This document shows, one piece after another, positions 1 through 64,000 of a stretch of DNA of 64,000 nt; positions within the stretch are counted from its first letter, which is position 1, and each line of letters starts with the position of its first letter. The stretch is taken from assembly GCA_021733925.1 (NCBI GenBank), contig JAIPJY010000017.1:1-64000 (forward strand). The letters are read 5' to 3'. The stretch comes from Prosthecobacter sp. Its GTDB lineage: Bacteria > Verrucomicrobiota > Verrucomicrobiia > Verrucomicrobiales > Verrucomicrobiaceae. The position numbers were made by a program, and so were the translations under genes. The notes below the pieces were generated by a model. It worked only from the letters and a program-made list of their open reading frames with translations. It was not told where the DNA came from and searched no databases.

Positions 1-201
1 TGGTCGAGAGTTTGCCTTGGACTTCTTTCAGCCACGGCCTCGCGGCCGCTGCCTTGTCCTTTGGCTACGGTTAACTCCCATCGTTTCCGATCAGTTCCTT
101 TCATCTGATTAGTTCATGTTCATGCCAAGCACACTAGCCCAGTTGCGCCGCAACTGGACCGGTGGAATTCCAATTGCACGGCAACTGGACAGCTTTCCCT
201 C
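1..201. other. Non-coding flank with two short inverted repeats
   Basis: No gene is supported here. Two related imperfect palindromes lie just downstream of the dehydrogenase that reads leftwards from 1068: CCAGTTGCG-CCGCAACTGG at 139-157 and a variant with the same right arm at 170-188. They could form hairpins in the 3' untranslated region of that gene. No run of U follows, so a terminator role is only a guess. Confidence 0.4.
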
Positions 202-1068
202 CTAGATTCCCATCACTTTGCGGATGACCCAGTCGAGCAGTCGGTCCGGGACGATCTTCACCAGCAGCGAACCCACGATGGAATCCAGCCCCACGGGGTA
301 GCGCGTTCGCGGCCAGCGGGATTCCAGCGCATGCGTCACCGCCTTCGCGACTCGCTCCGGCGGAATCGCCATGGACGGCACTTTTTCAACCATCTTGCGC
401 AGCGCGGTGATGGGCGTTGCGTACAGCTTTTCGCACTCAGGCGGCATGCCCACAAAGAGCTGCTCCGCCGCTTCGCGTGACTTGCTCCAGATGGGCGTCT
501 TGATGGCGCCGGGCTCAATGAGGGCGACGTCGATGCCCCAGGGGCGCAGCTCGATGCGCAGCGAATCTGCGATGGCTTCGAGCGCGTGCTTTGTGGCTCC
601 GTAGCCGGCCAGGAAGGGCTCGCACATGAAGCCGGAGTTTGATCCCATCAAAACAATGCGGCCATGTCCGGCGCGGATCAGGGGCATGACCGCCTGCGTC
701 ACGGTGACCAAGCCCAGCACGTTGATCTCAAACTGCCTTTCGAAAGCTTCCATGGGCATGAATTCGAGCGGTCCCGCGAGCGCGATGCCGGCATTGTTCA
801 CGACGCCTTGCAGTCCTGCCGTGCCGCACTGCGTGCCGACTTCCTGCACCACGGTTTTGATCTGTTCGCGATTTGTCACATCGAGGATGACCGGGATGAT
901 CTGTCCCTCCGATCCCGCCATGAGAGCCTCGCCATCCTGCATCTTCCGCACTCCGGCAAAGACCCGCCAGCCGCGTCCTGCCAGCATGCGTGCGCAGGCT
1001 GCGCCGATGCCCGTGGAGGCTCCGGTGATGAGGACATTGCGGGGCGCGGCGGTGCTGGTGGCGGGCAT
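202..1068 (-). CDS. Short-chain dehydrogenase/reductase (classical SDR)
   Basis: Predicted NAD(P)-dependent oxidoreductase of 288 residues, a normal length for the classical SDR family. The N-terminal Rossmann motif TGASTGIG, the NNAG motif and the catalytic YGATK (YxxxK) with an upstream serine (MGSNSG) are all visible. The open frame extends upstream to 1812, but that part is proline/arginine-rich shadow of the next gene. The ATG at 1068, directly before the ITGASTG strand, is the credible start. The substrate cannot be told from sequence; similar proteins are often filed as steroid-dehydrogenase-like. It is probably monocistronic. Confidence 0.93.
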   Translation of the reverse strand: MPATSTAAPRNVLITGASTGIGAACARMLAGRGWRVFAGVRKMQDGEALMAGSEGQIIPVILDVTNREQIKTVVQEVGTQCGTAGLQGVVNNAGIALAGPLEFMPMEAFERQFEINVLGLVTVTQAVMPLIRAGHGRIVLMGSNSGFMCEPFLAGYGATKHALEAIADSLRIELRPWGIDVALIEPGAIKTPIWSKSREAAEQLFVGMPPECEKLYATPITALRKMVEKVPSMAIPPERVAKAVTHALESRWPRTRYPVGLDSIVGSLLVKIVPDRLLDWVIRKVMGI

Positions 1069-1187
1069 GATTTGGGGAGCGTTCAAGGCGTGAACTGGCT
1101 GGTGATTATTCGGTGACCCGTTCCATTGTCGAGCACCGGTTCCGCCTTTGTTGGGAGTGAGGATGCCTGCCAGCGACTCCTCATTCC

Positions 1188-2105
1188 TCAGCCCACCAGC
1201 ACCGCCGAGGCAGGGCATGGGGCGGCTTCTTCCAGAGTGTTCGCCGCGATCACGCGCACCTCGATGAATTCTCCCGGCGGCAGGTCTGGCAGCAGAATCT
1301 CGGTGTCCGCAAGGGTGATCAGGGTGGCGAAGTCTCCAACGCCCATGACCCGCATCTGCACGTGGTAGCGCAAGGCATGGAGGGCAGGGGACCACTGCGC
1401 TCGAACGGTGCCCTGGCCCAGAGCGGTGAGGACTGCTTGGCCCACCGGCTCCGGCAGCGGCTCGCCAGCAGGCGGGTTCAGGCCGAAGCGTCGCCAGCGT
1501 ATATCGTCTTCGGCCAGCAGCAGGCCCAGCTCGTCGATCAGGCTGCGCAGGCGCTTTCGCAACTGCTTGAGCTCCTCGTTTTTCTTCTGCACGGCGTTCT
1601 GCAGGATGGACTTGTGGTGATCCACGAGCGCCCGCACCCCGGAGAGTGACTGGTGGGTCATTTCGCAGATCGCCGTGGTGGCACGCATGTCCTGGCTTTC
1701 GTGCTCCGGTCTCGCGGTGAAATAAGCGGCCAATTGGGCGAGCAGGGCCAGGCGTTTGGCGAAGACCTCGGGCACCATCGTGGAGCGGTCGGGAAATCCC
1801 GCCGCCTCCCACTGATCGTTGTAGCCATTGCCAAACAGGGCGGCCAGGCGCAGCCGGCAGCGGCTCAGCACACGCTCACTTTCCTGGTCCCAGTCCCGCA
1901 GTTCCTTGCGGAGCGTGCTGCGTTCGGCCTTCTGTTTCTCCACCTCAGCCAGGGCGGCATGGGTGCTGGTGAGTTGTTCTTGAAGTAACGTTGCCAAGGT
2001 TTCTTTAATCCCGAGGTCCTCCTTTAATTCCAGACAGCCCTGCAACAGTTTTCCGCAGAGGAGCAGCAGCTCAGTGTCATTGGTCGGAGTTGGGTTGGTG
2101 GCCAT
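1188..2105 (-). CDS. Unknown protein with coiled coil and FN3-like C-terminus
   Basis: Protein of about 305 residues with no family I recognise. The N-terminal half is rich in Glu, Lys, Gln and Leu with heptad-like spacing, so a coiled coil is likely. The last 80 residues run through an alternating hydrophobic pattern (YHVQMRV ... LPPGEFIEVRVIAAN) that resembles a fibronectin type III fold. There is no signal peptide or membrane segment. The start is taken at the ATG at 2105; an in-frame ATG at 2177 would add 24 residues of poor quality. Many Verrucomicrobia encode similar FN3-tailed proteins of unknown role. Confidence 0.72.
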   Translation of the reverse strand: MATNPTPTNDTELLLLCGKLLQGCLELKEDLGIKETLATLLQEQLTSTHAALAEVEKQKAERSTLRKELRDWDQESERVLSRCRLRLAALFGNGYNDQWEAAGFPDRSTMVPEVFAKRLALLAQLAAYFTARPEHESQDMRATTAICEMTHQSLSGVRALVDHHKSILQNAVQKKNEELKQLRKRLRSLIDELGLLLAEDDIRWRRFGLNPPAGEPLPEPVGQAVLTALGQGTVRAQWSPALHALRYHVQMRVMGVGDFATLITLADTEILLPDLPPGEFIEVRVIAANTLEEAAPCPASAVLVG

Positions 2106-2807
2106 GGCTGGGGTGTTCTTGGATATCGATGCGTCGGTATTTACGAGGCGGGCAATCGTTGGTACACTCGCAATCATTTCTCAAGCTGCATTTAACGACT
2201 GTCGGTGAGAGGTTATTGAGCAATTGATCATGTTCCGATACTTTCTTTAAACCTAGGCCGATCGATTGTGTTCCATTAATTGTAAATGAATGATATATGG
2301 ACTAAAAAGAACGCAATTGTCGTTTCGAATACCCGATAAATAAGGTCTGGAGTCATTCACCGACATGCGATGAGTGCTTATAGGTAATTTGATCGCTGTG
2401 AACATGACGCTTGGAGGAATCTGAAAGCGGGCAGCCCCAAGAAACGACATCAGTGTAACATAATGAACCTCCATGTTGATTGAATGGTAACGAACAGCTG
2501 AAAAATTCAATTGGTGAGCACGCATCAAAGAAACCAACCGGGCGTTACATGTAATCGCCCACTAACGTTTCAATGGTTAATCAGTTTTTGGTCCTCATTC
2601 TCCAACTGTCGCTGAATGAACGCATCATGTTTTGCAAACCAAGAAACTTCTATAGCGTTACATATAGCAAGCGTGGATCAATCGATTCTGCAGCCGACGT
2701 TCAGCTCTTTAGCCCTCGAAATTCTCGCAGTCAGTTCCGCACTGATGTCATTCGTCTTTCCATCTCCCCCCGATTGCCTGTCGCTGGAATCCCGCTAATC
2801 ATTCGCC
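2106..2807. other. AT-rich intergenic region, no supported gene
   Basis: About 700 bases of clearly lower GC than the surroundings. The short open frames on either strand have no recognisable features and poor codon usage. The lipoprotein gene at 2808 presumably has its promoter near the right end. Confidence 0.5.
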
Positions 2808-3233
2808 ATGCATTCACGCTCTGTCTTCTGTCTCGCGCTTGCCCTCCTGCTCATTCTTCCGGCATGCAACTTCAAGTATGGCATGCCTGAGCCGGGGTAT
2901 GGATACCCGGCCGGCTTGTCGGTTCTGGCCCCCCGGCTCGGCAGATCGGGCAATTACACGTACTACCCGCGTTACGAGGCCTACTACCACCACGAGTCGA
3001 AGCAGTTCCACTATCCGAATGGCAAGAACTGGGAGGTGAAGCCGACCGTGCTCAACAACTCCGCTCAGGAGATCCGAGCCACCCCGGGAGTGCCGTTTCA
3101 GTTGGACGCTCCTCCATCAAAGTACCATGCACAGATCAAACAGGCCTTTCCCGTCACCTGGACTCCCGGCAGAGGCCGCTTTGACGAATCCTATGAGTTT
3201 GGCCGCAGCGGCTGGGATCTGGACAACCGGTAG
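2808..3233 (+). CDS. Small predicted lipoprotein
   Basis: 141 residues. It starts with a typical lipoprotein signal: positively charged start, hydrophobic stretch LALALLLILP and a lipobox LPAC with Cys at about residue 20, so it should be lipid-anchored outside the cytoplasmic membrane. The mature part is rich in Tyr, Pro and His (YYPRYEAYYHHESKQFHY) and ends GWDLDNR. I do not recognise a functional family. It appears to be a single-gene unit. Confidence 0.8.
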   Translation: MHSRSVFCLALALLLILPACNFKYGMPEPGYGYPAGLSVLAPRLGRSGNYTYYPRYEAYYHHESKQFHYPNGKNWEVKPTVLNNSAQEIRATPGVPFQLDAPPSKYHAQIKQAFPVTWTPGRGRFDESYEFGRSGWDLDNR

Positions 3234-3244
3234 CCTCGGACCGT

Positions 3245-3310
3245 GTTTCAAGTTTCAGGTTATATGTTTCAAGTTAGGCAGAAGCCGTCAGATGCGGAGC
3301 AACTTGAAAC
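3245..3310. repeat. Direct and inverted decamer repeat GTTTCAAGTT
   Basis: GTTTCAAGTT occurs at 3245-3254 and 3266-3275 and its exact reverse complement at 3301-3310. The second and third copies can pair to form a 10-bp stem with a 25-nt loop between the lipoprotein gene and the transporter gene. It may be a transcript hairpin or a small operator. Confidence 0.5.
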
Positions 3311-3370
3311 GGTGTTGGCAGCCTTGAGCGCTTGACCCATTCACTGCGCTGACCCACTCTCGCCTGCATC

Positions 3371-4612
3371 ATGGATCGTCTCATCTGTCTTCTCGGTCTG
3401 GTCGTGTTCGTGGCGCTGGCCTGGGCGCTGTCGGAAAAACGGCGGCTGTTTCCCTGGCGGGTGGTGCTGAGCGGTCTTGGGCTGCAGATGATCTTGGGCG
3501 TGCTGATTCTCCGCACCCAGCTGGGGCACGATGCGTTTGCGCTTTTCGACAGGATGTTCCGTCGTCTGCTGGGTTTCGCGAATGAAGGCATCGGGATGGT
3601 CTTCGGACCGCTGGGAGGGCCGACCACCCTGCAGGCCGCGTTTGGCCCGAACAATGGCTTCATCCTCGCCCTGACGATCACCGGCACCATCATCCTTGTC
3701 TCCGCACTGTCATCCTTTCTGTACCATTATGGCGTGCTGCAGTGGGTCGTCAAAATAGCCGCCTGGGTCATGCGCCGTGTCATGCGCACCAGCGGCAGCG
3801 AAACCCTCGCGGCCGCAGCAAATATCTTCATGGGCCAGACGGAGGCCCCGCTCGTCATCAAGCCCTACCTCCTCCGCATGACCCGCAGCGAGTTGCTCTG
3901 CCTCATGGTCGGCGGCATGGCAACCATCGCCGGCGGAGTGCTGGCGGTCTATGTGTCCCTCGGCATCTCCGCCGGGCACCTGCTCACGGCCTCCGTGATG
4001 AGCGCCCCTGCCGCGCTGGCGATTTCCAAAATCCTGATCCCCGAGACCGAGGAAAGCGAAACCGCGCACGGTGCGCACAAACCCATCGAACGCGAAACGG
4101 CGAACGGCATCGACGCTCTGTGCCAAGGCGCGAGCGACGGCATGAAGCTGGCCATCAACGTGGTGGCCATGCTCATCGCCTTCGTCGCGGTGGTGGCGCT
4201 GTTTAATTACATGCTCTCACTCGGCCTGCGTGCCTTCGGTCAAAACGTGCCGCAGCCCATGCAACTCGTGCTTGGCTGGCTCAATGCCCCCTGCGCCTGG
4301 CTCATGGGCGTGCCGTGGTCCGAGTGTGGTCAGGTGGGCGCGCTGCTGGGCGAGCGTGTGGTGCTGAATGAATTCTTTGCCTACCTGCACCTCAGCCAGC
4401 AGGGGGACACCCTCTCGCCGCGCAGCGCGGAGATCGCCACCTACGCGCTTTGCGGCTTTGCGAACTTCGGCAGCGTGGCCATTCAGATCGGCGGCATCGG
4501 CGCTCTGGTGCCGCAGCGCCGGGGGGAACTGGCGCAGCTCGGCCTCAAATCCATGCTCGGCGGCCTGCTGGCCTGCTATTGCACCGCTTGTGTTGCGGGA
4601 TTGCTGCTTTAA
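3371..4612 (+). CDS. Concentrative nucleoside transporter (CNT/NupC family)
   Basis: Integral membrane symporter predicted to import nucleosides driven by H+ or Na+. At 413 residues it matches the usual CNT length of about 400. There is a run of hydrophobic helices from the N-terminus. The family's central signature is recognisable: the segment GQTEAPLVIKPYL (about residues 156-168), followed by MTRSELLCLMVGGMATIAGG, and the late NEFFAYLHL segment. A small hydrophilic loop (IPETEESETAHGAHKPIERE) separates the halves. The ABC ATPase gene starts 12 bases after its stop, so the three genes to 6474 may be co-transcribed. Confidence 0.93.
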   Translation: MDRLICLLGLVVFVALAWALSEKRRLFPWRVVLSGLGLQMILGVLILRTQLGHDAFALFDRMFRRLLGFANEGIGMVFGPLGGPTTLQAAFGPNNGFILALTITGTIILVSALSSFLYHYGVLQWVVKIAAWVMRRVMRTSGSETLAAAANIFMGQTEAPLVIKPYLLRMTRSELLCLMVGGMATIAGGVLAVYVSLGISAGHLLTASVMSAPAALAISKILIPETEESETAHGAHKPIERETANGIDALCQGASDGMKLAINVVAMLIAFVAVVALFNYMLSLGLRAFGQNVPQPMQLVLGWLNAPCAWLMGVPWSECGQVGALLGERVVLNEFFAYLHLSQQGDTLSPRSAEIATYALCGFANFGSVAIQIGGIGALVPQRRGELAQLGLKSMLGGLLACYCTACVAGLLL

Positions 4613-4624
4613 AGAGTGGGCTGC

Positions 4625-5293
4625 ATGTCCGCAACCACCGGCCTCCAAGTCTCCGACCTCCGCTTTGCCTACTCGGCTGAGGGATTCCGTGTGCATGTGC
4701 CTCAACTCGAACTCGCCGCCGGAAAAGCGCTGGCCTTGGCCGGGCCCAGCGGGGCAGGGAAGTCCACCCTGCTGCGCCTGCTCACCGGACTGCTGACTCC
4801 CACAGCAGGCAAGGTCAGTCTCGGCGCTTCACAGATGGAAACGATGACCCACGAAGCACGCCGCGCCTTCCGCCTGCAGCACATCGGTCTCGTCTTCCAG
4901 GACTTCGCGCTGCTCGACTACCTCACCGTCACCGAGAACATCCTCCTGCCGCATCAGTTCCGAGGAACCGCAGACGCGGCGGTCCGTACGAAGATGCTCG
5001 ATCTCACCGAACGCCTGCACATCGACCGCTACCTCAACAAGCGCGTCTCGCATCTCTCTCAAGGCGAGCGCCAGCGCGTCGCCGTCGCACGAGCCCTCGT
5101 GCATGAGCCGCAGTTTGTTTTTGCCGATGAACCCACCGCGTCGCTAGATCCAGCGCGTGGTCGCATCGTGGTGGACATGCTGCTCGAAGACACTCGCAGA
5201 CGCGGTGCCTGCCTCGTCATGGTCACACATGATCCCAATCTGCTGCCGCTCTTTGATCAAACCGTGCGCATGGAGGATCTCGCCACCGCATGA
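4625..5293 (+). CDS. ABC transporter ATP-binding protein (LolD/MacB-like)
   Basis: ATPase subunit of about 222 residues with Walker A GPSGAGKST, Q-loop QDFALLD, signature LSQGERQR and Walker B VFADEPTAS, all in the right order. This is the size and motif style of LolD/MacB/FtsE-type ATPases that partner FtsX-like permeases. The stop overlaps the start of the permease gene by ATGA, so they form one unit. The ATG at 4625 is preferred; a GTG at 4616 would add three residues. Confidence 0.93.
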   Translation: MSATTGLQVSDLRFAYSAEGFRVHVPQLELAAGKALALAGPSGAGKSTLLRLLTGLLTPTAGKVSLGASQMETMTHEARRAFRLQHIGLVFQDFALLDYLTVTENILLPHQFRGTADAAVRTKMLDLTERLHIDRYLNKRVSHLSQGERQRVAVARALVHEPQFVFADEPTASLDPARGRIVVDMLLEDTRRRGACLVMVTHDPNLLPLFDQTVRMEDLATA

Positions 5294-6474
5294 GAGCCGC
5301 CTTTCATCTCGCCGCGCGCTACGTGCTGCGGCATCGCATCCAGAGCGCACTGCTCGCCGGGGCGCTGGGCCTCGTCTTCGCACTGCCACTTTGCCTGCGC
5401 GTGCTGATCGAGCATGCCCAGCAGGAACTCCGCTCCCGCGCCGCCGCCACGCCGCAGATCGTTGGCACGCGTGGCAGCGCGCTCGATCTCATGATGACGG
5501 CGCTCTACTTCAAGCGCGAGAACCTGCTGCCACTGCCCTTCGGTGAGCTGACCGAGCTGCAGCACCACCATTCCGCCAGCGCCAGTACCATGGCCGCCGC
5601 CATCCCGCTGCACGTCCGCTATCAGGCTCAGGGGGCGCCCATCGTCGGCACGGAGCTGGAGTACTTTCCTTTTCGCGGCCTGCACCTCGCCGCAGGCAAG
5701 CAACTCAGCCGTCTCGGCGATTGCGTCGTCGGGGCTACGCTCGCCAAGCAGCGCGGCCTGCAGCCCGGCGGTCACCTTTTCTCCACGCCCGAGCAGGCCT
5801 TTGACATGGCCGGCGTCTATCCCCTGAAGATGCGCGTCACCGGCATCCTCACCCCGAACGGCACGCCCGATGACGAGGCGCTCTTTGTCGATCTAAAAAC
5901 CTGCTGGCTCATCGAAGGCCGTTCCCACGGCCATGACGACCTCAAGAAAGATGAATCCGTCGTGCTGACAAAAGAGGAGGGCAACATCGTCGGCAACGCC
6001 GCTGTGCGTATGTTCAATGAAGTCACCGATGCCAACATTGCCTCCTTCCACTTCCATGGCGATGTCTCCACCTATCCCATCAGCGCCGTGATCCTGCTGC
6101 CTAAAGATGCCAAGTCTGAGGCCCTGCTCGCTGGGCACTACGCCCGCTCCAAGGAGCAGCAGCTCATCCGCCCGCGCGATGAAATGGAAGCGCTGCTCAC
6201 TCAACTTGTGCGCCTCGAAGGCTTCGCCGCCAGCGCCCTCCTGCTCACCGCCACCGCCGCGCTGCTCGTTACCGCGCTCGTCTTTGCGCTCTCCTTCCGT
6301 CTGCGCCAGCGCGAATTCGCCACCCTCGAAGACGTCGGCGTCTCGCGTGTCTCGCTCATCAGCGTCAAAGTCCTCGAAGTCCTCATCGTCGGCCTCGCCG
6401 CTGCAGTGATCGGGCTGGTGCTGCTCCAGTTCTCCTCCTTCGCCGCACCGTATCTGCTGCGCTGGGCTCTTTGA
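5290..6474 (+). CDS. ABC transporter permease (FtsX/MacB-type)
   Basis: 394 residues. It has one hydrophobic segment near the N-terminus (SALLAGALGLVFALPLCL), a large extracytoplasmic domain, then three C-terminal hydrophobic helices (LLLTATAALLVTALVFAL; VSLISVKVLEVLIVGLAAAVIGL; the terminal segment). This is the FtsX/MacB topology. Such permeases with a LolD-type ATPase move lipoproteins, peptides or drugs across or out of the inner membrane; no substrate can be assigned. The start codon overlaps the ATPase stop by ATGA. Confidence 0.88.
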   Translation: MRAAFHLAARYVLRHRIQSALLAGALGLVFALPLCLRVLIEHAQQELRSRAAATPQIVGTRGSALDLMMTALYFKRENLLPLPFGELTELQHHHSASASTMAAAIPLHVRYQAQGAPIVGTELEYFPFRGLHLAAGKQLSRLGDCVVGATLAKQRGLQPGGHLFSTPEQAFDMAGVYPLKMRVTGILTPNGTPDDEALFVDLKTCWLIEGRSHGHDDLKKDESVVLTKEEGNIVGNAAVRMFNEVTDANIASFHFHGDVSTYPISAVILLPKDAKSEALLAGHYARSKEQQLIRPRDEMEALLTQLVRLEGFAASALLLTATAALLVTALVFALSFRLRQREFATLEDVGVSRVSLISVKVLEVLIVGLAAAVIGLVLLQFSSFAAPYLLRWAL

Positions 6475-6509
6475 TCGACTTCCTATTCTTTTCTCTTTTC
6501 ACTCGCTGC

Positions 6510-7574
6510 ATGTCCTACCCTATCGATGCCCTCATTTACGCCCTGGATGTTAATCCCGAAATCAGCACCGAAGGGCGCGTGCTCTTTCTGCGAGCCCAGG
6601 AGCACCCCGCTTTGGAGCATTTCGCAGGTCGTCTCGTTTGCCAGCAAACTTGGAAGCCCAAGGCCAACCTGCTCCAGGCCGCAGGGCACCGCGTGGAGCG
6701 CGAAGTAAACGGCCTCTTTGATCTCGTGCTCGTCCTCCCCGAGCCGCAGCGCGATCTCATGGTCGCCGACCTCGCTCGTGCCTACGATCATCTCGCCCCC
6801 GGTGGTGTCCTCATGGCCGCCGTGCACAACGACGCCGGCAGCAAACGCTGCGAACAGTACCTGCGCGAAGTCGCCGGGCAGATCACCTCCCTTTCCAAGC
6901 ACCACAGCCGCGCCTTCTGGGCCACCAAGCAGGAAGGCAAGCCCTGGAAGGAGGACCTGCTCGAACGCTGGCGCCAGGGAGCCGTCATGCGCCGCATCCT
7001 CGAAGGCCGCTTCTGGTCGAAGCCCGGACTCTTCAACTGGGACCGCATCGACGAAGGCTCCGCCCTCCTCGCCAAGCATCTGCCAGACACCATCGCAGGC
7101 AACGTCGCCGACTTCGGCTGCGGCTGGGGCTTCCTGAGCGATCACCTCCTGCGCACCTGCCACGACATCGACACCCTCGACATCTACGACGCCGATGCCG
7201 ACAGCTTTGAATGCGCGCGGCGCAATCTTGGCATCATCCCCACCAAGGTCAAAGCGCACCCCCACTGGCAGGACATCACCACCGGCTTTGAGCGCACCAA
7301 GTTTGACGCCATCGTGATGAACCCCCCGTTTCACGAAGGCAAAGAGGCCGATCCCCTCATCGGTCTCAAGTTCATCGCCGCCGCCGCCCAAGCCCTGCGT
7401 CCCGGTGGACAGCTCTGGCTCGTCGCCAACCGCCAGCTCCCCTATGAAAACCTGCTGACCGAAGCCTTTACCCAGATGGACAAGGTCATCGAGACCGGCG
7501 GCTTCAAGGTCCTGCACGCGCAAAACCCCATCATCCAGCCCACATACGTACGCCGCGGCAAACGCCGCCGCTGA
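6510..7574 (+). CDS. rsmC: 16S rRNA m2G1207 methyltransferase-like (RsmC family)
   Basis: 354 residues with two tandem methyltransferase-like domains, as in RsmC. The N-terminal domain is degenerate. The C-terminal one has the SAM-binding loop VADFGCGWG and the catalytic NPPFH motif of the amino-methylating family. It is predicted to transfer a methyl group from SAM to the N2 of guanine 1207 of 16S rRNA (or the 23S equivalent, RlmG). The ATG at 6510 is chosen because the upstream codons from 6471 encode a hydrophobic leader that the family lacks. Confidence 0.88.
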   Translation: MSYPIDALIYALDVNPEISTEGRVLFLRAQEHPALEHFAGRLVCQQTWKPKANLLQAAGHRVEREVNGLFDLVLVLPEPQRDLMVADLARAYDHLAPGGVLMAAVHNDAGSKRCEQYLREVAGQITSLSKHHSRAFWATKQEGKPWKEDLLERWRQGAVMRRILEGRFWSKPGLFNWDRIDEGSALLAKHLPDTIAGNVADFGCGWGFLSDHLLRTCHDIDTLDIYDADADSFECARRNLGIIPTKVKAHPHWQDITTGFERTKFDAIVMNPPFHEGKEADPLIGLKFIAAAAQALRPGGQLWLVANRQLPYENLLTEAFTQMDKVIETGGFKVLHAQNPIIQPTYVRRGKRRR

Positions 7575-7676
7575 GGAGGCGCGAAAAAATGCCAAAAAGA
7601 ATGCAGAACAAAGGAATAAAGCGTTTGCAAAGCAGGCCTCCGACTCGATAATCGCGGCCCACTTCGAAAGGAGAAT

Positions 7677-7762
7677 GGGTAGGTACCCGAGCGGTCAAAG
7701 GGGGCAGACTGTAAATCTGCTGGCTTACGCCTACGCTGGTTCGAATCCAGCCCTGCCCACCA
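7677..7762 (+). tRNA. tRNA-Tyr (GTA)
   Basis: An 86-base tRNA with encoded CCA. The acceptor stem GGGTAGG pairs with CCTGCCC (one G-U). The anticodon loop CTGTAAAT gives anticodon GTA. A long variable arm (TGGCTTACGCCTA) is typical of class II tRNA-Tyr, and the T arm contains GGTTCGAATCC. A CTCCC-GAAA-GGGAG hairpin follows at 7786-7799. Accessory genes begin right after it, so it may have served as an integration site; no second copy of its 3' end was seen in the window. Confidence 0.96.
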
Positions 7763-7895
7763 CCTTCATTCTGAGTGAGTTACGCCTCCCGAAAGGGAGT
7801 GATGTTAGATAGAACAAAATTTCCGCTGTGCACTTGCTGTGCATTTTTTCGGTTCAAATTCGCCCTTATCGCCAACTGTCACGACTCTCGGCTCC

Positions 7896-8462
7896 TCAGT
7901 CTGCGGAATCGGCACCGTTGCTTGAAAAAGCCTCGCTTATCGAGTTGAGGAAAGTACTCAAAGCAGAGGCACCCTGCATTTCGGCCAGTCGGCAGGCCTC
8001 GGCATACGGGTTGGGTAGAAACTGGACGCAGCGGCTATCTTTGCGCCAACTGCCAATCACCGGTTTTGCGGCGGGATCGCTGATCAGGCGGGGAGGGGGA
8101 TTTTTGTCACAGGGGTGAGCTGAGATGGGGGGCTCAATGACCTCTCCAGTGATTTCACAGCAGCAATTTCGGGCAAAGGCCCATGCCGAAAAAGGAACAC
8201 ATGGTGCGCCGAGAATGAAGGGATCAAAACCTGATTCGAGGTAGGCGTAATTCAGATCCGCAGCGGACATGTGCGGTGCGTAGAGCGCGAGCAGGGAGTC
8301 TCGCGTGATGCATTGGCATTCTTCGACCGCCTGCTCCAGAGTCGCCTTGCTGCAGACATAGCGCCGGCCTACAGAGCCGGACACGGACCTGGCGTTGCGG
8401 TCTATGTAGATCTGGTAAGGCCACAAAGGCGGGACTGGGTCAAAATCAATCTGCATCGTCAT
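7896..8462 (-). CDS. Unknown protein, last gene of phosphatase operon
   Basis: 188 residues, no recognised family. The protein is Cys- and Pro-rich in the middle (FARNCCCEITGEVIEPPISAHPCDKNPPP) with no signal peptide or membrane segment. It overlaps the end of the upstream small gene by 17 bases, so it is translated from the same mRNA as the two unknown genes and the phosphatase before it. Confidence 0.65.
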   Translation of the reverse strand: MTMQIDFDPVPPLWPYQIYIDRNARSVSGSVGRRYVCSKATLEQAVEECQCITRDSLLALYAPHMSAADLNYAYLESGFDPFILGAPCVPFSAWAFARNCCCEITGEVIEPPISAHPCDKNPPPRLISDPAAKPVIGSWRKDSRCVQFLPNPYAEACRLAEMQGASALSTFLNSISEAFSSNGADSAD

Positions 8463-8637
8463 TTAACATTTGGCGGACCTGCCAGGACATAGCGACACAG
8501 CCCATTTCATCTCGGATTTCAGCCCTAACGGCTGGATCTGTCGTGGCCTGCAAGGCAGCTCTCAACTGATCCATGACGGCACGTGTTTTTCGTGTGTCCT
8601 CATCGGCTGTGGTAAATGGAGGTTCCGTTTGGGTCAC
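8446..8637 (-). CDS. Small unknown protein
   Basis: 63 residues, acidic and helical-looking (TRKTRAVMDQLRAALQATTDPAVRAEIRDEMG). Its ATG overlaps the stop of the preceding gene by ATGA and its end overlaps the next gene, so it fits an operon tightly. No function can be proposed. Confidence 0.6.
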   Translation of the reverse strand: MTQTEPPFTTADEDTRKTRAVMDQLRAALQATTDPAVRAEIRDEMGCVAMSWQVRQMLNDDAD

Positions 8638-9074
8638 TGTTGTGGTTGTGGGAGTCCATCGGCGGCTTCTGCTGCGCGATTGAAGGGATTCAGGATGTTA
8701 GAGACCGATTCGGCGACCAGCAGGCAACTGATGGAAAACTGCGGATCGGCGCCGGCGGCAGTCTGCAAAGACTGAACTACCTCATTCATCTCCTGGATGG
8801 TTTCCCACAGCCATTGGATGATCATTTTGACTCTTTCGTTGATGTTCGATGGTGATGATGATTCCGACACTTCAGACAGCTCGAAGATTTCTGAGATGAC
8901 ATCGTGCTTGGTGGCGATGAGGCTGGCACACAGTTTGGCAATTTGTTCGTTCATGCCCTCTGGCAGCGTGAGACTGGGCAACTCGGTTTGAATATAAGTG
9001 GCGCTGCTCATCATCTGAATGGCGCAACTTTGTGCAGAGTTGGCGAAGATTTGTAGGTTGGGGTTTGTTTGCAT
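8634..9074 (-). CDS. Unknown soluble helical protein
   Basis: About 146 residues, rich in Ser, Glu and Ile with long predicted helices (MNEQIAKLCASLIATKHDVISEIFEL). No signal peptide and no known motif. Start taken at the ATG at 9074; a TTG at 9086 would overlap the stop of the phosphatase gene by four bases and is also plausible. Confidence 0.65.
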   Translation of the reverse strand: MQTNPNLQIFANSAQSCAIQMMSSATYIQTELPSLTLPEGMNEQIAKLCASLIATKHDVISEIFELSEVSESSSPSNINERVKMIIQWLWETIQEMNEVVQSLQTAAGADPQFSISCLLVAESVSNILNPFNRAAEAADGLPQPQQ

Positions 9075-9082
9075 GGGCTGGT

Positions 9083-10015
9083 TCAATTCAGGTCAGTGAT
9101 GACATATTTTCCGGCGCTGAGTGTCTGCTCACCGTCCCAGCGATAGGCCACAAGGGGGCCGTCGAGACCGCCGCTGAAGTCCAGGCAGGCGATGTTGGGT
9201 GCCAGCGGGGCTTTCGGAGCATCGGCAGGGAGCCAGTAGTGACCGAAGAACACGGGGGGCTCTTCGGGGCCGTAGTTGGGCAGGCGGTTCAGCATCAATG
9301 GATCGACTTTCATCGAATCGGCCATGCTTCCGGGCGGCATGACGAGGTCACTGATCGTGAGCCCCTCGCGGATGTCCCACCAGCGCGTGCGGAGGGTGTC
9401 ACGGTAGGTTCCTTCTTTGTCGCGGAAGAGGTTGCCGTCAGTGGCGGGGATTTCGGGGCCTTTGAGCACGTTTTCGATGGCTCGGTGCTCGGGAGTCATC
9501 TTGTTGGCGCTGGCGTGTAAAAAGGCCTGATCTGCGAGGCTGCTGCCCATCAGGTGTTCGATGCGGCGGCCGTCCCAGCAGGCGTGGACGCAGCGCAGCG
9601 CGCCGAGGTCCAGGAAGATGGGCAGGCGTTTCATCCATTCCAGCCAGTCCGTCCATTCGGTTCCGCGTCCCTCGAAGGCTCGCAGGGTGGCAGTCACCTG
9701 CCGGTTCTTTTCCTCGCTGTGCTCGCGCAGCCAGCCCCCTTTTCCGTCGGGAGTGTGGTAGCAGACGGCGTTGTATTCATGGTTGCCCATGATGGCCAGG
9801 GCATCACCAGCCTCGACCATTACGCGCACGGTGTGGAGAACTTCACGCACCTTGGGGCCGCGGTCGATGTAGTCCCCCAGGAAGATGACTTTGCGCTCCT
9901 CGGGGTGGCGGAAGTTGCCGTTGTGGGGCATGTAGCCAAGTTTGGTGAGCAGGCTGGTGAGTTTGTCGTGCTGTCCGTGGATATCGCCGATTAGGTCGTA
10001 GGGCTGTGTTTTCAT
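9083..10015 (-). CDS. Calcineurin-like metallophosphatase (ApaH/PrpE-like)
   Basis: 310 residues with the metallophosphatase motif series: GDIHG near the N-terminus, GDYIDRGP, GNHEYN, then later VHACWDG and FGHYWLP. The arrangement GDIHGQ / GDYIDRGP / GNHE is that of the diadenosine tetraphosphatase and PrpE/serine-threonine phosphatase group, which uses a dinuclear metal centre. The true substrate is unknown. It heads a minus-strand operon of three unknown genes down to 7896. The ATG at 10015 is chosen because upstream codons belong to the antisense of the LysR gene. Confidence 0.9.
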   Translation of the reverse strand: MKTQPYDLIGDIHGQHDKLTSLLTKLGYMPHNGNFRHPEERKVIFLGDYIDRGPKVREVLHTVRVMVEAGDALAIMGNHEYNAVCYHTPDGKGGWLREHSEEKNRQVTATLRAFEGRGTEWTDWLEWMKRLPIFLDLGALRCVHACWDGRRIEHLMGSSLADQAFLHASANKMTPEHRAIENVLKGPEIPATDGNLFRDKEGTYRDTLRTRWWDIREGLTISDLVMPPGSMADSMKVDPLMLNRLPNYGPEEPPVFFGHYWLPADAPKAPLAPNIACLDFSGGLDGPLVAYRWDGEQTLSAGKYVITDLN

Positions 10016-10091
10016 CGCACCGCCATCATCACCTGAAATATGCACATCGACCATGTATGAATATAGTGTATATATAACTGTAAAGTAAGTT
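10016..10091. promoter_or_regulatory. Divergent promoter region, phosphatase / LysR gene
   Basis: A 76-base AT-rich stretch separates two divergent genes and contains ATATAGTGTATATATAACTG close to the LysR start, which could supply -10 elements for both directions. LysR regulators commonly control a divergent neighbour, so this is the likely site of action, by inference only. Confidence 0.4.
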
Positions 10092-11024
10092 ATGAGTGAT
10101 GCCCTCCCACCCCTGAATGGTCTTTCCCTGGACCGCTTGCGCAACTTTCTGGCCTTCGCAGACAAGGGCTCCATCGCCAAGGCGGCCCCTGACAGTCTTG
10201 CCCGGCAGGCGCTCATCAGCAGGCAGATCGGGGAGCTGGAGCAATACTTCTCCACCGAGCTCACCGTCAGGCGCGGGAAAACCCTGGCGCTTTCGGAAGC
10301 TGGCGAAGATTTGGCGAATCTCGTGAGGTCACAATTTCAGGACCTTGAGGGGTTTCAAAAGAAGCAGCGCGGCCAGCGCAGGACCTACAGCATCGGGGCC
10401 GGCGCGAGCGTTCTGGAGTGGCTGGTGGTGCCCTGCGTGTCCAAGATTCGGAGCTTGCTTGGGGACTCCGCCCTGCGGCTCTCCTCACAGCGCAGCCGAG
10501 AACTCGTGGAGAGCATTCGAGACGGGCAGCTCGATTTTGCCATCGTCCGTGATGATGCCATTTCCGAGGAGTTGAGGCTCAATTCGAGTCTGCCGCTGCG
10601 CAAGCGTGTGGACTTCTCACTGTGCGCCTCCCGCAAGTTGCTAGGCGCCAAGCCCATTGCTGTCCTCGGTGACCCTGCTCAATGGCAATCACTGCCCTTT
10701 GCGGCCAATGGCGGTGGAGGCCAGCTGGACGCAACTTTTCGGGCGGCCATGACCGCCGCTGTCGGAGAGTTTCATCCCGTGGTGGAATGTGATTCGATGC
10801 TGCAGGTGCGCGAGTTGATCGTACAGGGAGTCTGCGCAGGATTGCTGCCCTCCTTTGGAACTCACGGGTTGGAAGAGCACCAAGTCGTGATGCGCGAATT
10901 TGCTCCCATGAAGGATTTTGGGCGCTCCCTTGTGCTGCACTGGAACGACCGTCAGATGCGCCGGCGTGGGGTAGGGGAGCCTGTGATCAAGGAAATCGTT
11001 GTTGAACTCAAAGCGGGTTTTTAA
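10092..11024 (+). CDS. LysR-family transcriptional regulator
   Basis: 310 residues, the family's normal size. The N-terminal helix-turn-helix is recognisable (LDRLRNFLAFADKGSIAKAA ... ISRQIGELEQYFSTELTVRR), followed by a linker helix and an effector-binding domain. It is divergent from the phosphatase operon and runs tail to tail into the kinase gene, with which it overlaps by 17 bases. The effector is unknown. It is the only DNA-binding regulator close to the CRISPR locus, but its own promoter lacks the operator motif found there. Confidence 0.92.
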   Translation: MSDALPPLNGLSLDRLRNFLAFADKGSIAKAAPDSLARQALISRQIGELEQYFSTELTVRRGKTLALSEAGEDLANLVRSQFQDLEGFQKKQRGQRRTYSIGAGASVLEWLVVPCVSKIRSLLGDSALRLSSQRSRELVESIRDGQLDFAIVRDDAISEELRLNSSLPLRKRVDFSLCASRKLLGAKPIAVLGDPAQWQSLPFAANGGGGQLDATFRAAMTAAVGEFHPVVECDSMLQVRELIVQGVCAGLLPSFGTHGLEEHQVVMREFAPMKDFGRSLVLHWNDRQMRRRGVGEPVIKEIVVELKAGF

Positions 11025-11544
11025 GAGAGGCAAGGATAGTTTCAACGACATCCGTTTCCTTGAGCGTGTCGGTGATGACCTTCAGGTCATATTGGGCGAG
11101 TTCGGTGAAATCAAAACCATAGGAGGCCAGCAGCCGGTGGCGCATTTTCTGGTTGCGGGCCTCAATGGTTTTGCCCGTCTCGTCCTTCCGGGCGGCGACA
11201 CGGCAGGCGGCGACTGCATCCGAAACTTCAAGAAAAAAGCTGCGGGCGCCGGGGAAGAAATGAACACCGAGACGGTAATCCAGCACCAGGCCCATGCCCG
11301 CTGCGGCCCTGGCCGAAATGTCCTTCACGAACCAGTCGTCAAGGTGCGCGTCCATCTCGGGGTGAGGTTTGCAATAATCTTGGAACTGATTGATGTCCAT
11401 GCCGTGATGGTCCCTCGCATAGTTGCGGCTGAAGTTGCCCATCGACACGAATTCGTAGTTAAGTGACGTGGCAAGCAGCCGACCAATCGTCGTTTTGCCG
11501 GAGCCGGCTTTGCCGCTGAGGATGATTAGGGGTTCGCAGCTCAT
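11008..11544 (-). CDS. Cytidylate-kinase-like P-loop kinase
   Basis: 178 residues. A Walker A loop GKAGSGKTT lies at residues 11-19. The next block (VSMGNFSRNYARDHHGMDINQFQ..PEMDAHLDDW) matches the layout of archaeal-type CMP kinases, where an NMP-binding helix follows 'sxGdxFRexAkerGmsleEf' and 'npeiDxxlD'. It is predicted to phosphorylate CMP, UMP or a related nucleotide with ATP. It lies on the same strand as the CRISPR locus, 117 bases beyond the oldest end of the array. It is preceded by the same operator-like motif as viperin and the cmr genes. Viperins make ddhNTPs from NTPs, and nucleotide kinases are known viperin neighbours, so a supply role is likely but unproven. Confidence 0.85.
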   Translation of the reverse strand: MSCEPLIILSGKAGSGKTTIGRLLATSLNYEFVSMGNFSRNYARDHHGMDINQFQDYCKPHPEMDAHLDDWFVKDISARAAAGMGLVLDYRLGVHFFPGARSFFLEVSDAVAACRVAARKDETGKTIEARNQKMRHRLLASYGFDFTELAQYDLKVITDTLKETDVVETILASLKNPL

Positions 11545-11643
11545 GGTAGGTGTTTCATTCAGTCTGGTTCAGCGGAGATGGCTTATTTCGGGATGACTAA
11601 ATGCCCACCACCATGAGCTCCAGGTCCAATTTTGCCCCTGAAC

Positions 11644-11660
11644 GGACATCCGAGGATGTC
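11644..11660 (-). promoter_or_regulatory. Operator-like motif, kinase copy
   Basis: On the + strand GGACATCCGAGGATGTC, a perfect inverted repeat GACATCC-GA-GGATGTC. It is one of five related sites (also at 19223, 22034, 25878 and 29047). It lies 99 bases before the kinase start and touches the distal end of the array. Confidence 0.6.
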
Positions 11661-11661
11661 T

Positions 11662-14173
11662 GTGTGAAATGCCTTTCGGCCGGTGTGTGCTGATGACCCG
11701 TCTGGAAACTCGCCACCGGCCTCCTCAAACTCTGGTCTCCAGTGCCTTTCGGCGGGTGTGTGCTCATGACTCCTTCGTGCTCCGGTGGACAAGCTGCATG
11801 TGCTCTTCAGTCTCCAGTGCCTTTCGGCGGGTGTGTGCTGATGACTCGCCGTACGCTTCGCGAGGAGCGCACCACCGGCCCGGTCTCCAGTGCCTTTCGG
11901 CGGGTGTGTGCTGAGGACTCGAAGCCGACGTCATCGCTCAGACATCAAAGACAGTTGTCTCCAGTGCCTTTCGGCGGGTGTGTGCTGAGGACCCCAAGCA
12001 GGTCTACGCCGTGACTGACTCTATCCACAGTCTCCAGTGCCTTTCGGCGGGTGTGTGCTGAGGACCTGCCTTTATGCGCGGCGTAGCTGAAGACGAAGCG
12101 TGTCTCCAGTGCCTTTCGGCGGGTGTGTGCTGAGGACAGCTGAAGATGTGGCGCCTCACAAAACGCCATTCATGTCTCCAGTGCCTTTCGGCGGGTGTGT
12201 GCTGAGGACAACAGAAACCGATCCACTTGTCCGCGAGCTTCTCCTCGAGTCTCCAGTGCCTTTCGGCGGGTGTGTGCTGAGGACTGGGTGAGATCACAGC
12301 TCAGTTCACAGGGCAGATTGGAGTCTCCAGTGCCTTTCGGCGGGTGTGTGCTGAGGACGCCGGTGCCACCGCGACACCCGCCAGCACGGCGGCCAGTCTC
12401 CAGTGCCTTTCGGCGGGTGTGTGCTGAGGACTGAAGGTTTTCGGCCTGATCTTTGTCCGCCCTCTGCGGTCTCCAGTGCCTTTCGGCGGGTGTGTGCTGA
12501 GGACTCGATGGTATCGACGCGTGGTCGCAAGACCGCACCAAGTCTCCAGTGCCTTTCGGCGGGTGTGTGCTGAGGACTCGCGAACCTGCTCTGGAGAAAC
12601 GACTCGTCAAAGAGTCTCCAGTGCCTTTCGGCGGGTGTGTGCTGAGGACTGGATCAAACGGCTTGTCGCCGGGGAATGCAAACGTGTCTCCAGTGCCTTT
12701 CGGCGGGTGTGTGCTGAGGACCTGCGCAGATGAGTTCATGGACGTTACCAACTTCGCGGTCTCCAGTGCCTTTCGGCGGGTGTGTGCTGAGGACAGCTCC
12801 GCGACAAGCGCCGCATCGGTTCGTCTGACTTTGGTCTCCAGTGCCTTTCGGCGGGTGTGTGCTGAGGACGCAGATCTCGGGCGCCGGTACGCAGTCCTGA
12901 TCCCTCGTCTCCAGTGCCTTTCGGCGGGTGTGTGCTGAGGACCTGCGATGGTGCGAAGCGAAGCTTGGAGCGTTCTCCGGTCTCCAGTGCCTTTCGGCGG
13001 GTGTGTGCTGAGGACCCGAGGCCGCTGACAGTCAGCCGGTTGAAGAGGAAGTCGTCTCCAGTGCCTTTCGGCGGGTGTGTGCTGAGGACCGGTGGCGCCG
13101 GAGTTGTCCCGCTGGGGTTCCCTGGTGTCTCCAGTGCCTTTCGGCGGGTGTGTGCTGAGGACCTAAGTAAGCAGCCCAAAAGGTGTTGCAATTGCAGTCT
13201 CCAGTGCCTTTCGGCGGGTGTGTGCTGAGGACCCACCATGACACGAAACGATAAAGCAATTCTGAAGGGTCTCCAGTGCCTTTCGGCGGGTGTGTGCTGA
13301 GGACGTGGTTGAAGCATCCCGTGCGAAGCCAGTCTTCACTGGTCTCCAGTGCCTTTCGGCGGGTGTGTGCTGAGGACTCAAGTTAAACACACTGTTGATC
13401 CACGAGAAAAAGCGTCTCCAGTGCCTTTCGGCGGGTGTGTGCTGAGGACCACCGGCAGCAGAAGCAGCACCTGCTGCAGCTTCCAGTCTCCAGTGCCTTT
13501 CGGCGGGTGTGTGCTGAGGACTCCACCTCAGAAGTGGCAGGCGCGATGTAAGCGCAGTCTCCAGTGCCTTTCGGCGGGTGTGTGCTGAGGACCTCAAGCT
13601 GCTCAAGGCCGCCATCGCGCAGCTCGAAGGTCTCCAGTGCCTTTCGGCGGGTGTGTGCTGAGGACTCATCACCGCTGAAGATGGTGCTAAGAAACTGATC
13701 GAGTCTCCAGTGCCTTTCGGCGGGTGTGTGCTGAGGACGGTCCACAATGGCTCGCAACACTCCATGAGCAGTTGTCTCCAGTGCCTTTCGGCGGGTGTGT
13801 GCTGAGGACGACAGCAGTCACTATGCTTCAGGCCGCGCTGGCGCTGGTCTCCAGTGCCTTTCGGCGGGTGTGTGCTGAGGACTCAAGGCCATAAAGAAGT
13901 CCCGCCCTGCGTAAACCCGGTCTCCAGTGCCTTTCGGCGGGTGTGTGCTGAGGACTCCTCATATGGGTTCACCTCCTCCAAGGCCGCCCGGGGTCTCCAG
14001 TGCCTTTCGGCGGGTGTGTGCTGAGGACTCAAATCCCGCGCCCTTGAGGCTGCTGGCTACGCGAAGTCTCCAGTGCCTTTCGGCGGGTGTGTGCTGAGGA
14101 CTCTTGGGTTCGCCCTCGACACTGGAAAATCCACCGAGTCTCCAGTGCCTTTCGGCGGGTGTGTGCTGAGGAC
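11662..14173 (-). CRISPR. CRISPR array, 35 repeats of 36 bp, 34 spacers
   Basis: Read by eye, 35 repeats start at 11662, 11735, 11810, 11883, 11957, 12030 and onwards at a period of 72-75 bases to 14138. Spacers are 36-39 bp. In the inferred transcript direction (minus) the repeat starts GTCCTCAG, has a core GCCGAAAGGC that can form a GAAA-tetraloop hairpin, and ends CTGGAGAC; the two ends are near-complementary. Thirty-two repeats look identical. The three at the low-coordinate end (11662, 11735, 11810) carry substitutions, which marks that end as the old, trailer side and puts the leader next to cas2. No spacer was seen to match another part of the window. Confidence 0.99.
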
Positions 14174-14334
14174 AGCACCCTTGGTAAATCGTTTAAGGTG
14201 AGTCGTTTGCCAAGCTCTTTTTCGTAACGTCTCAGTTTGGCCGCCCAAAACACTGATGCTCCAATTAGGACGCCCATGATCGAAGCGTTAAAATGTTTGT
14301 TTTCAATGGCTTGTATGATTCGTAATTGCGACCG
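14174..14334 (-). promoter_or_regulatory. Probable CRISPR leader
   Basis: A 161-base AT-richer non-coding stretch between the last intact repeat and the cas2 stop codon. The opposite end of the array has the degenerate repeats, so this is the side where new spacers should be added and pre-crRNA transcription should begin. No sharp promoter boxes can be named with confidence. Confidence 0.65.
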
Positions 14335-14640
14335 TCACCAGATCATCACAGAACCGCGTTCGAGTGGTGCTTCCACCCCCATTTTGATAACCTTAGCGGC
14401 GCAGGTTCCACAGAGTGGATAAATGCGCACTGTGTCCTGCTCCAGAAGAATCCGCTCCTCAAGTGCGGCACAGACGGATCCCAGCTTTTCCGGCGAGATG
14501 TCGAGCTCGAAGACCGACATCTGAACGCGCAACCCAATTCCCTCCAGGTAGCGTGCGACCCGCGCCCGCCGCCGGTCGCCGGAGGGTGTGGAGAGAATGT
14601 CATAGGAGATGAGGAACAGCATATTGCCGGGGCGGGGCAT
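14335..14640 (-). CDS. cas2: CRISPR adaptation protein Cas2
   Basis: 101 residues. The ferredoxin-like Cas2 start MLFLISYDI with the conserved Asp, and the mid-protein segment GLRVQMSVFELDIS, are clear. The start could be 14640 or the Met at 14622, where the family's first strand begins. It forms the Cas1-Cas2 integrase with the gene 12 bases upstream and lies immediately before the leader. Confidence 0.96.
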   Translation of the reverse strand: MPRPGNMLFLISYDILSTPSGDRRRARVARYLEGIGLRVQMSVFELDISPEKLGSVCAALEERILLEQDTVRIYPLCGTCAAKVIKMGVEAPLERGSVMIW

Positions 14641-14652
14641 AATTCGGGTGGT

Positions 14653-15678
14653 TCAGTTCCGGATTTCATCAGGATCAAGATGGTAGGGAATGAATTCGGC
14701 CAGTGTGCCGGCGGTGGCGTGTTTGGCGAAACGCTCCACCTCGCGCAGCATGAGCCCGCCAGGTGAGGGCTGGTCGCGGCCGAGGGTGTCGTCGCAGACA
14801 TTGACCCATTCCACGAGCACATTGAGCACGGCCGCACGGCCCTCCGGACAGATGCGCACGCCGTTGGCGGCACCTTCAGGCTCATGGAAATGCTCTTGCT
14901 TGAGCGTGCCGAGATTAAGCAGACGCAGCATGAGGCGGTCGCCCAAAGCGGGACGGAACGGCTCCAAAAGATCCATGACAAGCGCGGGGCGGCGGTCGTC
15001 AGGCTGATGCAGATAACCGATGTAGGGATCGAGACCGACGGCTTCGGTACAGGCGAGGATCTGATGCGAGAGCACCGCGTAACTGTAGGAGAGGACGGCG
15101 TTCCCTGGATCGCGCGGCGGCCTGCGGTTGCGCCCCGAGAAGGTGAGCCACGGCGTGCGCAGCATGTGGCCGAGAGCTTCAAACCAAAGACGGGCGGCAC
15201 TGCCCTCCACACCTAGCAGCCATGGCAGATTGTCGGTTTCAAAGACTCGATCGCGAAAGCCGCCGAGATCACGGATGATTTCAGACAGGCGTTCGTCTTT
15301 GTAATTGCTGAGATATTTGCGCAGGACGGTGATGCTGTTGGCAATCTTCGCATCCACCCAGCGGCGGGCGAGTTGCTGGCGTACGGAGGGATCGAAGTGG
15401 GCGGCAGCCTGCCCTAGGCGCATGTGCGGCTTCGGCTTCCAAGGAGCGACGAGCCGGGCCTGCACACGCCCCTCCCTCCCCAAAAAGGTGACGGGAATGC
15501 CCATGGTCCCGAGCCTGTCCAGAGCGATGCGGGTAATCTCCACGCCGTGCTCTACGATGACTTGCTCGACCATGGTGGGAGGAATGCGCCCGATGCGCCG
15601 ACCATGACTGCGCAGGGTGAAGTAGCTGCTGTCCACAGCGAGCGTGGTGTCGGGATCGCGGATGTAGATGGTGGGCAT
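14653..15678 (-). CDS. cas1: CRISPR integrase Cas1
   Basis: 341 residues, the normal Cas1 length. The three metal-binding positions are in place: Glu158 in LLGVEGSAARLWFEAL, His224 in GYLHQPDDRR and Asp236 in ALVMDLLEPFRP. With Cas2 it should insert new spacers at the leader-side repeat. No reverse transcriptase or Cas6 is fused to it. Its start lies 5 bases after the stop of the preceding coiled-coil membrane gene, which puts adaptation genes at the end of the viperin operon. Confidence 0.98.
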   Translation of the reverse strand: MPTIYIRDPDTTLAVDSSYFTLRSHGRRIGRIPPTMVEQVIVEHGVEITRIALDRLGTMGIPVTFLGREGRVQARLVAPWKPKPHMRLGQAAAHFDPSVRQQLARRWVDAKIANSITVLRKYLSNYKDERLSEIIRDLGGFRDRVFETDNLPWLLGVEGSAARLWFEALGHMLRTPWLTFSGRNRRPPRDPGNAVLSYSYAVLSHQILACTEAVGLDPYIGYLHQPDDRRPALVMDLLEPFRPALGDRLMLRLLNLGTLKQEHFHEPEGAANGVRICPEGRAAVLNVLVEWVNVCDDTLGRDQPSPGGLMLREVERFAKHATAGTLAEFIPYHLDPDEIRN

Positions 15679-15683
15679 GTGTA

Positions 15684-16193
15684 TCAGGATCCAGTGGTAA
15701 TCTCCAGGTCTCGAATCAGGGATGTCTTTTGCCGAAGCCCTAATACTCCACGTATTTTCCCGCCGAGGTTTCTGAGCAGAATGAGCGGTGGCAAGCGGCC
15801 ATCCGCCTCCTGGCTGACGAATTCTCTGGCATGCTCCAGGGCACGCAGCCAGGCCTGAGCGAAATGAGGCATCTCCGCTGTCAGTCTTTCGGCGGCCAGT
15901 TCATAAATTTTGAGGTGCTGCCCGGCGAGCCGGTCCGGTCGCATCAGCAGAATGGAATGCTGCATTTTTAGATGGGCTTTCTCCTCCTCCAGGCGCTTGT
16001 TATCGGCTTCCAGTTTGACCAAAATTCGGGCCTCCTGAAGGGACTTGGCGGTGAGCAATTGTTCGAGCCGCCGGACCTCCTCACGCAGTTCGTCGCGCTG
16101 GGTGGCAAGGATGCTGTGGGAACGGCGAACGGAAAGATACATGACGGTGGCAGTGGCGAAGATGAGGCCGATTGCGAAATAAAGGAGGAACAT
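15684..16193 (-). CDS. Membrane-anchored coiled-coil protein, viperin-cas1 operon
   Basis: 169 residues, family not recognised. An N-terminal hydrophobic helix (FLLYFAIGLIFATATVMYL, residues 2-20) is followed by basic RRS, so the chain probably stays cytoplasmic. About residues 25-80 form a strong coiled coil (RDELREEVRRLEQLL ... EADNKRLEEEKAHLK). The C-terminal part is helical and ends in ITTGS. It sits 27 bases after the previous gene and 5 before cas1. A scaffold or sensor at the membrane is a guess. Confidence 0.8.
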   Translation of the reverse strand: MFLLYFAIGLIFATATVMYLSVRRSHSILATQRDELREEVRRLEQLLTAKSLQEARILVKLEADNKRLEEEKAHLKMQHSILLMRPDRLAGQHLKIYELAAERLTAEMPHFAQAWLRALEHAREFVSQEADGRLPPLILLRNLGGKIRGVLGLRQKTSLIRDLEITTGS

Positions 16194-16220
16194 GACTGGG
16201 CGTGGTGTTGCGGGGTTGGT

Positions 16221-17039
16221 TCAATTAGAAGCCTGCGAGGAGGATGGGGGGCGGGCATGAGTGAGGCGTCTGGAACGCAGAAGCCAGAAGAGCGCCAGAG
16301 GCAGGGTGACAGAACCGAGCATCAAGCTCATAGAGACACCGGTTCCGGCCTTGCTGAAGAACGTCGTCATCGCCTCGGTGGGAATGCGGTGGGGCAGGAG
16401 CCGTGTGCCTTCCTCGACACCATCTGCCACTTTGATCATGCTAACGGTGAGACCGCCGGTAAGGATCAAAGTTTTGTGCTGGTCCAGCTTGCGCAAAAAA
16501 GCCGCGCCGTTCTTCTTCCAGGATTCCAGCAGAACCAGGCGCGTGGCAGGGCTGTCCGCACGAGAAGCGTATCCTACCAGCTGTGTGATCTCGCTTGAGG
16601 GTGCTTTGGCGAGAACGGCAAACTCCCCACGTCCGAACTGAGCGACCGCCTGCTCTGCCATGCCGGGAACCCTGGACTCGAGACGCAGGGCGTCGTCGCT
16701 ATAGCGGGTAATAAGACCGAGCGCCTCCGCAGGGCTAGCACCGAGGTATCGCGTGGCCTCCGGGACGCGCCGGGCCGCTTTCAGGATATCGTCGCCATGC
16801 TTTGCACCGGCTTCGAGCAGTTCGAGTCCGCCGCGCTCGACGAGTTCCTCCGCGCCCGCCGCTCCGAACTTGCTGATAGCAGTGGCGGCGGCATGCTCGG
16901 CCGCGTCGCGGGCACCGGCTTCGAGTGTTTCACGTCCTGCCTGTTTGATGGCCTGCGCCACAAGTTTTCTGGCCACGGGATTGGCCTGCAGAGCGGAGGA
17001 GCTGAGGAGAACAAGGGTGAAGAAGAGCGTTGATTTCAT
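16221..17039 (-). CDS. Secreted, C-terminally membrane-anchored unknown protein
   Basis: 272 residues with a clear signal peptide (MKSTLFFTLVLLSSSALQANP, probable cleavage after ALQA). The middle is Ala-, Glu- and Gly-rich and helical, from about residue 30 to 190. A C-terminal hydrophobic helix (SMSLMLGSVTLPLALFWLL) is followed by basic RSRR, so most of the protein should be periplasmic with its tail in the membrane. No domain is recognised. It starts 4 bases after the stop of the gene upstream in the viperin operon. Confidence 0.8.
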   Translation of the reverse strand: MKSTLFFTLVLLSSSALQANPVARKLVAQAIKQAGRETLEAGARDAAEHAAATAISKFGAAGAEELVERGGLELLEAGAKHGDDILKAARRVPEATRYLGASPAEALGLITRYSDDALRLESRVPGMAEQAVAQFGRGEFAVLAKAPSSEITQLVGYASRADSPATRLVLLESWKKNGAAFLRKLDQHKTLILTGGLTVSMIKVADGVEEGTRLLPHRIPTEAMTTFFSKAGTGVSMSLMLGSVTLPLALFWLLRSRRLTHARPPSSSQASN

Positions 17040-17043
17040 TGGA

Positions 17044-18237
17044 TCAGGAGTGAGGGGTGGTGAGCTGGGAGGGATTCAGGGCAAGCAGAGACGCGACAGC
17101 CTTTTGGCGTGCCTTCACGGCTTCCGCGAGTATGCGGGCGGCTTGCTGATCATACTGAGCCAGTGCCTGCTCGTAGACGCTCGCCAGCCCCTCACGGAGG
17201 CTGTGGGCCACCTTTCCGGGGAGCTCGCGGCTGAGCCAAAAGATGTCCCAAGCCGTCCATAGGCCGACGCCGATGTCGATGAGGAGACCGACAATTTCTC
17301 CGAAAGGAAGAGGCCCGTCGGACACGGCAAGGGCAATGTTTGCGCCTACCGCGGACGCAGCCCTCTCGGCGTAGCCACGCAACACCGGCAGGAGAAGTTT
17401 GTGGTTCAGAGTGGCAGCGAGGGCCACGTCCAGCGCGCCGAAGCCGATAGCGTTTTTCAGCTCGCGAAAATGTCCGTCCACGGACCCGATCATCTGCGCC
17501 ACCGGCTGCATCACATTGCCTCCAGGCGCGCCAGCGGGCAGCTGCTCCGCGCCCTGCAGCCAATCCGCCGCAAGCTTGTTTATGCGACCGCTGACCTTGT
17601 GGGAGAGTGTGCTGAGCTCGGAGAGCGCCAAAGACTGCATTTGAGTGGATGCCACGGCCACCTGGCCCAGGCGCCCGGTGATGAACTCCTGCGCACTCGA
17701 TGTGCCTTTGATCATATCCAGAGCCTGCCGCACGATGATGTGGAAGCAGTCGGAGAAGCTGCCGAGATCACCGCTGGCTTGCGGGACTGCGGCCAGGGCG
17801 GCGGCATAGAACGGCTGCAAACCACGCACGAGACTGGCGCGATGCTGCTTCATTCCAGCGAGATCCTCAGCTGTGGCACCTTCGAGGCTGTAGCGCACGT
17901 TGCCCTGAAACTTCTGGAAAGCCTCACGCTGACGACGCTCGAGATCGTAGATCACGGCCATGCGCCAGCCCAGCAGGGACGTCACCGTGCAGGCAAAAGC
18001 CCCTGGAATGAAGGCGCGGCGCTTCCACAGGCGCACCGGTTCAGCTGAAGCTTTCACCAACTCCGAGGAGTTCTGGACGCCCGCAAAGATGACATCCCCA
18101 GCGGAATTCACTTCAAGCAGGGGTGAAGATTCATGGGCAATGGCGGAATCGGTATGGGAGGTGTTCATGGCGTTGGAAGCGGCGGAGGTTTTCATGGCGA
18201 AAAAGTGCGAGTAGTGGTTTCGGAACGAATATCTCAT
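17044..18237 (-). CDS. Unknown membrane protein directly after viperin
   Basis: 397 residues with no recognised family. Two hydrophobic stretches flank a long helical region: about residues 77-97 (IPGAFACTVTSLLGWRMAVI) and about 315-335 (IVGLLIDIGVGLWTAWDIFWL). The part between contains many Ala, Gln and Ser and may lie outside the cytoplasm. The ATG at 18237 overlaps the viperin stop by ATGA, which is why it is preferred over in-frame ATGs 14 and 23 codons later. The overlap implies coupled translation with viperin. Confidence 0.8.
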   Translation of the reverse strand: MRYSFRNHYSHFFAMKTSAASNAMNTSHTDSAIAHESSPLLEVNSAGDVIFAGVQNSSELVKASAEPVRLWKRRAFIPGAFACTVTSLLGWRMAVIYDLERRQREAFQKFQGNVRYSLEGATAEDLAGMKQHRASLVRGLQPFYAAALAAVPQASGDLGSFSDCFHIIVRQALDMIKGTSSAQEFITGRLGQVAVASTQMQSLALSELSTLSHKVSGRINKLAADWLQGAEQLPAGAPGGNVMQPVAQMIGSVDGHFRELKNAIGFGALDVALAATLNHKLLLPVLRGYAERAASAVGANIALAVSDGPLPFGEIVGLLIDIGVGLWTAWDIFWLSRELPGKVAHSLREGLASVYEQALAQYDQQAARILAEAVKARQKAVASLLALNPSQLTTPHS

Positions 18238-19187
18238 GCGTTCACGGTGCGGGCGAAGACCGGGACATCCGCAGACAACTCCGGTGTGCCTTGCCCGGTG
18301 AAATCGTAGCTGCCACCGCGCTGCTCGAAGGCCACGCGATCAAACGACACCTGGGCAAAAGCGAGCGCCACGCCCGAGTTCAAAATGGGCGCGCTGTAAG
18401 TGTGGCGCCCGGCACTGCTGTCGAAGAAGCGACCCTGCGGATCGATCATGGCGTAGCTGCCGCGAATGGAGGTGACGGGCTCCGGCACAACACGAATGCC
18501 CGCTTCAGCCACACGATGGTGCCGGGCCACAAAAGCGTCGAACTCCGGACGGGTGACCGACAGCAGATCCATGTGCGCGTCGTTCTGCCCTTCGACCGCC
18601 ATGACCTGCAGCACCTTCCAGCGGGCGATGCCGCTGTCGGCGATGAAGCCGCTCATGTCCTCGCACTGGTTGATGCGATTCACCACGGTGTTGATCTTCG
18701 TGCGCAGGCGCAGCATCGCGGCCTCCGCGAGAATTTGCCCATAGGCTTTCGTGCCCAGAGGCTGGCCTTTGGAGTCATGGCGGCCGATGGCGCGGTTCGT
18801 TTCCGCATCGAGGCTGTCGATGCTGACAGTAAGCCAGTCGAGCATCGGTGCCACGCGGCGCAGGTAGTCCGGCGTGCAACGTGAACCGTTCGTGACAACC
18901 ATCGTCACCAGACCACAGGCCTTGGCATGCGCGATCAGTTCCGGCAGCCACGGGCAGAGCGTCGGTTCGCCGCCGGCGAAGGTGAGCTTGCGCGCCGTTT
19001 TCCCCAGCGGCAACGGAGCCGCCGCGATGGCCTCCACGATGGAGAACATTTGCTCCCGTGGCAGCATGACCCCGCGCACGGAGGGATCCTCATCAAACGT
19101 GGCGTAGCAACCCTTGCAGCGGAAGTTGCAGTTCTTGTTGAGGTGGTAGTTGACGGCTTCGGGGAGGAGGGCGGTGTGCATGCACAC
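18234..19187 (-). CDS. Prokaryotic viperin (radical SAM ddhNTP synthase)
   Basis: 317 residues. The radical SAM cluster motif CNFRCKGC (Cys20, 24, 27) sits in NYHLNKNCNFRCKGCYATF, very like the animal viperin start 'NYHFTRQCNYKCGFC'. The GGEPT motif is at 72-76. Viperin-specific blocks follow in order: NRAIGRHDSKGQ, KINTVVNRIN, RWKVLQVMAVEGQN, VPEP, SYAMIDPQGRFFD and FEQRGGSYDF, each with a clear counterpart in vertebrate viperin. Viperins dehydrate CTP, GTP or UTP to 3'-deoxy-3',4'-didehydro-NTP chain terminators and are known antiviral enzymes in bacteria. Here it is the first gene of an operon ending in cas1-cas2 and has its own upstream operator-like motif. A MoaA or anSME assignment is excluded by the viperin blocks. 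Confidence 0.93.
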   Translation of the reverse strand: MCMHTALLPEAVNYHLNKNCNFRCKGCYATFDEDPSVRGVMLPREQMFSIVEAIAAAPLPLGKTARKLTFAGGEPTLCPWLPELIAHAKACGLVTMVVTNGSRCTPDYLRRVAPMLDWLTVSIDSLDAETNRAIGRHDSKGQPLGTKAYGQILAEAAMLRLRTKINTVVNRINQCEDMSGFIADSGIARWKVLQVMAVEGQNDAHMDLLSVTRPEFDAFVARHHRVAEAGIRVVPEPVTSIRGSYAMIDPQGRFFDSSAGRHTYSAPILNSGVALAFAQVSFDRVAFEQRGGSYDFTGQGTPELSADVPVFARTVNA

Positions 19188-19300
19188 TCTCTACCTTTGT
19201 TCTCCCGCCTAGACGCTCTGGAGGATGTCCAAGGATGTTAGCCTTTTGATGTTTAGTGTGGCGGGGGCGTTGCCAGGCAGACCGCACCAGCAGCCACTGC
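19188..19300 (-). promoter_or_regulatory. Viperin promoter region
   Basis: 113 non-coding bases between the NE0113-family gene stop and the viperin start. Apart from the operator-like motif there is a purine-rich AAAGGTAGAGAG shortly before the ATG that can serve as ribosome-binding site. The gap supports a separate transcription start for viperin, although read-through from the CARF genes is possible. Confidence 0.5.
19223..19239 (-). promoter_or_regulatory. Operator-like motif, viperin copy
   Basis: On the + strand GGATGTCCAAGGATGTT. It lies 35 bases before the viperin start codon and shares the TCC-N2-GGATGT core with four other sites in the locus. Confidence 0.6.
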
Positions 19301-20449
19301 TCAGTCCAGAACGATGTTTTCTGGCACGAGGTCCAGGGAGAAACGCCTGTCCTCCGGCAGCACCACTATCAGCGGACGGGTGCGAATGCCGCCCTCTTCC
19401 AGCCGGTCCTTCAGACTGGAAACATGCTTAGTGATGAATCGTTCGTCGATGGCAGCATAACCACCTTTGGGCTTAGCCTCGCAGCGCCAGTCGCGGAAGT
19501 CATTTTCATTGTGCTGCTCGAAGATGCGTTCCGCAACTTCCGCAACTGCTTCTGCCGCGCCGCCCCACCCATGAATTGGCGGCTTGCATGCCTGGGCACG
19601 CTCGGCCGCACAGCGCATGATCAGGTACTCATTGACCGCCAATTTCACCCGCTGGTCGTTGATGATGGCGACCGGCTCGTCAGCGAGCATCCTCAAACGC
19701 GCGGTCGCACGCACATAGTCCCGAGCGGGCATGGAGGCGCGTTGCACCACATCAGCGAAGGTCCCTGTGGCCTGGCCGACATCGCGGGCGAAAAAGTTTT
19801 GCAGCACTGGGAAGGGAATGTCCGCGAGCTGGATGCCAGCTTCCTTGCTGGAGTGTGTGCTGATAAGTTCACCGAGCTGATTGCGCAGCTCGTGATTCAC
19901 CGCAGGCTGGGTGGGGAAGAAAAACGGCGGTGTCAGCCGGGCGTCGAAAGGCTCGCGCACGAGCACATGGGTCAGGCGGTCCAGCGGCCTGCCGAGCAGT
20001 GTGACGGCGGCATAAAGCAGGGCCCCCATGCTTTTGCGCCCTCCGGCAATCGAGGCGATCAGCCTCTTTTCCGGTTCATTCACAATAGCCCGCACCTGGT
20101 TCAAAATGTAGTTGGCTGCAGCAATGTTGTCCTCCGGTGTGCGGATGTCTGGCAGCGGCACCGTCTTGCCTGCGGCCGTGTCAGGCACGTTGATCACGCT
20201 GTAGTCTTGCATGATCAGCTCGTCAGGCTGCGCACCCACCGCCTCACGCAATGCTTCCCACACTTTTCGCCCGCCAAAGTGGGGCGAGGCGGTGAACAGC
20301 TCACGATCCAGTGCCTTCACACCCTCGGATGTGGTAATGAGAACCACATGGTTCGGCACCACACTCGGTGTTTCATGAGCCAAGGCCCAGACCGTCTCGG
20401 TGACGATGGCAGGTGACATGCCGGTGACGGCGAGGAACGTGGTGGACAT
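19301..20449 (-). CDS. CARF-domain CRISPR protein, NE0113 family
   Basis: 382 residues. The N-terminal half is a CARF (cyclic oligoadenylate sensing) domain: first strand and loop FLAVTGMSPAIVTETVWAL, and the second signature SIAGGRKSMGALLYAAVTLLGR. This matches the CRISPR-associated NE0113 family. No RX4-6H HEPN ribonuclease motif is evident in the C-terminal half, so its output is unclear; it could be a weak nuclease, a ring nuclease or a transmitter. The ATG at 20449 is chosen because it starts the first CARF strand. It is the third gene of the card1-csx3 unit. Confidence 0.88.
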   Translation of the reverse strand: MSTTFLAVTGMSPAIVTETVWALAHETPSVVPNHVVLITTSEGVKALDRELFTASPHFGGRKVWEALREAVGAQPDELIMQDYSVINVPDTAAGKTVPLPDIRTPEDNIAAANYILNQVRAIVNEPEKRLIASIAGGRKSMGALLYAAVTLLGRPLDRLTHVLVREPFDARLTPPFFFPTQPAVNHELRNQLGELISTHSSKEAGIQLADIPFPVLQNFFARDVGQATGTFADVVQRASMPARDYVRATARLRMLADEPVAIINDQRVKLAVNEYLIMRCAAERAQACKPPIHGWGGAAEAVAEVAERIFEQHNENDFRDWRCEAKPKGGYAAIDERFITKHVSSLKDRLEEGGIRTRPLIVVLPEDRRFSLDLVPENIVLD

Positions 20450-20524
20450 GATGGGGAAATGACGAATTAAGAAATCCAAATGACGCAGTATTAAGGCCAC
20501 TCGGGCGGAGCTGAGTGGGATAAT

Positions 20525-20767
20525 TCAATGCGGGTTGTGATCGAACACAACGACTGGCCCGGTGACAGGCGAGTCATAGGTCAGTATGCGGGCGATGCCG
20601 TGCAGGGCGTGGGCGATCCGCAAGTAAAGCCAAATTGGGCCAGGGCCGGTGAGAGTCACATCCGCACCTCGCGGCACAACCGTCTTCACCTCTAACTCAT
20701 AAGCAGGCAGGTCGGCGAGCTTGGCGGTGCCAGTGGCAGCATAGAGCGTGGAGAGGTCGAGGGTCAT
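20525..20767 (-). CDS. csx3: Csx3-family protein (Crn3-type cA4 ring nuclease)
   Basis: 80 residues. The segment GPGPIWLYLRIAHALHG followed by ILTYDSPVTGPVVVFDHNP matches the core of Csx3 (compare GRGPIWLHCFLAHKYHH ... YDPRLGAVVVQSH in the archaeal protein). Csx3 degrades cyclic tetra-adenylate and so switches off type III signalling; that is known for the family. This copy is near the short end of the size range and ends shortly after the last motif. Its start overlaps the stop of the Card1-like gene by ATGA. Confidence 0.88.
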   Translation of the reverse strand: MTLDLSTLYAATGTAKLADLPAYELEVKTVVPRGADVTLTGPGPIWLYLRIAHALHGIARILTYDSPVTGPVVVFDHNPH

Positions 20768-21993
20768 CGGGAGAAAATGCCGGATTGATAGACATTATCG
20801 CCTGTAATGAGGCGAATGCCGAGCTTGGCAGCCTGCTGTTGAAGGTTGGCTGCCACTTTCCCGTGGGGTGGTTGAAGGACAGCCAAAAAGCGGCGATTGA
20901 AGCTGCCCCCCATGGTGGCGGCACGGGCTCGCACCTCCTCCAGGAGGGGAAGCAAACGAGCCTTAGCGCCACCACGTTTGCAGTTGATGTAAAGAAGCTC
21001 CACACCGTCGACGCCAAGAATGTCCTCCTCGGTGTCGGGGCCGTTGCGCTCACCAACCTGGGCAGACCAGCGGAGATCACGAAAAAGGGAGCTCTTCTGT
21101 GCAGCATCACTGACGATGACCTCCCACCAGGCTCCGGTCAGGAAAGCTGCAGCCTGTTGTATGGGGGCCACAGCTTTGAAGTAACGTGCAGCGAAGTCAG
21201 GGACCTGATGGTTGACTAGGTGATCCAACTCAGCGCGGGTGGAATTTGGCAGCAGGACTTCAGAATCTGAGGGACCGGGGCGCACCAAATCAGCCTCGAC
21301 CGCGAGCATGGCGACAGGAGCTGGCAACCGGATGGGTTTGTCCAGTATTGGAAGCCAGTCCTTCGGCGTGCGTGGTTCCAGACCTTTGGGGAAAAGACCC
21401 GTGGGACCGTGAACAGCGGCATGGGTGGCCTCCTCGTCTGAAATGTGGTTAAAAAGGTGCTCCGCCAGCGGCAGCATGACTTGCCAGGACTCGCCACTGG
21501 TGATGCGGGATACGCCGTTGGCGATGCCCAGGACGTCCACCCGCAGTTGATTGCGAATGGGAGTGAAGCTCCAGTCACCAGAGAGTAGCGTGCTCATTTC
21601 AGGGCTGGTGGCCCCATCCACGAAGCAGGCGTCCTGGGTGTCAACATACAGAGAAGGCACTTTCTTTGTCTGCGCGGCCGCAAAGGCACCAATACTCATG
21701 AGTTTGGTGCCACCGGTGAAGTTGACCACTGTTTGCATGCCCTCCTTGGATTTAGACAGAGCTTCTGTCACTACATTAAAACACTCGGGAATTCCCGGCA
21801 TGTCTGAAAGCTGAATGGACTCCGACTCGGGATCGATACCTGCCGCCTTGGCTGCTGCTTTCAGCACCGCAGAACGTGCTGCAGTCCTGGGCGTGACAAG
21901 GTGGACAAGCTTTTGTGGCTTGAGGCGGAGAATTGGCAGGAGGTTTTGAATGGTCTGCTCGCTGATGAGCTGGATGAGCGTTGTAGGTTGCAT
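20764..21993 (-). CDS. Card1/Can2-like CARF nuclease
   Basis: 409 residues. The N-terminal CARF-like domain shows LVHLVTPRTAARSA and VVNFTGGTKLMSIGAFAAA (about residues 29-107), the DUF1887/Card1 layout. The C-terminal third is a restriction-endonuclease-like fold with GAWWEVIV (about 287-294) and EEDILGVDGVELLYINCKRG (321-341). In a PD-(D/E)xK core the position two before the Lys is normally Glu; here it is Asn337 before Cys338-Lys339, so catalytic competence should be checked. Known relatives are activated by cA4 to cut ssDNA, ssRNA or nick dsDNA. An operator-like motif precedes the gene. Confidence 0.9.
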   Translation of the reverse strand: MQPTTLIQLISEQTIQNLLPILRLKPQKLVHLVTPRTAARSAVLKAAAKAAGIDPESESIQLSDMPGIPECFNVVTEALSKSKEGMQTVVNFTGGTKLMSIGAFAAAQTKKVPSLYVDTQDACFVDGATSPEMSTLLSGDWSFTPIRNQLRVDVLGIANGVSRITSGESWQVMLPLAEHLFNHISDEEATHAAVHGPTGLFPKGLEPRTPKDWLPILDKPIRLPAPVAMLAVEADLVRPGPSDSEVLLPNSTRAELDHLVNHQVPDFAARYFKAVAPIQQAAAFLTGAWWEVIVSDAAQKSSLFRDLRWSAQVGERNGPDTEEDILGVDGVELLYINCKRGGAKARLLPLLEEVRARAATMGGSFNRRFLAVLQPPHGKVAANLQQQAAKLGIRLITGDNVYQSGIFSR

Positions 21994-22248
21994 GGAGAGA
22001 GAATAATTGATTCCGGAGATATGTCGCGGCGGAGCAGGTCCGGGGATGTCAGGTGTAAAGCGTGACGAGGATGATCAATCAATGGCTCCCGCCAAACCTC
22101 TGTGCTGCATCTCCCCTCGCGCCAGAGGAATTCGCTTCTAAGTAACCCCAATAGCGTAAACTAAGCAGGGGGGGGCATGTCGGCGATCTTGGTGAGGATT
22201 AGTGCGGAGAGGGGGAAGCTGCCGATGGACGCCGCACTTAAATCCCTG
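21994..22248 (-). other. Gap between Card1-like gene and cmr1, possible lost Cmr1 tail
   Basis: No annotated gene, but the half next to cmr1 has an open frame that looks like coding sequence (see the cmr1 frameshift finding). The other half contains the operator-like motif and the presumed promoter of the Card1-like gene. Confidence 0.45.
22034..22050 (-). promoter_or_regulatory. Operator-like motif, Card1 copy
   Basis: On the + strand GCAGGTCCGGGGATGTC. It is the most divergent of the five sites in its left half but keeps the TCC-N2-GGATGTC part exactly. It lies 40 bases before the Card1-like start codon. Confidence 0.5.
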
Positions 22249-23124
22249 TTAACGCCGACGTGGGGGGGCGGTTGGGGCCGGGCCTTCAAATAGCTTTGGA
22301 ATCAGTATTTTTGAAGTCGATCGACCTAGGACTCTGTTGTGTGGGGCTTCAAGAGCGACCCACGTCAACTGGCCGGTTTCTAACAGCAAAGGACGGAACC
22401 GGACGGCGCTGGCCTGCCGTGGTTGAATACCTCCGAGCGCCGAATACCGTTCAGCTTTGTGTTCCTTTCGAAGTTTGTGGCGAAGCCAGGCACTCCAGTC
22501 ACGCAGCGCTGACTCCCAGGTGTTGAAGCTATCTGGTTGTGCTCGAAGGCACACCTGAAATCCAGCTTCCGTCAGAGGCCGGATCAAGTCACGCCAAGGC
22601 TTGGATTGCTTGCAGTAGAAGGCACCCAACCCCCTGGTCGCTCGAAGACCGATTGTTCCGAAACAAAGGAAGGCCGCCAAGGCAAGGTCCAGTCGTTCTT
22701 GCAGTTGATGACTGAGCGGTCGAATTTGAGTAATAACTACATTAAAGCTCGATTTCGGAGGAATAGCGCCTTTTGGCTGCCACCTTGGTCCTGTGATTTT
22801 AGGGCCGGCATTGGCGGGCTTGCCTGAGGCGGAGGCAAAATGCCAAGTGTAGTTCTCATCGCTATTCTGATCGATGATTGGAGGGTTCCAGACGGGTCCG
22901 CGTCTGTAGTCTGCAATGACGATTCGTAATGCACTACCCACGCCTGCTTCACCGGCGACAGCTCCAAAAACGGCGGTTTCATCGGCAGCGTTACCTCCTA
23001 GTGCACGAAGCCACCATCGAAGTTGACCGCGAATACTGGGTGCTCGAATTTCCGCCTCCGCAGGATTGGCCCCGGCGCAGAAGCAGGGCGTAATAAGTTC
23101 GAGGGTGTATGTTTGTCGGGTCAT
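22249..23124 (-). CDS. cmr1: Type III-B RAMP protein Cmr1
   Basis: 291 residues. The RAMP start YTLELITPCFCAGANPAEAEIRAPSIRGQLRWWLRAL is the hallmark of Cmr1, with later glycine-rich GLRATRGLGAF. In the Cmr complex Cmr1 caps the end of the backbone near Cmr6 and the crRNA 3' side. The start overlaps the Cmr6 stop by ATGA. The C-terminus stops in a run of seven C (minus strand), and the sequence beyond reads as plausible protein in another frame, so the annotated end may be an artefact or a real frameshift. Confidence 0.94.
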   Translation of the reverse strand: MTRQTYTLELITPCFCAGANPAEAEIRAPSIRGQLRWWLRALGGNAADETAVFGAVAGEAGVGSALRIVIADYRRGPVWNPPIIDQNSDENYTWHFASASGKPANAGPKITGPRWQPKGAIPPKSSFNVVITQIRPLSHQLQERLDLALAAFLCFGTIGLRATRGLGAFYCKQSKPWRDLIRPLTEAGFQVCLRAQPDSFNTWESALRDWSAWLRHKLRKEHKAERYSALGGIQPRQASAVRFRPLLLETGQLTWVALEAPHNRVLGRSTSKILIPKLFEGPAPTAPPRRR

Positions 23125-24521
23125 GGCATCTTGCCGAGGTTGAGGGTTTTGCTGAGGGAGCGAATGGCCTGGTCCACGGTGGCCAGATCCCCCTTGGTGG
23201 CCTTGGACTTAAAGTCCTGCCAGTAGGCAAGGCGGGAGCCACGGAGAGCACGCAGGATGGCAGGTTTTTCTGCATCAGTGGGCCCTCCTTTCTTTGGATC
23301 TTTGCAGAACGCCCTGACTTTTGAATCGAACTGGCCATCGCTGAGGAGTTCGATTTTCTTATCCTCTCTCTCCTCCGGACTCAGTCCTTCAAGGGCGGCT
23401 TCGAGCTCTGCCTTTGCAGCTGCCTTGGCCTTCGCCTCTAAATCTTGACGAGCTTTCAACTCGGCAGCCGCCTGTTCTTCTCGACGTCTCTTTTCAGCCG
23501 CCGCCCGATGTTCGAGTACCGATTCGTTGAAAGATTCCGATGCATCAAACGAGCCATAGCCCGCGTTAGCCTTGGCTCCGATACCAAATGTCTCAAGACC
23601 CGTGCGAAGCGCGCAAACAGCAAACGTCAAAAGAAGCTGATTTGCGTTCCGCAGAGGGATTAGCGGAAAGGTGAAACAGTCGTGCTCTCGTTGTTCTTTG
23701 ATGGCGGGGAAAAGCACTGGAACAGGTTCCTCCGTGTCGGCGGCTACGGCATTGGGATTGGTGCTTTCGTAATATGCGGTGTGATGAGGGGTGAGGATGT
23801 CTAGAACCAGCCCGGGATCACGGTTGGGGCTGGCATGGAGGAAAGCGATGCAGCCGGCGAAGTTTGGCAGAGAGTCCCACGGACGTTCCTCATTGCCAAT
23901 CGCTGCGTCGAGTTGCTCGCAAAGCATACATGCGGATCTCACAAAGACTTCGCCCGGACCTGCGCATGCCCAAACAAGATCAGACACCCAGTTGCCCCCT
24001 TTGTTCTTTTCGGTGCTCCAGTCCTGTTCCACCCAGCCGAAGACGAGACAAACGCACGTGAGAAGTTCCTCTGGAGTATTGAATACAAGGCAGAGCGGTG
24101 TGAACAGGTTGTCATCGCCGTTCGGCTTTACGCCACTTTCGCACCATTCTCGTAGAGCTGCGAGTGCGGCACGGCGTGCACAGCCTTTGACGGCACTACC
24201 AGGGATGATGGGAAGGCCGTAGCGGTCCAGCGTCAACCCGGCATTCTCCATGACGCCATTGGCCATGCCCACCATGAGCCGGGAAAGCAAGCGGCCATGA
24301 AGAAGGCTCGCGGTGGATGGGTGCCAAAGCTGTGAGGTGACGGGGGGGCTTGCATTCTTTGAAATGAAAGTATCAAACCACGTTTTTCGGCTTCCCTCTT
24401 TGGAGGTAGGATCAGCGAAACGGGCTGCGAACAAGGAGCGACTCTCACAGCGCTCCGCCCGGGAACCAATGACTTGGGCCGTGTCTTGAGGAAGATGCAG
24501 GGGCATGGCAGTTTCAGTCAA
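23121..24521 (-). CDS. cmr6: Type III-B RAMP protein Cmr6, with long C-terminal extension
   Basis: 466 residues. The core block NAGLTLDRYGLPIIPGSAVKGCARRAALAAL is the typical Cmr6 motif, and FGIGAKANAGYGSF is the glycine-rich loop. Family members are commonly about 300-350 residues. Here the last roughly 130 residues (from EHRAAAEKRRREEQAAAELKA on) form a charged coiled coil followed by a helical domain, which is unusual. It should form part of the backbone cap with Cmr1. The stop of Cmr5 is upstream with ATGA overlap. Confidence 0.93.
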   Translation of the reverse strand: MTETAMPLHLPQDTAQVIGSRAERCESRSLFAARFADPTSKEGSRKTWFDTFISKNASPPVTSQLWHPSTASLLHGRLLSRLMVGMANGVMENAGLTLDRYGLPIIPGSAVKGCARRAALAALREWCESGVKPNGDDNLFTPLCLVFNTPEELLTCVCLVFGWVEQDWSTEKNKGGNWVSDLVWACAGPGEVFVRSACMLCEQLDAAIGNEERPWDSLPNFAGCIAFLHASPNRDPGLVLDILTPHHTAYYESTNPNAVAADTEEPVPVLFPAIKEQREHDCFTFPLIPLRNANQLLLTFAVCALRTGLETFGIGAKANAGYGSFDASESFNESVLEHRAAAEKRRREEQAAAELKARQDLEAKAKAAAKAELEAALEGLSPEEREDKKIELLSDGQFDSKVRAFCKDPKKGGPTDAEKPAILRALRGSRLAYWQDFKSKATKGDLATVDQAIRSLSKTLNLGKMP

Positions 24522-24880
24522 ATGTTGGCCGGCTTCTTCGCAAAGCGCTTCAGATAGGCAAGAAAGGCGAGTGCCTCTGTGGTGGCCCGTTGGAGTGCCA
24601 GGCTGTTCTGCCCAGCCAGATCAGTGATCAGGCTCTGGCCGGTTGAGGCATTGGTAAGACCCCGTGATTTCAAGAAATCAGCAATGGCGTTGAAGGCGTT
24701 CTTCATACCCACTCTCTTTTCCTTTCCGTCTTCGCAACAAAATGCGCCAGCAGCGAGGAGACCGCTGGTCAGAATTAGCGCAGGAATGCCTACAACGTCG
24801 CTGCGATTGAAAGGGTGGATTCCGCCCTCTGGCAAAACTTTCGCTGCAGCAGCAGCACGAACTTGGTCGAGGTTTTTCAT
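24518..24880 (-). CDS. cmr5: Type III-B small subunit Cmr5
   Basis: 120 residues, all helical, as expected for the Cmr small subunit that lines the target RNA path. Order between cmr4 (5 bases upstream) and cmr6 (ATGA overlap) is canonical. Sequence signals are weak, as is normal for the family: an N-terminal helix KNLDQVRAAAAAKVL and the region ILTSGLLAAGAFCC. Confidence 0.87.
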   Translation of the reverse strand: MKNLDQVRAAAAAKVLPEGGIHPFNRSDVVGIPALILTSGLLAAGAFCCEDGKEKRVGMKNAFNAIADFLKSRGLTNASTGQSLITDLAGQNSLALQRATTEALAFLAYLKRFAKKPANI

Positions 24881-24885
24881 GGAAA

Positions 24886-25833
24886 TCAGGCTCCTTTCTT
24901 TTCGTTGAGGGTGACGCTGCAGAAGCCAAGTCCTGTTGAGGCGTCGCCGCCGAACTGGAAGACCTTGGTTTTCTCCACCATTTGGCTGAAGGTACTGAGA
25001 GCATCGTCGATTGTTTTCTTCTGGAGATCTCCTGCAGGCACCCGGCTGCTGGTGGCGCTAATGACGGAGTAGAAGAGGGCGTCAGCAGGCACGTTCTCTT
25101 GGTTGAACAGGCCTCCCGGATCGGCAGTGCCGGTTTCATCCGAGATGCGGACGTGCTGAGCGACCTCACATGTGGTCGTGACGAAGTGCGACATTATGCC
25201 GTTGGAGAGGATAACCAATCGGGAGGCGATGCTCTTGAACAACTCGTCATCAATCAAGCCGGCGAGCGCCGTGGCCAATTCCGCAGGATAAGTGCCGCTG
25301 TGGGTAAAACAGTATTCTTCGAGCACGATCTGGTTATCGAGAGCCAGGGGGCCATCCCCTTTGAAGATGGCCTGTTTATCCTTGGGTTCCTCAGGAATCT
25401 GGGCTGAAATCACGCCATCCCTTCCTGCGCGCTGCAACATGAGAGGGCAGGTGATCCAAGCGTAACTTCCTTTGGCGCTTCGGATGGGGAATGCGAGCAG
25501 CCGTGCCTCGGAGAAGAGTAGCGACCCCGCAAAAGGGAGATCGGTGGTGTCAGATCCGAAAAGCCAAGCTGCTTCGTCAGCTTGTTTGAGGACGACCTTT
25601 TTCTTGCCGTCTACGTCTGAATTTTCAGCCGAAAGGCGCTGCTTGCTCCCTTTACCGTTGTCATGAGTCGCAGGCCATTGATCGGCAAAGCTGCCCTTCA
25701 GCGAGGAACCTGGAATGATCGGAAAGCCGGTGTGTCGCTCGCGCTGGATGGGTTGGTCGATCGCGCCGATGCTGGCGCCGGCGCCAACGTGGAGGGGAGT
25801 GCGGGTGAAGAGGTGGAGGATCTTGCTGGTCAT
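24886..25833 (-). CDS. cmr4: Type III-B backbone ribonuclease Cmr4
   Basis: 315 residues from the ATG at 25833; the open frame extends upstream, but the family's first strand begins at SKILHLFTRTPLHVGAG. The block GAIDQPIQRERHTGFPIIPGSSLKG holds the conserved Asp26, the residue that in Cmr4 cuts target RNA every six nucleotides. A RAMP glycine-rich stretch FQFGGDASTGLGFCSV lies near the C-terminus. An operator-like motif 44 bases upstream overlaps the end of cmr3, suggesting an internal promoter. Confidence 0.96.
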   Translation of the reverse strand: MTSKILHLFTRTPLHVGAGASIGAIDQPIQRERHTGFPIIPGSSLKGSFADQWPATHDNGKGSKQRLSAENSDVDGKKKVVLKQADEAAWLFGSDTTDLPFAGSLLFSEARLLAFPIRSAKGSYAWITCPLMLQRAGRDGVISAQIPEEPKDKQAIFKGDGPLALDNQIVLEEYCFTHSGTYPAELATALAGLIDDELFKSIASRLVILSNGIMSHFVTTTCEVAQHVRISDETGTADPGGLFNQENVPADALFYSVISATSSRVPAGDLQKKTIDDALSTFSQMVEKTKVFQFGGDASTGLGFCSVTLNEKKGA

Positions 25834-25877
25834 GTGGCGTGCAGTTTGATGTGAAAGCAGAGGGTTGTCTTTTGAGT

Positions 25878-25894
25878 GGATGTCCGGGGATGTC
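25878..25894 (-). promoter_or_regulatory. Operator-like motif, cmr4 copy
   Basis: On the + strand GGATGTCCGGGGATGTC. It overlaps the last codons of cmr3 (stop at 25893) and lies 44 bases before cmr4. A regulatory site inside an otherwise tight cmr operon is unexpected unless it controls a new transcript. Confidence 0.6.
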
Positions 25895-27248
25895 ATTCGG
25901 GACGCTTGCCGTCGTGGAACTGCCAGGTGCCGCAGACGCCAAGACCGAAGCCTTTCTCGCCCATGAGGGTGGAGCGGCGGTTGCAAATTCTGGTGGCATC
26001 GCCGTCACCGTGCCAGTTGAGTGCGGCGGCGAGCGCCTTGGCCGCGGGTTCGTCATCGCATTCGAAGTAGTATACACTGCCGGCAGGCACAGAGAGATGG
26101 GTTGATTTGGGGCCGCCGTCCTGGCGGTCGGGATCGAATTCATTTGGAAGGGCGTAGCCGGTGACCGGGATAGGTTTACCGGTGATGGAGGCGACGAGGG
26201 TGGCGGCGATTGGCTTTCCCTCAGGCACTTTGCGTCGCTTAGCGGCATTCTTGCCCGGTCCGTCTAGGAGTTGAACCTTGCCTGCCGTGTCCACCCAGGA
26301 CGGAAGCCATCCACCTGGGTGGTCACCTATTTTGGGGAAGATGGCTGGCGTTAGCAGGACCCATTTGACCAGATGCTTGCCGGAGGCTGCTTTGAAACCA
26401 GTCTTTATGCCGATGGGCAAGGGCAAGGGCGAGGTGCCACCGCTTTGGCGTATGACGGTGCAGACGCGCTGCTGGCCACCGACAATGACAGGGGTTTGGG
26501 TGCCGCTGTTGGGAAAGACGGCCTTCACAAGGTCGCTATTGCCGTTCTCACCCCGGAAGTCTTTGTCCGGGGCCTCAGCAAAGCAGCCCAGACGCCAGCC
26601 TTCGCGCAGGCGGAGGTAGTGAGCGGAGTAGAAGCGTTCGCCGTCCTGAGTGTTGGTGGCTGGGTCGATACCGATACCGAAGGTGGATTCGGTGTTGGCG
26701 AATTCGGCATCGGATTTGAATAAGATCCTGCCGGTATCGGCATCGCGAGGGGTGGCACCGAGGTAGGCAATCCAGGCATCCGCACTCCACCAAGGCTTGG
26801 GCTGGTCCTTGGTGACTGGCCGGGTGCTGGCGACGGCAAAGTGGAGAGGCTTCGCAAGGCTGGAATGTGAGTGGTCAAGTCCCGTTGCCAGGGGAAGAAG
26901 GGATGGCGTTGTGGCGTCAGGGATGCCGGCATCCAGGGGGCGGGGAAAGAACCATGTGGGTGCTTTTCCGTTTGTGCAGACGGGGAAGGGGCCCGCCGTT
27001 TGGAGGGAGCCAAAAAGACGGCCGTTTTTCTGTCGGTTTTCCTCTGAGTAATCGCGTTTTTGCGACGACCTTCCAGGGACATGCGGGTGGACACCCGTGA
27101 GACCAGCCCGGTGCAAGGCCGCATGCAGGGCCGCGTTGGTCACGGTGGGCAGGGGCCATGCGGCACCATTGCCTGCGAGACTGCCTGACATGGGACGGCC
27201 GTCTTTGAAAAAGAGTACGTCGGCGGGATCGAAAAGCAGGGTGTTCAT
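25893..27248 (-). CDS. cmr3: Type III-B RAMP protein Cmr3
   Basis: 451 residues from the ATG at 27248. The N-terminus TLLFDPADVLFFKDGRPM is the Cmr3 signature ('fkdgRp'). Cmr3 binds Cmr2 and holds the 5' handle of the crRNA. The C-terminal GEKGFGLGVCGTW is the family glycine-rich loop. ATGA overlap with cmr2 shows coupling. Somewhat longer than many Cmr3 proteins (about 350-400), with insertions in the middle. Confidence 0.94.
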   Translation of the reverse strand: MNTLLFDPADVLFFKDGRPMSGSLAGNGAAWPLPTVTNAALHAALHRAGLTGVHPHVPGRSSQKRDYSEENRQKNGRLFGSLQTAGPFPVCTNGKAPTWFFPRPLDAGIPDATTPSLLPLATGLDHSHSSLAKPLHFAVASTRPVTKDQPKPWWSADAWIAYLGATPRDADTGRILFKSDAEFANTESTFGIGIDPATNTQDGERFYSAHYLRLREGWRLGCFAEAPDKDFRGENGNSDLVKAVFPNSGTQTPVIVGGQQRVCTVIRQSGGTSPLPLPIGIKTGFKAASGKHLVKWVLLTPAIFPKIGDHPGGWLPSWVDTAGKVQLLDGPGKNAAKRRKVPEGKPIAATLVASITGKPIPVTGYALPNEFDPDRQDGGPKSTHLSVPAGSVYYFECDDEPAAKALAAALNWHGDGDATRICNRRSTLMGEKGFGLGVCGTWQFHDGKRPE

Positions 27249-28987
27249 GCGATGGCAGACAGTTTGGAGGGTTTGGATTCGGGCCGGGTGCGGTGGGCAA
27301 ATGCAACGGTGGTGCAAAGCCCGATGATGGCGGAGAGAAGGGGTTGTGATTCGGAGTTGATGCCACTCTTTCCTACGGTGGGGACCTTCATCAGATAGGA
27401 ACGCAAGGGGACGGAAAGTTGCTGGGCGGCATCCATGGATCCCTGGCGTTCAGCAGCGAAGACAAACTCCTTGTGTATGATGTCGGAGGCAGCGAAGTCC
27501 TCGACGTCCTTCAGGGTTCCGGCTTCTTTAGAAAGGCCGCTGTGTGCGATGAGGTAGGGCTCGAGCATCTGACAGACACGGTAGGGAAACTTGGTGGTGA
27601 GTTGGTTCGTATCGAGCAAAGAGGTGATTCTCTCGTAAAGTTCGACGCCGCCGGAATCCCATCGCGATCCCCACTCGCTGATTTCTCCGGAGCGCTTCAT
27701 CAGGGTGACGGAAAAGGCAGGGCGACCGACGGTGTTCTTGGCGCGTTTCTCGGCCTTTTGAGCGGCGCGGATGAGATCCTGCAACGGGGCGTGGACGTGT
27801 GCAATGACGATGCCGGCGGAGGCATCGGGTGTGGTGCACTGTTTGTCTTTGATGCTCTCGGTGGAGGCACGGAAAGCTGTGCGCAGGGCCTTTGCGCAGT
27901 CGAGGGCCGCATCGGCGGGAACGAGGGCGACAACGTCGTCGCCGCCAGCATAAACAAGGAAGCCGTTGTGGTCGGTTTCGACGATCTTGCGGGCATTATT
28001 CAAAGCAAAGTCGCTCAGAGAATCACTGAGGTTTTGGTGGTGCTTGTGCAAGTCGGTGCCTGGGGAAAGATCCCTGCCATCCACCCATTTGCCAATGGAG
28101 TCGCCGTCGAAGGCGATGGCGGCGACGTATTTGTCGCCGCTGTAAAGTTCAGTGCTGCGAGTATCGTCGAGTTCGGCAGAGCGGGCTGCGATGGCAGGGA
28201 TGGAGCGAATGACGAAATCGTCAGTTCCAGTCTTTAGTCCGTTCTTTCGAAGATGGGTGATATGCCAGACGCGTTTGATGAGGGTGATCGCTCCGACATG
28301 GTCATCGTGTTTGAAGAGGGAGGCAATTTCTCCACCCCGCTTTTGCATGGCCGAGGAAAACCCCGGGCCTCCGCAAAGCGCTTCCTCCCTGCCGCTGAGG
28401 CTGTCCTTTTCTGCACCGACACGCCATTGGCCGCCGCCGGCGGCTTTGAAATCGCGGGTTTGGCGGACGGAATCAAGATGCCAGCCATTATCCCGGTAGG
28501 CTTCGGCGTAGTCACGGCCATTGATGGGGGTGATCTGCCAGGCAATAGATAGGTGTTGGGCTACTTGTAGGTCGAAGATGGCTTTTTTTTCCGGATTGAT
28601 GCAAAGCTCCCCAGCTATGCTCCAGACGGAATGTGCGATATTACTCCACTCCGCTTCGACGGCCATTTTGACTTTTTCGGCGATCCCGAGGGCATCGGTC
28701 GCCAACACTTCTGCGACGAAGAGATTGGGTAAATTCGGCGTGAGAAGATCCTTCTGCAACCTGCCAGACAATTCCTTCCACAAACCGGGATTGCCGAGGA
28801 GCGGCTGCCCATCGGCATTGGGAAAGATTAGATGTCCGCCGTCAGCGATGAGCTTGCGGATGCCGGCTGCTACCAACCAACTGAGCATATAGCTGCCGCT
28901 CCACAAATCGCGGGTGCTCCGCGCTTGAGAAATGAAATCTTGAACAGGTCCAATTTGAAATTTTAAAAGCGCGTAGGCAGAGGACAT
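27245..28987 (-). CDS. cmr2: Cas10/Cmr2, GGDD cyclase without HD domain
   Basis: 580 residues, much shorter than the usual 700-900. The protein starts directly in the first palm-like domain (YALLKFQIGPVQDFISQARS). There is no N-terminal HD nuclease domain. The cyclase signature LVYAGGDDVVALVPADAAL has GGDD at residues 348-351, and AFDGDSIGKW at about 292-301 is the matching metal-site block. It is therefore predicted to make cyclic oligoadenylates when target RNA is bound but not to cut ssDNA by HD. It is first in the cmr cluster, with an operator-like motif 59 bases upstream. Confidence 0.97.
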   Translation of the reverse strand: MSSAYALLKFQIGPVQDFISQARSTRDLWSGSYMLSWLVAAGIRKLIADGGHLIFPNADGQPLLGNPGLWKELSGRLQKDLLTPNLPNLFVAEVLATDALGIAEKVKMAVEAEWSNIAHSVWSIAGELCINPEKKAIFDLQVAQHLSIAWQITPINGRDYAEAYRDNGWHLDSVRQTRDFKAAGGGQWRVGAEKDSLSGREEALCGGPGFSSAMQKRGGEIASLFKHDDHVGAITLIKRVWHITHLRKNGLKTGTDDFVIRSIPAIAARSAELDDTRSTELYSGDKYVAAIAFDGDSIGKWVDGRDLSPGTDLHKHHQNLSDSLSDFALNNARKIVETDHNGFLVYAGGDDVVALVPADAALDCAKALRTAFRASTESIKDKQCTTPDASAGIVIAHVHAPLQDLIRAAQKAEKRAKNTVGRPAFSVTLMKRSGEISEWGSRWDSGGVELYERITSLLDTNQLTTKFPYRVCQMLEPYLIAHSGLSKEAGTLKDVEDFAASDIIHKEFVFAAERQGSMDAAQQLSVPLRSYLMKVPTVGKSGINSESQPLLSAIIGLCTTVAFAHRTRPESKPSKLSAIA

Positions 28988-29046
28988 AGATGTAGTTTTA
29001 TTGAGGAATCCATTAGGAGCACAAGATGTATTTAATGGAAACGCAC

Positions 29047-29063
29047 GGACGTCCGCGGATGTT
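29047..29063 (-). promoter_or_regulatory. Operator-like motif, cmr2 copy
   Basis: On the + strand GGACGTCCGCGGATGTT, 59 bases before the cmr2 start. On the coding strand it is followed downstream by AT-rich sequence with TAAATACATCTT-like stretches that could be a -10 region. Confidence 0.6.
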
Positions 29064-29384
29064 CTTTAAATTGGCTCAGTATTCAGATTGCCCACACTCA
29101 GCGCTAATCGAATAACCCAAGCAGACGATTGCCGAATGTTGGGCATGTCCACGTGCTGATATTCCACATCCTACTGAAGGTTAGGACGAGAATTCCTGCT
29201 CGTTCAGGAGTGAGATTGAGCGCCGCATGGCTCACGGGGAAACCGAGCCGAACACGTTCTACGACCAGATGAGCCTGATCCCCGACGCACCGTCCTACCT
29301 CGTTCACGCCTAGCTCGACGTTCGCCGCTGTTATGTCTTGCCCGAAATTTGCCCCCAGGCGTGAGTTTTGGTAACTAACTTGAA
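29064..29384. other. Intergenic region between cmr locus and SOS operon
   Basis: No supported gene. On the + strand a short frame ending at a TAG near 29312 reads MAHGETEPNTFYDQMSLIPD and on to SYLVHA, which looks like the tail of a lost gene. Divergent promoters for cmr2 and the SOS operon must lie in this stretch. Confidence 0.4.
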
Positions 29385-29402
29385 ACTGTTCTAAAGAACA
29401 GT
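29385..29402 (+). promoter_or_regulatory. LexA box (Verrucomicrobia type)
   Basis: ACTGTTCTAAAGAACAGT, two perfect 8-base arms around AA. It contains TGTTC-N4-GAACA, the 14-bp palindrome known as the Verrucomicrobia LexA-binding motif. It ends 12 bases before the start of the UmuD-like gene, so repression of the whole cassette by LexA and induction by DNA damage are expected. Confidence 0.9.
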
Positions 29403-29414
29403 ATTTGGTGCACC

Positions 29415-29867
29415 ATGCTCTTCACAGACTTGCACCACAATTTGAATCTCCTTTGGCTATTCCATGCCCGCTCGTGGATTCGCCATCAGATCCCGTTTCT
29501 GGGCAGCATCATCGCGGGCAGGCCTGAGGTTCAAGAGGGGCGGGTGGAAGGCTGTATGGACATAGACTCCGCCACCCTGCAACTGCCCAAGAACGCCCGC
29601 ACCTTTGCTCTGAAGGTCCGGGGAGACTCCATGCGGAACGCTGCCATTCTGGAGGGTGACATTGTCATCATGAAGTTACGGGAGACGAAGCATGGCGACA
29701 TCGTGGCGGCGTTGATCGACGGCGAGACGACTCTGAAGCGTTTCGTTGTGCAAGGCGGCATGCCTTACCTCCGGGCCTCGAATCCGAAGTGCCCTGACCT
29801 CATTCCGGCGCGGGAGCTGGTCATTCAGGGTGTGCTCATCGCGCTTCTGAGGCTTTCCAAGAGTTGA
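29415..29867 (+). CDS. UmuD/LexA-like S24 self-cleaving protein
   Basis: 150 residues with the S24 peptidase layout: an Ala34-Gly35 cleavage site in SIIAGRPE, the catalytic Ser72 in RGDSM and Lys108 in TLKRF. No helix-turn-helix is present, so it is closer to UmuD than to LexA. UmuD-type proteins are cut in RecA-dependent fashion and then assist an error-prone polymerase. It is followed 6 bases later by the polymerase fusion and preceded by a LexA box. Confidence 0.9.
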   Translation: MLFTDLHHNLNLLWLFHARSWIRHQIPFLGSIIAGRPEVQEGRVEGCMDIDSATLQLPKNARTFALKVRGDSMRNAAILEGDIVIMKLRETKHGDIVAALIDGETTLKRFVVQGGMPYLRASNPKCPDLIPARELVIQGVLIALLRLSKS

Positions 29868-29873
29868 TGCCCC

Positions 29874-32800
29874 ATGATTCTTCACTTCGATGCGGATGCG
29901 TTCTTCGCTTCCGTGGAACAGGCCGCTGATACCAAGTTGCGGGGCCGCCCGGTGGCGGTTGGTGGCGAGCGGCGGGGCATCATCGCCTCCGCGAGCTATG
30001 AGGCACGAAAGATGGGCATCTACACGCCCATGCCCACCGCGAGGGCGAGGAAGCTCTGCCCCAGCCTGATAGTCCTGCCCTGTGACTTCGACAAGTATGA
30101 GCGATTCTCGCACCTGATGTTTTCGTATGCCTATGATTTCACGCCCCTCGTGGAGCTGGCTTCCATCGACGAATGTTACCTCGATCTTAACGGCGCACGG
30201 CAAACCAAAGCCGGCGAGACGGCTGCGAAAATGCAGAAGGCCATCGCGCAGAGTTTGAAGTTGTCCGTGTCTGTCGGTGTCGGCTCCAACAAGCTCGTGT
30301 CGCAGATCGCCAGCAAGCTGCGCAAGCCGCATTGCTTCATCGAAGTGGCTCCAGGGTTTGAGCAGGGCTTTCTCTGGCCGCTGGAAAACAAGTGGCTGCC
30401 TCAGGTCGGCCCCCACCTGGCCTCCAAACTCAACACCGCCGGCCTGCGCAATGTCGAGCACATTGCCCGCACTCCAGTGGATGAGCTTTCGTTGCTGGTG
30501 GGCAGTGGTGCTCCTGCCCTCCATGACTACGCTCTCGGCAACGATCTCCGCCCCGTGGTCTGCGACGCACCCGCCGCGAAAAGCTATGGCGAGCAGGAAA
30601 CCTTCAACCAAGACACCACGGACACCGTCTTCATCATCGCCCGCCTGCGTGCCATGGCGGACACGCTCATGCGGCGCGTGCGTGAGGACGGTAAAAGCAT
30701 CCGCACCGTGACGCTGCGCCTGCGCTACAACGACATGGACGAGGTGACACGCTCGGCCAGTCTGGATGAGCCGACCGACCTTGAGCACGATCTTTATCCG
30801 CTCCTGCAAGCCATGCTCACCCGTGCGTGGGAGCGCCGCGTCAGCGTGCGTCTCATCGGCCTGCGCTTCACCAAGGTGTATGAGACGGGTTTCTGCAATG
30901 TGCTGCCGCTGGAGCAGTCCGACATGAAGCGCGAGCGCCTGCACACGCTCTCCCTCATTGTGGATGATCTGCGCCGAGGCCACCGCAGCATTATGCGGGG
31001 GCATGATCTCTGGCTCTCGCAGCATCGGCAGGCACCCCGGCAAACTTTGCCCAAGCCGCATCTCATCACCGATCCCAGCGCCACCACCACAAACCGTGTC
31101 CTGCGCGAGCGTCCCGGCTCTGCCACAGGCCCGCAGATCATCACCCGCCATCCGGCAGGTCTCGCCGCGCCTGCGCTCAATGTGAAGAGCTGTTTCAGCT
31201 TCCTCGATTCCACTCTCACCATTCCGGCCATCATCGCAGCCGCCGCAGCACATGACATGCCTGCGGTGGCGATCACGGACAAGAACCTCCACGCCGCCGT
31301 ACCCTTTTTCCAGGCCGCCATCGCCGCCGGGATCAAGCCCATCATCGGCGCGGAGCTGTGCTGCGATAAAAAGCCGGTGCTGGCCTATGTGCAGAACGTG
31401 CGGGGCTACCAGAATCTCTGCCGCCTGCTCTCGTTCAACAACGATGCCTGCATCACTCCGGCGCAGATGCACGAGCACCGCGAGGGCTTGATCCTCCATG
31501 CCGCCGACAGTGCTGAAGTGGCAGTGCCGGAGATTCGTTATCACAAAGCGGAGGACAAGGTGTTCTTCGACATCGTGCAGAGCATGAAGACGCTCACGTT
31601 GCTGCATGAAAAGCACGCGAAGAAACGGCGCGGTGACTTCGCCTTCCATCCGCCGGCGGAATGGCCGTATTCAGCCGCCGCCATGCAGGCCGCTCAGAAC
31701 ATCGCCGCGCAGTGCGAGTTTGCCTTCGATTTCAAAACCCTGCGCTTCCCGCGCTATACACCCGCCGATGGTAGCACGCCTACGGCCATGCTCTATCGAC
31801 TTGCGCATGACGGTCTTCGTGGGCGCTATGGAAGCAAGGCGAAGCAGCACGAGGGGCAGTTGCGCGAAGAGCTGTCCATCATCGCGGAGGTTGGTTACGA
31901 GGAGTACTTCCTCACCGTCTGGCACCTGCTCCAGGAATGTGCGGGGCAGGGGATCGGCTGGATCACCCGTGGCAGTGCGGCGGATTCGCTTGTGTGCTAC
32001 GCGCTCGGCATCAGCAACGTCTGCCCCATTCGCTTTGAGCTGTACTTCAAACGCTTCCTCAACCGCGACCGCATGGCGTTGCAAAAGTTGCCGGACATCG
32101 ACATCGACTTTGCGCATGATCGCAAAGACGATGTGGTGCGCCTGCTGCTGGACCGCTACGGCCCCGAGCACGCCGCCATCGTCGGCGGGTTCAACACCTT
32201 CCAGGCACGTTCTGCGTTTGGAGATGTCGCCAAGGTTCTCGGTGTTGCCGAGAACGAAATCCGCCGTTTGACCGAACACATGCCATGGTCGGATGCCCGC
32301 CACGCCGCCGATGCCGTGGCGCTCTCCCGCGAGTGCGACCATACTGCCTGGCAGGAGGAGCCGCTGCGCACGGCTTTGCTCATGGCCGGGATGCTCGATG
32401 GTTTCCCGCGCTACGCCAAGATGCACCCCTGCGGCGTGGTGCTTTCGCGTGACCCTATCCGTGATCAAACGCCCACCTTCATCAGCTCCAAAGGCTGGCC
32501 TACCACGCACTTTGACATGGATGCCGTGGAAGCCGTCGGCTTGATCAAGCTCGACATTCTTGCGCAGGGCGGTCTGGCCGTGCTAAGGGACACCCAGGCC
32601 GCCTTGCAGTCAGGGGGACTGGCGCTTGATCTTTCAACTCTCGAAGTCGGCAGCCGTGGCGGCACCGAGCAGCCCACCCGCGCTGAGCCGGTGGAGCCGT
32701 GGAGTGATCCCGGCCTCTGGCAAATGATCGCCAGCGGGAATGCACGCGGGGTGCACCACATCGAAAGTCCCGCCATGACAAGTCTCGCCTGCATGGCCGA

Positions 32801-34145
32801 TGTGCGAGACATCGACCGCCTTGTGGCCATTGTCTCTGTCATCCGTCCCGGTGCTGCCAATGGCCTCAAGAAAGCGCAGTTTGCCCGCCGGGCGCAGGGG
32901 CTTGAACCCGTGGACTACACGCACGACAGCCTTGCCACGGTGCTGCGCTCAACCTTCGGCGTCGTGGCTTATGAGGAGCACATCCTGCAGATCTGCGAGG
33001 CCTTTGCCGGACTACCCCCTGGCCGCGCCGATGTGCTACGCCGCGCCCTGGTCAAACAGGACAAGGCCAAGATCAGCGAGGTGAAAGCCGAGTTCATGCA
33101 GGCGGCCAAAGAGCGCCGGCGTGATGTCCGCAGCACCGCCTATGTCTGGGACTTGGTGGCCGGGTTTCAAGGCTATGCCTTCTGCCGGGCGCACAGCACC
33201 GCCTATGCCGTGGAGGCTTATCAGGGAGCCTATGCCAAGCATTACCACCCCGCCGAGTTCATGGCGGGAGTGCTCACCAACGGCAAAGGGTTTTACTCTG
33301 CCCTGGTCTATACGCTGGAGTGCCGCCGCCTCGGCATCGGCTTCCTCCCTCCTGACGTGAACATCCTCAGCGAGGCCTTCACCGTGGAAGCGAACAGCGT
33401 CCACCACGGCACGCCCTCCCCACCTTTGGGTAAAGCCATTCGTGTGCCCCTGCGATGCATTAAAGGCCTCTCAGACGGCACTCTCGCCCGCTGGCGCAGT
33501 GAACGTGCCCGCGCTGCATTCACCAGCGTGCGCGACTTCTGTGAGCGTGTCCGCCCCGAAGGACCCGAGGCGCTGAACCTCATCCGCGCCGGCGGGTTTG
33601 ATTCCCTGGGCAGTTCCCGCACGGAGCAGTTCTGGCGCTGCCTGCACAGCTCGCGTGACGTGAATGCCGGGGCCGACTGGCTCTTTCACACCGCCCGCGA
33701 AGACGACATCCGCGCCACCTTCCGTGAAGAGCCGAGCACACTGCAAAAGCTTCAGCATGAACTGGAACTCTTCGGCTACACCGTCAGCGGACATCCGTTG
33801 GACCTGCACCCGCAGGTGGCATGGCAGACCTATTGCCCGATTGCCGAACTCCACCGTTACCCAAATCAGCGTGTCACGGTCTGCGGTCTCATCATCGTCA
33901 GCCGCTCCCATTTGCAGGAGAACGGCCAGCCCATGAAGTTCATTTCCATCTGTGACAGGACAGGCATCGTCGAATGCGAAATCTTCGCTGCCGCCCATCG
34001 GGTTTATGGCCTCAATACTGTCCGCTATCCCGTCGTGCAGATCACAGGCGAGGTGAAGCCGTTCGATAATGGGCAAGGCTACACGCTGGACGTGCTGAGG
34101 GTGGAGAAGGCGAGAGCGCAAATTCCGAGTGCATCGCAGCCATGA
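29874..34145 (+). CDS. Fusion of Y-family polymerase (DinB/UmuC-like) and DnaE-type polymerase
   Basis: 1423 residues in one open frame. About residues 1-395 are a Y-family translesion polymerase: metal ligands in LHFDADAFFASVEQ (Asp6, Asp8) and SIDECYLD (Asp99, Glu100). A Pro-rich linker (about 385-432) leads to a C-family polymerase with a PHP domain from about 434, PDIDIDF at about 741 and GLIKLDILAQGG at about 892, supplying the three catalytic Asp of DnaE. A helix-hairpin-helix region and an OB fold (QRVTVCGLIIVSRSHLQENG) close the protein. The PHP start (LNVKSCFSFLDS) lacks the usual HxH, so its metal site and any proofreading are probably lost, as in DnaE2-type enzymes. It likely makes a one-chain SOS mutasome. 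Confidence 0.95.
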   Translation: MILHFDADAFFASVEQAADTKLRGRPVAVGGERRGIIASASYEARKMGIYTPMPTARARKLCPSLIVLPCDFDKYERFSHLMFSYAYDFTPLVELASIDECYLDLNGARQTKAGETAAKMQKAIAQSLKLSVSVGVGSNKLVSQIASKLRKPHCFIEVAPGFEQGFLWPLENKWLPQVGPHLASKLNTAGLRNVEHIARTPVDELSLLVGSGAPALHDYALGNDLRPVVCDAPAAKSYGEQETFNQDTTDTVFIIARLRAMADTLMRRVREDGKSIRTVTLRLRYNDMDEVTRSASLDEPTDLEHDLYPLLQAMLTRAWERRVSVRLIGLRFTKVYETGFCNVLPLEQSDMKRERLHTLSLIVDDLRRGHRSIMRGHDLWLSQHRQAPRQTLPKPHLITDPSATTTNRVLRERPGSATGPQIITRHPAGLAAPALNVKSCFSFLDSTLTIPAIIAAAAAHDMPAVAITDKNLHAAVPFFQAAIAAGIKPIIGAELCCDKKPVLAYVQNVRGYQNLCRLLSFNNDACITPAQMHEHREGLILHAADSAEVAVPEIRYHKAEDKVFFDIVQSMKTLTLLHEKHAKKRRGDFAFHPPAEWPYSAAAMQAAQNIAAQCEFAFDFKTLRFPRYTPADGSTPTAMLYRLAHDGLRGRYGSKAKQHEGQLREELSIIAEVGYEEYFLTVWHLLQECAGQGIGWITRGSAADSLVCYALGISNVCPIRFELYFKRFLNRDRMALQKLPDIDIDFAHDRKDDVVRLLLDRYGPEHAAIVGGFNTFQARSAFGDVAKVLGVAENEIRRLTEHMPWSDARHAADAVALSRECDHTAWQEEPLRTALLMAGMLDGFPRYAKMHPCGVVLSRDPIRDQTPTFISSKGWPTTHFDMDAVEAVGLIKLDILAQGGLAVLRDTQAALQSGGLALDLSTLEVGSRGGTEQPTRAEPVEPWSDPGLWQMIASGNARGVHHIESPAMTSLACMADVRDIDRLVAIVSVIRPGAANGLKKAQFARRAQGLEPVDYTHDSLATVLRSTFGVVAYEEHILQICEAFAGLPPGRADVLRRALVKQDKAKISEVKAEFMQAAKERRRDVRSTAYVWDLVAGFQGYAFCRAHSTAYAVEAYQGAYAKHYHPAEFMAGVLTNGKGFYSALVYTLECRRLGIGFLPPDVNILSEAFTVEANSVHHGTPSPPLGKAIRVPLRCIKGLSDGTLARWRSERARAAFTSVRDFCERVRPEGPEALNLIRAGGFDSLGSSRTEQFWRCLHSSRDVNAGADWLFHTAREDDIRATFREEPSTLQKLQHELELFGYTVSGHPLDLHPQVAWQTYCPIAELHRYPNQRVTVCGLIIVSRSHLQENGQPMKFISICDRTGIVECEIFAAAHRVYGLNTVRYPVVQITGEVKPFDNGQGYTLDVLRVEKARAQIPSASQP

Positions 34146-34954
34146 GTGAGGAAACCGCGCCCACCGCATCGCCTCGGCAGCTTAAGCTCTTCCATTTGGA
34201 AAGCCCGCTGACGCTGCGCTTTGGAAGCGAGTTCTTCCGCACTCTGCCGCAGTCGCCCGGAGTCTATTTTTTCTATGACGGCGAAGGCCAGTTGCTCTAC
34301 ATCGGTCAATCCTCGGATCTCCGCGCACGCATCGGCAGCTACCGACACGTTACGCCCGAAAGGCATCCCAAGCGCACGCTTCGGCTGGTGTCTCAGGTCG
34401 CAGTCATCGACGTACAAACATGCAATACCGCAGCGGAGGCGGTCGAACTCGAACGCATTTTGCTGCTGGCACATCGCCCACCTTTTAATCGTGCGGGCGT
34501 CTGGCTGGGTGATCCTTGGTGGCTCTCTATGAATGTTGAGGTCGGTGGCCTGACGCTCAGCCTTCAGCGGGAGGCCAGTCCGGGCGGCCTGGGGCCATTG
34601 CCAAGGGCTTCCCGCCACCTTATGGGCACGATTGTTCGCAATTTGCTGCGGATTGCCAACCCGACCTGGAAGTTGAGCGACTTTCCCAGCGGCCTCATGG
34701 CGCCCGCTCTGCCGCTGGAGTGCCGAATTCCAGCGTCCTGCCCCTCTGAGCTGGTCCAAATGCTCACCGCCGCACTTGCAGGCGATGTGGAGGGCCTTCT
34801 AGCCAATCTGAGGACGCTTCCCCCGCCAGTCACCCTCACCGAGCAGGAGTTTTGGCAGGAAGAACTCGAAAGGCTGGAAAAATTGAAGACACCGCGTCCT
34901 TCGGAGGTTTCCTTTTTGCGGCCCCGCCAGATGTCGGATGAGCAATTAGGTTGA
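34142..34954 (+). CDS. GIY-YIG nuclease-domain protein (UvrC/Cho-like)
   Basis: 270 residues. An N-terminal GIY-YIG domain is visible: SPGVYFFYDGEGQLLYIGQSSDLRARIGSYR, with later conserved Glu in AEAVELERILLLAHRPPFN. UvrC and Cho use this domain for the 3' incision in nucleotide excision repair. No UvrC C-terminal nuclease or helix-hairpin-helix follows, so it is Cho-like in plan. The ATGA overlap with the polymerase fusion makes it part of the SOS operon. Confidence 0.9.
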   Translation: MSEETAPTASPRQLKLFHLESPLTLRFGSEFFRTLPQSPGVYFFYDGEGQLLYIGQSSDLRARIGSYRHVTPERHPKRTLRLVSQVAVIDVQTCNTAAEAVELERILLLAHRPPFNRAGVWLGDPWWLSMNVEVGGLTLSLQREASPGGLGPLPRASRHLMGTIVRNLLRIANPTWKLSDFPSGLMAPALPLECRIPASCPSELVQMLTAALAGDVEGLLANLRTLPPPVTLTEQEFWQEELERLEKLKTPRPSEVSFLRPRQMSDEQLG

Positions 34955-34988
34955 ATGGTGTTCGTGTGGGAGGAAGTTGCCCCTCAGA

Positions 34989-35726
34989 ATGAATATGACC
35001 GATTCAGTTGCCATCATCAGTGATATTCACGCCAACCTTCCGGCGCTGACAGCTGTCCTAGAGGACAGCGACAAGCTGCGCATTGAGGAGCTTATCTGCC
35101 TGGGCGACATCGTCGGTTACGGGGCGCAACCTGCCGAGTGTATTGAACTGCTACAGTCGAGGAACTTCTGCGTCGTTCTTCGTGGCAACCACGACGCCTA
35201 TGTGGCAGGGGATGGGGAGCCGCCGAATGTAAGTCCCGAGACTGCTGAGGTCATCCGGTGGACACGAGGCAAGGTCACGCCGGAGCAGCGAACCTATCTG
35301 GGGGCTCTGCCTTTGACCTGGCAGGGCAGGGAGTACGAGGCGGTCCATGCGTCGCTGCATCAGCCTGAGCAATGGGGCTATGTTCTAGAGCCTGCTGCAG
35401 CTGCTCAACATTTTGCCCATCAGTCCAAGCCCCTCTGTTTAATTGGCCATTCCCACCAGCCGAAGATGTTCGTTGAGGGGGAGGATAGAGCCTTGGACAT
35501 AACCAGCTTGGAATCTGTGCGCGCCAACCGTAAGCAGGTGGTCAATGTGGGCGCGGTGGGCCAGCCACGCGACAAGGATGAGCGGGCCTGCTATGTAGTG
35601 TACCGCCGCGCCGAGCAAGACGTGTGGTGGCGAAGAATTCCCTATGACATCGCGGCGGCTCAGAAGGCCATTCTGGATGCAGGGTTGCCGGGGAAGTATG
35701 CCCATCGTCTGTCATTGGGAAAATAG
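34989..35726 (+). CDS. Calcineurin-like metallophosphoesterase (YfcE/MJ0936-type)
   Basis: About 245 residues with DIHAN, GDIVGYG, RGNHD, VHASLH and GHSHQP, the complete motif set of small bacterial metallophosphoesterases. Substrate unknown; relatives are phosphodiesterases acting on nucleotides or small molecules. It follows the GIY-YIG gene by about 34 bases and may be the last gene of the SOS unit. Two starts are possible: ATG 34989, or TTG 34977 directly behind a GGGAGGAAG sequence. Confidence 0.9.
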   Translation: MNMTDSVAIISDIHANLPALTAVLEDSDKLRIEELICLGDIVGYGAQPAECIELLQSRNFCVVLRGNHDAYVAGDGEPPNVSPETAEVIRWTRGKVTPEQRTYLGALPLTWQGREYEAVHASLHQPEQWGYVLEPAAAAQHFAHQSKPLCLIGHSHQPKMFVEGEDRALDITSLESVRANRKQVVNVGAVGQPRDKDERACYVVYRRAEQDVWWRRIPYDIAAAQKAILDAGLPGKYAHRLSLGK

Positions 35727-35794
35727 CTCAGGGAGGACAATAGTTCATGCGTTGGCCTTTATAATTCCTGCCAACTCCTAGAACCCCCCGCATT

Positions 35795-36330
35795 TTGCCA
35801 GGCATCTACGACTCTACCACCTACATCTTTGGGGCTGTTCGGTTGATAGCGGTCGGGAGTCTCGGAGAGAAGAACTCCGGCGTTGCGCGCCCAGTTGATC
35901 AGGAGCGTTTTGTCGTGGCGGCGTGCTTCTGCGATTCGAGCATTCTCATCTGCCGCAGGTGGTCCGCTTGGGCGCTGGCTTCGGCGGGCGTGCTGGAGGA
36001 GCGCTTGGAGTTGAGCACGGCTGCTTCCTGCCTGGTCGGCAGGCGGGGTGTCGGCAATGGGGCGGCGTTTTCCATGGAGGTAGGTATCTATCGCATGAAT
36101 GCGGGCTTCTTCCAGAGCATTTTGCTCAGGGGGTGTCGAAGGGAGGCTCGGGTTTGCGCTGGGCGGCGAAGAGGGGAGTTCTTGGACCTTGCTGAATTTG
36201 GTCGCGGAGGCGTTTGAGGCGGGAGGGATCGGCGGGTTCGAGTTGGAGATCGACGGGCATGCCGCTGTCGGAGTCTGCTTTCACGGACTGGCTTCGTTAG
36301 GTTCTTTCGGTTGACGATTGGGAGGAAGGG
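35795..36330 (-). pseudogene. Remnant of phage antirepressor-like gene (copy A)
   Basis: No intact gene. The stretch 35876-36150 is about 90% identical by eye to 37822-38092, the C-terminal part of the better preserved Bro-N pseudogene there. On the minus strand it reads fragments equivalent to PPADQAGSSRAQLQALLQH. Several frames are broken. Confidence 0.6.
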
Positions 36331-36370
36331 GACGGCGGGCGAGGTTCCATGCCTGGCTTTTTATCGCGAG

Positions 36371-36643
36371 CTATTCGAGCGGCCGCTCACAGTGAGGACA
36401 GGTGCTGAGCACGGTGAAAGACTTCATTTGGACTGCCCGCCCACAATGTCCGCAGGGCCGTCCCTTGCGCTGGGTCATCCAGAAAATTTCCTCGGCGACA
36501 TAGGCCACGGCCAGGAGCAGTGCCATCACCAATCCGGCAACCCACTTAGGCGACAACTCCGGTGCCGTTTTCATCAAGAGCAGCGCCAGGATGACCAGCG
36601 GGAGGCAGATGAGGTGCTTCCAAAGTCGATAGTGCTTACTCAT
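36371..36643 (-). CDS. Small membrane protein with zinc ribbon
   Basis: 90 residues from the ATG at 36643. Two hydrophobic helices (LICLPLVILALLLM; VAGLVMALLLAVAYVAEEIF) are followed by a soluble tail with CGHCGR and CPHCER, a four-cysteine zinc ribbon. Longer upstream starts are unlikely. Function unknown. Confidence 0.68.
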   Translation of the reverse strand: MSKHYRLWKHLICLPLVILALLLMKTAPELSPKWVAGLVMALLLAVAYVAEEIFWMTQRKGRPCGHCGRAVQMKSFTVLSTCPHCERPLE

Positions 36644-36683
36644 CGTCTGTTCAGTTGTGTCGCAGCGCGTCGCGGCCCCAAGC

Positions 36684-36908
36684 TCAGCGAAAGTGGATGA
36701 ACACGCCGAGCCCAAGTGCTGTTAAAACAGCGACGGAGGCAGTGATCAGAATCTGGCGTCGCACCGGGGGTGACGCCTTCCGATACGTGCCCACCGTCAT
36801 GAAGATCGAATAGAGGCCGATGCCAAGATAGCCCAGCACGGTAAAGTTGTTTTGGGGGAGAAGGCACGCCATGAGCGTGATGACTGCCAAAAGGAAGAAG
36901 TAAAGCAT
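36684..36908 (-). CDS. Small two- or three-helix membrane protein
   Basis: 74 residues, almost all hydrophobic (MLYFFLLAVITLMACLLP; VLGYLGIGLYSIFMTVG; ILITASVAVLTALGLGVFI). No family recognised. It lies 40 bases upstream of the zinc-ribbon membrane protein on the same strand and may be co-transcribed with it. Confidence 0.65.
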   Translation of the reverse strand: MLYFFLLAVITLMACLLPQNNFTVLGYLGIGLYSIFMTVGTYRKASPPVRRQILITASVAVLTALGLGVFIHFR

Positions 36909-36952
36909 GGGATAGGGATTCGGTTTTGAAGATCAATCAAGCACGACGGCGA

Positions 36953-37060
36953 TTAGGAGGGTAGATCCAGCTTCGGCAGCCCGTCCACGATCTTCATCGT
37001 CTCTAAACTGACGTTTATGACACGCAGGAACAGTTCTAGCGGATACTTCGCGTCACCCAT
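36953..37060 (-). CDS. Possible 35-residue open frame
   Basis: An ATG at 37058-37060 opens MGDAKYPLELFLRVINVSLE and ends KLDLPS before a TAA. The composition looks protein-like. It could be the tail of a lost gene or a real small protein; nothing else supports it. Confidence 0.3.
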   Translation of the reverse strand: MGDAKYPLELFLRVINVSLETMKIVDGLPKLDLPS

Positions 37061-37061
37061 C

Positions 37062-37162
37062 GTTGCTGCCCACGGTTAACTGCTCAACTCGTCATTCGCC
37101 CTTCCGCTTTCCCCCTGAGCCCTTTCTGCAGAACGGGGCATTCACCCCATGGCACTCAGGTG
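37062..37162. repeat. 101-bp direct repeat, copy 1
   Basis: Begins GTTGCTGCCCACGGTTAACT and ends GGCACTCAGGTG. Nearly identical to 44124-44224. This copy is the 5' flank of the DUF883-like gene. Confidence 0.85.
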
Positions 37163-37184
37163 CCGCCATCCTTAGCTTAAGGGA

Positions 37185-37505
37185 ATGAAAACTCACGAAT
37201 ATCCCCACCACAACCCCGACATGCCTCGCCTCGACCAACCGCGGCAGCCCGCCCCGGACTTCGCCCAGCAGGTGATGCATACGGTCAAAGATGCGGCCCA
37301 GCACGCCAACCAGGCCGCCAAAGATCTCTACCAATCCGCCGCCACACACGCCGAAGACACCTTGGTGCAGTCCAAGCAATACGTGGGCGCAAATCCCATG
37401 GAAGTCGTCCTCGGCGTCTTCACGCTCGGTCTCACCCTCGGTTGCATGCTCGGATTTTCACATCACCGCCCGGACCCCACGCTGCGTGAGCGGTTCGGTT
37501 GGTAA
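37185..37505 (+). CDS. DUF883/YqjD-ElaB-like membrane-anchored protein
   Basis: 106 residues. An amphipathic helical N-terminal part (VKDAAQHANQAAKDLYQSAATHAEDTLVQSKQYV) is followed by one hydrophobic helix (PMEVVLGVFTLGLTLGCMLGF) and a short basic end, the plan of DUF883 proteins such as YqjD and ElaB. Those relatives sit in the inner membrane and can bind ribosomes in stationary phase. It appears monocistronic. Confidence 0.82.
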   Translation: MKTHEYPHHNPDMPRLDQPRQPAPDFAQQVMHTVKDAAQHANQAAKDLYQSAATHAEDTLVQSKQYVGANPMEVVLGVFTLGLTLGCMLGFSHHRPDPTLRERFGW

Positions 37506-37519
37506 CACGCGGTCCGGCC

Positions 37520-38425
37520 GCCTAACTGTGTGTTAGCCCCTTGGCGTGGTCGAAGACGCGGTGGAGGGGAGCATGACGCTGCTCTGGCCGAGGGCGGCGG
37601 AGCTGTTGCCGTACCCAGTCCAGCACACGGGCAAAGTCTTCGGGACGCCCCCGACTGATGGCCGAGATTCCCCGCGCTAGTTACCCCCTCCATCAGCACT
37701 GTTGATGGGTGTAAGTTCGGGGTGTCTGCCTGCTACCGTGACGTCGTGGGAACTGAGCAAGAGCCAACGGTGGTCGTTTTCGATCTGCTGCTGGAGATCC
37801 TGGGGTAGGTATTATGTACGCCGGCGTTACGTGCCCAGTCGATCAGGAGCGCCTTGTCGCGGCGGCGTGCTTCTGCGATGCGAGCCTGCTCATCTCCCGC
37901 AGGTGGTCCGCTTGGGCGTTGGCTTCGGCGGACGTGCTGGAGGAGCGCTTGGAGTTGAGCACGGCTACTTCCTGCCTGGTCGGCAGGCGGGGTGTCGGCA
38001 ATGGGGCGGCGTTTTCCATGGAGGTAGTCATCTATCGCATGAATGCGGGCTTCCTCCAGATCATTTTGCTCGGGGGTATCGAAGGGTGGGTCGGTCATGC
38101 GAATGGATGCCGCCGGGGCCATGCTGACGCAGAGGATGCCGGAGGCGTTGCGGATGACGAAAGGTTTGGCGGCTACGAGACCAGTTGGGGTGTCGTAGGG
38201 CTCGAGGAGGACGTGGCCGGACTCGTCGGCGGCTTTGACGGCCTGCAGGAAGGCGGCAAGGGGCAGGGTGTAGGTGCCTGTGCCGGTGCCGGTGGTGAGG
38301 GAAGGACTTCGCTGGTGACCCATTTGTGGAAGGCCTGGGCTTCGGTCTTGCGGCTTTTGAAGATGAGGTTGTAGAGGCTGGACTCGGCGATGACGTTCAT
38401 GGTCTGCAGGCCGGAGGGGGCTCAT
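37520..38425 (-). pseudogene. Frameshifted Bro-N-type antirepressor (copy B)
   Basis: On the minus strand one frame reads the end of a Bro-N domain (ESSLYNLIFKSRKTEAQAFH, then KWVTSEVLP) at about 38280-38400, typical of phage antirepressors. The rest continues in another frame as AAFLQAVKAADESGHVLLEP and PPADQAGSSRAQLQALLQHV to 37733. So one frameshift splits it and the N-terminal half is missing. The segment 37520-37620 repeats sequence also present at about 40800-40900. Confidence 0.7.
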
Positions 38426-38524
38426 TAGTGCTTAGCCCCCCCTCTCGTCTTCGGACAGTCCCCTGGCGGCTTCGGTGGGGGGGCATGGCGCTTGACGAGG
38501 GCGGCGGGTGGCTAGAGTGCGGGG

Positions 38525-38917
38525 ATGAATGACAGGCACCAAAAGGAGATGAGAGATGGCTGTTTGCCGGTGCTGGCGCTGGTGATCGTGCTCTGGGTGA
38601 TTTGGCACGGCCAGAAGCCGACCGTGCCGCGGCATGGGGTAGCTGTTCCGGTGCCTGCGTTCAAACCGGCTTTGGCGCTGAATCGGGACACGGAATGGCA
38701 GAATGCCCGGCTGCAGGTGGAGGCTTTCTGCTGGAGGGTACGGGAAGATGAAAATGTGAATCTGCGGGTGGAAGACTTTGATGCGCAGGGAGGCAGAGAG
38801 GAGATGATCCGCTTTGCGGGCACGCTGGCTGAAGTGACGGAGCGCGGAGACATGGAAGCGTTTGTGAAGTTTATGGCTGACAAAAACCGGGCGGCTAAAG
38901 GGCCTGTTAAAAAATAG
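38525..38917 (+). CDS. Small single-pass membrane protein
   Basis: 130 residues. An N-terminal hydrophobic helix (GCLPVLALVIVLWVIW) is followed by a soluble, charged domain (ARLQVEAFCWRVREDENVNLRVEDF). It sits on the opposite strand between antirepressor remnants. Its first 25 bases and upstream flank are near-identical to those of the unrelated membrane gene at 42038, although the proteins differ after residue 3. Confidence 0.65.
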   Translation: MNDRHQKEMRDGCLPVLALVIVLWVIWHGQKPTVPRHGVAVPVPAFKPALALNRDTEWQNARLQVEAFCWRVREDENVNLRVEDFDAQGGREEMIRFAGTLAEVTERGDMEAFVKFMADKNRAAKGPVKK

Positions 38918-38925
38918 GATCAGGC

Positions 38926-39250
38926 AGCGCGGACGGTGAAGAGGCCACCGAGTTTCTTCTGGATGAGTCGAGCGAGGAGTTCGGCGCGGGTGCATCGCTG
39001 GAGGGTGGCGTGCGCGGCGAGGTCGAGCTGGGACTGCGCGGGCAGGTTGGCGGGAGTGTCCTAGGGTTCGAGGAGGACCTGGCCGGAGTCGCCGGCGGAT
39101 TTGAGGGTGCGGAGGAGCTATTCCGTGGGTGTTGCCTGCCGGACTTTGATGCGGCGAAAGTCTCCAGTGATGACTGGGGCGACGTCCTCTGTGGGCACGT
39201 AGCCGTAGAATCTGGTCGGCGGGGTGATCTTGGTGACGTGGTGTCTGTCG
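38926..39250 (-). pseudogene. Antirepressor C-terminal fragments (copy C)
   Basis: Minus-strand fragments without a start: a stretch like SGDSGQVLLEP and a tail ending in LIQKKLGGLFTVRAA, equivalent to 42301-42480. Then comes RFYGYVPTEDVAPVITGDFR (about 39130-39215), which recurs at about 40930-41010. Stop codons and frame changes separate them. Confidence 0.55.
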
Positions 39251-39263
39251 TCGGAAAAATGGC

Positions 39264-39974
39264 CTATTCCTGGCGTGCGGGGGTCCGTGTTGCCGCTACG
39301 ACGCGCTCCAGTAGCTGGACGAGGCTGTCGGGCTTCGGTTGGTGGACGGAGTGTTTCAGCAGCTTCTCGGCTTCCTCCTGGGTAAGGACTTGGCGTGCGA
39401 CGAGGTTGTGCTGCTCGATTAAGTTCTTCAGCAGTCCGCCGTGGGCCTGTCCGATAGTCAAGCCCGGCTGGGGTGAAGCGCCGGGCTGTGGGTTTGCGGA
39501 GGCGGATGGCGGCTGCGGAGCTGAGGACGATTGGCGTTGTTCGTCCAATTGGATGCAATGTCGTATCTGATCCGCTGTGGTTAAGTCGAAATCCAGTGTG
39601 GCCGTCAGGTTTGCTGGAGAGACTTGCCAGTGGGAGACCTGATGAAACAGAACTTCACCGGATTTGTCCACGATGTCGAGATCGCGACTGCCCCAGTCCA
39701 TGGTGAGGTCTGAGAAGTCCATGTGTTCTTCATAACCTTCAATGTCTTCCTGGGTTAAGGGCGTGCGGCTCTCAATCCTGACCCGCCGAATCAGCGCGAC
39801 TGCGTAGTCGATGGAGTCGTTGAGGTCGAAAAAAATGCCGTGATTCGAGGTGTGGGTGTAGGAGCCGGCGTCGTAGTGGTGCCAGAACACCATGAAGTGC
39901 GCTCTTCTCTGGTCAGCAACCACCTGAGAGAACCAGGTGGCAATAGGCGGATTGTCGATGCGGCTCATGGTCAA
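39264..39974 (-). CDS. Unknown protein, paralog 1 of a duplicated pair
   Basis: 236 residues. The first 150 residues (PPIATWFSQVVADQRRAHFM through DFDLTTADQIRHCIQLDEQR) are almost identical to the protein at 42725-43402. The C-terminal 85 residues are Pro/Gln-rich, then helical (LLKNLIEQHNLVARQVLTQEE), and unrelated to the paralog's tail. No domain recognised. Conservation of reading frame in both copies inside a decayed region argues that it is a real gene. Confidence 0.72.
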   Translation of the reverse strand: MTMSRIDNPPIATWFSQVVADQRRAHFMVFWHHYDAGSYTHTSNHGIFFDLNDSIDYAVALIRRVRIESRTPLTQEDIEGYEEHMDFSDLTMDWGSRDLDIVDKSGEVLFHQVSHWQVSPANLTATLDFDLTTADQIRHCIQLDEQRQSSSAPQPPSASANPQPGASPQPGLTIGQAHGGLLKNLIEQHNLVARQVLTQEEAEKLLKHSVHQPKPDSLVQLLERVVAATRTPARQE

Positions 39975-40070
39975 ATAGGGTGCCTGAATTCAGGCGGATG
40001 GTCGTGCCGCAGTCCAGAGAATAGAAGGGAAAATCAGGGCGCATGCTTTTTGGGAAAAGTTGGAGGGCGC

Positions 40071-40205
40071 TACCTCCATGCCTCAAATTCGAAGTGCCCT
40101 GCCCTCATCCCGGCGCGAGAGCTGGTCATCCAGAGGGGGGGGCATCGCGCTGCTGCAGCTTTCCAAAAACTGATGAGTCATGATTCTGCGCTTCGAAGTT
40201 GATGT
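40071..40205 (+). pseudogene. Fossil umuD-dinB junction, copy 1
   Basis: Aligns to 29765-29893, the last 34 codons of the UmuD-like gene plus the first codons of the polymerase fusion. It keeps SNSKCPALIPARELVIQ and the following CATGATTCTGCGCTTCGAAG. The reading frame is broken after the VIQ and there is no polymerase beyond. A relic of a second SOS cassette or of a partial duplication. Confidence 0.75.
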
Positions 40206-40573
40206 AAAGGGGGCTACGATTAGTGACACCCTTGCCCGTGCGCTCCATGGCCTTGACGTGCTGGAGAGGGTGTCGGCGTTGGCGACACCCTTTGTTTGCT
40301 GGAATTGTTTGGAATAAGCTGATTAAAATAACGTCTATATCGTTACATTATAAGAGAGCGGGCAGCCCGCTCTGAAAAGGGCTAAATTCGCCTGGGTTAT
40401 CTAGGGATTGCAGGCGATGCTGATCATCGAGTTTCAACTTTGGGAAGGGGTATCAGTAGTACTTAGACCCTTCTCACTACCAGTGAGTTAAGTGTCAAAA
40501 CATTAGATATTTTACGCTTTAAACGTTACAATTAGAGGAGGTAACTCACAAGAGGTGAGCTGCCCACCTTTGA
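40206..40573. other. AT-rich non-coding block
   Basis: No gene. Includes the words GGGTGTCGGCGTTGGCGACACCC (40267-40289, a hairpin) followed by TTTGTTTG, which could be a terminator, and a run of lower-GC sequence. The whole block recurs at 43640-43985 with about 20% divergence. Confidence 0.5.
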
Positions 40574-41024
40574 TCAGTCAGCCGCCTTCTTTGGCCCAAG
40601 TAAGCATCTCCGCGGGCGATCCGGGGAGTCTTTGTTGACCAGCAGGGTTTGGGCTCGAGCCTTAGCGCATGTCATCAAAGTGCGTGAGGGGGGGACGATC
40701 CAGTGTTGGAATGTAACGGCGGCTTCAAGCATGGAACTCATCTCCAGGCGGTAGAGGTCCGCCTCTCCGATAAACCGAGCGCCTTGCAATCCTCCGGCGG
40801 TCGGAAGGGGGTAACTGTGTGTTAGCCCCTTGGCGTGGTCCAAGACGCGGGGAGGGGGGGGGCATGACGCTGCTCTGGCCGAGGGCGGCGGAGGTGTATG
40901 CTGCTGAGGAAGTCGGCGGGAGTGTTGCCTGCCGGACTTTGATGCGGCGGAAATCGCCATTGATGCTAGGAGCTACATACTCGGTGGGCACGTAGCCGTA
41001 GAACCCCGGCAGAGGCCCGGCTCG
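40574..41024 (-). pseudogene. Bro-N antirepressor fragment (copy D)
   Basis: Minus strand reads AKGLTHSYPLPTAGGLQGAR, then FIGEADLYRLEMSSMLEAAV at 40690-40835, the middle of a Bro-N domain, in broken context. Upstream of it the frame carries FYGYVPTEYVAPSINGDFRR. No intact start, and the tail changes frame. Confidence 0.65.
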
Positions 41025-41640
41025 GTGATGGTGACCATGGTTTGCGTGCCTACAAGGGTATCCCCAATGGTTATACCCTTCTCATCCTCGTCGAGGTTTT
41101 TGAGCATCTTGCTGGTGTTGTCGAGGTCGAGGACCACGCAGACATCACATGCGACAAACTTGACCTGGCCGTCTTCGAGGACGGTGCGGACGTGGTGGGT
41201 GCCGGCGAAGGTGAAGGTTTGGAGGGCGGTGTAAATGACCGGTGAGCGTCGAGTCTCTCAGGTATTCCACGATTGGCTGGTCTGTAGAGGGGGCGGTTGG
41301 CTGCTTGCTGGTGGGGACGACGACATCGCACAAGTCAAATTAGCCCTGGATAGTGAATTCGGCATGGTAGGGCAGGGACGCTGGGAGCGGTGGCTAGAGG
41401 GTTTGAATGCCCTTTTCCTTGAGTTCGGCCGCCATCTGCTGGTGCATCTGCTCGTTGATTTGTTCGCGCACGCGCATGCCGGTTTTGCGAAGAGGCTGGC
41501 AGGACTTCTTCCACGATCCAATCTTTCAATGTAACGGCGCCATCGAGTTTGGAACTCATCACCAGCCGGTAGAGATCAGCCTCACCGATGAAGCTTGCGC
41601 CCTGTAAACCGCCAGTGATTCGAAGGGGGCGTAGATCGCT
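41025..41640 (-). pseudogene. Bro-N antirepressor fragments (copy E)
   Basis: Two minus-strand pieces. At about 41025-41230 lies HHVRTVLEDGQVKFVACDVC, then VVLDLDNTSKMLKNL, the N-terminal half of a Bro-N domain. At 41480-41580 lies MSSKLDGAVTLKDWIVEEVL, the C-terminal half. Unrelated sequence and stops separate them. Confidence 0.65.
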
Positions 41641-41651
41641 CCCCCCCTTTT

Positions 41652-42005
41652 TTAAGCGTCGAGGGCAGTGGCAGTGTTAGTGCCGGTGGTGCGTAGGGCG
41701 GGGAGGACTTCCTCAACGACCCAGTCTTGGAATGTAACGGCGGCAGGCAGTGCGGACCGCATGATAAGGCGGTAGAGGTCGGCCTCGCCGATGAATTTGA
41801 CACCCTGTAATCCTCGGGTGGCTGTTTCGATGGGGTAGCTGTGGGCTACCCCTTTGCAATGATGGTCGAGCGCATCCTTTGCATTTGCATAGCCAAGAGC
41901 GTTACACACATCCCTTGCACAAAATTCGATTACGCCGTCCTCGACGTGGACGCGTAACTGTGTCGTGCCGGCGAAGGTGAAGGTTTGGAGGGAGTTCCAG
42001 GGGCT
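41652..42005 (-). pseudogene. Nearly complete Bro-N domain lacking a start (copy F)
   Basis: Open frame covering the full Bro-N fold: LQTFTFAGTTQLRVHVEDG, VIEFCARDVCNALGYANAK, GVKFIGEADLYRLIMRSALP and AAVTFQDWVVEEVLPAL. It ends in a TAA at 41652. There is no credible start codon: upstream the frame runs into the flank shared by the small membrane genes. Bro-N proteins are phage antirepressors that bind DNA. Confidence 0.7.
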
Positions 42006-42037
42006 TGACGGGGGCGGTGGGTGGCTAGAGTGCGGGG

Positions 42038-42307
42038 ATGAATGACGTACCGACGGGAGGAATGAGCTTTTGGGTGGTAGGGATTGCTGTGGTGATTCTG
42101 GTGCTGTGGCAGTTGCTGCGGGGCTGGCTGAGCCGGAACAGCGGGATCGACCTAGAGGCGGAGCATGCAAAATCTGGCTGTCCGGTGCTCATGCTGGCAG
42201 CAGGGATGCTGCTGGGCGTGATGTTCGGGCGGTCGGACTTCATGACGGCGGTTTTTGCGGTGCTGCTGATCTGGGGACTGACAGGCATCTCAAAGGTAAA
42301 GGGCTGA
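42038..42307 (+). CDS. Small membrane protein with three hydrophobic helices
   Basis: 89 residues: FWVVGIAVVILVLWQLL, SGCPVLMLAAGMLLGVMF and FMTAVFAVLLIWGLTGI. No family recognised. The 5' flank and first codons (GGCTAGAGTGCGGGGATGAA) are shared with the gene at 38525, so the two arose by duplication of the upstream part and replacement of the rest. Confidence 0.6.
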   Translation: MNDVPTGGMSFWVVGIAVVILVLWQLLRGWLSRNSGIDLEAEHAKSGCPVLMLAAGMLLGVMFGRSDFMTAVFAVLLIWGLTGISKVKG

Positions 42308-42720
42308 ACTCAGGCGGCGCGGACGGTGAAGACTTTGCCGAGCTTCTTCTGGAGGAGCTGGGCAAGGAGTTCTTTGGGCGTGGTGCGCAGGAGGGCGGCG
42401 CTGGCCGGGGGCGAAGGGTTCGAGGAGGACCTGGCCGGAGTCGTCGGCGGCTTTGACGGCCTGCAGGAAGGCGGCAGGGGTCAGGGAGGGCTGGAACTGG
42501 TGGGCGTGGTCAAAGACGCGGCGGATGGGCAGCATGGTGCTGCTCTGGCTTGTGCATGAAGGGGGCGGGGTCACGCGCCCAATTGATCAGGCGGGCTTTT
42601 TCGGCTCGGAGAGACTCGGGAGAGGGCGCATCAGTGCCCGGCGTTCCGGGGACTGGTCCCGGAGCGCATGGGAGACGGTTTCCTCGGTTGGCGTCCCAGC
42701 CGGGAGTGCCGGCGAGGATG
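42308..42720 (-). pseudogene. Antirepressor C-terminal fragments (copy G)
   Basis: Minus-strand pieces: AAFLQAVKAADDSGQVLLEP at about 42420-42480 and a tail equivalent to 38926-39010. Frames are interrupted. The piece at 42545-42600 resembles the start of the copy A/B repeat. Confidence 0.55.
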
Positions 42721-42724
42721 TGGT

Positions 42725-43402
42725 CTAGCTCTCGGGGTCATAATCTGGATTGAGGAGTATGGATTCATGCTTGGCACGTTCCTCCCACTGGTTGTCCAGC
42801 TCCTCGCACTCGCAGCCCTGACTGGTATTCCTCAATTCCTCGATTGAGAGAAGGGTTGAATCCACTGTTCGGGCGGCGGAAGCCACCTGGGGCGTAGCGG
42901 CGCTCGGGGGCATTGGGGAGATGGACGACTGCTGCGGCAGCGGGGCTGAGGGAGGCGATTGGCGTTGTTCGTCCAATTGGATGCAATGTCGTATCTGATC
43001 CGCTGTGGTTAAGTCGAAATCCAGTGCTGCAGTCAGTTTTGCTGGAGAGACTTGCCAGTGAGAGACCTGATGAAACAGAGCTTCTCCAGATTTGTCCACG
43101 ATGTCGAGATCGCGACTGCCCCAGTCCATGGTGAGGTCTGAGAAGTCCATGTGTTCTTTATAACCTTCAATGTCATCCTGGGTTAAGGGCGTGCGGCTCT
43201 CAATCCTGACCTGCCGAATCAACGTGACTGCGTAGTCGATGGCGTCGTTGAGGTCGAAAAATATGCCGTGATTCGAGGTGTGGGTGTATGAGCCGGCGTC
43301 GTAGTGGTGCCAGAACACCATGAAATGCGCTCTTCTCTGGTCAGCAACCACTTGAGAGAACCAGGTGGCGATGGGCGGATTGTTGATGCGGCTCATGTTC
43401 AA
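42725..43402 (-). CDS. Unknown protein, paralog 2 of a duplicated pair
   Basis: 225 residues. The N-terminal 150 match the protein at 39264-39974 almost residue for residue. The C-terminus is different (SIEELRNTSQGCECEELDNQ ... LNPDYDPES). Most base changes between the two in the shared part are silent or conservative, which suggests both were under selection. Function unknown. Confidence 0.72.
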   Translation of the reverse strand: MNMSRINNPPIATWFSQVVADQRRAHFMVFWHHYDAGSYTHTSNHGIFFDLNDAIDYAVTLIRQVRIESRTPLTQDDIEGYKEHMDFSDLTMDWGSRDLDIVDKSGEALFHQVSHWQVSPAKLTAALDFDLTTADQIRHCIQLDEQRQSPPSAPLPQQSSISPMPPSAATPQVASAARTVDSTLLSIEELRNTSQGCECEELDNQWEERAKHESILLNPDYDPES

Positions 43403-44124
43403 AAGGGGTGCCTGAATTCAGGCGGATGGCCGTGCCGCAGTCCAGAGAATAGAAGGTGAAATCAGGGCGCATGCTTTTTGGGAAAAGTTGGGGGGGCGCT
43501 ACCTCAGTGCCTCAAATTCGAAGTGCCCTGCCCTCATCCCGGCGCGAGAGCTGGTCATCCAGAGCGGGGGGCACAGCGCTGCTGCGGCTTTCCAAGAACT
43601 GATGCGTCATGATTCTGCGCTTCGAAGTTGATGAAAAGGGGGCTACGATTGGTGACAGCCTTGCCCGTGCGCTCCATGGCCTTGCCGTGCTGAAGAGGGT
43701 GTCGGCGTTGGCGACACCCTTTGTTTACTGGAATCGTTTGGAAAATGCCGATTTTAATAACGTCTTTACCGTTAAATTATAAATGGGCCCGGAGCCTGAT
43801 CTGGGGCGGCTGAATTCGTCTGGTTTATCTGAAGGATTGTAGGTGATGCTGACAATGAAGCTTCACCTTCGAGAAGCGGTCTCAGTATTACTTAGACCGG
43901 ACTCATTGCCAGGGAGGTAAGTGTTGGACTGTTGGGTATAATTACGATTTTAACGTTACAAATGGAGGGGGTGATAAACCACAAGTGATGCGCTATACAC
44001 CTTCGATCAGTCGGCCGTTTTCTTTGGCCCAAGGAAGCATCTCCGCGGCCGATCCGGGGAGTCTTTGTTGACCAGCAGGGTTTGGGCTCGAGCCTGAGCG
44101 TATGTCACCAAAGTGGGTGAGGGG
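42960..44124. repeat. 1.16-kb duplication, unit 2
   Basis: Partner of 39532-40692. Ends exactly where the second copy of the 101-bp repeat begins (44124), which may mark the recombination point. Confidence 0.85.
43500..43632 (+). pseudogene. Fossil umuD-dinB junction, copy 2
   Basis: Second relic of the UmuD C-terminus plus the first codons of the polymerase, part of duplication unit 2. It reads CCTCAAATTCGAAGTGCCC, then the ARELVIQ-coding stretch, with a broken frame. Confidence 0.75.
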
Positions 44125-44224
44125 TTGCTGCCCACGGTTAACTGCTCATCTCGTCATTCGCCCTTCCGCTTTCCCCCTGAGCCCTTTCTGCAGAACGGGG
44201 CATTCACCCCATGGCACTCAGGTG
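44124..44224. repeat. 101-bp direct repeat, copy 2
   Basis: Near-identical to 37062-37162. Here it lies in decayed sequence with no DUF883 gene after it. Confidence 0.85.
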
Positions 44225-44727
44225 TCCCACCATCGCGCGCGGAGGGTGTCAGTTGAACTGGCTGGACTTCCTGCGCTACGGTGTAAATGCCGGTTTTGCG
44301 CAGGGGCTGGCAACACTTCTTCCACGATCCAATCTTTAAATGTAACGGCTCCAGCGATTTTTGAACTCATCACCAGTCGGTAGAGGTCCGCCTCGCCGAT
44401 AAACCGAGCGCCTTGCAATCCTACGGCGGTCGGAAGGGGGTAACTGTGTGTTAGCCCCTTGGCGTGTTGAGCAATAGCCACGGTGGGGTTTCCGTGTGGC
44501 CGTATTCGATGGCGTGGATGGGAGCGACTCCATCGGCAAAGTCGTCGAGACAGGCACTGCGTCAAGGATGGGAGTGTGGGTCCGCTTGCGCCAGGGCGGC
44601 CTGCTGGGATGACATGATGGTGAGGTGCGCACCGCCGGCGGTCGGAAGGGGGTAACTGTGTGTTACCCCCTCTCTTGAGCGTCGAGGGCAGTGGCAGCGG
44701 CAGGAAGCCAGACAGCATCTGCACGAA
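44225..44727 (-). pseudogene. Bro-N antirepressor fragments (copy H)
   Basis: Minus strand contains HAKGLTHSYPLPTAVGLQGA, then RFIGEADLYRLVMSSKIAGA and VTFKDWIVEEVLPAPA (44290-44470), the C-terminal half of a Bro-N domain. Upstream are a further partial repeat of GGTAACTGTGTGTTAGCCCC and unrelated sequence. No start. Confidence 0.65.
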
Positions 44728-44883
44728 CTAGGAGCCTGTCGGACTTAGAAATTAAAAGCGCTGAGAATCGGCTGTACGAGTTTCGATTCATCACGACACA
44801 TCAGGAATTGACACTGGAGCCGAATTTGGAGGCTCTTATTGAGATTCATGAGGTTTGAGACTCGAAGTCCGACAGGCTGCTAG
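44728..44883. mobile_element. 148-bp MITE with CTAG target duplication
   Basis: Element at 44732-44879. The left end GAGCCTGTCGGACTT and right end AAGTCCGACAGGCTG are inverted repeats with one mismatch at the outermost base. CTAG flanks both sides (44728-44731 and 44880-44883). A YTAR target duplication and these ends fit non-autonomous derivatives of IS5-family elements. No transposase inside. Confidence 0.82.
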
Positions 44884-44970
44884 GAGTCCGAGAACACGCG
44901 CACGCCCATCTTCTTAAATGCGATGAGCCATTCGTAACGTGGATGCACGTCATCTGGCGACACACTTTCA

Positions 44971-45642
44971 TCATCGGAATAAACTGCGTAGCCAGCCCCA
45001 AAACGACCAGCTTTCTTGAGCCTGAAAGTGAGTCTCGGGCTGAGATTTCGCAGTCGGATTGCGATTGGAGGCCGCGAGCATTCCGCCTTCCACTCCATGA
45101 ATGCCCTCGTTGGCTAATTGGAGCCGAAGCTGCTCGAAGGCATTCACAGCCATCTTGTGAGCAGCCTGCTTGGACACGCCCAACTGCTGTCCGATCTCTT
45201 CGTAACTGTGCCCCAAAGAGTATAGGTCAAGCACTTGCTGGGCTCGATCCGTTAGCGTCGGTAAGTGACGGCACAGCACGTCGCGAGCTTCTTGAGCACG
45301 AACGTTCTGAACGATATCTTGTGTTAGGTCTGGTCGCGACTGAAGCCAAGAATCGGCATTTTCATCTGCCGCATCAGCCAAGCTGGTTTCGTCGATGAAA
45401 CGCTGAGCATGACGAACTTCGACCCTGTAAAGGGAATTCAAAGCGTTGCGGATGGCCGTTCCAGCAAAAGGTTCGAACGAACCTTTGTCCGGGTCATAGG
45501 CGCAAGCAGCTCGATATAGCGCATCGTATGCGGTCGATGTCACATCCTCCATGCCTGCGCCTGGAATGTTGGAGTAGTTCCTGGCAATCCGCTCGGCCAA
45601 GTGCCTGTTGATCTGAAAAATAACCTGGGGATCTGATTTCAC
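44971..45642 (-). CDS. Sigma-70 family RNA polymerase sigma factor
   Basis: 223 residues. Region 2 is recognisable (MEDVTSTAYDALYRAACAYD, then FEPFAGTAIRNALNSLYR), as is a region 4 helix-turn-helix (LTDRAQQVLDLYSLGHSYEE, then IGQQLGVSKQAAHKMAVNAF). The C-terminal 40 residues are Trp-rich and look unrelated to sigma factors. A second minus-strand frame (44880-45098) over its end reads protein-like (YAVYSDDESVSPDDVHPRYE), so the 3' end may be a junction. No anti-sigma gene is adjacent. Confidence 0.85.
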   Translation of the reverse strand: MKSDPQVIFQINRHLAERIARNYSNIPGAGMEDVTSTAYDALYRAACAYDPDKGSFEPFAGTAIRNALNSLYRVEVRHAQRFIDETSLADAADENADSWLQSRPDLTQDIVQNVRAQEARDVLCRHLPTLTDRAQQVLDLYSLGHSYEEIGQQLGVSKQAAHKMAVNAFEQLRLQLANEGIHGVEGGMLAASNRNPTAKSQPETHFQAQESWSFWGWLRSLFR

Positions 45643-45722
45643 GGGATTTAACCTTTTTTAGCCTGGGGAGGTTGACGGTTTTTTGGCGAATCCGTAGGAG
45701 CCTCAAACCAACACTACATAAC

Positions 45723-46610
45723 ATGAAAACATGCCTTCAACCACCAGCCAGTGACTACCTGAATGATTTCCATTTTGATGATGCCATAACACAGCGCCAG
45801 CACGATCCTGTATTTGGGTGTCTGGAGCTTGGACTGCATGAACGGGCGCTTGATTACCTCACCTCTGATCCCGAAAAGCAAATGGCGTCGGGGAAACTGG
45901 AGGCATTGCGGTTGCTGGTGTTGGAGCAAGCGGGCACCTCAAGCGAATATTTAGCGCACCAAGCCGTGCAGAGCAGCCTTGCCTACCCTGACAATCTCCA
46001 AATTCTCGATACCGCCTGCATTCACCTCGCATCTTCTGAGCAATACCATCGGCTTTTTCGCTTTTTTAGAAACCACCCGACGCGTGATCAAGTCCGCCAC
46101 CATCCTTCTATTCTTCACAACCTAGCAGCCGCAGCGGCTCAAACGGCCCGGTTTAAATCTGGGCTCGCTTACGCATTCAAATCAGCGCTCCAAAACCTGA
46201 CGGATCCATCCAACTTGCTGATTGACCTCCAGATGAGGCCTTTATGGGAATATTATGCGACAGCTTCTTTTGGATGCCTGACGGAGGCCCGATGGATGTG
46301 CTCGCCATCTATGTTTCGCGTTCTTGATCAGGCCATTCAGCGAACAAGCGGCTCTCTTGCGGTTTGTGAGTTCACCTTGCGCCATTGCGTGCCGAGTGAG
46401 TTTCATCGCTACCTCCAGCGAGACCTGTCTTCGTATTTCGTGCTTTCGGCCGCCACTCCTCCACATGTCCGCCTCGCTTATCGTTCATGGATGGACGCGC
46501 AGCGCAATGCCGGCATACAGGTCTTCAAGGCTGCTCTGAACAACGCGCTGAACTTCCTTCGTTCTGCCAAGCAAACCCGGCCAGATCAGCGAGGTTTCTG
46601 CTACGAATAA
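45723..46610 (+). CDS. Unknown helical protein (TPR-like)
   Basis: 295 residues from the ATG at 45723. Alternating helices with tetratricopeptide-like spacing (LGLHERALDYLTSDPEKQMA; LAHQAVQSSLAYPDNLQIL). No clear catalytic motif, signal peptide or membrane segment. It is divergent from the sigma factor gene, with 80 bases between the two starts. Confidence 0.7.
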   Translation: MKTCLQPPASDYLNDFHFDDAITQRQHDPVFGCLELGLHERALDYLTSDPEKQMASGKLEALRLLVLEQAGTSSEYLAHQAVQSSLAYPDNLQILDTACIHLASSEQYHRLFRFFRNHPTRDQVRHHPSILHNLAAAAAQTARFKSGLAYAFKSALQNLTDPSNLLIDLQMRPLWEYYATASFGCLTEARWMCSPSMFRVLDQAIQRTSGSLAVCEFTLRHCVPSEFHRYLQRDLSSYFVLSAATPPHVRLAYRSWMDAQRNAGIQVFKAALNNALNFLRSAKQTRPDQRGFCYE

Positions 46611-47010
46611 GGCATTGTCTCAGCCTACCACCACAGCAAAGCCTTCAGCGACTGCCGCACCATGGCCGGAGTCGGCGGCGGCTTTGACGGTGCGGAGGAA
46701 GGCGGCAGGGACCAGGGAGGGAGGGTTGGAGCTGCTGGAGGAGAGTCTCAAGCGGCTCGATGGTGGCCCGTCCTTCGCCCTGTGGGCTACGGAGGGTGGC
46801 TGCGCCAGTGGAGAGGGAGAGGTCCATTGGCCTCAGTGCTGTCGGCCAGTAGGCGGAAGCAAGGGGGGGGTAAATCGCCCCCCTCTCTCATCCGTGCGTG
46901 TGTGAGCGGCTGGCTGTCGAAAGGGGGTAGCACACAGCTACCCCCTTGCGACCACCCGGAGATGCCTTTTGGCGGCTTGCTGAGCTTGCGCAGGCGCTTG
47001 GGGATTGAGT
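46611..47010. pseudogene. Antirepressor C-terminal remnants (copy I)
   Basis: Repeats of the same antirepressor words seen at 38200 and 42440 (GGCGGCTTTGACGG ... GGAAGGCGGCAGGG) and a stretch like the GGGGGTAGC...GCTACCCCC hairpin. No intact frame. This is the right border of the decayed region. Confidence 0.5.
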
Positions 47011-47022
47011 AGATTGTTCCTC

Positions 47023-47562
47023 TCACCGCCGCTTCAAAGGCGCCACCTTCACGCCCATCGCCTCAAGTAGCACCTTTCCCATCTGGCGGGTCTTTTCGTC
47101 CACGGGTTTGGGTGGCAGAAGTCCGGAAAATCGGCCTTTAAAACTATCTGCGGGCATGTCTTCGGCATCACCGAGGTTCCAAAACTTGCCGTTCCCCAGC
47201 CGGTGGATGGGCAGGAAGTGCGTGCGGTGTTCTCCACTCTGGGCCTGGCCGATCAGGACCACCACCTCCTCGCGGTCGAGGGATTCCGAGGGTGGCGTCT
47301 GGTCGAGTGGCTGGTCGGGCCGCGCCCGCGTGAGCCATGACTCCACGATGAGCACCACGGCCGTGGCCTGGTGGGAGGCGGTGATGAGCTTCACCTTGTT
47401 GGCAAAGTCATCCTTCATCCCTGTGTCAGTCAGCCCGTCCGGCGTGAACAGGATCAACCCCGCCGGCGTGGCCGCCATCATCACCGGAGCCAGCTTCCCA
47501 TGCCGCTTCATGGTCATGCGGGCATAGCGGTCAGCTTCGGCGAGGAGGTCGGGAAAGGTCAT
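47023..47562 (-). CDS. Unknown protein, last gene of the DISARM-like operon
   Basis: 179 residues, no family recognised. N-terminal FPDLLAEADRYARMTMKRHG followed by strands (LAPVMMAATPAGLILFTPDG; ATAVVLIVESWLTR). A small alpha/beta fold seems likely. The start overlaps the previous stop by ATGA, so it belongs to the unit that includes the HNH gene. Confidence 0.7.
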   Translation of the reverse strand: MTFPDLLAEADRYARMTMKRHGKLAPVMMAATPAGLILFTPDGLTDTGMKDDFANKVKLITASHQATAVVLIVESWLTRARPDQPLDQTPPSESLDREEVVVLIGQAQSGEHRTHFLPIHRLGNGKFWNLGDAEDMPADSFKGRFSGLLPPKPVDEKTRQMGKVLLEAMGVKVAPLKRR

Positions 47563-48143
47563 TTGGGCGCTTGATCTTCGAAGAGGTCGCCGATCACGAT
47601 GTCAGGTCCAGGCGTGGGCAGTGGTGTGCCATCTAGCAGTTCGTCGCGCTTCTTGTCGATGATGAGGAGTTCGGCATCATGCACGAAACGCACTTCTTTG
47701 AAGACGCCGATGGCGGCTGTCTCGCGGTCCGTCCACATCTTGAGGGCTGTTTGAGCAGCATCGTTGAGGCTTTTGAAGGTTTGAGAATCATCCCCAGCGA
47801 AATGGCAGGCCGTGTCGAGCAGGCGACGAGAATAGGTGCCGAGGCGCAAATCCTCATCGAGGACGATGGGAAGCAAATCCTTGGGTGAAGTCTCCCTCAA
47901 ACGTGGCTTCGCGGTTTGGCAAAGCTGGCGAAGACGCAGTTTGTCCTTGGTGGGATTGAGCGGCAGGTAGAGCAACGTGCCTTTCGGGAAGAGCAGGCGA
48001 ATGTCAGCCTCGGCATCAGCCGGTTCGAAGACGCTTTCGGAAGCCTCGACCGTGAAGGTGGAATCCCGCCGCAACTGCATGGATTCAGGCACTCCCGAAA
48101 CCTCCCAACTCTGTCCATTCCATTTCAAGGTGAGTTCGCTCAT
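47559..48143 (-). CDS. Unknown protein in defence operon
   Basis: 194 residues from the ATG at 48143, which is 5 bases after the HNH stop. Starts with strands (ELTLKWNGQSWEVSGVPESM) and is otherwise mixed. No catalytic motif seen. Function unknown. Confidence 0.7.
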   Translation of the reverse strand: MSELTLKWNGQSWEVSGVPESMQLRRDSTFTVEASESVFEPADAEADIRLLFPKGTLLYLPLNPTKDKLRLRQLCQTAKPRLRETSPKDLLPIVLDEDLRLGTYSRRLLDTACHFAGDDSQTFKSLNDAAQTALKMWTDRETAAIGVFKEVRFVHDAELLIIDKKRDELLDGTPLPTPGPDIVIGDLFEDQAPK

Positions 48144-48148
48144 GATGG

Positions 48149-48907
48149 TTACTGCGGGCAAAAGACGTGCTGGCGGTGCCAGGACAGGAATGGGGTATGC
48201 TCGGCAGTTATCCAGCGGAGTTTGCAGGATTGATCAAGGCTCAGTTTGGAGCGGGTGGCCGCATCGAGTCTTGGTGAAAACTCGGGATTGCCTTGCTCGT
48301 CGAAAGTCATGAGGCCCTGGTCGAAGAGGGCGTCGAGGTGGGCACAGAGGAGGAAGCCGTTGAAGACGTTCAGGCGCTCGGCGTCGGTGGCGCATTTGGC
48401 CCAGGGTTTGGCGTGGCTGGCGCGGAGGAGTTCCGGGACAGCAATGCCCGTCACGGCGCAGGCACCGCCCCAGTAGTCCATCAGGGCCTTGCGGAAGAGG
48501 TCCTGCCCGCGGCGCTGTTTGACGAGGGCGAGGACTTCGGTCGTGCTCGGCGGGTTGGCGTCGAGCTTGGCGATCTCGGCGGCATAGTGCTCGGCGGCTT
48601 GGTTGGGAAGAGACATCGCCAGTTCGGCGGCACGGCGCAGCAGACGGCCCAAGGGGGCTTCGCCGGCGGCCTGGAAGGAGTCGTCACCTTGATGCTGCTC
48701 CGGCAGGCTGCGGGTGAGTTCAGAGGTGGGCGGGCCTTTGGGAAAGGTCACCTGCCAGACCATGGGCGTCGCGGTCGGGGTGACGTGAGCCTCAGCCTTG
48801 TGGCGGGCAGAAAACATGACCACTCGCTCCGGCGTGCTCTCTCGAACGTTCTCCCAGCCGTGGGCGTAGCCAGCTTTTTCGATCAGGGTGCGTTCGAGGG
48901 TGTTCAT
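48149..48907 (-). CDS. HNH endonuclease (HNH_2-like)
   Basis: 252 residues from the ATG at 48907. The C-terminal half carries an HNH-2 type nuclease pattern: GGACAVTGIAVPELLRASHA, then KPWAKCATDAERLNVFNGFL, LCAHLDALFDQGLMTF. The pair SHAKPW and NGFLLCAHLDALFD is typical of restriction-associated HNH proteins. The N-terminal half has no recognised domain and could bind DNA. It is a candidate effector of the DISARM-like operon. Confidence 0.88.
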   Translation of the reverse strand: MNTLERTLIEKAGYAHGWENVRESTPERVVMFSARHKAEAHVTPTATPMVWQVTFPKGPPTSELTRSLPEQHQGDDSFQAAGEAPLGRLLRRAAELAMSLPNQAAEHYAAEIAKLDANPPSTTEVLALVKQRRGQDLFRKALMDYWGGACAVTGIAVPELLRASHAKPWAKCATDAERLNVFNGFLLCAHLDALFDQGLMTFDEQGNPEFSPRLDAATRSKLSLDQSCKLRWITAEHTPFLSWHRQHVFCPQ

Positions 48908-49027
48908 ATCGAAATGAGTCAGTGATTGGTTCCGGTCACCCAAGAAGCGGTAGAACCTCGTCCATCTTGTTGGGGTGGGTCTATTCCAAAGTGCGGCGAC
49001 TCCAGTGCTCTGTGATGGGGAACTGCT

Positions 49028-49900
49028 TCATGGATTCCGGTTCTCGTAGACGGGTGCAAGGGTGGTGAAGCATGCCGCGATGGTCGAGGCGACTCCGGTG
49101 CCTTGGGATACGAGATCTTCGGCAGCCAGCCGGTGGCCGATGACGAGATTCAACCAATGCTTGTCCGGGACCTTACGCAGATAGTCGGCGAGGTCGGTGA
49201 TGGCGATTTCCTCGGTTCGGCCCTTGGAGAATGTGACACACCAGTTTTTTCCGTTCGGCTCAATGGTTCGGCGGAAGGCCTGGTTGGCGCCGCCGTAGGG
49301 GTCAGCGATCCTCATTCCCTGGCTTTGCATGGTCTGATGCAGCCACGTCACATGGTCGTCGTTGGCCAGCCAGTTAAGGAAGTTCAGCCAATCGACCCTG
49401 GAGTCTGCCTTTTCATTGGAGCGTTCGATGTAGTAGCCAAAGGTTCCCGACTCTTCGTCCAGTCGGATGAAGAATTTGGCCACCAGCCAGGCTTTCTCGG
49501 CCCGGTAACGACTGATGGCGGCCCAATGAATTTCGGGCCGGCGGTAGATCGACCAGGAATTCATCGGCTCCCTGGCATCAATCAGTTTTGCCACCGCACC
49601 ACCAAGCTGCTCCCTCGAACGCCAATGAGTGCCGGTGACGCCGTCCTGAAAATCGGCAGCCTGCAGTCCGTTGAATGACCGCCCCATCCAGTCCGGCGTT
49701 TTGCGAGTTCCTCCCGTTTTTGGCTGGAGAGCCTCCCGTTCCAGTCGCTCCTGAATCTTCTCTTGTAAACCGACCTTGGTTTTCAGCTGTCCGCCATCGT
49801 CCCATTCAGCGAGCATCCATTCACCCTGGATTTCGAGAACCTTGAACGATCCCTTTTCGTTCTCGTAGGTGCTGCTTACTTTAAATCGGTGGTTGGTCAT
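49028..49900 (-). CDS. Unknown protein after the methyltransferase
   Basis: 290 residues. N-terminal 50 residues form a compact beta-rich unit (RFKVSSTYENEKGSFKVLEI). The rest contains YRPEIHWAAISRYRAEKAWL-like and GYYIERSNEKADSRVDWLNF segments of a larger alpha/beta domain. No recognised family. It lies 65 bases from the end of the methyltransferase gene on the same strand. Confidence 0.72.
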   Translation of the reverse strand: MTNHRFKVSSTYENEKGSFKVLEIQGEWMLAEWDDGGQLKTKVGLQEKIQERLEREALQPKTGGTRKTPDWMGRSFNGLQAADFQDGVTGTHWRSREQLGGAVAKLIDAREPMNSWSIYRRPEIHWAAISRYRAEKAWLVAKFFIRLDEESGTFGYYIERSNEKADSRVDWLNFLNWLANDDHVTWLHQTMQSQGMRIADPYGGANQAFRRTIEPNGKNWCVTFSKGRTEEIAITDLADYLRKVPDKHWLNLVIGHRLAAEDLVSQGTGVASTIAACFTTLAPVYENRNP

Positions 49901-49965
49901 GGAGCGTGAATTGGTTGTGTGCAGTTACCTTCCTCAAGGGGGGTATCGTCAAAAACGTGGTTCGA

Positions 49966-52900
49966 CTACGAACTAGTGATTCTCGACGGGTGGCAGCAGG
50001 AGGAATCGGCGGGTAGTGGGGTGAGGAGGGTTTGGTAGGGCTGGCCGGTCTGCATGGTCTGGCCGAGGGCGTCGTAGATTTGGAGGATGGTTTCTTTGGT
50101 GCGGTAGTGGCCGTGTTTGGCTTCGTCTTTGCGCTTCACGATGGGGAAAGTGTCCATGATGTAGCTGACGGCATGGCGGGGCGTGGAAAAGGCGCGGGTG
50201 AGGGCTTCGGGCTGCTGCTGCCATTCGCTCTGGGGGCCGAGGTAGAGGTGGAAGAAGGCGGCGTCCAGCTCGCAACGGAGGAGGAAGCGCCGCTCCTCGT
50301 CCCACCGGAACGGCGGCCCGCTCCACCCGCAGTCCGCCGCGAACGCCTCCAGGTCCCACGCCGTGTAAGTCAACTCCAGCACACGGGGGAGGATGCCCTT
50401 GTTTGAGCCAAACACTCGCCCACTAAATTCCACGATGGCCGCAAGGGGCGGGACTGGCAGACTGAAGAAGATCCCTTCTGTGAGGTGGTTTGTGGCCACT
50501 CTCAGCCGCGCGAAGTAGTCGAGCGGCAATGAAGCGAGGGTAGCCAGAAACAACGCGGAGGTCGTGGCATCGCAATTTTGCACCCTTACGAGCGGCAGGT
50601 TGTGGGTTGCGAAACTCAGCGGAACTATTGAAGCAAGTGCGGTTCGCTCGTTCAGGGAGCCTGTTACGTCGCACAGCGCAATGTCCCACCCTCGTTCTGC
50701 GAACTTCGGGTCGAGGCTAGCTACCAGCGTCCTCGGCACTTCCCACAATGGAGTGGCAAGGAGACTTGGATCACACTTCTCAGCGGGACTCAGGTCAACC
50801 TCTTGCGCTTTGCGTTTCGCGTTGCCTGGCTTCCAGACCACTCTGGCCAACCGATGGTCGTAGATACCAACCATCTTGCCCTCATACACAGGTATCCAGT
50901 TTTGCTCGCCACCTGAGTTTAAGCCACCGCCGCTAGTGATGGGGCGACGGCGTTGTTTCGTGAAGTCCTTATCATTGGTTGCTCCGAGCAAAACATACTC
51001 TGGAGTCCAGTCGGCAGAAGCACTCAAACGACCGAACGATCCGATAGCTTTTGAGAGTAAAGCAAGATCCTTGGCACCTCTAAAATGGGGGAGGGCAAGT
51101 TCGTCACCGGAATACTTGTGAAGGTCATCCTTCGAAAGTTCGACTATTTGGCCGGGGTCCGCTGCGATCTCCGATGGATCTGTTAGCCAGCATCGAACCT
51201 TGAAGCTGCTCGTCGCTGTTCCTGATAGACAGATCAGTGCAAACTTCTGGCGGGTATCGACTTCCTGAAACAGCGACTTCAAATTGACGAAGTCCCACAC
51301 AGCCGAGAGCTGGCAGTTTGAAACCCAGTGAGTCCATAAGGGACGATCAAAAGCGTTCACCGTTATGGTGCTGGGTATTATCATGCCGGCGGCCCCCGAT
51401 TTACTTCGCAAAGTCGAAAACAGTTCAGCGAAAAGCCTCGCTAGCTGCAAACGGTTTCTCGCGGCAAGCGGAAGGCGTCCGCTTTTAGAGTAGAATGCAC
51501 GCTCTCGCTTGAATCTGGAACCCTCGCTGGATGTGTCTGCTATGGGGTCTTCCTCCGACACTTCATTTTCGACGCGACTATCCTCCTCAGTCATTTTCCA
51601 CGGAGGGTTTCCAAGGAGACAATCGAACCCGCCATGGTCGAAGACTTGAGGGAAGGCGAGGTGCCAGTGGAAGAAGCGGTATTGAGATGCGAGCTGGGTG
51701 ACTTCCTTTTCGAGGGCTTCTGGCAAGGCTTGACCTTGAACGAAGTTGCGGAGCGTGCCGGTGGTGATGCCGCTCGCTGTTCCTGGTTCTTGGTTCTTTG
51801 TTCTTGGTTGTTTCGCCGTTTTCGTGGGTGCTGGGGCGGGCCTGGGCTGGCCGAAGAGGTCGTCTTCGGTATGAAGGAGGTGGCCTTCGATGAGCTGCGC
51901 GATTTGAGATGGGGGATTTGAGATGGGGGATTCGGCTTCGTCGCTGGCGGGGTAGGTTTTTTTGATGACGAAGGCGGCGCACCAGAGGTCGGCGAGGAGT
52001 TTGGCGTGGCGGTATTCGGGGGCAGTCTCGCTGGTGGTGAAGGCGGCTTCTTTTTGCCGGAGGGCATCGGGCTGGCTGTCGTCCATGGCCTCGATCTGCG
52101 TGGCGGCAAGGCGGAGGCGGTCGCGGATGGTTTGCTCCTCTTGCTCGAAGAGGGGGCCGAAGCCTTCGCGCTCTTTCTTGTTCCGCTTTTTGAGTTCGGC
52201 GCAGGCGGCTTTGTCGTCGCCCTCGATGGCGGTGAAGGTGTCGTCGGGGAGGCCGGCGGCGATGAGGTCGGGGGTGGTGCCGAGGAGGCTGTTGCCGGTG
52301 CGGATGTGGTGGTTGAGGAAGCCGAGGGGCTTACCGGGATCAACGGTCTCCAGCCAGAGGGCAACGCGGCAGAGTTCGACAGCCATGGGGTTAATGTCCA
52401 CGCCGTAGAGGCAGCGGCTGGCGACCTCGCGGAGGGCGTGGCGGTAGTCGTCGGGGCGGACGGCTCCGTCGGGGGCGCGGAGTTCGGCGAGTTTTTCGGC
52501 AAGACGGCGGGCGGCGGCGAGAAGGAAGTGGCCGGAGCCGCAAGAGGGATCGCAGACGGTGATGGAGAGCAGGGCGTCGATGGGGCGGTCTGGCTGTGCA
52601 GCAAGGCGGTCGGCGATGACGGGATCGAGGGCGGACTTGATGAGTTCTTGGACGAGGGAGTCCGGGGTGTAGTAGGAGCCGGAGGTTTTGCGGGCGTTGC
52701 CGGAGGTGGAGGCGGTGTCGGTGATGCCAGCGAAGCCGAAGCTGCGGGCGGGGAGATCGAGCTGGGGGACGAGTTCCAAGAGGGACTCATAGACGGAGCC
52801 GAGTTCCTCTGGCCCCATGTTACGATAATCAATGGCGGTGAGGCTGCCGCTGGCGCTGGACCAGCGGAGGTGGCGCATGGCGGCGAGGAGGTCGCGATTG

Positions 52901-54117
52901 GCGAGGGTGGCGCTGTCGAGGTCTGGGCATTGTGTTTCGGCAAAAAGTCCGCCCAGAGATGGGAGAGCGAGGCGGGGCTGGCCGGCGGAGAGCGCGCGGA
53001 AGGTGATGCGGAGGGAAAGCCAGAGATCGCCGTGGCTGTCGTGGGCGGTTTGGCGGATGGCGCGATTGCGGAGGCGGCGGAGGGCGTAGCCGGTGGAGTA
53101 GGATTGACGGGCTGCGCGAGCGGTGGCGGCTTCTTTTTCGTCTTCGGGGAGTGGCGGGTGAAGGAGGTCGCGCTCTTCGGCGCAGAAGAGGAAGAGGTAG
53201 CGGTAGATGAGGCGGAGGAGCTGCTGGAAGTAGGCGTCGGTGGTGAGGGTGCCGTCGTGCAGGCGCTGGCGGAGGGCGTCGTTGTCGCGGTGAGTTAGGA
53301 AGCCGGTGCCGAGGATGAGGAGGGCCTGGGTGACGCCGCTGCGGAGGCCGTCGCGAACGCGGAGGCCCTGGGCGTGGCCCTCGGACTTCCATTTCTCCCA
53401 GATGCAGTCGGCGGCAGGTGCCGTGGCTGTGCCGGCGCGGGAAGCATGGAGCATGCGCCAGAGAGCGGAGAAGTCGGCGTAGCGGTCTTCGCCTTCGCGG
53501 AGGATGGTTTCGAGGTCGAACTCGAGGAAGTTTGGCCGGGTCAGGGTGTCGGCATCGCGCAGGAGGCGGAGGGTGCGGCCATTGGTGACGATGGCCCAGA
53601 GGCTGTTGCGGTCAGCATTGAGGAACTCCTGGGCGAGCGGGTGCGCGGACTTTTTCTTGGAGCCGGAACCGTGGATGGCGAAGGAGGGATCGGGGTCGTC
53701 GAGCCCGAGGCTGTGCGGGGCGATGATGACGGGGAGGCGTCCGTCGAGGGCCTGGGCGGTGACGCAGAAGCCGCGGTCGCCGATCTGCACGGGCTCCTGC
53801 AGGAGGGCAAGGTCCGTGTAGCCGAGGCACTGGCGCAGGAGGTCGAAGACGAAGGCGCGGGTGAGCTTGGCGGGGTCGAGATCCGTGCGCGGAAGCTGGG
53901 GCGCGAAGTCCTGCCAAAGGGCGGTGGCGATGCGGTAGGCGCGGCCGTATTCGTCATGGAGCTTGAGGCCCTTCGGCACGCCGTAGTCGGCCTCCTTCTG
54001 CGCAGCGGCCTCCCCACGGGCGGCACGTTCGAGCAGCTCGGGCACGAAAAGAGAGCCTTCGAGCCGGAGGGTGTCGAACGGGGTGGTGTCAGAGGCGGAA
54101 CGGCGGCGGCGGGACAT
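49966..54117 (-). CDS. Large N6-adenine DNA methyltransferase (DrmMI/Eco57I-like)
   Basis: 1383 residues from the ATG at 54117 (MSRRRRS). The methyltransferase core has the SAM motif DPSCGSGHFLLAAARRLAEK at about residue 520 and the catalytic LLGNPPWKM at about 835, a gamma-class N6-adenine enzyme. Long N- and C-terminal parts carry target recognition and possibly other functions. In DISARM class 1 the methylase DrmMI is similar in size and plan. Neighbouring helicases and nuclease support a modification role that marks self DNA. Confidence 0.93.
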   Translation of the reverse strand: MSRRRRSASDTTPFDTLRLEGSLFVPELLERAARGEAAAQKEADYGVPKGLKLHDEYGRAYRIATALWQDFAPQLPRTDLDPAKLTRAFVFDLLRQCLGYTDLALLQEPVQIGDRGFCVTAQALDGRLPVIIAPHSLGLDDPDPSFAIHGSGSKKKSAHPLAQEFLNADRNSLWAIVTNGRTLRLLRDADTLTRPNFLEFDLETILREGEDRYADFSALWRMLHASRAGTATAPAADCIWEKWKSEGHAQGLRVRDGLRSGVTQALLILGTGFLTHRDNDALRQRLHDGTLTTDAYFQQLLRLIYRYLFLFCAEERDLLHPPLPEDEKEAATARAARQSYSTGYALRRLRNRAIRQTAHDSHGDLWLSLRITFRALSAGQPRLALPSLGGLFAETQCPDLDSATLANRDLLAAMRHLRWSSASGSLTAIDYRNMGPEELGSVYESLLELVPQLDLPARSFGFAGITDTASTSGNARKTSGSYYTPDSLVQELIKSALDPVIADRLAAQPDRPIDALLSITVCDPSCGSGHFLLAAARRLAEKLAELRAPDGAVRPDDYRHALREVASRCLYGVDINPMAVELCRVALWLETVDPGKPLGFLNHHIRTGNSLLGTTPDLIAAGLPDDTFTAIEGDDKAACAELKKRNKKEREGFGPLFEQEEQTIRDRLRLAATQIEAMDDSQPDALRQKEAAFTTSETAPEYRHAKLLADLWCAAFVIKKTYPASDEAESPISNPPSQIAQLIEGHLLHTEDDLFGQPRPAPAPTKTAKQPRTKNQEPGTASGITTGTLRNFVQGQALPEALEKEVTQLASQYRFFHWHLAFPQVFDHGGFDCLLGNPPWKMTEEDSRVENEVSEEDPIADTSSEGSRFKRERAFYSKSGRLPLAARNRLQLARLFAELFSTLRSKSGAAGMIIPSTITVNAFDRPLWTHWVSNCQLSAVWDFVNLKSLFQEVDTRQKFALICLSGTATSSFKVRCWLTDPSEIAADPGQIVELSKDDLHKYSGDELALPHFRGAKDLALLSKAIGSFGRLSASADWTPEYVLLGATNDKDFTKQRRRPITSGGGLNSGGEQNWIPVYEGKMVGIYDHRLARVVWKPGNAKRKAQEVDLSPAEKCDPSLLATPLWEVPRTLVASLDPKFAERGWDIALCDVTGSLNERTALASIVPLSFATHNLPLVRVQNCDATTSALFLATLASLPLDYFARLRVATNHLTEGIFFSLPVPPLAAIVEFSGRVFGSNKGILPRVLELTYTAWDLEAFAADCGWSGPPFRWDEERRFLLRCELDAAFFHLYLGPQSEWQQQPEALTRAFSTPRHAVSYIMDTFPIVKRKDEAKHGHYRTKETILQIYDALGQTMQTGQPYQTLLTPLPADSSCCHPSRITSS

Positions 54118-54158
54118 TGGGGGGAGAATGACGAAATCAGAATGAGGAATGAGGGCGG

Positions 54159-55235
54159 CTACTCGCACTGGGTGAGCCGTTGCTGAGCGAGCTGCACGGC
54201 ATGGTGGAGCTTCTGTTCGAGCAGCTTCTTGGGTGGCAGCGCGGTGAGGTATTCGGCGACACGGATGCCGCGTGTGGCGAGTTCGAAGACTTCGATGCGT
54301 TCGTCGGATTTCTCGGCGCAGAGGATGAGGCCGAGAGGTTCTTCTTCGCCCGGGCGCATCTCGTGCTTTTTGAGCCAGCGCATGTAGAACTCCATCTGGC
54401 CGACATCGGCAGGGGCGAATTTGCCTAGCTTGAGGTCAATGATGACGAGGCGGCGCAGGCTGCGGTGGTAGAAGAGAAGGTCGAGGTAAAAGTCGTCGCC
54501 ATCCACGACGATGCGCTTCTGGCGGGCAACGAAGGCGAAGTCGCCGCCGAGTTCGACGAGGAAAGATTCGATGTCCCGCAGGATTGCGGTTTCGAGGTCC
54601 TTCTCGGAGTAGGTGTCTTTGAGGCCGAGAAAATCGAGGAAGTAGGGATCGCGGAAGACGAGGTCCGGGGTAAGGCGGTCCTGCTCGCGGAGATCCTTGA
54701 GTTCCTGCTGGATGAGTTTGTCGGGCTTCTTGGAGAGGGCGGTGCGCTCGTAGAGCATACCGTTGATCTTCTCGCGCAGGGTGCGTGTGCTCCAGCGCTC
54801 GACGCGGCACATCTCGGCGTAGAAGTCGCGCTGGTGCGGTTTGTTGAGGGGGAGGAGGTCAACAAAATGCGTCCAGTTCAATTGTGTCGTCAGTGCCGAC
54901 ACAATCTGCGGGTCTGGAAAGACCTCCGAAAACTGAATCATGCGCCGAAGGTTTCGTTCGGCAAAGCTGCTGCCGAATTCGGGCTCCAATTTTGCCGACA
55001 GTGTCGGCAAAATCTCCGCGCCATACTCGGCTCGCTTGTTGGCGAGAACATCCTGCCTGATGCGCTGGCCCACATTCCAGTACAGCATGACCAGTGCGGC
55101 ATTGACGCCGCGAGCGACGGTCTGGCGGGTCGTGAGGATAAGATCTCGCACCTCGCTCAGAAGGGCCGGGCCTTGATCGAGTGCTGCGGCAGGTTTGAGC
55201 GCGAGGGAGCGTGTGGTTTTCTTCTTGGCTGGCAT
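54159..55235 (-). CDS. DUF1016/YhcG-type nuclease
   Basis: 358 residues. The N-terminal DUF1016 domain shows LYWNVGQRIRQDVL and FAERNLRRMIQFSEVF. The C-terminal PD-(D/E)xK-like core has DDFYLDLLFYHRSLRRLVII, then DLKLGKFAPADVGQM. YhcG proteins are nucleases often found in restriction and defence loci. Here it stands between the SNF2 helicase (12 bases upstream) and the methyltransferase. Confidence 0.93.
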   Translation of the reverse strand: MPAKKKTTRSLALKPAAALDQGPALLSEVRDLILTTRQTVARGVNAALVMLYWNVGQRIRQDVLANKRAEYGAEILPTLSAKLEPEFGSSFAERNLRRMIQFSEVFPDPQIVSALTTQLNWTHFVDLLPLNKPHQRDFYAEMCRVERWSTRTLREKINGMLYERTALSKKPDKLIQQELKDLREQDRLTPDLVFRDPYFLDFLGLKDTYSEKDLETAILRDIESFLVELGGDFAFVARQKRIVVDGDDFYLDLLFYHRSLRRLVIIDLKLGKFAPADVGQMEFYMRWLKKHEMRPGEEEPLGLILCAEKSDERIEVFELATRGIRVAEYLTALPPKKLLEQKLHHAVQLAQQRLTQCE

Positions 55236-55246
55236 GGCGAGGAGAG

Positions 55247-58084
55247 TCAGAGGTCCGCAGGCAGAAGGACATACACGCCAAGAACATCGACGGGGAGGCA
55301 GGGGGTGACTTCGTAGCTGCCGAGGTCGCGGGCGGCTTCGCGGACGCGGCGGTGGTCGGTGAGGAGTTCGTCAGCGCGTTGCTGGGCGAGGGATTCGAGG
55401 TAGGGAGTCTGGGAGGAGAGGAAATCGAGGGCGAGCTGGATTTCGCGAGTGGCGGCGGCTTCGGCGAGGTTTGAGGAGGGTTCGGCAGCGAGAAGCGCGG
55501 CGAGGTCGGACTCGGGCAGCCATTGAGGATTCCCACGGCCGGCGACGGCGAGGGTGACGCACTCCTCGGCCATGAGGGTGCGGGTGACATCGCGGCGTTT
55601 GCTGGTGAGCTGGTGGCGCAAGCGGAGGATGAAGATGCTGGTGACGATGCTGACGGCTTTGGTGACGGTGGCAGCACTGCGGGCGGCGAGTGGGTGCTGT
55701 GAGCCGGAGAGGGAGTCCTCCAGCAGGGTGTCGGCGAGCAGGGCGACGAGCGGGTGAGTGCGGTGGATGTAGCGGGCACCGGGAACCGAGGCCTTCGGGT
55801 CGAAGTAGAGCGGGAAGGGCTTCTTGATGCCTTCGAGCTCGAGGCGCTCGCGCAAGGCCTGGGGGAGATGTTGTGGGAGGAGGCGGAAGGCGGTCTTGCG
55901 GTGCGGCTCCAGCGCCGAGTTCAGGCGGGCGCAGGTGTTCACGACGAAGCGCTGGATGTCGCTGCCGCCACCGAGCAGGGAGCGCTGTTTTTCCCATTCC
56001 GGAAGGACTTCCTCGGGACGCAGCCGGCGCTGGGCGAAGACGGTGCGGTTGGCCTTGGCGTTCTCCATGGCGTCACGCCAGTGAGAGTCGAGCGTGGCGA
56101 GATCGGGAGTGGCAGTGAGATCCCCGAGATCGAACTCGGTCTGGTAGTTCACCTTGCGGTTGTTTTTGAGCAGGGCGGCCTTGATGAGGGCCTGGTTGAT
56201 GCGCTGGGCATCGGCGGGCATGGGGACGAGCACGCCGAGTTCTTTGCGGATGGCCTCGGCCTTGCGTAGAATGACGTTGAGGATGAATCCATCGACGGGG
56301 TTGTCCTGGCCGTAGAGCATGGTGGCGCGCACTTCGCGGGCCTCTTGGCCGAAGCGGTCCACCCGACCCTCGCGCTGCTCATGACGTGAGGGGTTCCAGG
56401 CAAGGTCATAGTGAACGACAGCGGTGAAGATGTGCTGGAGGTTGATACCTTCAGAGAGGCAGTCGGTGGCGACGAGGACAATGGGTTTGGAGGTCTCGAG
56501 CCATGCTTCACCAAGCGCAGCAACCCGCTCCTCGCGCTCTTCGGAGGGATATTCGCCCGTTATGGCCTCGACGATGGCGTCCTTAAACTCGGTGGCGAGT
56601 TGCTGGGCGACGTAGCGAGCGGTGGCGATGTAGCGGCAGAAGACGACTGGGCGGAAGCCGTCTTTGAGCAGGCCGCGCAGGTGGGTGACGAGGGCGGCGA
56701 GTTTGGGGTCGCCTTTCGCACCGTTGAGGCGATGGGCGGTGTCGATGAGGGCTTTGAGTTTGCCGGCTTCATCGTCCATGGCGGCGGCGGGCTCGATGTC
56801 GCTCAGGGAGAGTTCCGCACCAGTGCCATCGTAGAGGCGTTCGTCCTCGTCCTCGGCGAGCTCCATGACGGCTGCAGGGTCCGAAGCTGACGAACCAGCG
56901 AGACGGGTTTCAAGGGCCTTGGCGGCGGCAGCTGGCGAAGATGAGACGCAGCGCAAGAGGGCTAGTGTGGCATACCAGATCATGCGGGCCTGCTGGCCCT
57001 GAGTCTGCTCGGCACGGGTGGCGAGGCCGACGCAGTAATCGCGTACGTCATCGAAGAAGGTGCCCCAGTCGCCGGTGAGGGCGTAGGTGATCTCGGTGGT
57101 GAAGCGGCGGGGGAAGACACTGGTATCCTGCCATTCCTCGATGTCTTTGCGCCGGCGCTGGACGAAGTGGCGAGCGAGTTCGACGCGCAGAGTTCCGCGT
57201 TGATCTTTGTCTTCGCGCAAGGCAGAGAACTCGGGACGAAGGAGAGACAGGAGATTATAGAAGGCGTCGTTGTCGCCGGAGTGCGGGGTGGCGGTGAGCA
57301 GAACGAGGTGGCGATCGTCCTTGGCGGCGAGTTTCTGGAGCAACTCGAAGCGGAGCTGTTTGCCCTGGCCCGTGGCGCAGGTGTGGGCTTCGTCCACGAT
57401 GACGCATTCCGGGGCGATGGAGAGGAAATGCTCGCGGTGACGCTCGCTTTTGATGTAGTCGAGGCTGACGACGACGAAGGGGTGCTGGTCGAAAAGGGCG
57501 GTGCCGGGAGGCAGGGACCGCTCGACACGACTGGCGCTCGACGAAGTGAGGGCGATGGCGCGGATGTGGAAACGATTCTCCAATTCGCCCTGCCATTGAT
57601 CCACGAGATGAGGCGGGCAGAGAATGGCGCAGCGAGTGATCTCGCCACGGTCGAGCAATTCGCGCACGATCAGGCCCGCTTCAATGGTTTTACCGATACC
57701 CACGTCATCGGCGATGAGCAGACGCACCACGGGCAGGCGCAAGGCCATGAGCAAAGGCACGAGCTGATAGGCACGTGGCTCGACGGCGATGTTGCCGAAG
57801 GAACGGAAGGGGCCGGCGCCGTTGCGCAGTTTCAGGTGGATGGCGTCACGCAGCAAGGTGGCGGCCTGATGGCTGCCATGGCGGGAAGGGTCGGGGAGCG
57901 GAAAGGTGGCGGGCTCCGGCGGAGTGAGCTCGAGATCGGGCAGGATGAGGGCGATATCCTCCTCGGAACCTCCAAGTGGGCGCAGAGAGAGGGCTTCTGG
58001 CGAGGAGCCGGGCTGGACGACCCATTCACGACCACGGGCGCGAACCAGGGCTCCTGGTGAAAATTCAGCAAAGGCGATGCTCAT
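55247..58084 (-). CDS. SNF2-type helicase (DrmD-like)
   Basis: 945 residues. Helicase motifs: DDVGIGKTIEAGL (Walker A) near residue 125, VIVDEAHTCATG (DEAH box), TATPHSGD, and the C-terminal half HEQREGRVDRFGQEAREV. This is the arrangement of RapA/SNF2-family enzymes, including DrmD of DISARM. Start overlaps the upstream helicase stop by ATGA. Confidence 0.94.
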   Translation of the reverse strand: MSIAFAEFSPGALVRARGREWVVQPGSSPEALSLRPLGGSEEDIALILPDLELTPPEPATFPLPDPSRHGSHQAATLLRDAIHLKLRNGAGPFRSFGNIAVEPRAYQLVPLLMALRLPVVRLLIADDVGIGKTIEAGLIVRELLDRGEITRCAILCPPHLVDQWQGELENRFHIRAIALTSSSASRVERSLPPGTALFDQHPFVVVSLDYIKSERHREHFLSIAPECVIVDEAHTCATGQGKQLRFELLQKLAAKDDRHLVLLTATPHSGDNDAFYNLLSLLRPEFSALREDKDQRGTLRVELARHFVQRRRKDIEEWQDTSVFPRRFTTEITYALTGDWGTFFDDVRDYCVGLATRAEQTQGQQARMIWYATLALLRCVSSSPAAAAKALETRLAGSSASDPAAVMELAEDEDERLYDGTGAELSLSDIEPAAAMDDEAGKLKALIDTAHRLNGAKGDPKLAALVTHLRGLLKDGFRPVVFCRYIATARYVAQQLATEFKDAIVEAITGEYPSEEREERVAALGEAWLETSKPIVLVATDCLSEGINLQHIFTAVVHYDLAWNPSRHEQREGRVDRFGQEAREVRATMLYGQDNPVDGFILNVILRKAEAIRKELGVLVPMPADAQRINQALIKAALLKNNRKVNYQTEFDLGDLTATPDLATLDSHWRDAMENAKANRTVFAQRRLRPEEVLPEWEKQRSLLGGGSDIQRFVVNTCARLNSALEPHRKTAFRLLPQHLPQALRERLELEGIKKPFPLYFDPKASVPGARYIHRTHPLVALLADTLLEDSLSGSQHPLAARSAATVTKAVSIVTSIFILRLRHQLTSKRRDVTRTLMAEECVTLAVAGRGNPQWLPESDLAALLAAEPSSNLAEAAATREIQLALDFLSSQTPYLESLAQQRADELLTDHRRVREAARDLGSYEVTPCLPVDVLGVYVLLPADL

Positions 58085-61000
58085 GCGGGAGAGGACGGAG
58101 TGCCGAAGATGGCGGTGTGAGAGGTGAAGATGGCCGGCCAGTCTGCCGTGTCTGATGGAAAGACGATGATCGTGTAGCCCCGATCTTGGGCGTAGGCGAT
58201 GGTTGCAGCGGTGGGTGTAGAGAGGAAGATGAGTGCGCGGGCGGCCTGATAAGCGGCATCAGCCGTGGCTTCATCGCCATTGATGGGGACGGCGAGTTTG
58301 TCGGGCTGGCGCAGACCGAGGCGGGAGATTTCTGCCAGCCACTGCGTGATGGAGTCTGGCGATTCGTCGCCGGGATTCTTGGGGACAGGGACCTCCAAGT
58401 GGAATGGCTCCACGGTGCCGTTGGCGAGTGAAACCAAGAACGACAAGGCTGCAGCGTTGCGCCGGTCGATGATCTCGTGGTCTGGCTGATTGTAGTAAGA
58501 GAGCAGACACTGGTAGCAGCCTGCTTCGCAATGAAGGGCCTTTTCACCGGCCTGGGCACCGGCGGTGTCCTTGAGGTCGTCCTTGGTGAACGATCCTTCG
58601 GGCATTTCGTAATGCATGACCGAGAGTGCAAGGCGGGCCACCTGCGCCAACTGGGTGCGGTCTGTGGCGAGGCGATTGAGGACGCCTGCCCCGCCTTCAG
58701 CCGCCTCATACAGCAAAAGCGACCGGCGCTCCTGCGGCGTTGGCAGGCCTTCAACGACGAGTTCAGAAGACTCAATCTGGAAGGTCTGCTCGATGCCGCG
58801 CTTCATGGCTGCCTGGATGGTCGCCATGGCAGCCTGTTGCATCATATCAGGCTTGAGGATGAGAATGTTCCGATGGTCCTCAACAAATGGCACAATGCGC
58901 TGAGAGGCCGTCTTGGCGGATGCTGTGTCTTCAGCCGACTCCTGATCATCGCCCTGACTGCTGCCTTCAGCTTCATCCTGCTTGCTCCAGAGTCCGGTGA
59001 GAGGGTTGATGTAGAAACCGAGCTGCTTCTTGTCCTTCCGGCGCTTCCATCCACGATTGATGCGCCAGAGTGAGGCAGCGGGAGAGTAGGTCAAATCGGC
59101 GACGGTGTCGTCACCGAGGGTCACCTTGGCGACCTGCTTGTCGGGAGCCCCACCGGTGCCGGGAAGGAAGCGGTAGGTGGTGATGATGTCGAAGCCTTGG
59201 CGCTGGCGTTCCTCGTCGTTCGCGGAGATTCGCTCGACGGGTTTCGTCTCCACAGTTTCGATGCGGTAAAGCTCGTTCACCCGCGCTTCTGGTGAGAATC
59301 CCTCCCCGCAGTGATCACAGACGTGGTGCTTGGGTTCAGGATCCTCCGGGCGCCCAAGATGGCCGTAGCCGCAATGGGTGCAGACGAGTGCATTGAGCGT
59401 GGCGAGTTTCGAGTCCGAGGTGATGTGGTCGGCAGCGGTGACATTGAGCTTGGCCCGGACCACGCGGAACATGCGGCCCTCATGATAGATGAGGCTGCGG
59501 GGGCCGAACTCCGAAAGCGCGAGGAATCGGGGACGACTCACCATGTTCCCGGAATCGTCCTTGCCGTTTTTCTTGCGCCCCGTCGAAGGAATCCAGGCCA
59601 TCAAGGGCAGGCGAGGGAAGTTGTAACCGGGAAGGAAGCCCTGACTGGCGAGGTAGCGGAAGGTGTAGAAGTCGTTGTTCTGCCCGCCACTGGTCTTGAG
59701 GAGCACTTTGAGCTGATTGACGGCGTCAAGGTAGCGCCGTTTGGCGTTGTCCCGATCCGCCGGCGAGGTGGCCGGGCTCTTGTTGATGGCGTCTGCAGAC
59801 GCCATCTGCTTGTGCGTGGCATCATAGAGTTCGCGCCAGCGGTCGAAGGCTTTCGCAAACGCCCCAGCACTGCGCTGGATGACAGTCTCGACATAGTCCG
59901 AGGAATACCAAGCCAAGCCTGAGAGTTCGGAATCGACCTGAGCGATGACAGCCTTGGCAGCAATGATGGCCCGGCGCTCCACTGCTGGGTCGCTGATGAC
60001 CTCTTTGAGCGAGGATTCCAGCGGCTTCTCCTTGGTGTTTAAATCGAGCAGCGGCGCAATGCTGGTGCCGATCCGACATTCCACGGAGGCAAGCCAGACG
60101 GCGTGGATGTGGCTCTCGATGAGATTGCGATTGGCAAGGTCGAGCGTGGGTGCTTTCACGACACCGTGGACCATCTCGTCCGAGTGGTGGAAGAACCATT
60201 GGTCATGCGGACTCATGGCCGCTGAGTAGGTCACCACGAGAGCGGCTTGCCCGGATCGGCCGGCGCGGCCACTGCGCTGGGCGTAGTTGGCCGGTGTGGG
60301 CGGCACATTGCGCATGTAGACGGTGTTCAGCGCGGAGATGTCCACGCCAAGTTCCATCGTGGGCGAGCAGTAGAGAACGGGAAGACGGATGAGCGGACCC
60401 TTTTGTCCGGACTCCTTCCACCACTTCCGGTCGAGATCAGACTGGCGGAAACGAGCTTCAAGGATCTTGCGATTGTCAGAGTCCACCTGGGCGGTGTGTT
60501 CATGCGCCTCGAAATCAAAAAAGTAATGGCCCGGAGTGCCGAGAAGCTCGGCGACCGAGATATAGAGGTCGCGGAAAAATGCGTTGATCCTGCCATCCGC
60601 TTTAATTGGCGTTTCGTTGAGCTGCCACGACAGCGCGGTGTCCTTTAATGCCCAACCGATGAGTGATGGACCGCGGTTGCTGCTGCTGACATAGCCGCCT
60701 TTGGCTGCGCATGTGAGGAAAGCCCGGACGAGTTCCACCAGGACCTCCCCGGGCGTAGTGCGCAGGTCATGCTGCGCACCCAAATCCGAGTATCGAATTT
60801 CGCGGACGAGGCGGGAGCGCGGACCGCCACCGATCAGGTCGTCTCGTTTTTTCTTGCCCTTGGCGTCTGGCCGCCGGTCGAGAATGAGATACTTGGTCGT
60901 GGCAAGGTTTTCATCCGATCCAAGAGCCCAGCGTTCCGTGAGGTGGCTGAAGATGGCCGCCTTGGCACTGTCTTGCCTCGCCGGATCGAGATATTCGGAC

Positions 61001-63411
61001 TCGACGCAAAGATCGCGAAGCATCGAGTCAAAGACCAACTGACCGATTTTTGAGCGTTCTGCTGGTGGCAAAGAACGAAGCAGGGACCAGCCCTGCTCTG
61101 CAGCTTGACTCAGGTTTACAGGCTGTTTATCGGCCGCAAAGAGCGAATCCTTCGCGGCGAGGTCGTCCAGTCCCCGAAAGTCGATGTCGAGGAGTTTCAA
61201 CTGGCCCAAATTGGGATTGTTATAGCGCCAGCCTTTCCTCAGATCCCGAAGCAAGCGGTAGCCTAGCACGAAACGGGCGGCTCGATCCGCTTCCTCTTTG
61301 GCAAGACCGAACAATTCGGGCTCCTGGAGGTATTCGGCGAGGATGTTTTCGTCGGAGGTCTCGAAGCCGAGTGCCCGGAAAACTTCAACGCCCAGGTCGC
61401 CAGCGTGGAGCTTGCCGCCTTTGCTACGAAGGGCTGCGAGGAGTCCTGCGCGGATCAGGAGGAGGTAGATGAAGTCGTTGAAGTGCCCGGCCTGGAGGGC
61501 GGCATCCTGGCGATTGTCGGTGAAGCCGAGGAGCTTGCGGAAGTCCGAGGTGGGGTTCTCTGGGACCGATGTTGCAAAATGTTGCCGCAGCATGGCCAGC
61601 GTAAGAACCGTAGTGGCTGAGGATCGGCCTTCACCTGAAAGGCCAGAAAGGCGGTTGATGTCCCGGCCATGCGCCTGATGCTCGTGTCCGCAGGAGAGGC
61701 AGAAGCGAAACTTGCCTGGGATGAACCAGAAGCGCCGTCCGCCATCTCGATGCCCGCGTGCATCGATCGATTCGGACCGGGGCTCAGCGCTCTTGTAGGT
61801 TTGTTTCACCCTCTCACCGGTCGCGCTTTGCTCCAACCACGAGTCGGGCAGGTCCTCCAAGCGCCCCTGATAATCCTGGCCGCCCCTGACCGGCATGAGG
61901 AAGCCGAAATGGCGCTGCTTGTCGTCGTTTCCCACGTCGTCGATTTCGCGCGGTGTGAAATGAGGGGCTGAGTCGGCGGTTTCCCACACGGGATGATACT
62001 CTTGCCCGCACTCCCGGCAAAAGTGGGTGCTGAAGAGCAGCACACCCTCCTGCTGGCGCCCAGGGGCGAAACGCTGAGCTTCAAGAGTGATCTGTCTTTC
62101 TGTGTCGGCCTCAAGGGTGCAAAGGACCTTTCCGGGGCCACTGATGAACTGGTGAAGCTTGAAAGCGAAGAGTGCGCGGCCGTCGGGCGTCGTGACTTCC
62201 TGTGCAGCGGTGAGGAACTGCTCCAAGGCTTGCCGAGCGAGCGCAGGATCGACTTGGGCATCCGCCGCCAAGGTGGATGCCGCCTCTGACAAGCTGCGAG
62301 GGCGAGCGCGCTCGGGCTTGGATTGATCACGTATTCTCAGTCCGAGGGTTAGCTCGGTCCAGATGGCCAGCGGGTCGTCGCGGAACTCTTCCAATGTGGC
62401 CCAAGATTTAATGGACTGTCCGAGTCGGGAGGCGAGGGACGATCGAATGGCATCTAGGCTGCGGGAAGGATTCGTTGTTCGCTCCAAGGTCTCGCCGATG
62501 ACGTCATCTTCAGTCAACTCCGTGCCGAAGAGCTTGGAGGCCACACCCGCGACTGTGCGCTTCTGGTCCTCGACGGAACCGGTGCTCGACATGGTGGCCG
62601 AGGTGCCGATGCAGAGCAGATTGTCCGCTTTCAGCCTCTGTCGAAGCCGACGCACCAGCATGGCGACATCCGCGCCCTGACGACCTCGGTAGGTGTGCAG
62701 TTCGTCGAGTACAAGAAACTCCAGGCCTTCGCAGTTACGAACCACCTTGGAGTCAACTTCGGGGTCGAATCGGGTGAGGATCAACTCCAGCATCATGAAG
62801 TTGGTCAGCAGAATGTCGGGTGGATTATCTGCTAGCCGCTGACGTTCTGGACCGCTCTCCTGGCCGGTATAGCGGGCAATGGTCAGTCCGAGAGCCTCAG
62901 CACCCGGGTTTCCCAGAAATTTGCCAATTTCCTCCGCCTGGCTGTTTGCCAGAGCGTTCATGGGGTAGATGATGATCGCTCTCGTCCTGGGCGCGGGGTC
63001 TTTTTCCTTTTTGGTGAGGATGTGGTGAACGATCGGGAGAAAGAAGGCGAGAGACTTTCCGGAACCTGTGCCGGTGGTGACGACATAACTGCGGCCGAGG
63101 CGAGCCTTGGTGGTGGCTTCCATCTGGTGCTTGAAGAGCTGAATGGATTGAAGTGGCAGGGGCGGCTTGCCGACCTTGAAAAGGGTCGCGCAGCCCGGGT
63201 GCAGGAGCCGCTCATTCACCAATTGCTCCACCGTGGTTGCCCTCTGGTAGTTCGGGTTGATCTGGATGAGGGGTTCCGGCCAGTAGCGTCCGCGCTCATA
63301 AGCCTTTTCGACCTCAGCCGCTATGTCTTCCGCTGCGATCTTGACAAAACTCCGGGAGAAGGAGCTGTAGCTGTCGATGAGGTCGTTGCGGAAGAGGAAG
63401 ACGTTTTGCAT
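58081..63411 (-). CDS. Giant DEAD-box helicase with DUF1998 (DrmA/DrmB-like or DruE-like)
   Basis: 1776 residues. N-terminal helicase: [14 protein letters not shown] at about 112-125, [14 protein letters not shown] at about 236, GTSATMSS at about 269. The second RecA domain with [17 protein letters not shown] is far downstream. Several zinc clusters are visible ([25 protein letters not shown] with CDHCGEGF). The C-terminal DUF1998 block has [20 protein letters not shown]. In DISARM the helicase (DrmA) and DUF1998 protein (DrmB) are separate genes; here both parts are in one chain, as in MrfA- and DruE-type proteins. It is the first gene of the operon. Confidence 0.93.
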
Positions 63412-63504
63412 GAGGCTATTCAGGGGATGCTAGCGCAGTAGGTAGTTGCTTTGCCTCCACTTTTTTAAGCAAAGCGCAATTTTTACTGATTCATCAGGCG
63501 AAAA

Positions 63505-63705
63505 TCAGCATCCCTGCGAACTCGCAGTCAGGCAGCCACCTTCAATCGCTGAATTGATGCTGCTGCCAGTCGGCTGACCGGTGGTGGATGTCGTTGTCGG
63601 CGGAGACTGGGGGCGCTGAGTGGGAATGACGGCGATGGAGTGATTTGATTTATAGTAGACGGGGTGGGACATTTGTGGGGTGACACGGCAAAATTCGTGA
63701 ATCAT
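63505..63705 (-). CDS. Possible small protein
   Basis: 66-codon frame, Ser/Thr/Pro-rich with a C-terminal CLTASSQGC. Divergent from the HTH gene at 63714. Nothing beyond an open frame supports it. Confidence 0.3.
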   Translation of the reverse strand: MIHEFCRVTPQMSHPVYYKSNHSIAVIPTQRPQSPPTTTSTTGQPTGSSINSAIEGGCLTASSQGC

Positions 63706-63713
63706 TATTGCCC

Positions 63714-64000
63714 ATGCCGGCGACCTATCGAAAATACGGGGAGACTTATGTGTCCAATCGCGTCTGGGTGATGAGGAAACCCGGCCGGCGGTCCAGATTG
63801 ACGCCAGAAATGCGTTCTGAGGTGCTGCAACGCCTGCTTGTGGGTGAGGACCGCGCCAAGGTCACCCGGGCCTGCTGCGTGCCCAGACAGACGTTTCACC
63901 GGTGGATGGATAGTGACGAGACCTTCCGCAGGGACGTGATCAAAGCTGAAGGGTTGGCGCGAGAGATCAAGGAGGGGCTGCTCGATGATCTGCTATCAGT
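63714..64000 (+). CDS. Partial HTH protein, terminase-small-subunit-like (runs off the window)
   Basis: First 95 codons of a gene that continues beyond the window: YRKYGETYVSNRVWVM, then a helix-turn-helix of the resolvase/terminase type (VLQRLLVGEDRAKVTRACCV, then PRQTFHRWMDSDETFRRDV) and REIKEGLLDDLL. Similar N-termini occur in phage terminase small subunits and transposase-associated proteins. Confidence 0.6.
   Translation, partial: MPATYRKYGETYVSNRVWVMRKPGRRSRLTPEMRSEVLQRLLVGEDRAKVTRACCVPRQTFHRWMDSDETFRRDVIKAEGLAREIKEGLLDDLLS

What the first reader, a model, noticed from the sequence alone, without database searches (positions are those of the whole stretch)
18234..19187. A viperin heads the operon that carries cas1-cas2 of a type III-B CRISPR locus
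The protein has the radical SAM CxxxCxxC and every viperin-specific block recalled from animal viperin (KINTVVNRIN, RWKVLQVMAVEGQN, SYAMIDPQGRFFD, FEQRGGSYDF). Prokaryotic viperins are known as stand-alone defence enzymes. Here all spacing from viperin to cas2 is 27 bases or less, with an ATGA overlap at the first junction, so viperin and adaptation genes should share one mRNA. A chain terminator made alongside type III signalling would be a new coupling: ddhNTPs could act on phage polymerases, or ddhATP-like products could even affect cyclic oligoadenylate synthesis by Cmr2.
Basis: partly seen in the sequence, partly recalled or inferred. Interest (0 to 1): 0.9.

Follow-up and report, generated by a model that had tools for sequence, protein, structure and literature searches.

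The report
Viperin and kinase around CRISPR genes
A bacterium carries an antiviral viperin gene inside a CRISPR immune locus, with the viperin's usual partner enzyme on the far side of the CRISPR memory array, a layout that suggests, but does not prove, that two separate antiviral weapons are switched on together.

Summary
Window 18234-19187(-) is a true prokaryotic viperin (NF038283 286.6 bits, cut-off 180; tree).

(2) Two conserved, predicted membrane proteins of unknown function (orf397, orf272) accompany the viperin and also occur elsewhere. (3) The layout is modular. G029 keeps viperin-orf397-orf272 beside a cas1 only 31% alike; G025 has the III-B locus without the cassette; G034 has a cas1 stub and no detected cmr6 or Cas10, yet keeps viperin, companions and kinase in order.

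A separate viperin lies between a CARF-like gene and cas1 in G382, but the association is rare. 'Heads the operon' is unproven, and coupling to type III signalling is inference. Best reading: a viperin-kinase cassette lodged in a type III-B locus, probably co-expressed, not a cOA-activated effector.

The parts
18234..19187 (-). viperin (pVip); likely start at the ATG at 19181
   Evidence: NF038283 286.6 bits vs cut-off 180; PADLOC pVip; tree
17044..18237 (-). orf397: helical, one hydrophobic segment at 315-333; conserved family of unknown function
   Evidence: no Pfam/PADLOC/NCBIfam hit; 85% in G034, 39% in G029 over the matched stretch; 12-row alignment A3; AF2 pLDDT 69.2; hydropathy
16221..17039 (-). 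orf272: signal-like N-terminus (by eye), alpha-helical body, C-terminal hydrophobic segment 235-253; unknown function
   Evidence: no family hit; 16-row alignment A2; AF2 pLDDT 85.5; hydropathy
15684..16193 (-). orf169: N-terminal hydrophobic segment 2-20; unknown
   Evidence: no family hit; 63% in G034; hydropathy
14653..15678 (-). cas1
   Evidence: PF01867 251.5 bits; TIGR00287
14335..14640 (-). cas2
   Evidence: PF09827 66.8 bits
11662..14173 (.). CRISPR array: 35 repeats of 36 nt, 34 spacers of 34-39 nt; decayed repeats at the kinase end
11008..11544 (-). viperin-associated kinase (VakA / pVip-kinase; cytidylate-kinase-like)
   Evidence: PADLOC pVip-kinase 6.7e-45, VakA 1.6e-15; Cytidylate_kin2 37.8 bits vs 28; homologue 8-99 nt from viperin in 21 of the 79 listed loci other than G034's
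19301..20500 (-). NE0113/CARF5 protein, model named CRISPR-associated ring nuclease Csm6
   Evidence: TIGR02584 177.2 bits vs 80.65
20525..20767 (-). csx3 (ring-nuclease family)
   Evidence: PF09620 36.6 bits vs 21
20764..21993 (-). Card1-like CARF, probable CARF-PD-(D/E)XK nuclease
   Evidence: PF23400 50.9 bits vs 24.6; PADLOC CARF4-CARF_PDDEXK 9e-28
22249..23124 (-). cmr1
   Evidence: PADLOC Cmr1 7.5e-19
23121..24521 (-). cmr6
   Evidence: TIGR01898 84.2 bits vs 51.1
24518..24880 (-). cmr5
   Evidence: PF09701 55.8 bits
24886..25986 (-). cmr4 (start uncertain)
   Evidence: RAMPs PF03787 71.4 bits; named by order and by 64% match in G029
25893..27317 (-). cmr3 (start uncertain)
   Evidence: PF09700 93.4 bits
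27245..28987 (-). cmr2/cas10 with GGDD motif at residue 348
   Evidence: TIGR02577 193 bits vs 79.4; PF22335 111.4 bits; motif

Best explanation
A chain-terminator defence cassette (viperin, membrane-type companions orf397/orf272/orf169, and the viperin kinase) lies interleaved with a complete type III-B CRISPR locus, so that cas1, cas2 and the array sit between viperin and its kinase. Viperin would convert an NTP (CTP favoured, because the kinase resembles cytidylate kinases) into a ddhNTP. The kinase would feed substrate or rephosphorylate analogue. The ddhNTP would terminate phage RNA synthesis while Cas10/cOA and the CARF nucleases act on the same infection. The link to CRISPR is most likely co-expression from one long same-strand region, including possible read-through from cas2/array into the kinase, rather than activation of viperin by cOA. 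Shown by sequence: gene identities, order, spacing, homology of the kinase, recurrence, modular presence and absence, purifying selection on viperin and companions. Inferred: substrate, product, shared transcripts, membrane location and role of orf397/orf272.
For: Viperin identity. Kinase identity. Its homologue sits beside viperin on the same strand with 8-99 nt gaps in 21 of the 79 listed viperin loci other than G034's. In the family (68 genomes) 8 have a kinase hit at E <= 1e-3, but the only strong ones are G000 and G034, both viperin carriers. G029 has the order cmr2-3-4-5-6-1, CARF, csx3, NE0113, viperin, orf397, orf272, cas1, cas2, array, without orf169. All 3 viperin genomes of the family carry orf272, which is in 4 of 68. 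G034 keeps viperin-orf397-orf272-orf169-kinase with a cas1 stub between orf169 and kinase, and no cmr6, NE0113 or Cas10-palm hit. dN/dS G000/G034 is 0.16-0.21 for viperin and 0.20-0.34 for orf397, orf272 and orf169. A separate viperin lies between a CARF-like gene and cas1-cas2-array in G382, whose Cmr genes are on another contig.
Against: Rare: among the 80 best of 344 confirmed relatives in GTDB contigs, only G029's own locus has intact cas genes in the viperin's run, so viperins in general are not CRISPR genes. G034 shows the cassette persists without a detected CRISPR effector. The region upstream of viperin shows no evident similarity among G000, G029 and G034, so no shared promoter is seen. 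G029 has no kinase hit (its contig ends inside the array). dN/dS for the kinase could not be computed. No viperin activity or transcript is measured. The companions have no significant fold match.
Confidence: 0.6

Rival explanations
1. Defence-island stacking: viperin, its kinase and the membrane pair are independent antiphage genes that happened to accrete into a CRISPR neighbourhood; proximity reflects shared horizontal transfer, not shared function or regulation.
For: Viperin-CRISPR linkage is rare; G034 keeps viperin with only a cas1 stub and G025 keeps III-B without viperin; orf397-orf272 also occurs apart from both, in some loci near kinase, phosphatase or VWA genes.
Against: Overlap or gaps of 27 nt or less from viperin to cas2; the same slot (CARF side to cas1) is used in G029, by another viperin in G382, and by orf397-orf272 without viperin in G351; kinase and viperin are kept on either side of cas1-cas2-array.
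Confidence: 0.3
2. Viperin is an ancillary effector of type III signalling, its activity switched on by cOA through a CARF protein or the membrane pair, or its product tuning Cas10 or a CARF nuclease.
For: Position between CARF genes and cas1 in G000, G029 and (CARF call marginal) G382, and on the opposite strand inside a III-B locus of a Pseudomonadales genome, L087; genes for cOA synthesis and sensing present in the window.
Against: No CARF or SAVED domain found in viperin, orf397, orf272 or orf169; most viperin loci listed show no cas gene nearby; cassette retained in G034 without a Cas10 hit.
Confidence: 0.1

Closest known systems
Prokaryotic viperins with associated kinase (PADLOC pVip, pVip-kinase, VakA)
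   Same: Viperin above curated cut-off; kinase of the same family; same strand
   Different: Kinase lies about 6.7 kb from viperin with orf397/orf272/orf169, cas1, cas2 and a 34-spacer array between, instead of adjacent
Type III-B (Cmr) CRISPR loci with CARF ancillary genes
   Same: Cmr1-6, GGDD Cas10, Card1-like CARF, NE0113, csx3, cas1, cas2, array
   Different: Viperin and conserved unknown membrane-type genes occupy the CARF-cas1 interval
Type III membrane effectors (Cam1, Csx23, CorA, Cam2, Cam3; passages of PMC11229360)
   Same: Membrane-type proteins encoded among type III CARF/cas genes
   Different: orf397/orf272 have no detected CARF or other sensor domain and also occur outside CRISPR loci

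Membership tests
Prokaryotic viperin | Radical SAM CxxxCxxC and score above the viperin equivalog cut-off | tested here: met
   C20/C24/C27; NF038283 286.6 vs 180 bits
Prokaryotic viperin | Placement inside the viperin clade, not MoaA/SPASM | tested here: met
   88 viperin rows vs 3 outgroup rows, SH-aLRT 100 (quick method, no eukaryotic rows)
Prokaryotic viperin | Viperin-specific conserved blocks | tested here: met
   GR 135-136, KINT 164-167, WK 190-191, RH 222-223, Y245 invariant in 14 rows; their role in nucleotide binding is recalled, not tested
Prokaryotic viperin | Forms a ddhNTP | not testable with these tools
   needs enzyme assay
Viperin-kinase pair (pVip with VakA) | Kinase of the viperin-associated family in the same locus | tested here: met
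   pVip-kinase 6.7e-45, VakA 1.6e-15
Viperin-kinase pair (pVip with VakA) | Kinase adjacent to viperin | tested here: not met
   separated by cas1-cas2-array in the window and by 2.7 kb in G034
Type III-B CRISPR-Cas | Cmr2/Cas10, Cmr1 and Cmr3-6, array | tested here: met
Type III-B CRISPR-Cas | cOA synthesis by Cas10 | not testable with these tools
   only the GGDD motif was seen
cOA-activated ancillary effector | CARF or SAVED sensor on the effector | tested here: not met
   none in viperin, orf397, orf272, orf169 by PADLOC, Pfam, NCBIfam at E <= 0.001

The most novel reading that the evidence does not exclude
Viperin is a regular, if rare, arm of type III-B immunity: target recognition or pre-crRNA transcription raises viperin and kinase output, so that chain-terminating ddhNTPs act on phage RNA synthesis while cOA nucleases act on nucleic acids, and the orf397/orf272 membrane pair adds a third effect at the envelope.
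Probability: 0.25. Interest if true: 0.85.

Novelty: new variant of a known kind. Interest (0 to 1): 0.62.

Why it matters
If co-expressed, adaptive RNA-guided immunity and a small-molecule chain terminator would work as one locus, and whether prokaryotic viperins are constitutive or triggered would become testable in a defined system. The locus also defines two conserved uncharacterised protein families (orf397, orf272) found with viperin, with cas1 and, in other loci, near kinase or phosphatase genes. In nine literature searches of the held open-access library no listed title or abstract opening described a viperin inside a type III operon. Searches listed only part of their hits, most listed papers were not opened, and subscription papers are mostly not held, so this is weak evidence of novelty.

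Tried and rejected
MoaA/SPASM mis-annotation: rejected. Chance adjacency in one MAG: unlikely, since G029 shows the same order in another species. Viperin as a general CRISPR gene: rejected. Fold-based function for orf397/orf272: the AF2 models gave no PDB match at E <= 0.001, and the rows listed have TM-scores under 0.3, so those resemblances are not used. Promoter/terminator consensus scan: totals equal shuffles. Region upstream of viperin in G000, G029 and G034: no evident similarity.

Errors and drops on the way: the wrong reading frame was taken for the G025 cas1, corrected (75% to G029). In one search the iterated 'kin' profile drifted into viperins, which I put down to a viperin-kinase fusion entering the profile, so its 'kin' rows are ignored and kinase counts come; the same call seeded its CARF profile with the G382 gene, so that hit is not independent. 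In one search dN/dS failed for viperin G000/G029 and for the kinase pair. In one search the truncated viperin of G321 was left out. In one search four of the 80 GTDB loci (L092, L098, L115, L148) gave no extractable viperin; L078 and L079 were dropped as duplicates of L004 and L003.

Full report
WHAT IS THERE. The ORF at 18234-19187(-) is a viperin by curated HMM (NF038283 286.6 bits, cut-off 180), by PADLOC pVip (8.5e-82), by solved-structure neighbours and by tree. NCBIfam also reports MoaA and SPASM models, but far below their cut-offs. The gene sits in one same-strand run: cmr2 27245-28987, cmr3, cmr4, cmr5, cmr6, cmr1, a Card1-like CARF gene, csx3, NE0113/CARF5, viperin, orf397, orf272, orf169, cas1, cas2, then a 35-repeat array and a kinase at 11008-11544. 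The gap between NE0113 and viperin is 113 nt here and 75 nt to the matched start in G029, so viperin may belong to the cmr transcript as easily as head its own.

THE KINASE. The 178-aa protein beyond the array matches PADLOC pVip-kinase (6.7e-45) and VakA (1.6e-15) and Pfam Cytidylate_kin2 above cut-off (37.8 vs 28 bits). The GTDB scan confirmed 344 relatives of the viperin query and kept the best 80; by tblastn the kinase hits 24 of these 80. Leaving out L078 (= G034, 2.7 kb gap) and two weak hits (L127, L150), 21 loci have it on the same strand 8-99 nt from viperin. In the 68 genomes of the family 8 have a hit at E <= 1e-3, the only strong ones being G000 and G034. It is therefore the viperin partner, here parted from viperin by orf397, orf272, orf169, cas1, cas2 and the array. 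The repeats nearest the kinase are decayed (6, 2 and 1 mismatches), which suggests (inference) that the leader lies at cas2 and that array transcription runs toward the kinase.

COMPANIONS. orf397 and orf272 have no Pfam, PADLOC or NCBIfam match at E <= 0.001. orf272 homologues are in 16 of 387 phylum genomes (own included; two weak, with an internal stop) and 4 of 68 family genomes (own included). Of 15 fetched orf272 loci outside the genus, several on short contigs, orf397 was found beside orf272 by tblastn in 12. cas1 follows on the same strand in 2 (L180, L183), viperin is present in 1 (L067). In ten proteins chosen from these loci, kinase, phosphatase, VWA or GTPase domains were found in L176, L179, L181, L182 and L186. 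L180 shows a Card1-like nuclease end, orf397, orf272 and cas1, with no viperin. AlphaFold models (pLDDT 69.2 and 85.5) have no significant PDB match.

MODULARITY. Viperin above cut-off: 3 of 68 family genomes and 13 of 387 phylum genomes; 7 of 384 class genomes match at E <= 1e-40. The samples overlap and yield 16 different viperin genomes. All 3 family viperin genomes have orf272; by hand the chance is 4/50116, ignoring relatedness. cmr6 is found in 5 of 68, weakly in G025. G025 (87% complete) has cmr2 to cmr1, a CARF remnant, NE0113, cas1 and cas2 but no viperin over cut-off and no orf272, with about 250 nt between NE0113 and cas1. Its cas1 is 75% identical to that of G029, whose locus has viperin-orf397-orf272 in that gap; the window's cas1 is only 31% identical to G029's while the viperins are 80% identical. 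G034 keeps viperin, orf397, orf272, orf169 and kinase in order, with a cas1 stub of about 31 codons; it has no cmr6, Cas10-palm or NE0113 hit, and no cas2 hit in the fetched 20 kb. The stub argues for loss of cas1 there; loss of the Cmr genes is inferred. dN/dS G000/G034: viperin 0.16-0.21, orf397 0.20-0.23, orf272 0.31-0.34, orf169 0.21-0.22, LysR flank 0.10-0.12. So the cassette persists under selection without a detected CRISPR effector.

RECURRENCE. Of the 16 viperin genomes in the phylum, viperin shares a same-strand run with cas1 in 3 (G000, G029, G382), is followed by a cas1 stub in 1 (G034), and lies about 4.2 kb upstream of a type III-C-like locus on the same strand in 1 (G419; PADLOC Cas10c 2.9e-42, but no PF22335 hit). 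In the other 11 no cas gene was found with my queries in the stretches examined; G106, G321 and G115 are cut short by contig ends. In G382 the order is a CARF-like gene, viperin, a 259-aa ORF, a NusA_N/AAA protein, cas1, cas2, array; the CARF call is marginal (PF23400 25.5 vs 24.6 bits; PADLOC 5.9e-7), and the Cmr genes are on another contig. The G382 viperin falls in another branch than the window's, with moderate support, so the two are probably independent. Among the 80 GTDB loci (which include G029, G034 and G356 of this phylum), L087 (Pseudomonadales) has viperin inside a type III-B locus on the opposite strand, L085 has cas1 about 7 kb away, and L119 has an array about 7 kb away. The link is thus real but uncommon. 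A control with other defence genes was not run.

READING. I favour a viperin-kinase cassette co-expressed with, but not signalled by, the type III-B system. Evidence for function is only comparative. No CARF or SAVED sensor was found on the viperin or its companions, so direct cOA control would need another step. Defence-island stacking remains a serious rival.

LITERATURE. I saw search listings (some searches listed part of their hits, none) and passages of PMC12988326, PMC8649781, PMC11291487, PMC11229360 and PMC11084316. The main text of the type III effector survey PMC11229360 holds the word viperin zero times. Bernheim 2021 is not held; that viperins make ddhNTPs and pair with kinases is recalled knowledge, in part borne out by PMC11084316 (chain terminators) and by PADLOC model names.

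Noticed in passing
window 29874-34145 (+): A 1423-aa protein joins a Y-family polymerase (IMS, IMS_C) to a DnaE-type polymerase (PHP, DNA_pol3_alpha, finger, HHH_6) in one frame, after an S24 peptidase (UmuD-like) gene at 29415-29867. Near full-length copies occur twice more in this genome and in other genus and order genomes; 7 of 19 genomes, own included, match at E <= 1e-100, so the fusion is not an assembly error.
   Followed up: partly
L176, L179, L181, L182, L186: orf397/orf272 pairs (in L186 only orf272 was detected) in loci that also hold protein kinase, PP2C, VWA or dynamin-like GTPase genes, hinting at another conflict system.
   Followed up: partly
L064:6382-7593: A protein with a NusA N-terminal domain fused to an AAA ATPase lies between viperin and cas1 in G382.
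   Followed up: no
L069:9271-10653: Viperin fused to its kinase in one protein in G167, homologous to the window's separate viperin and kinase.
   Followed up: partly
L087:10001-10849: Viperin on the opposite strand inside a type III-B locus, between CARF genes and cas1-cas2, in a Pseudomonadales MAG.
   Followed up: partly
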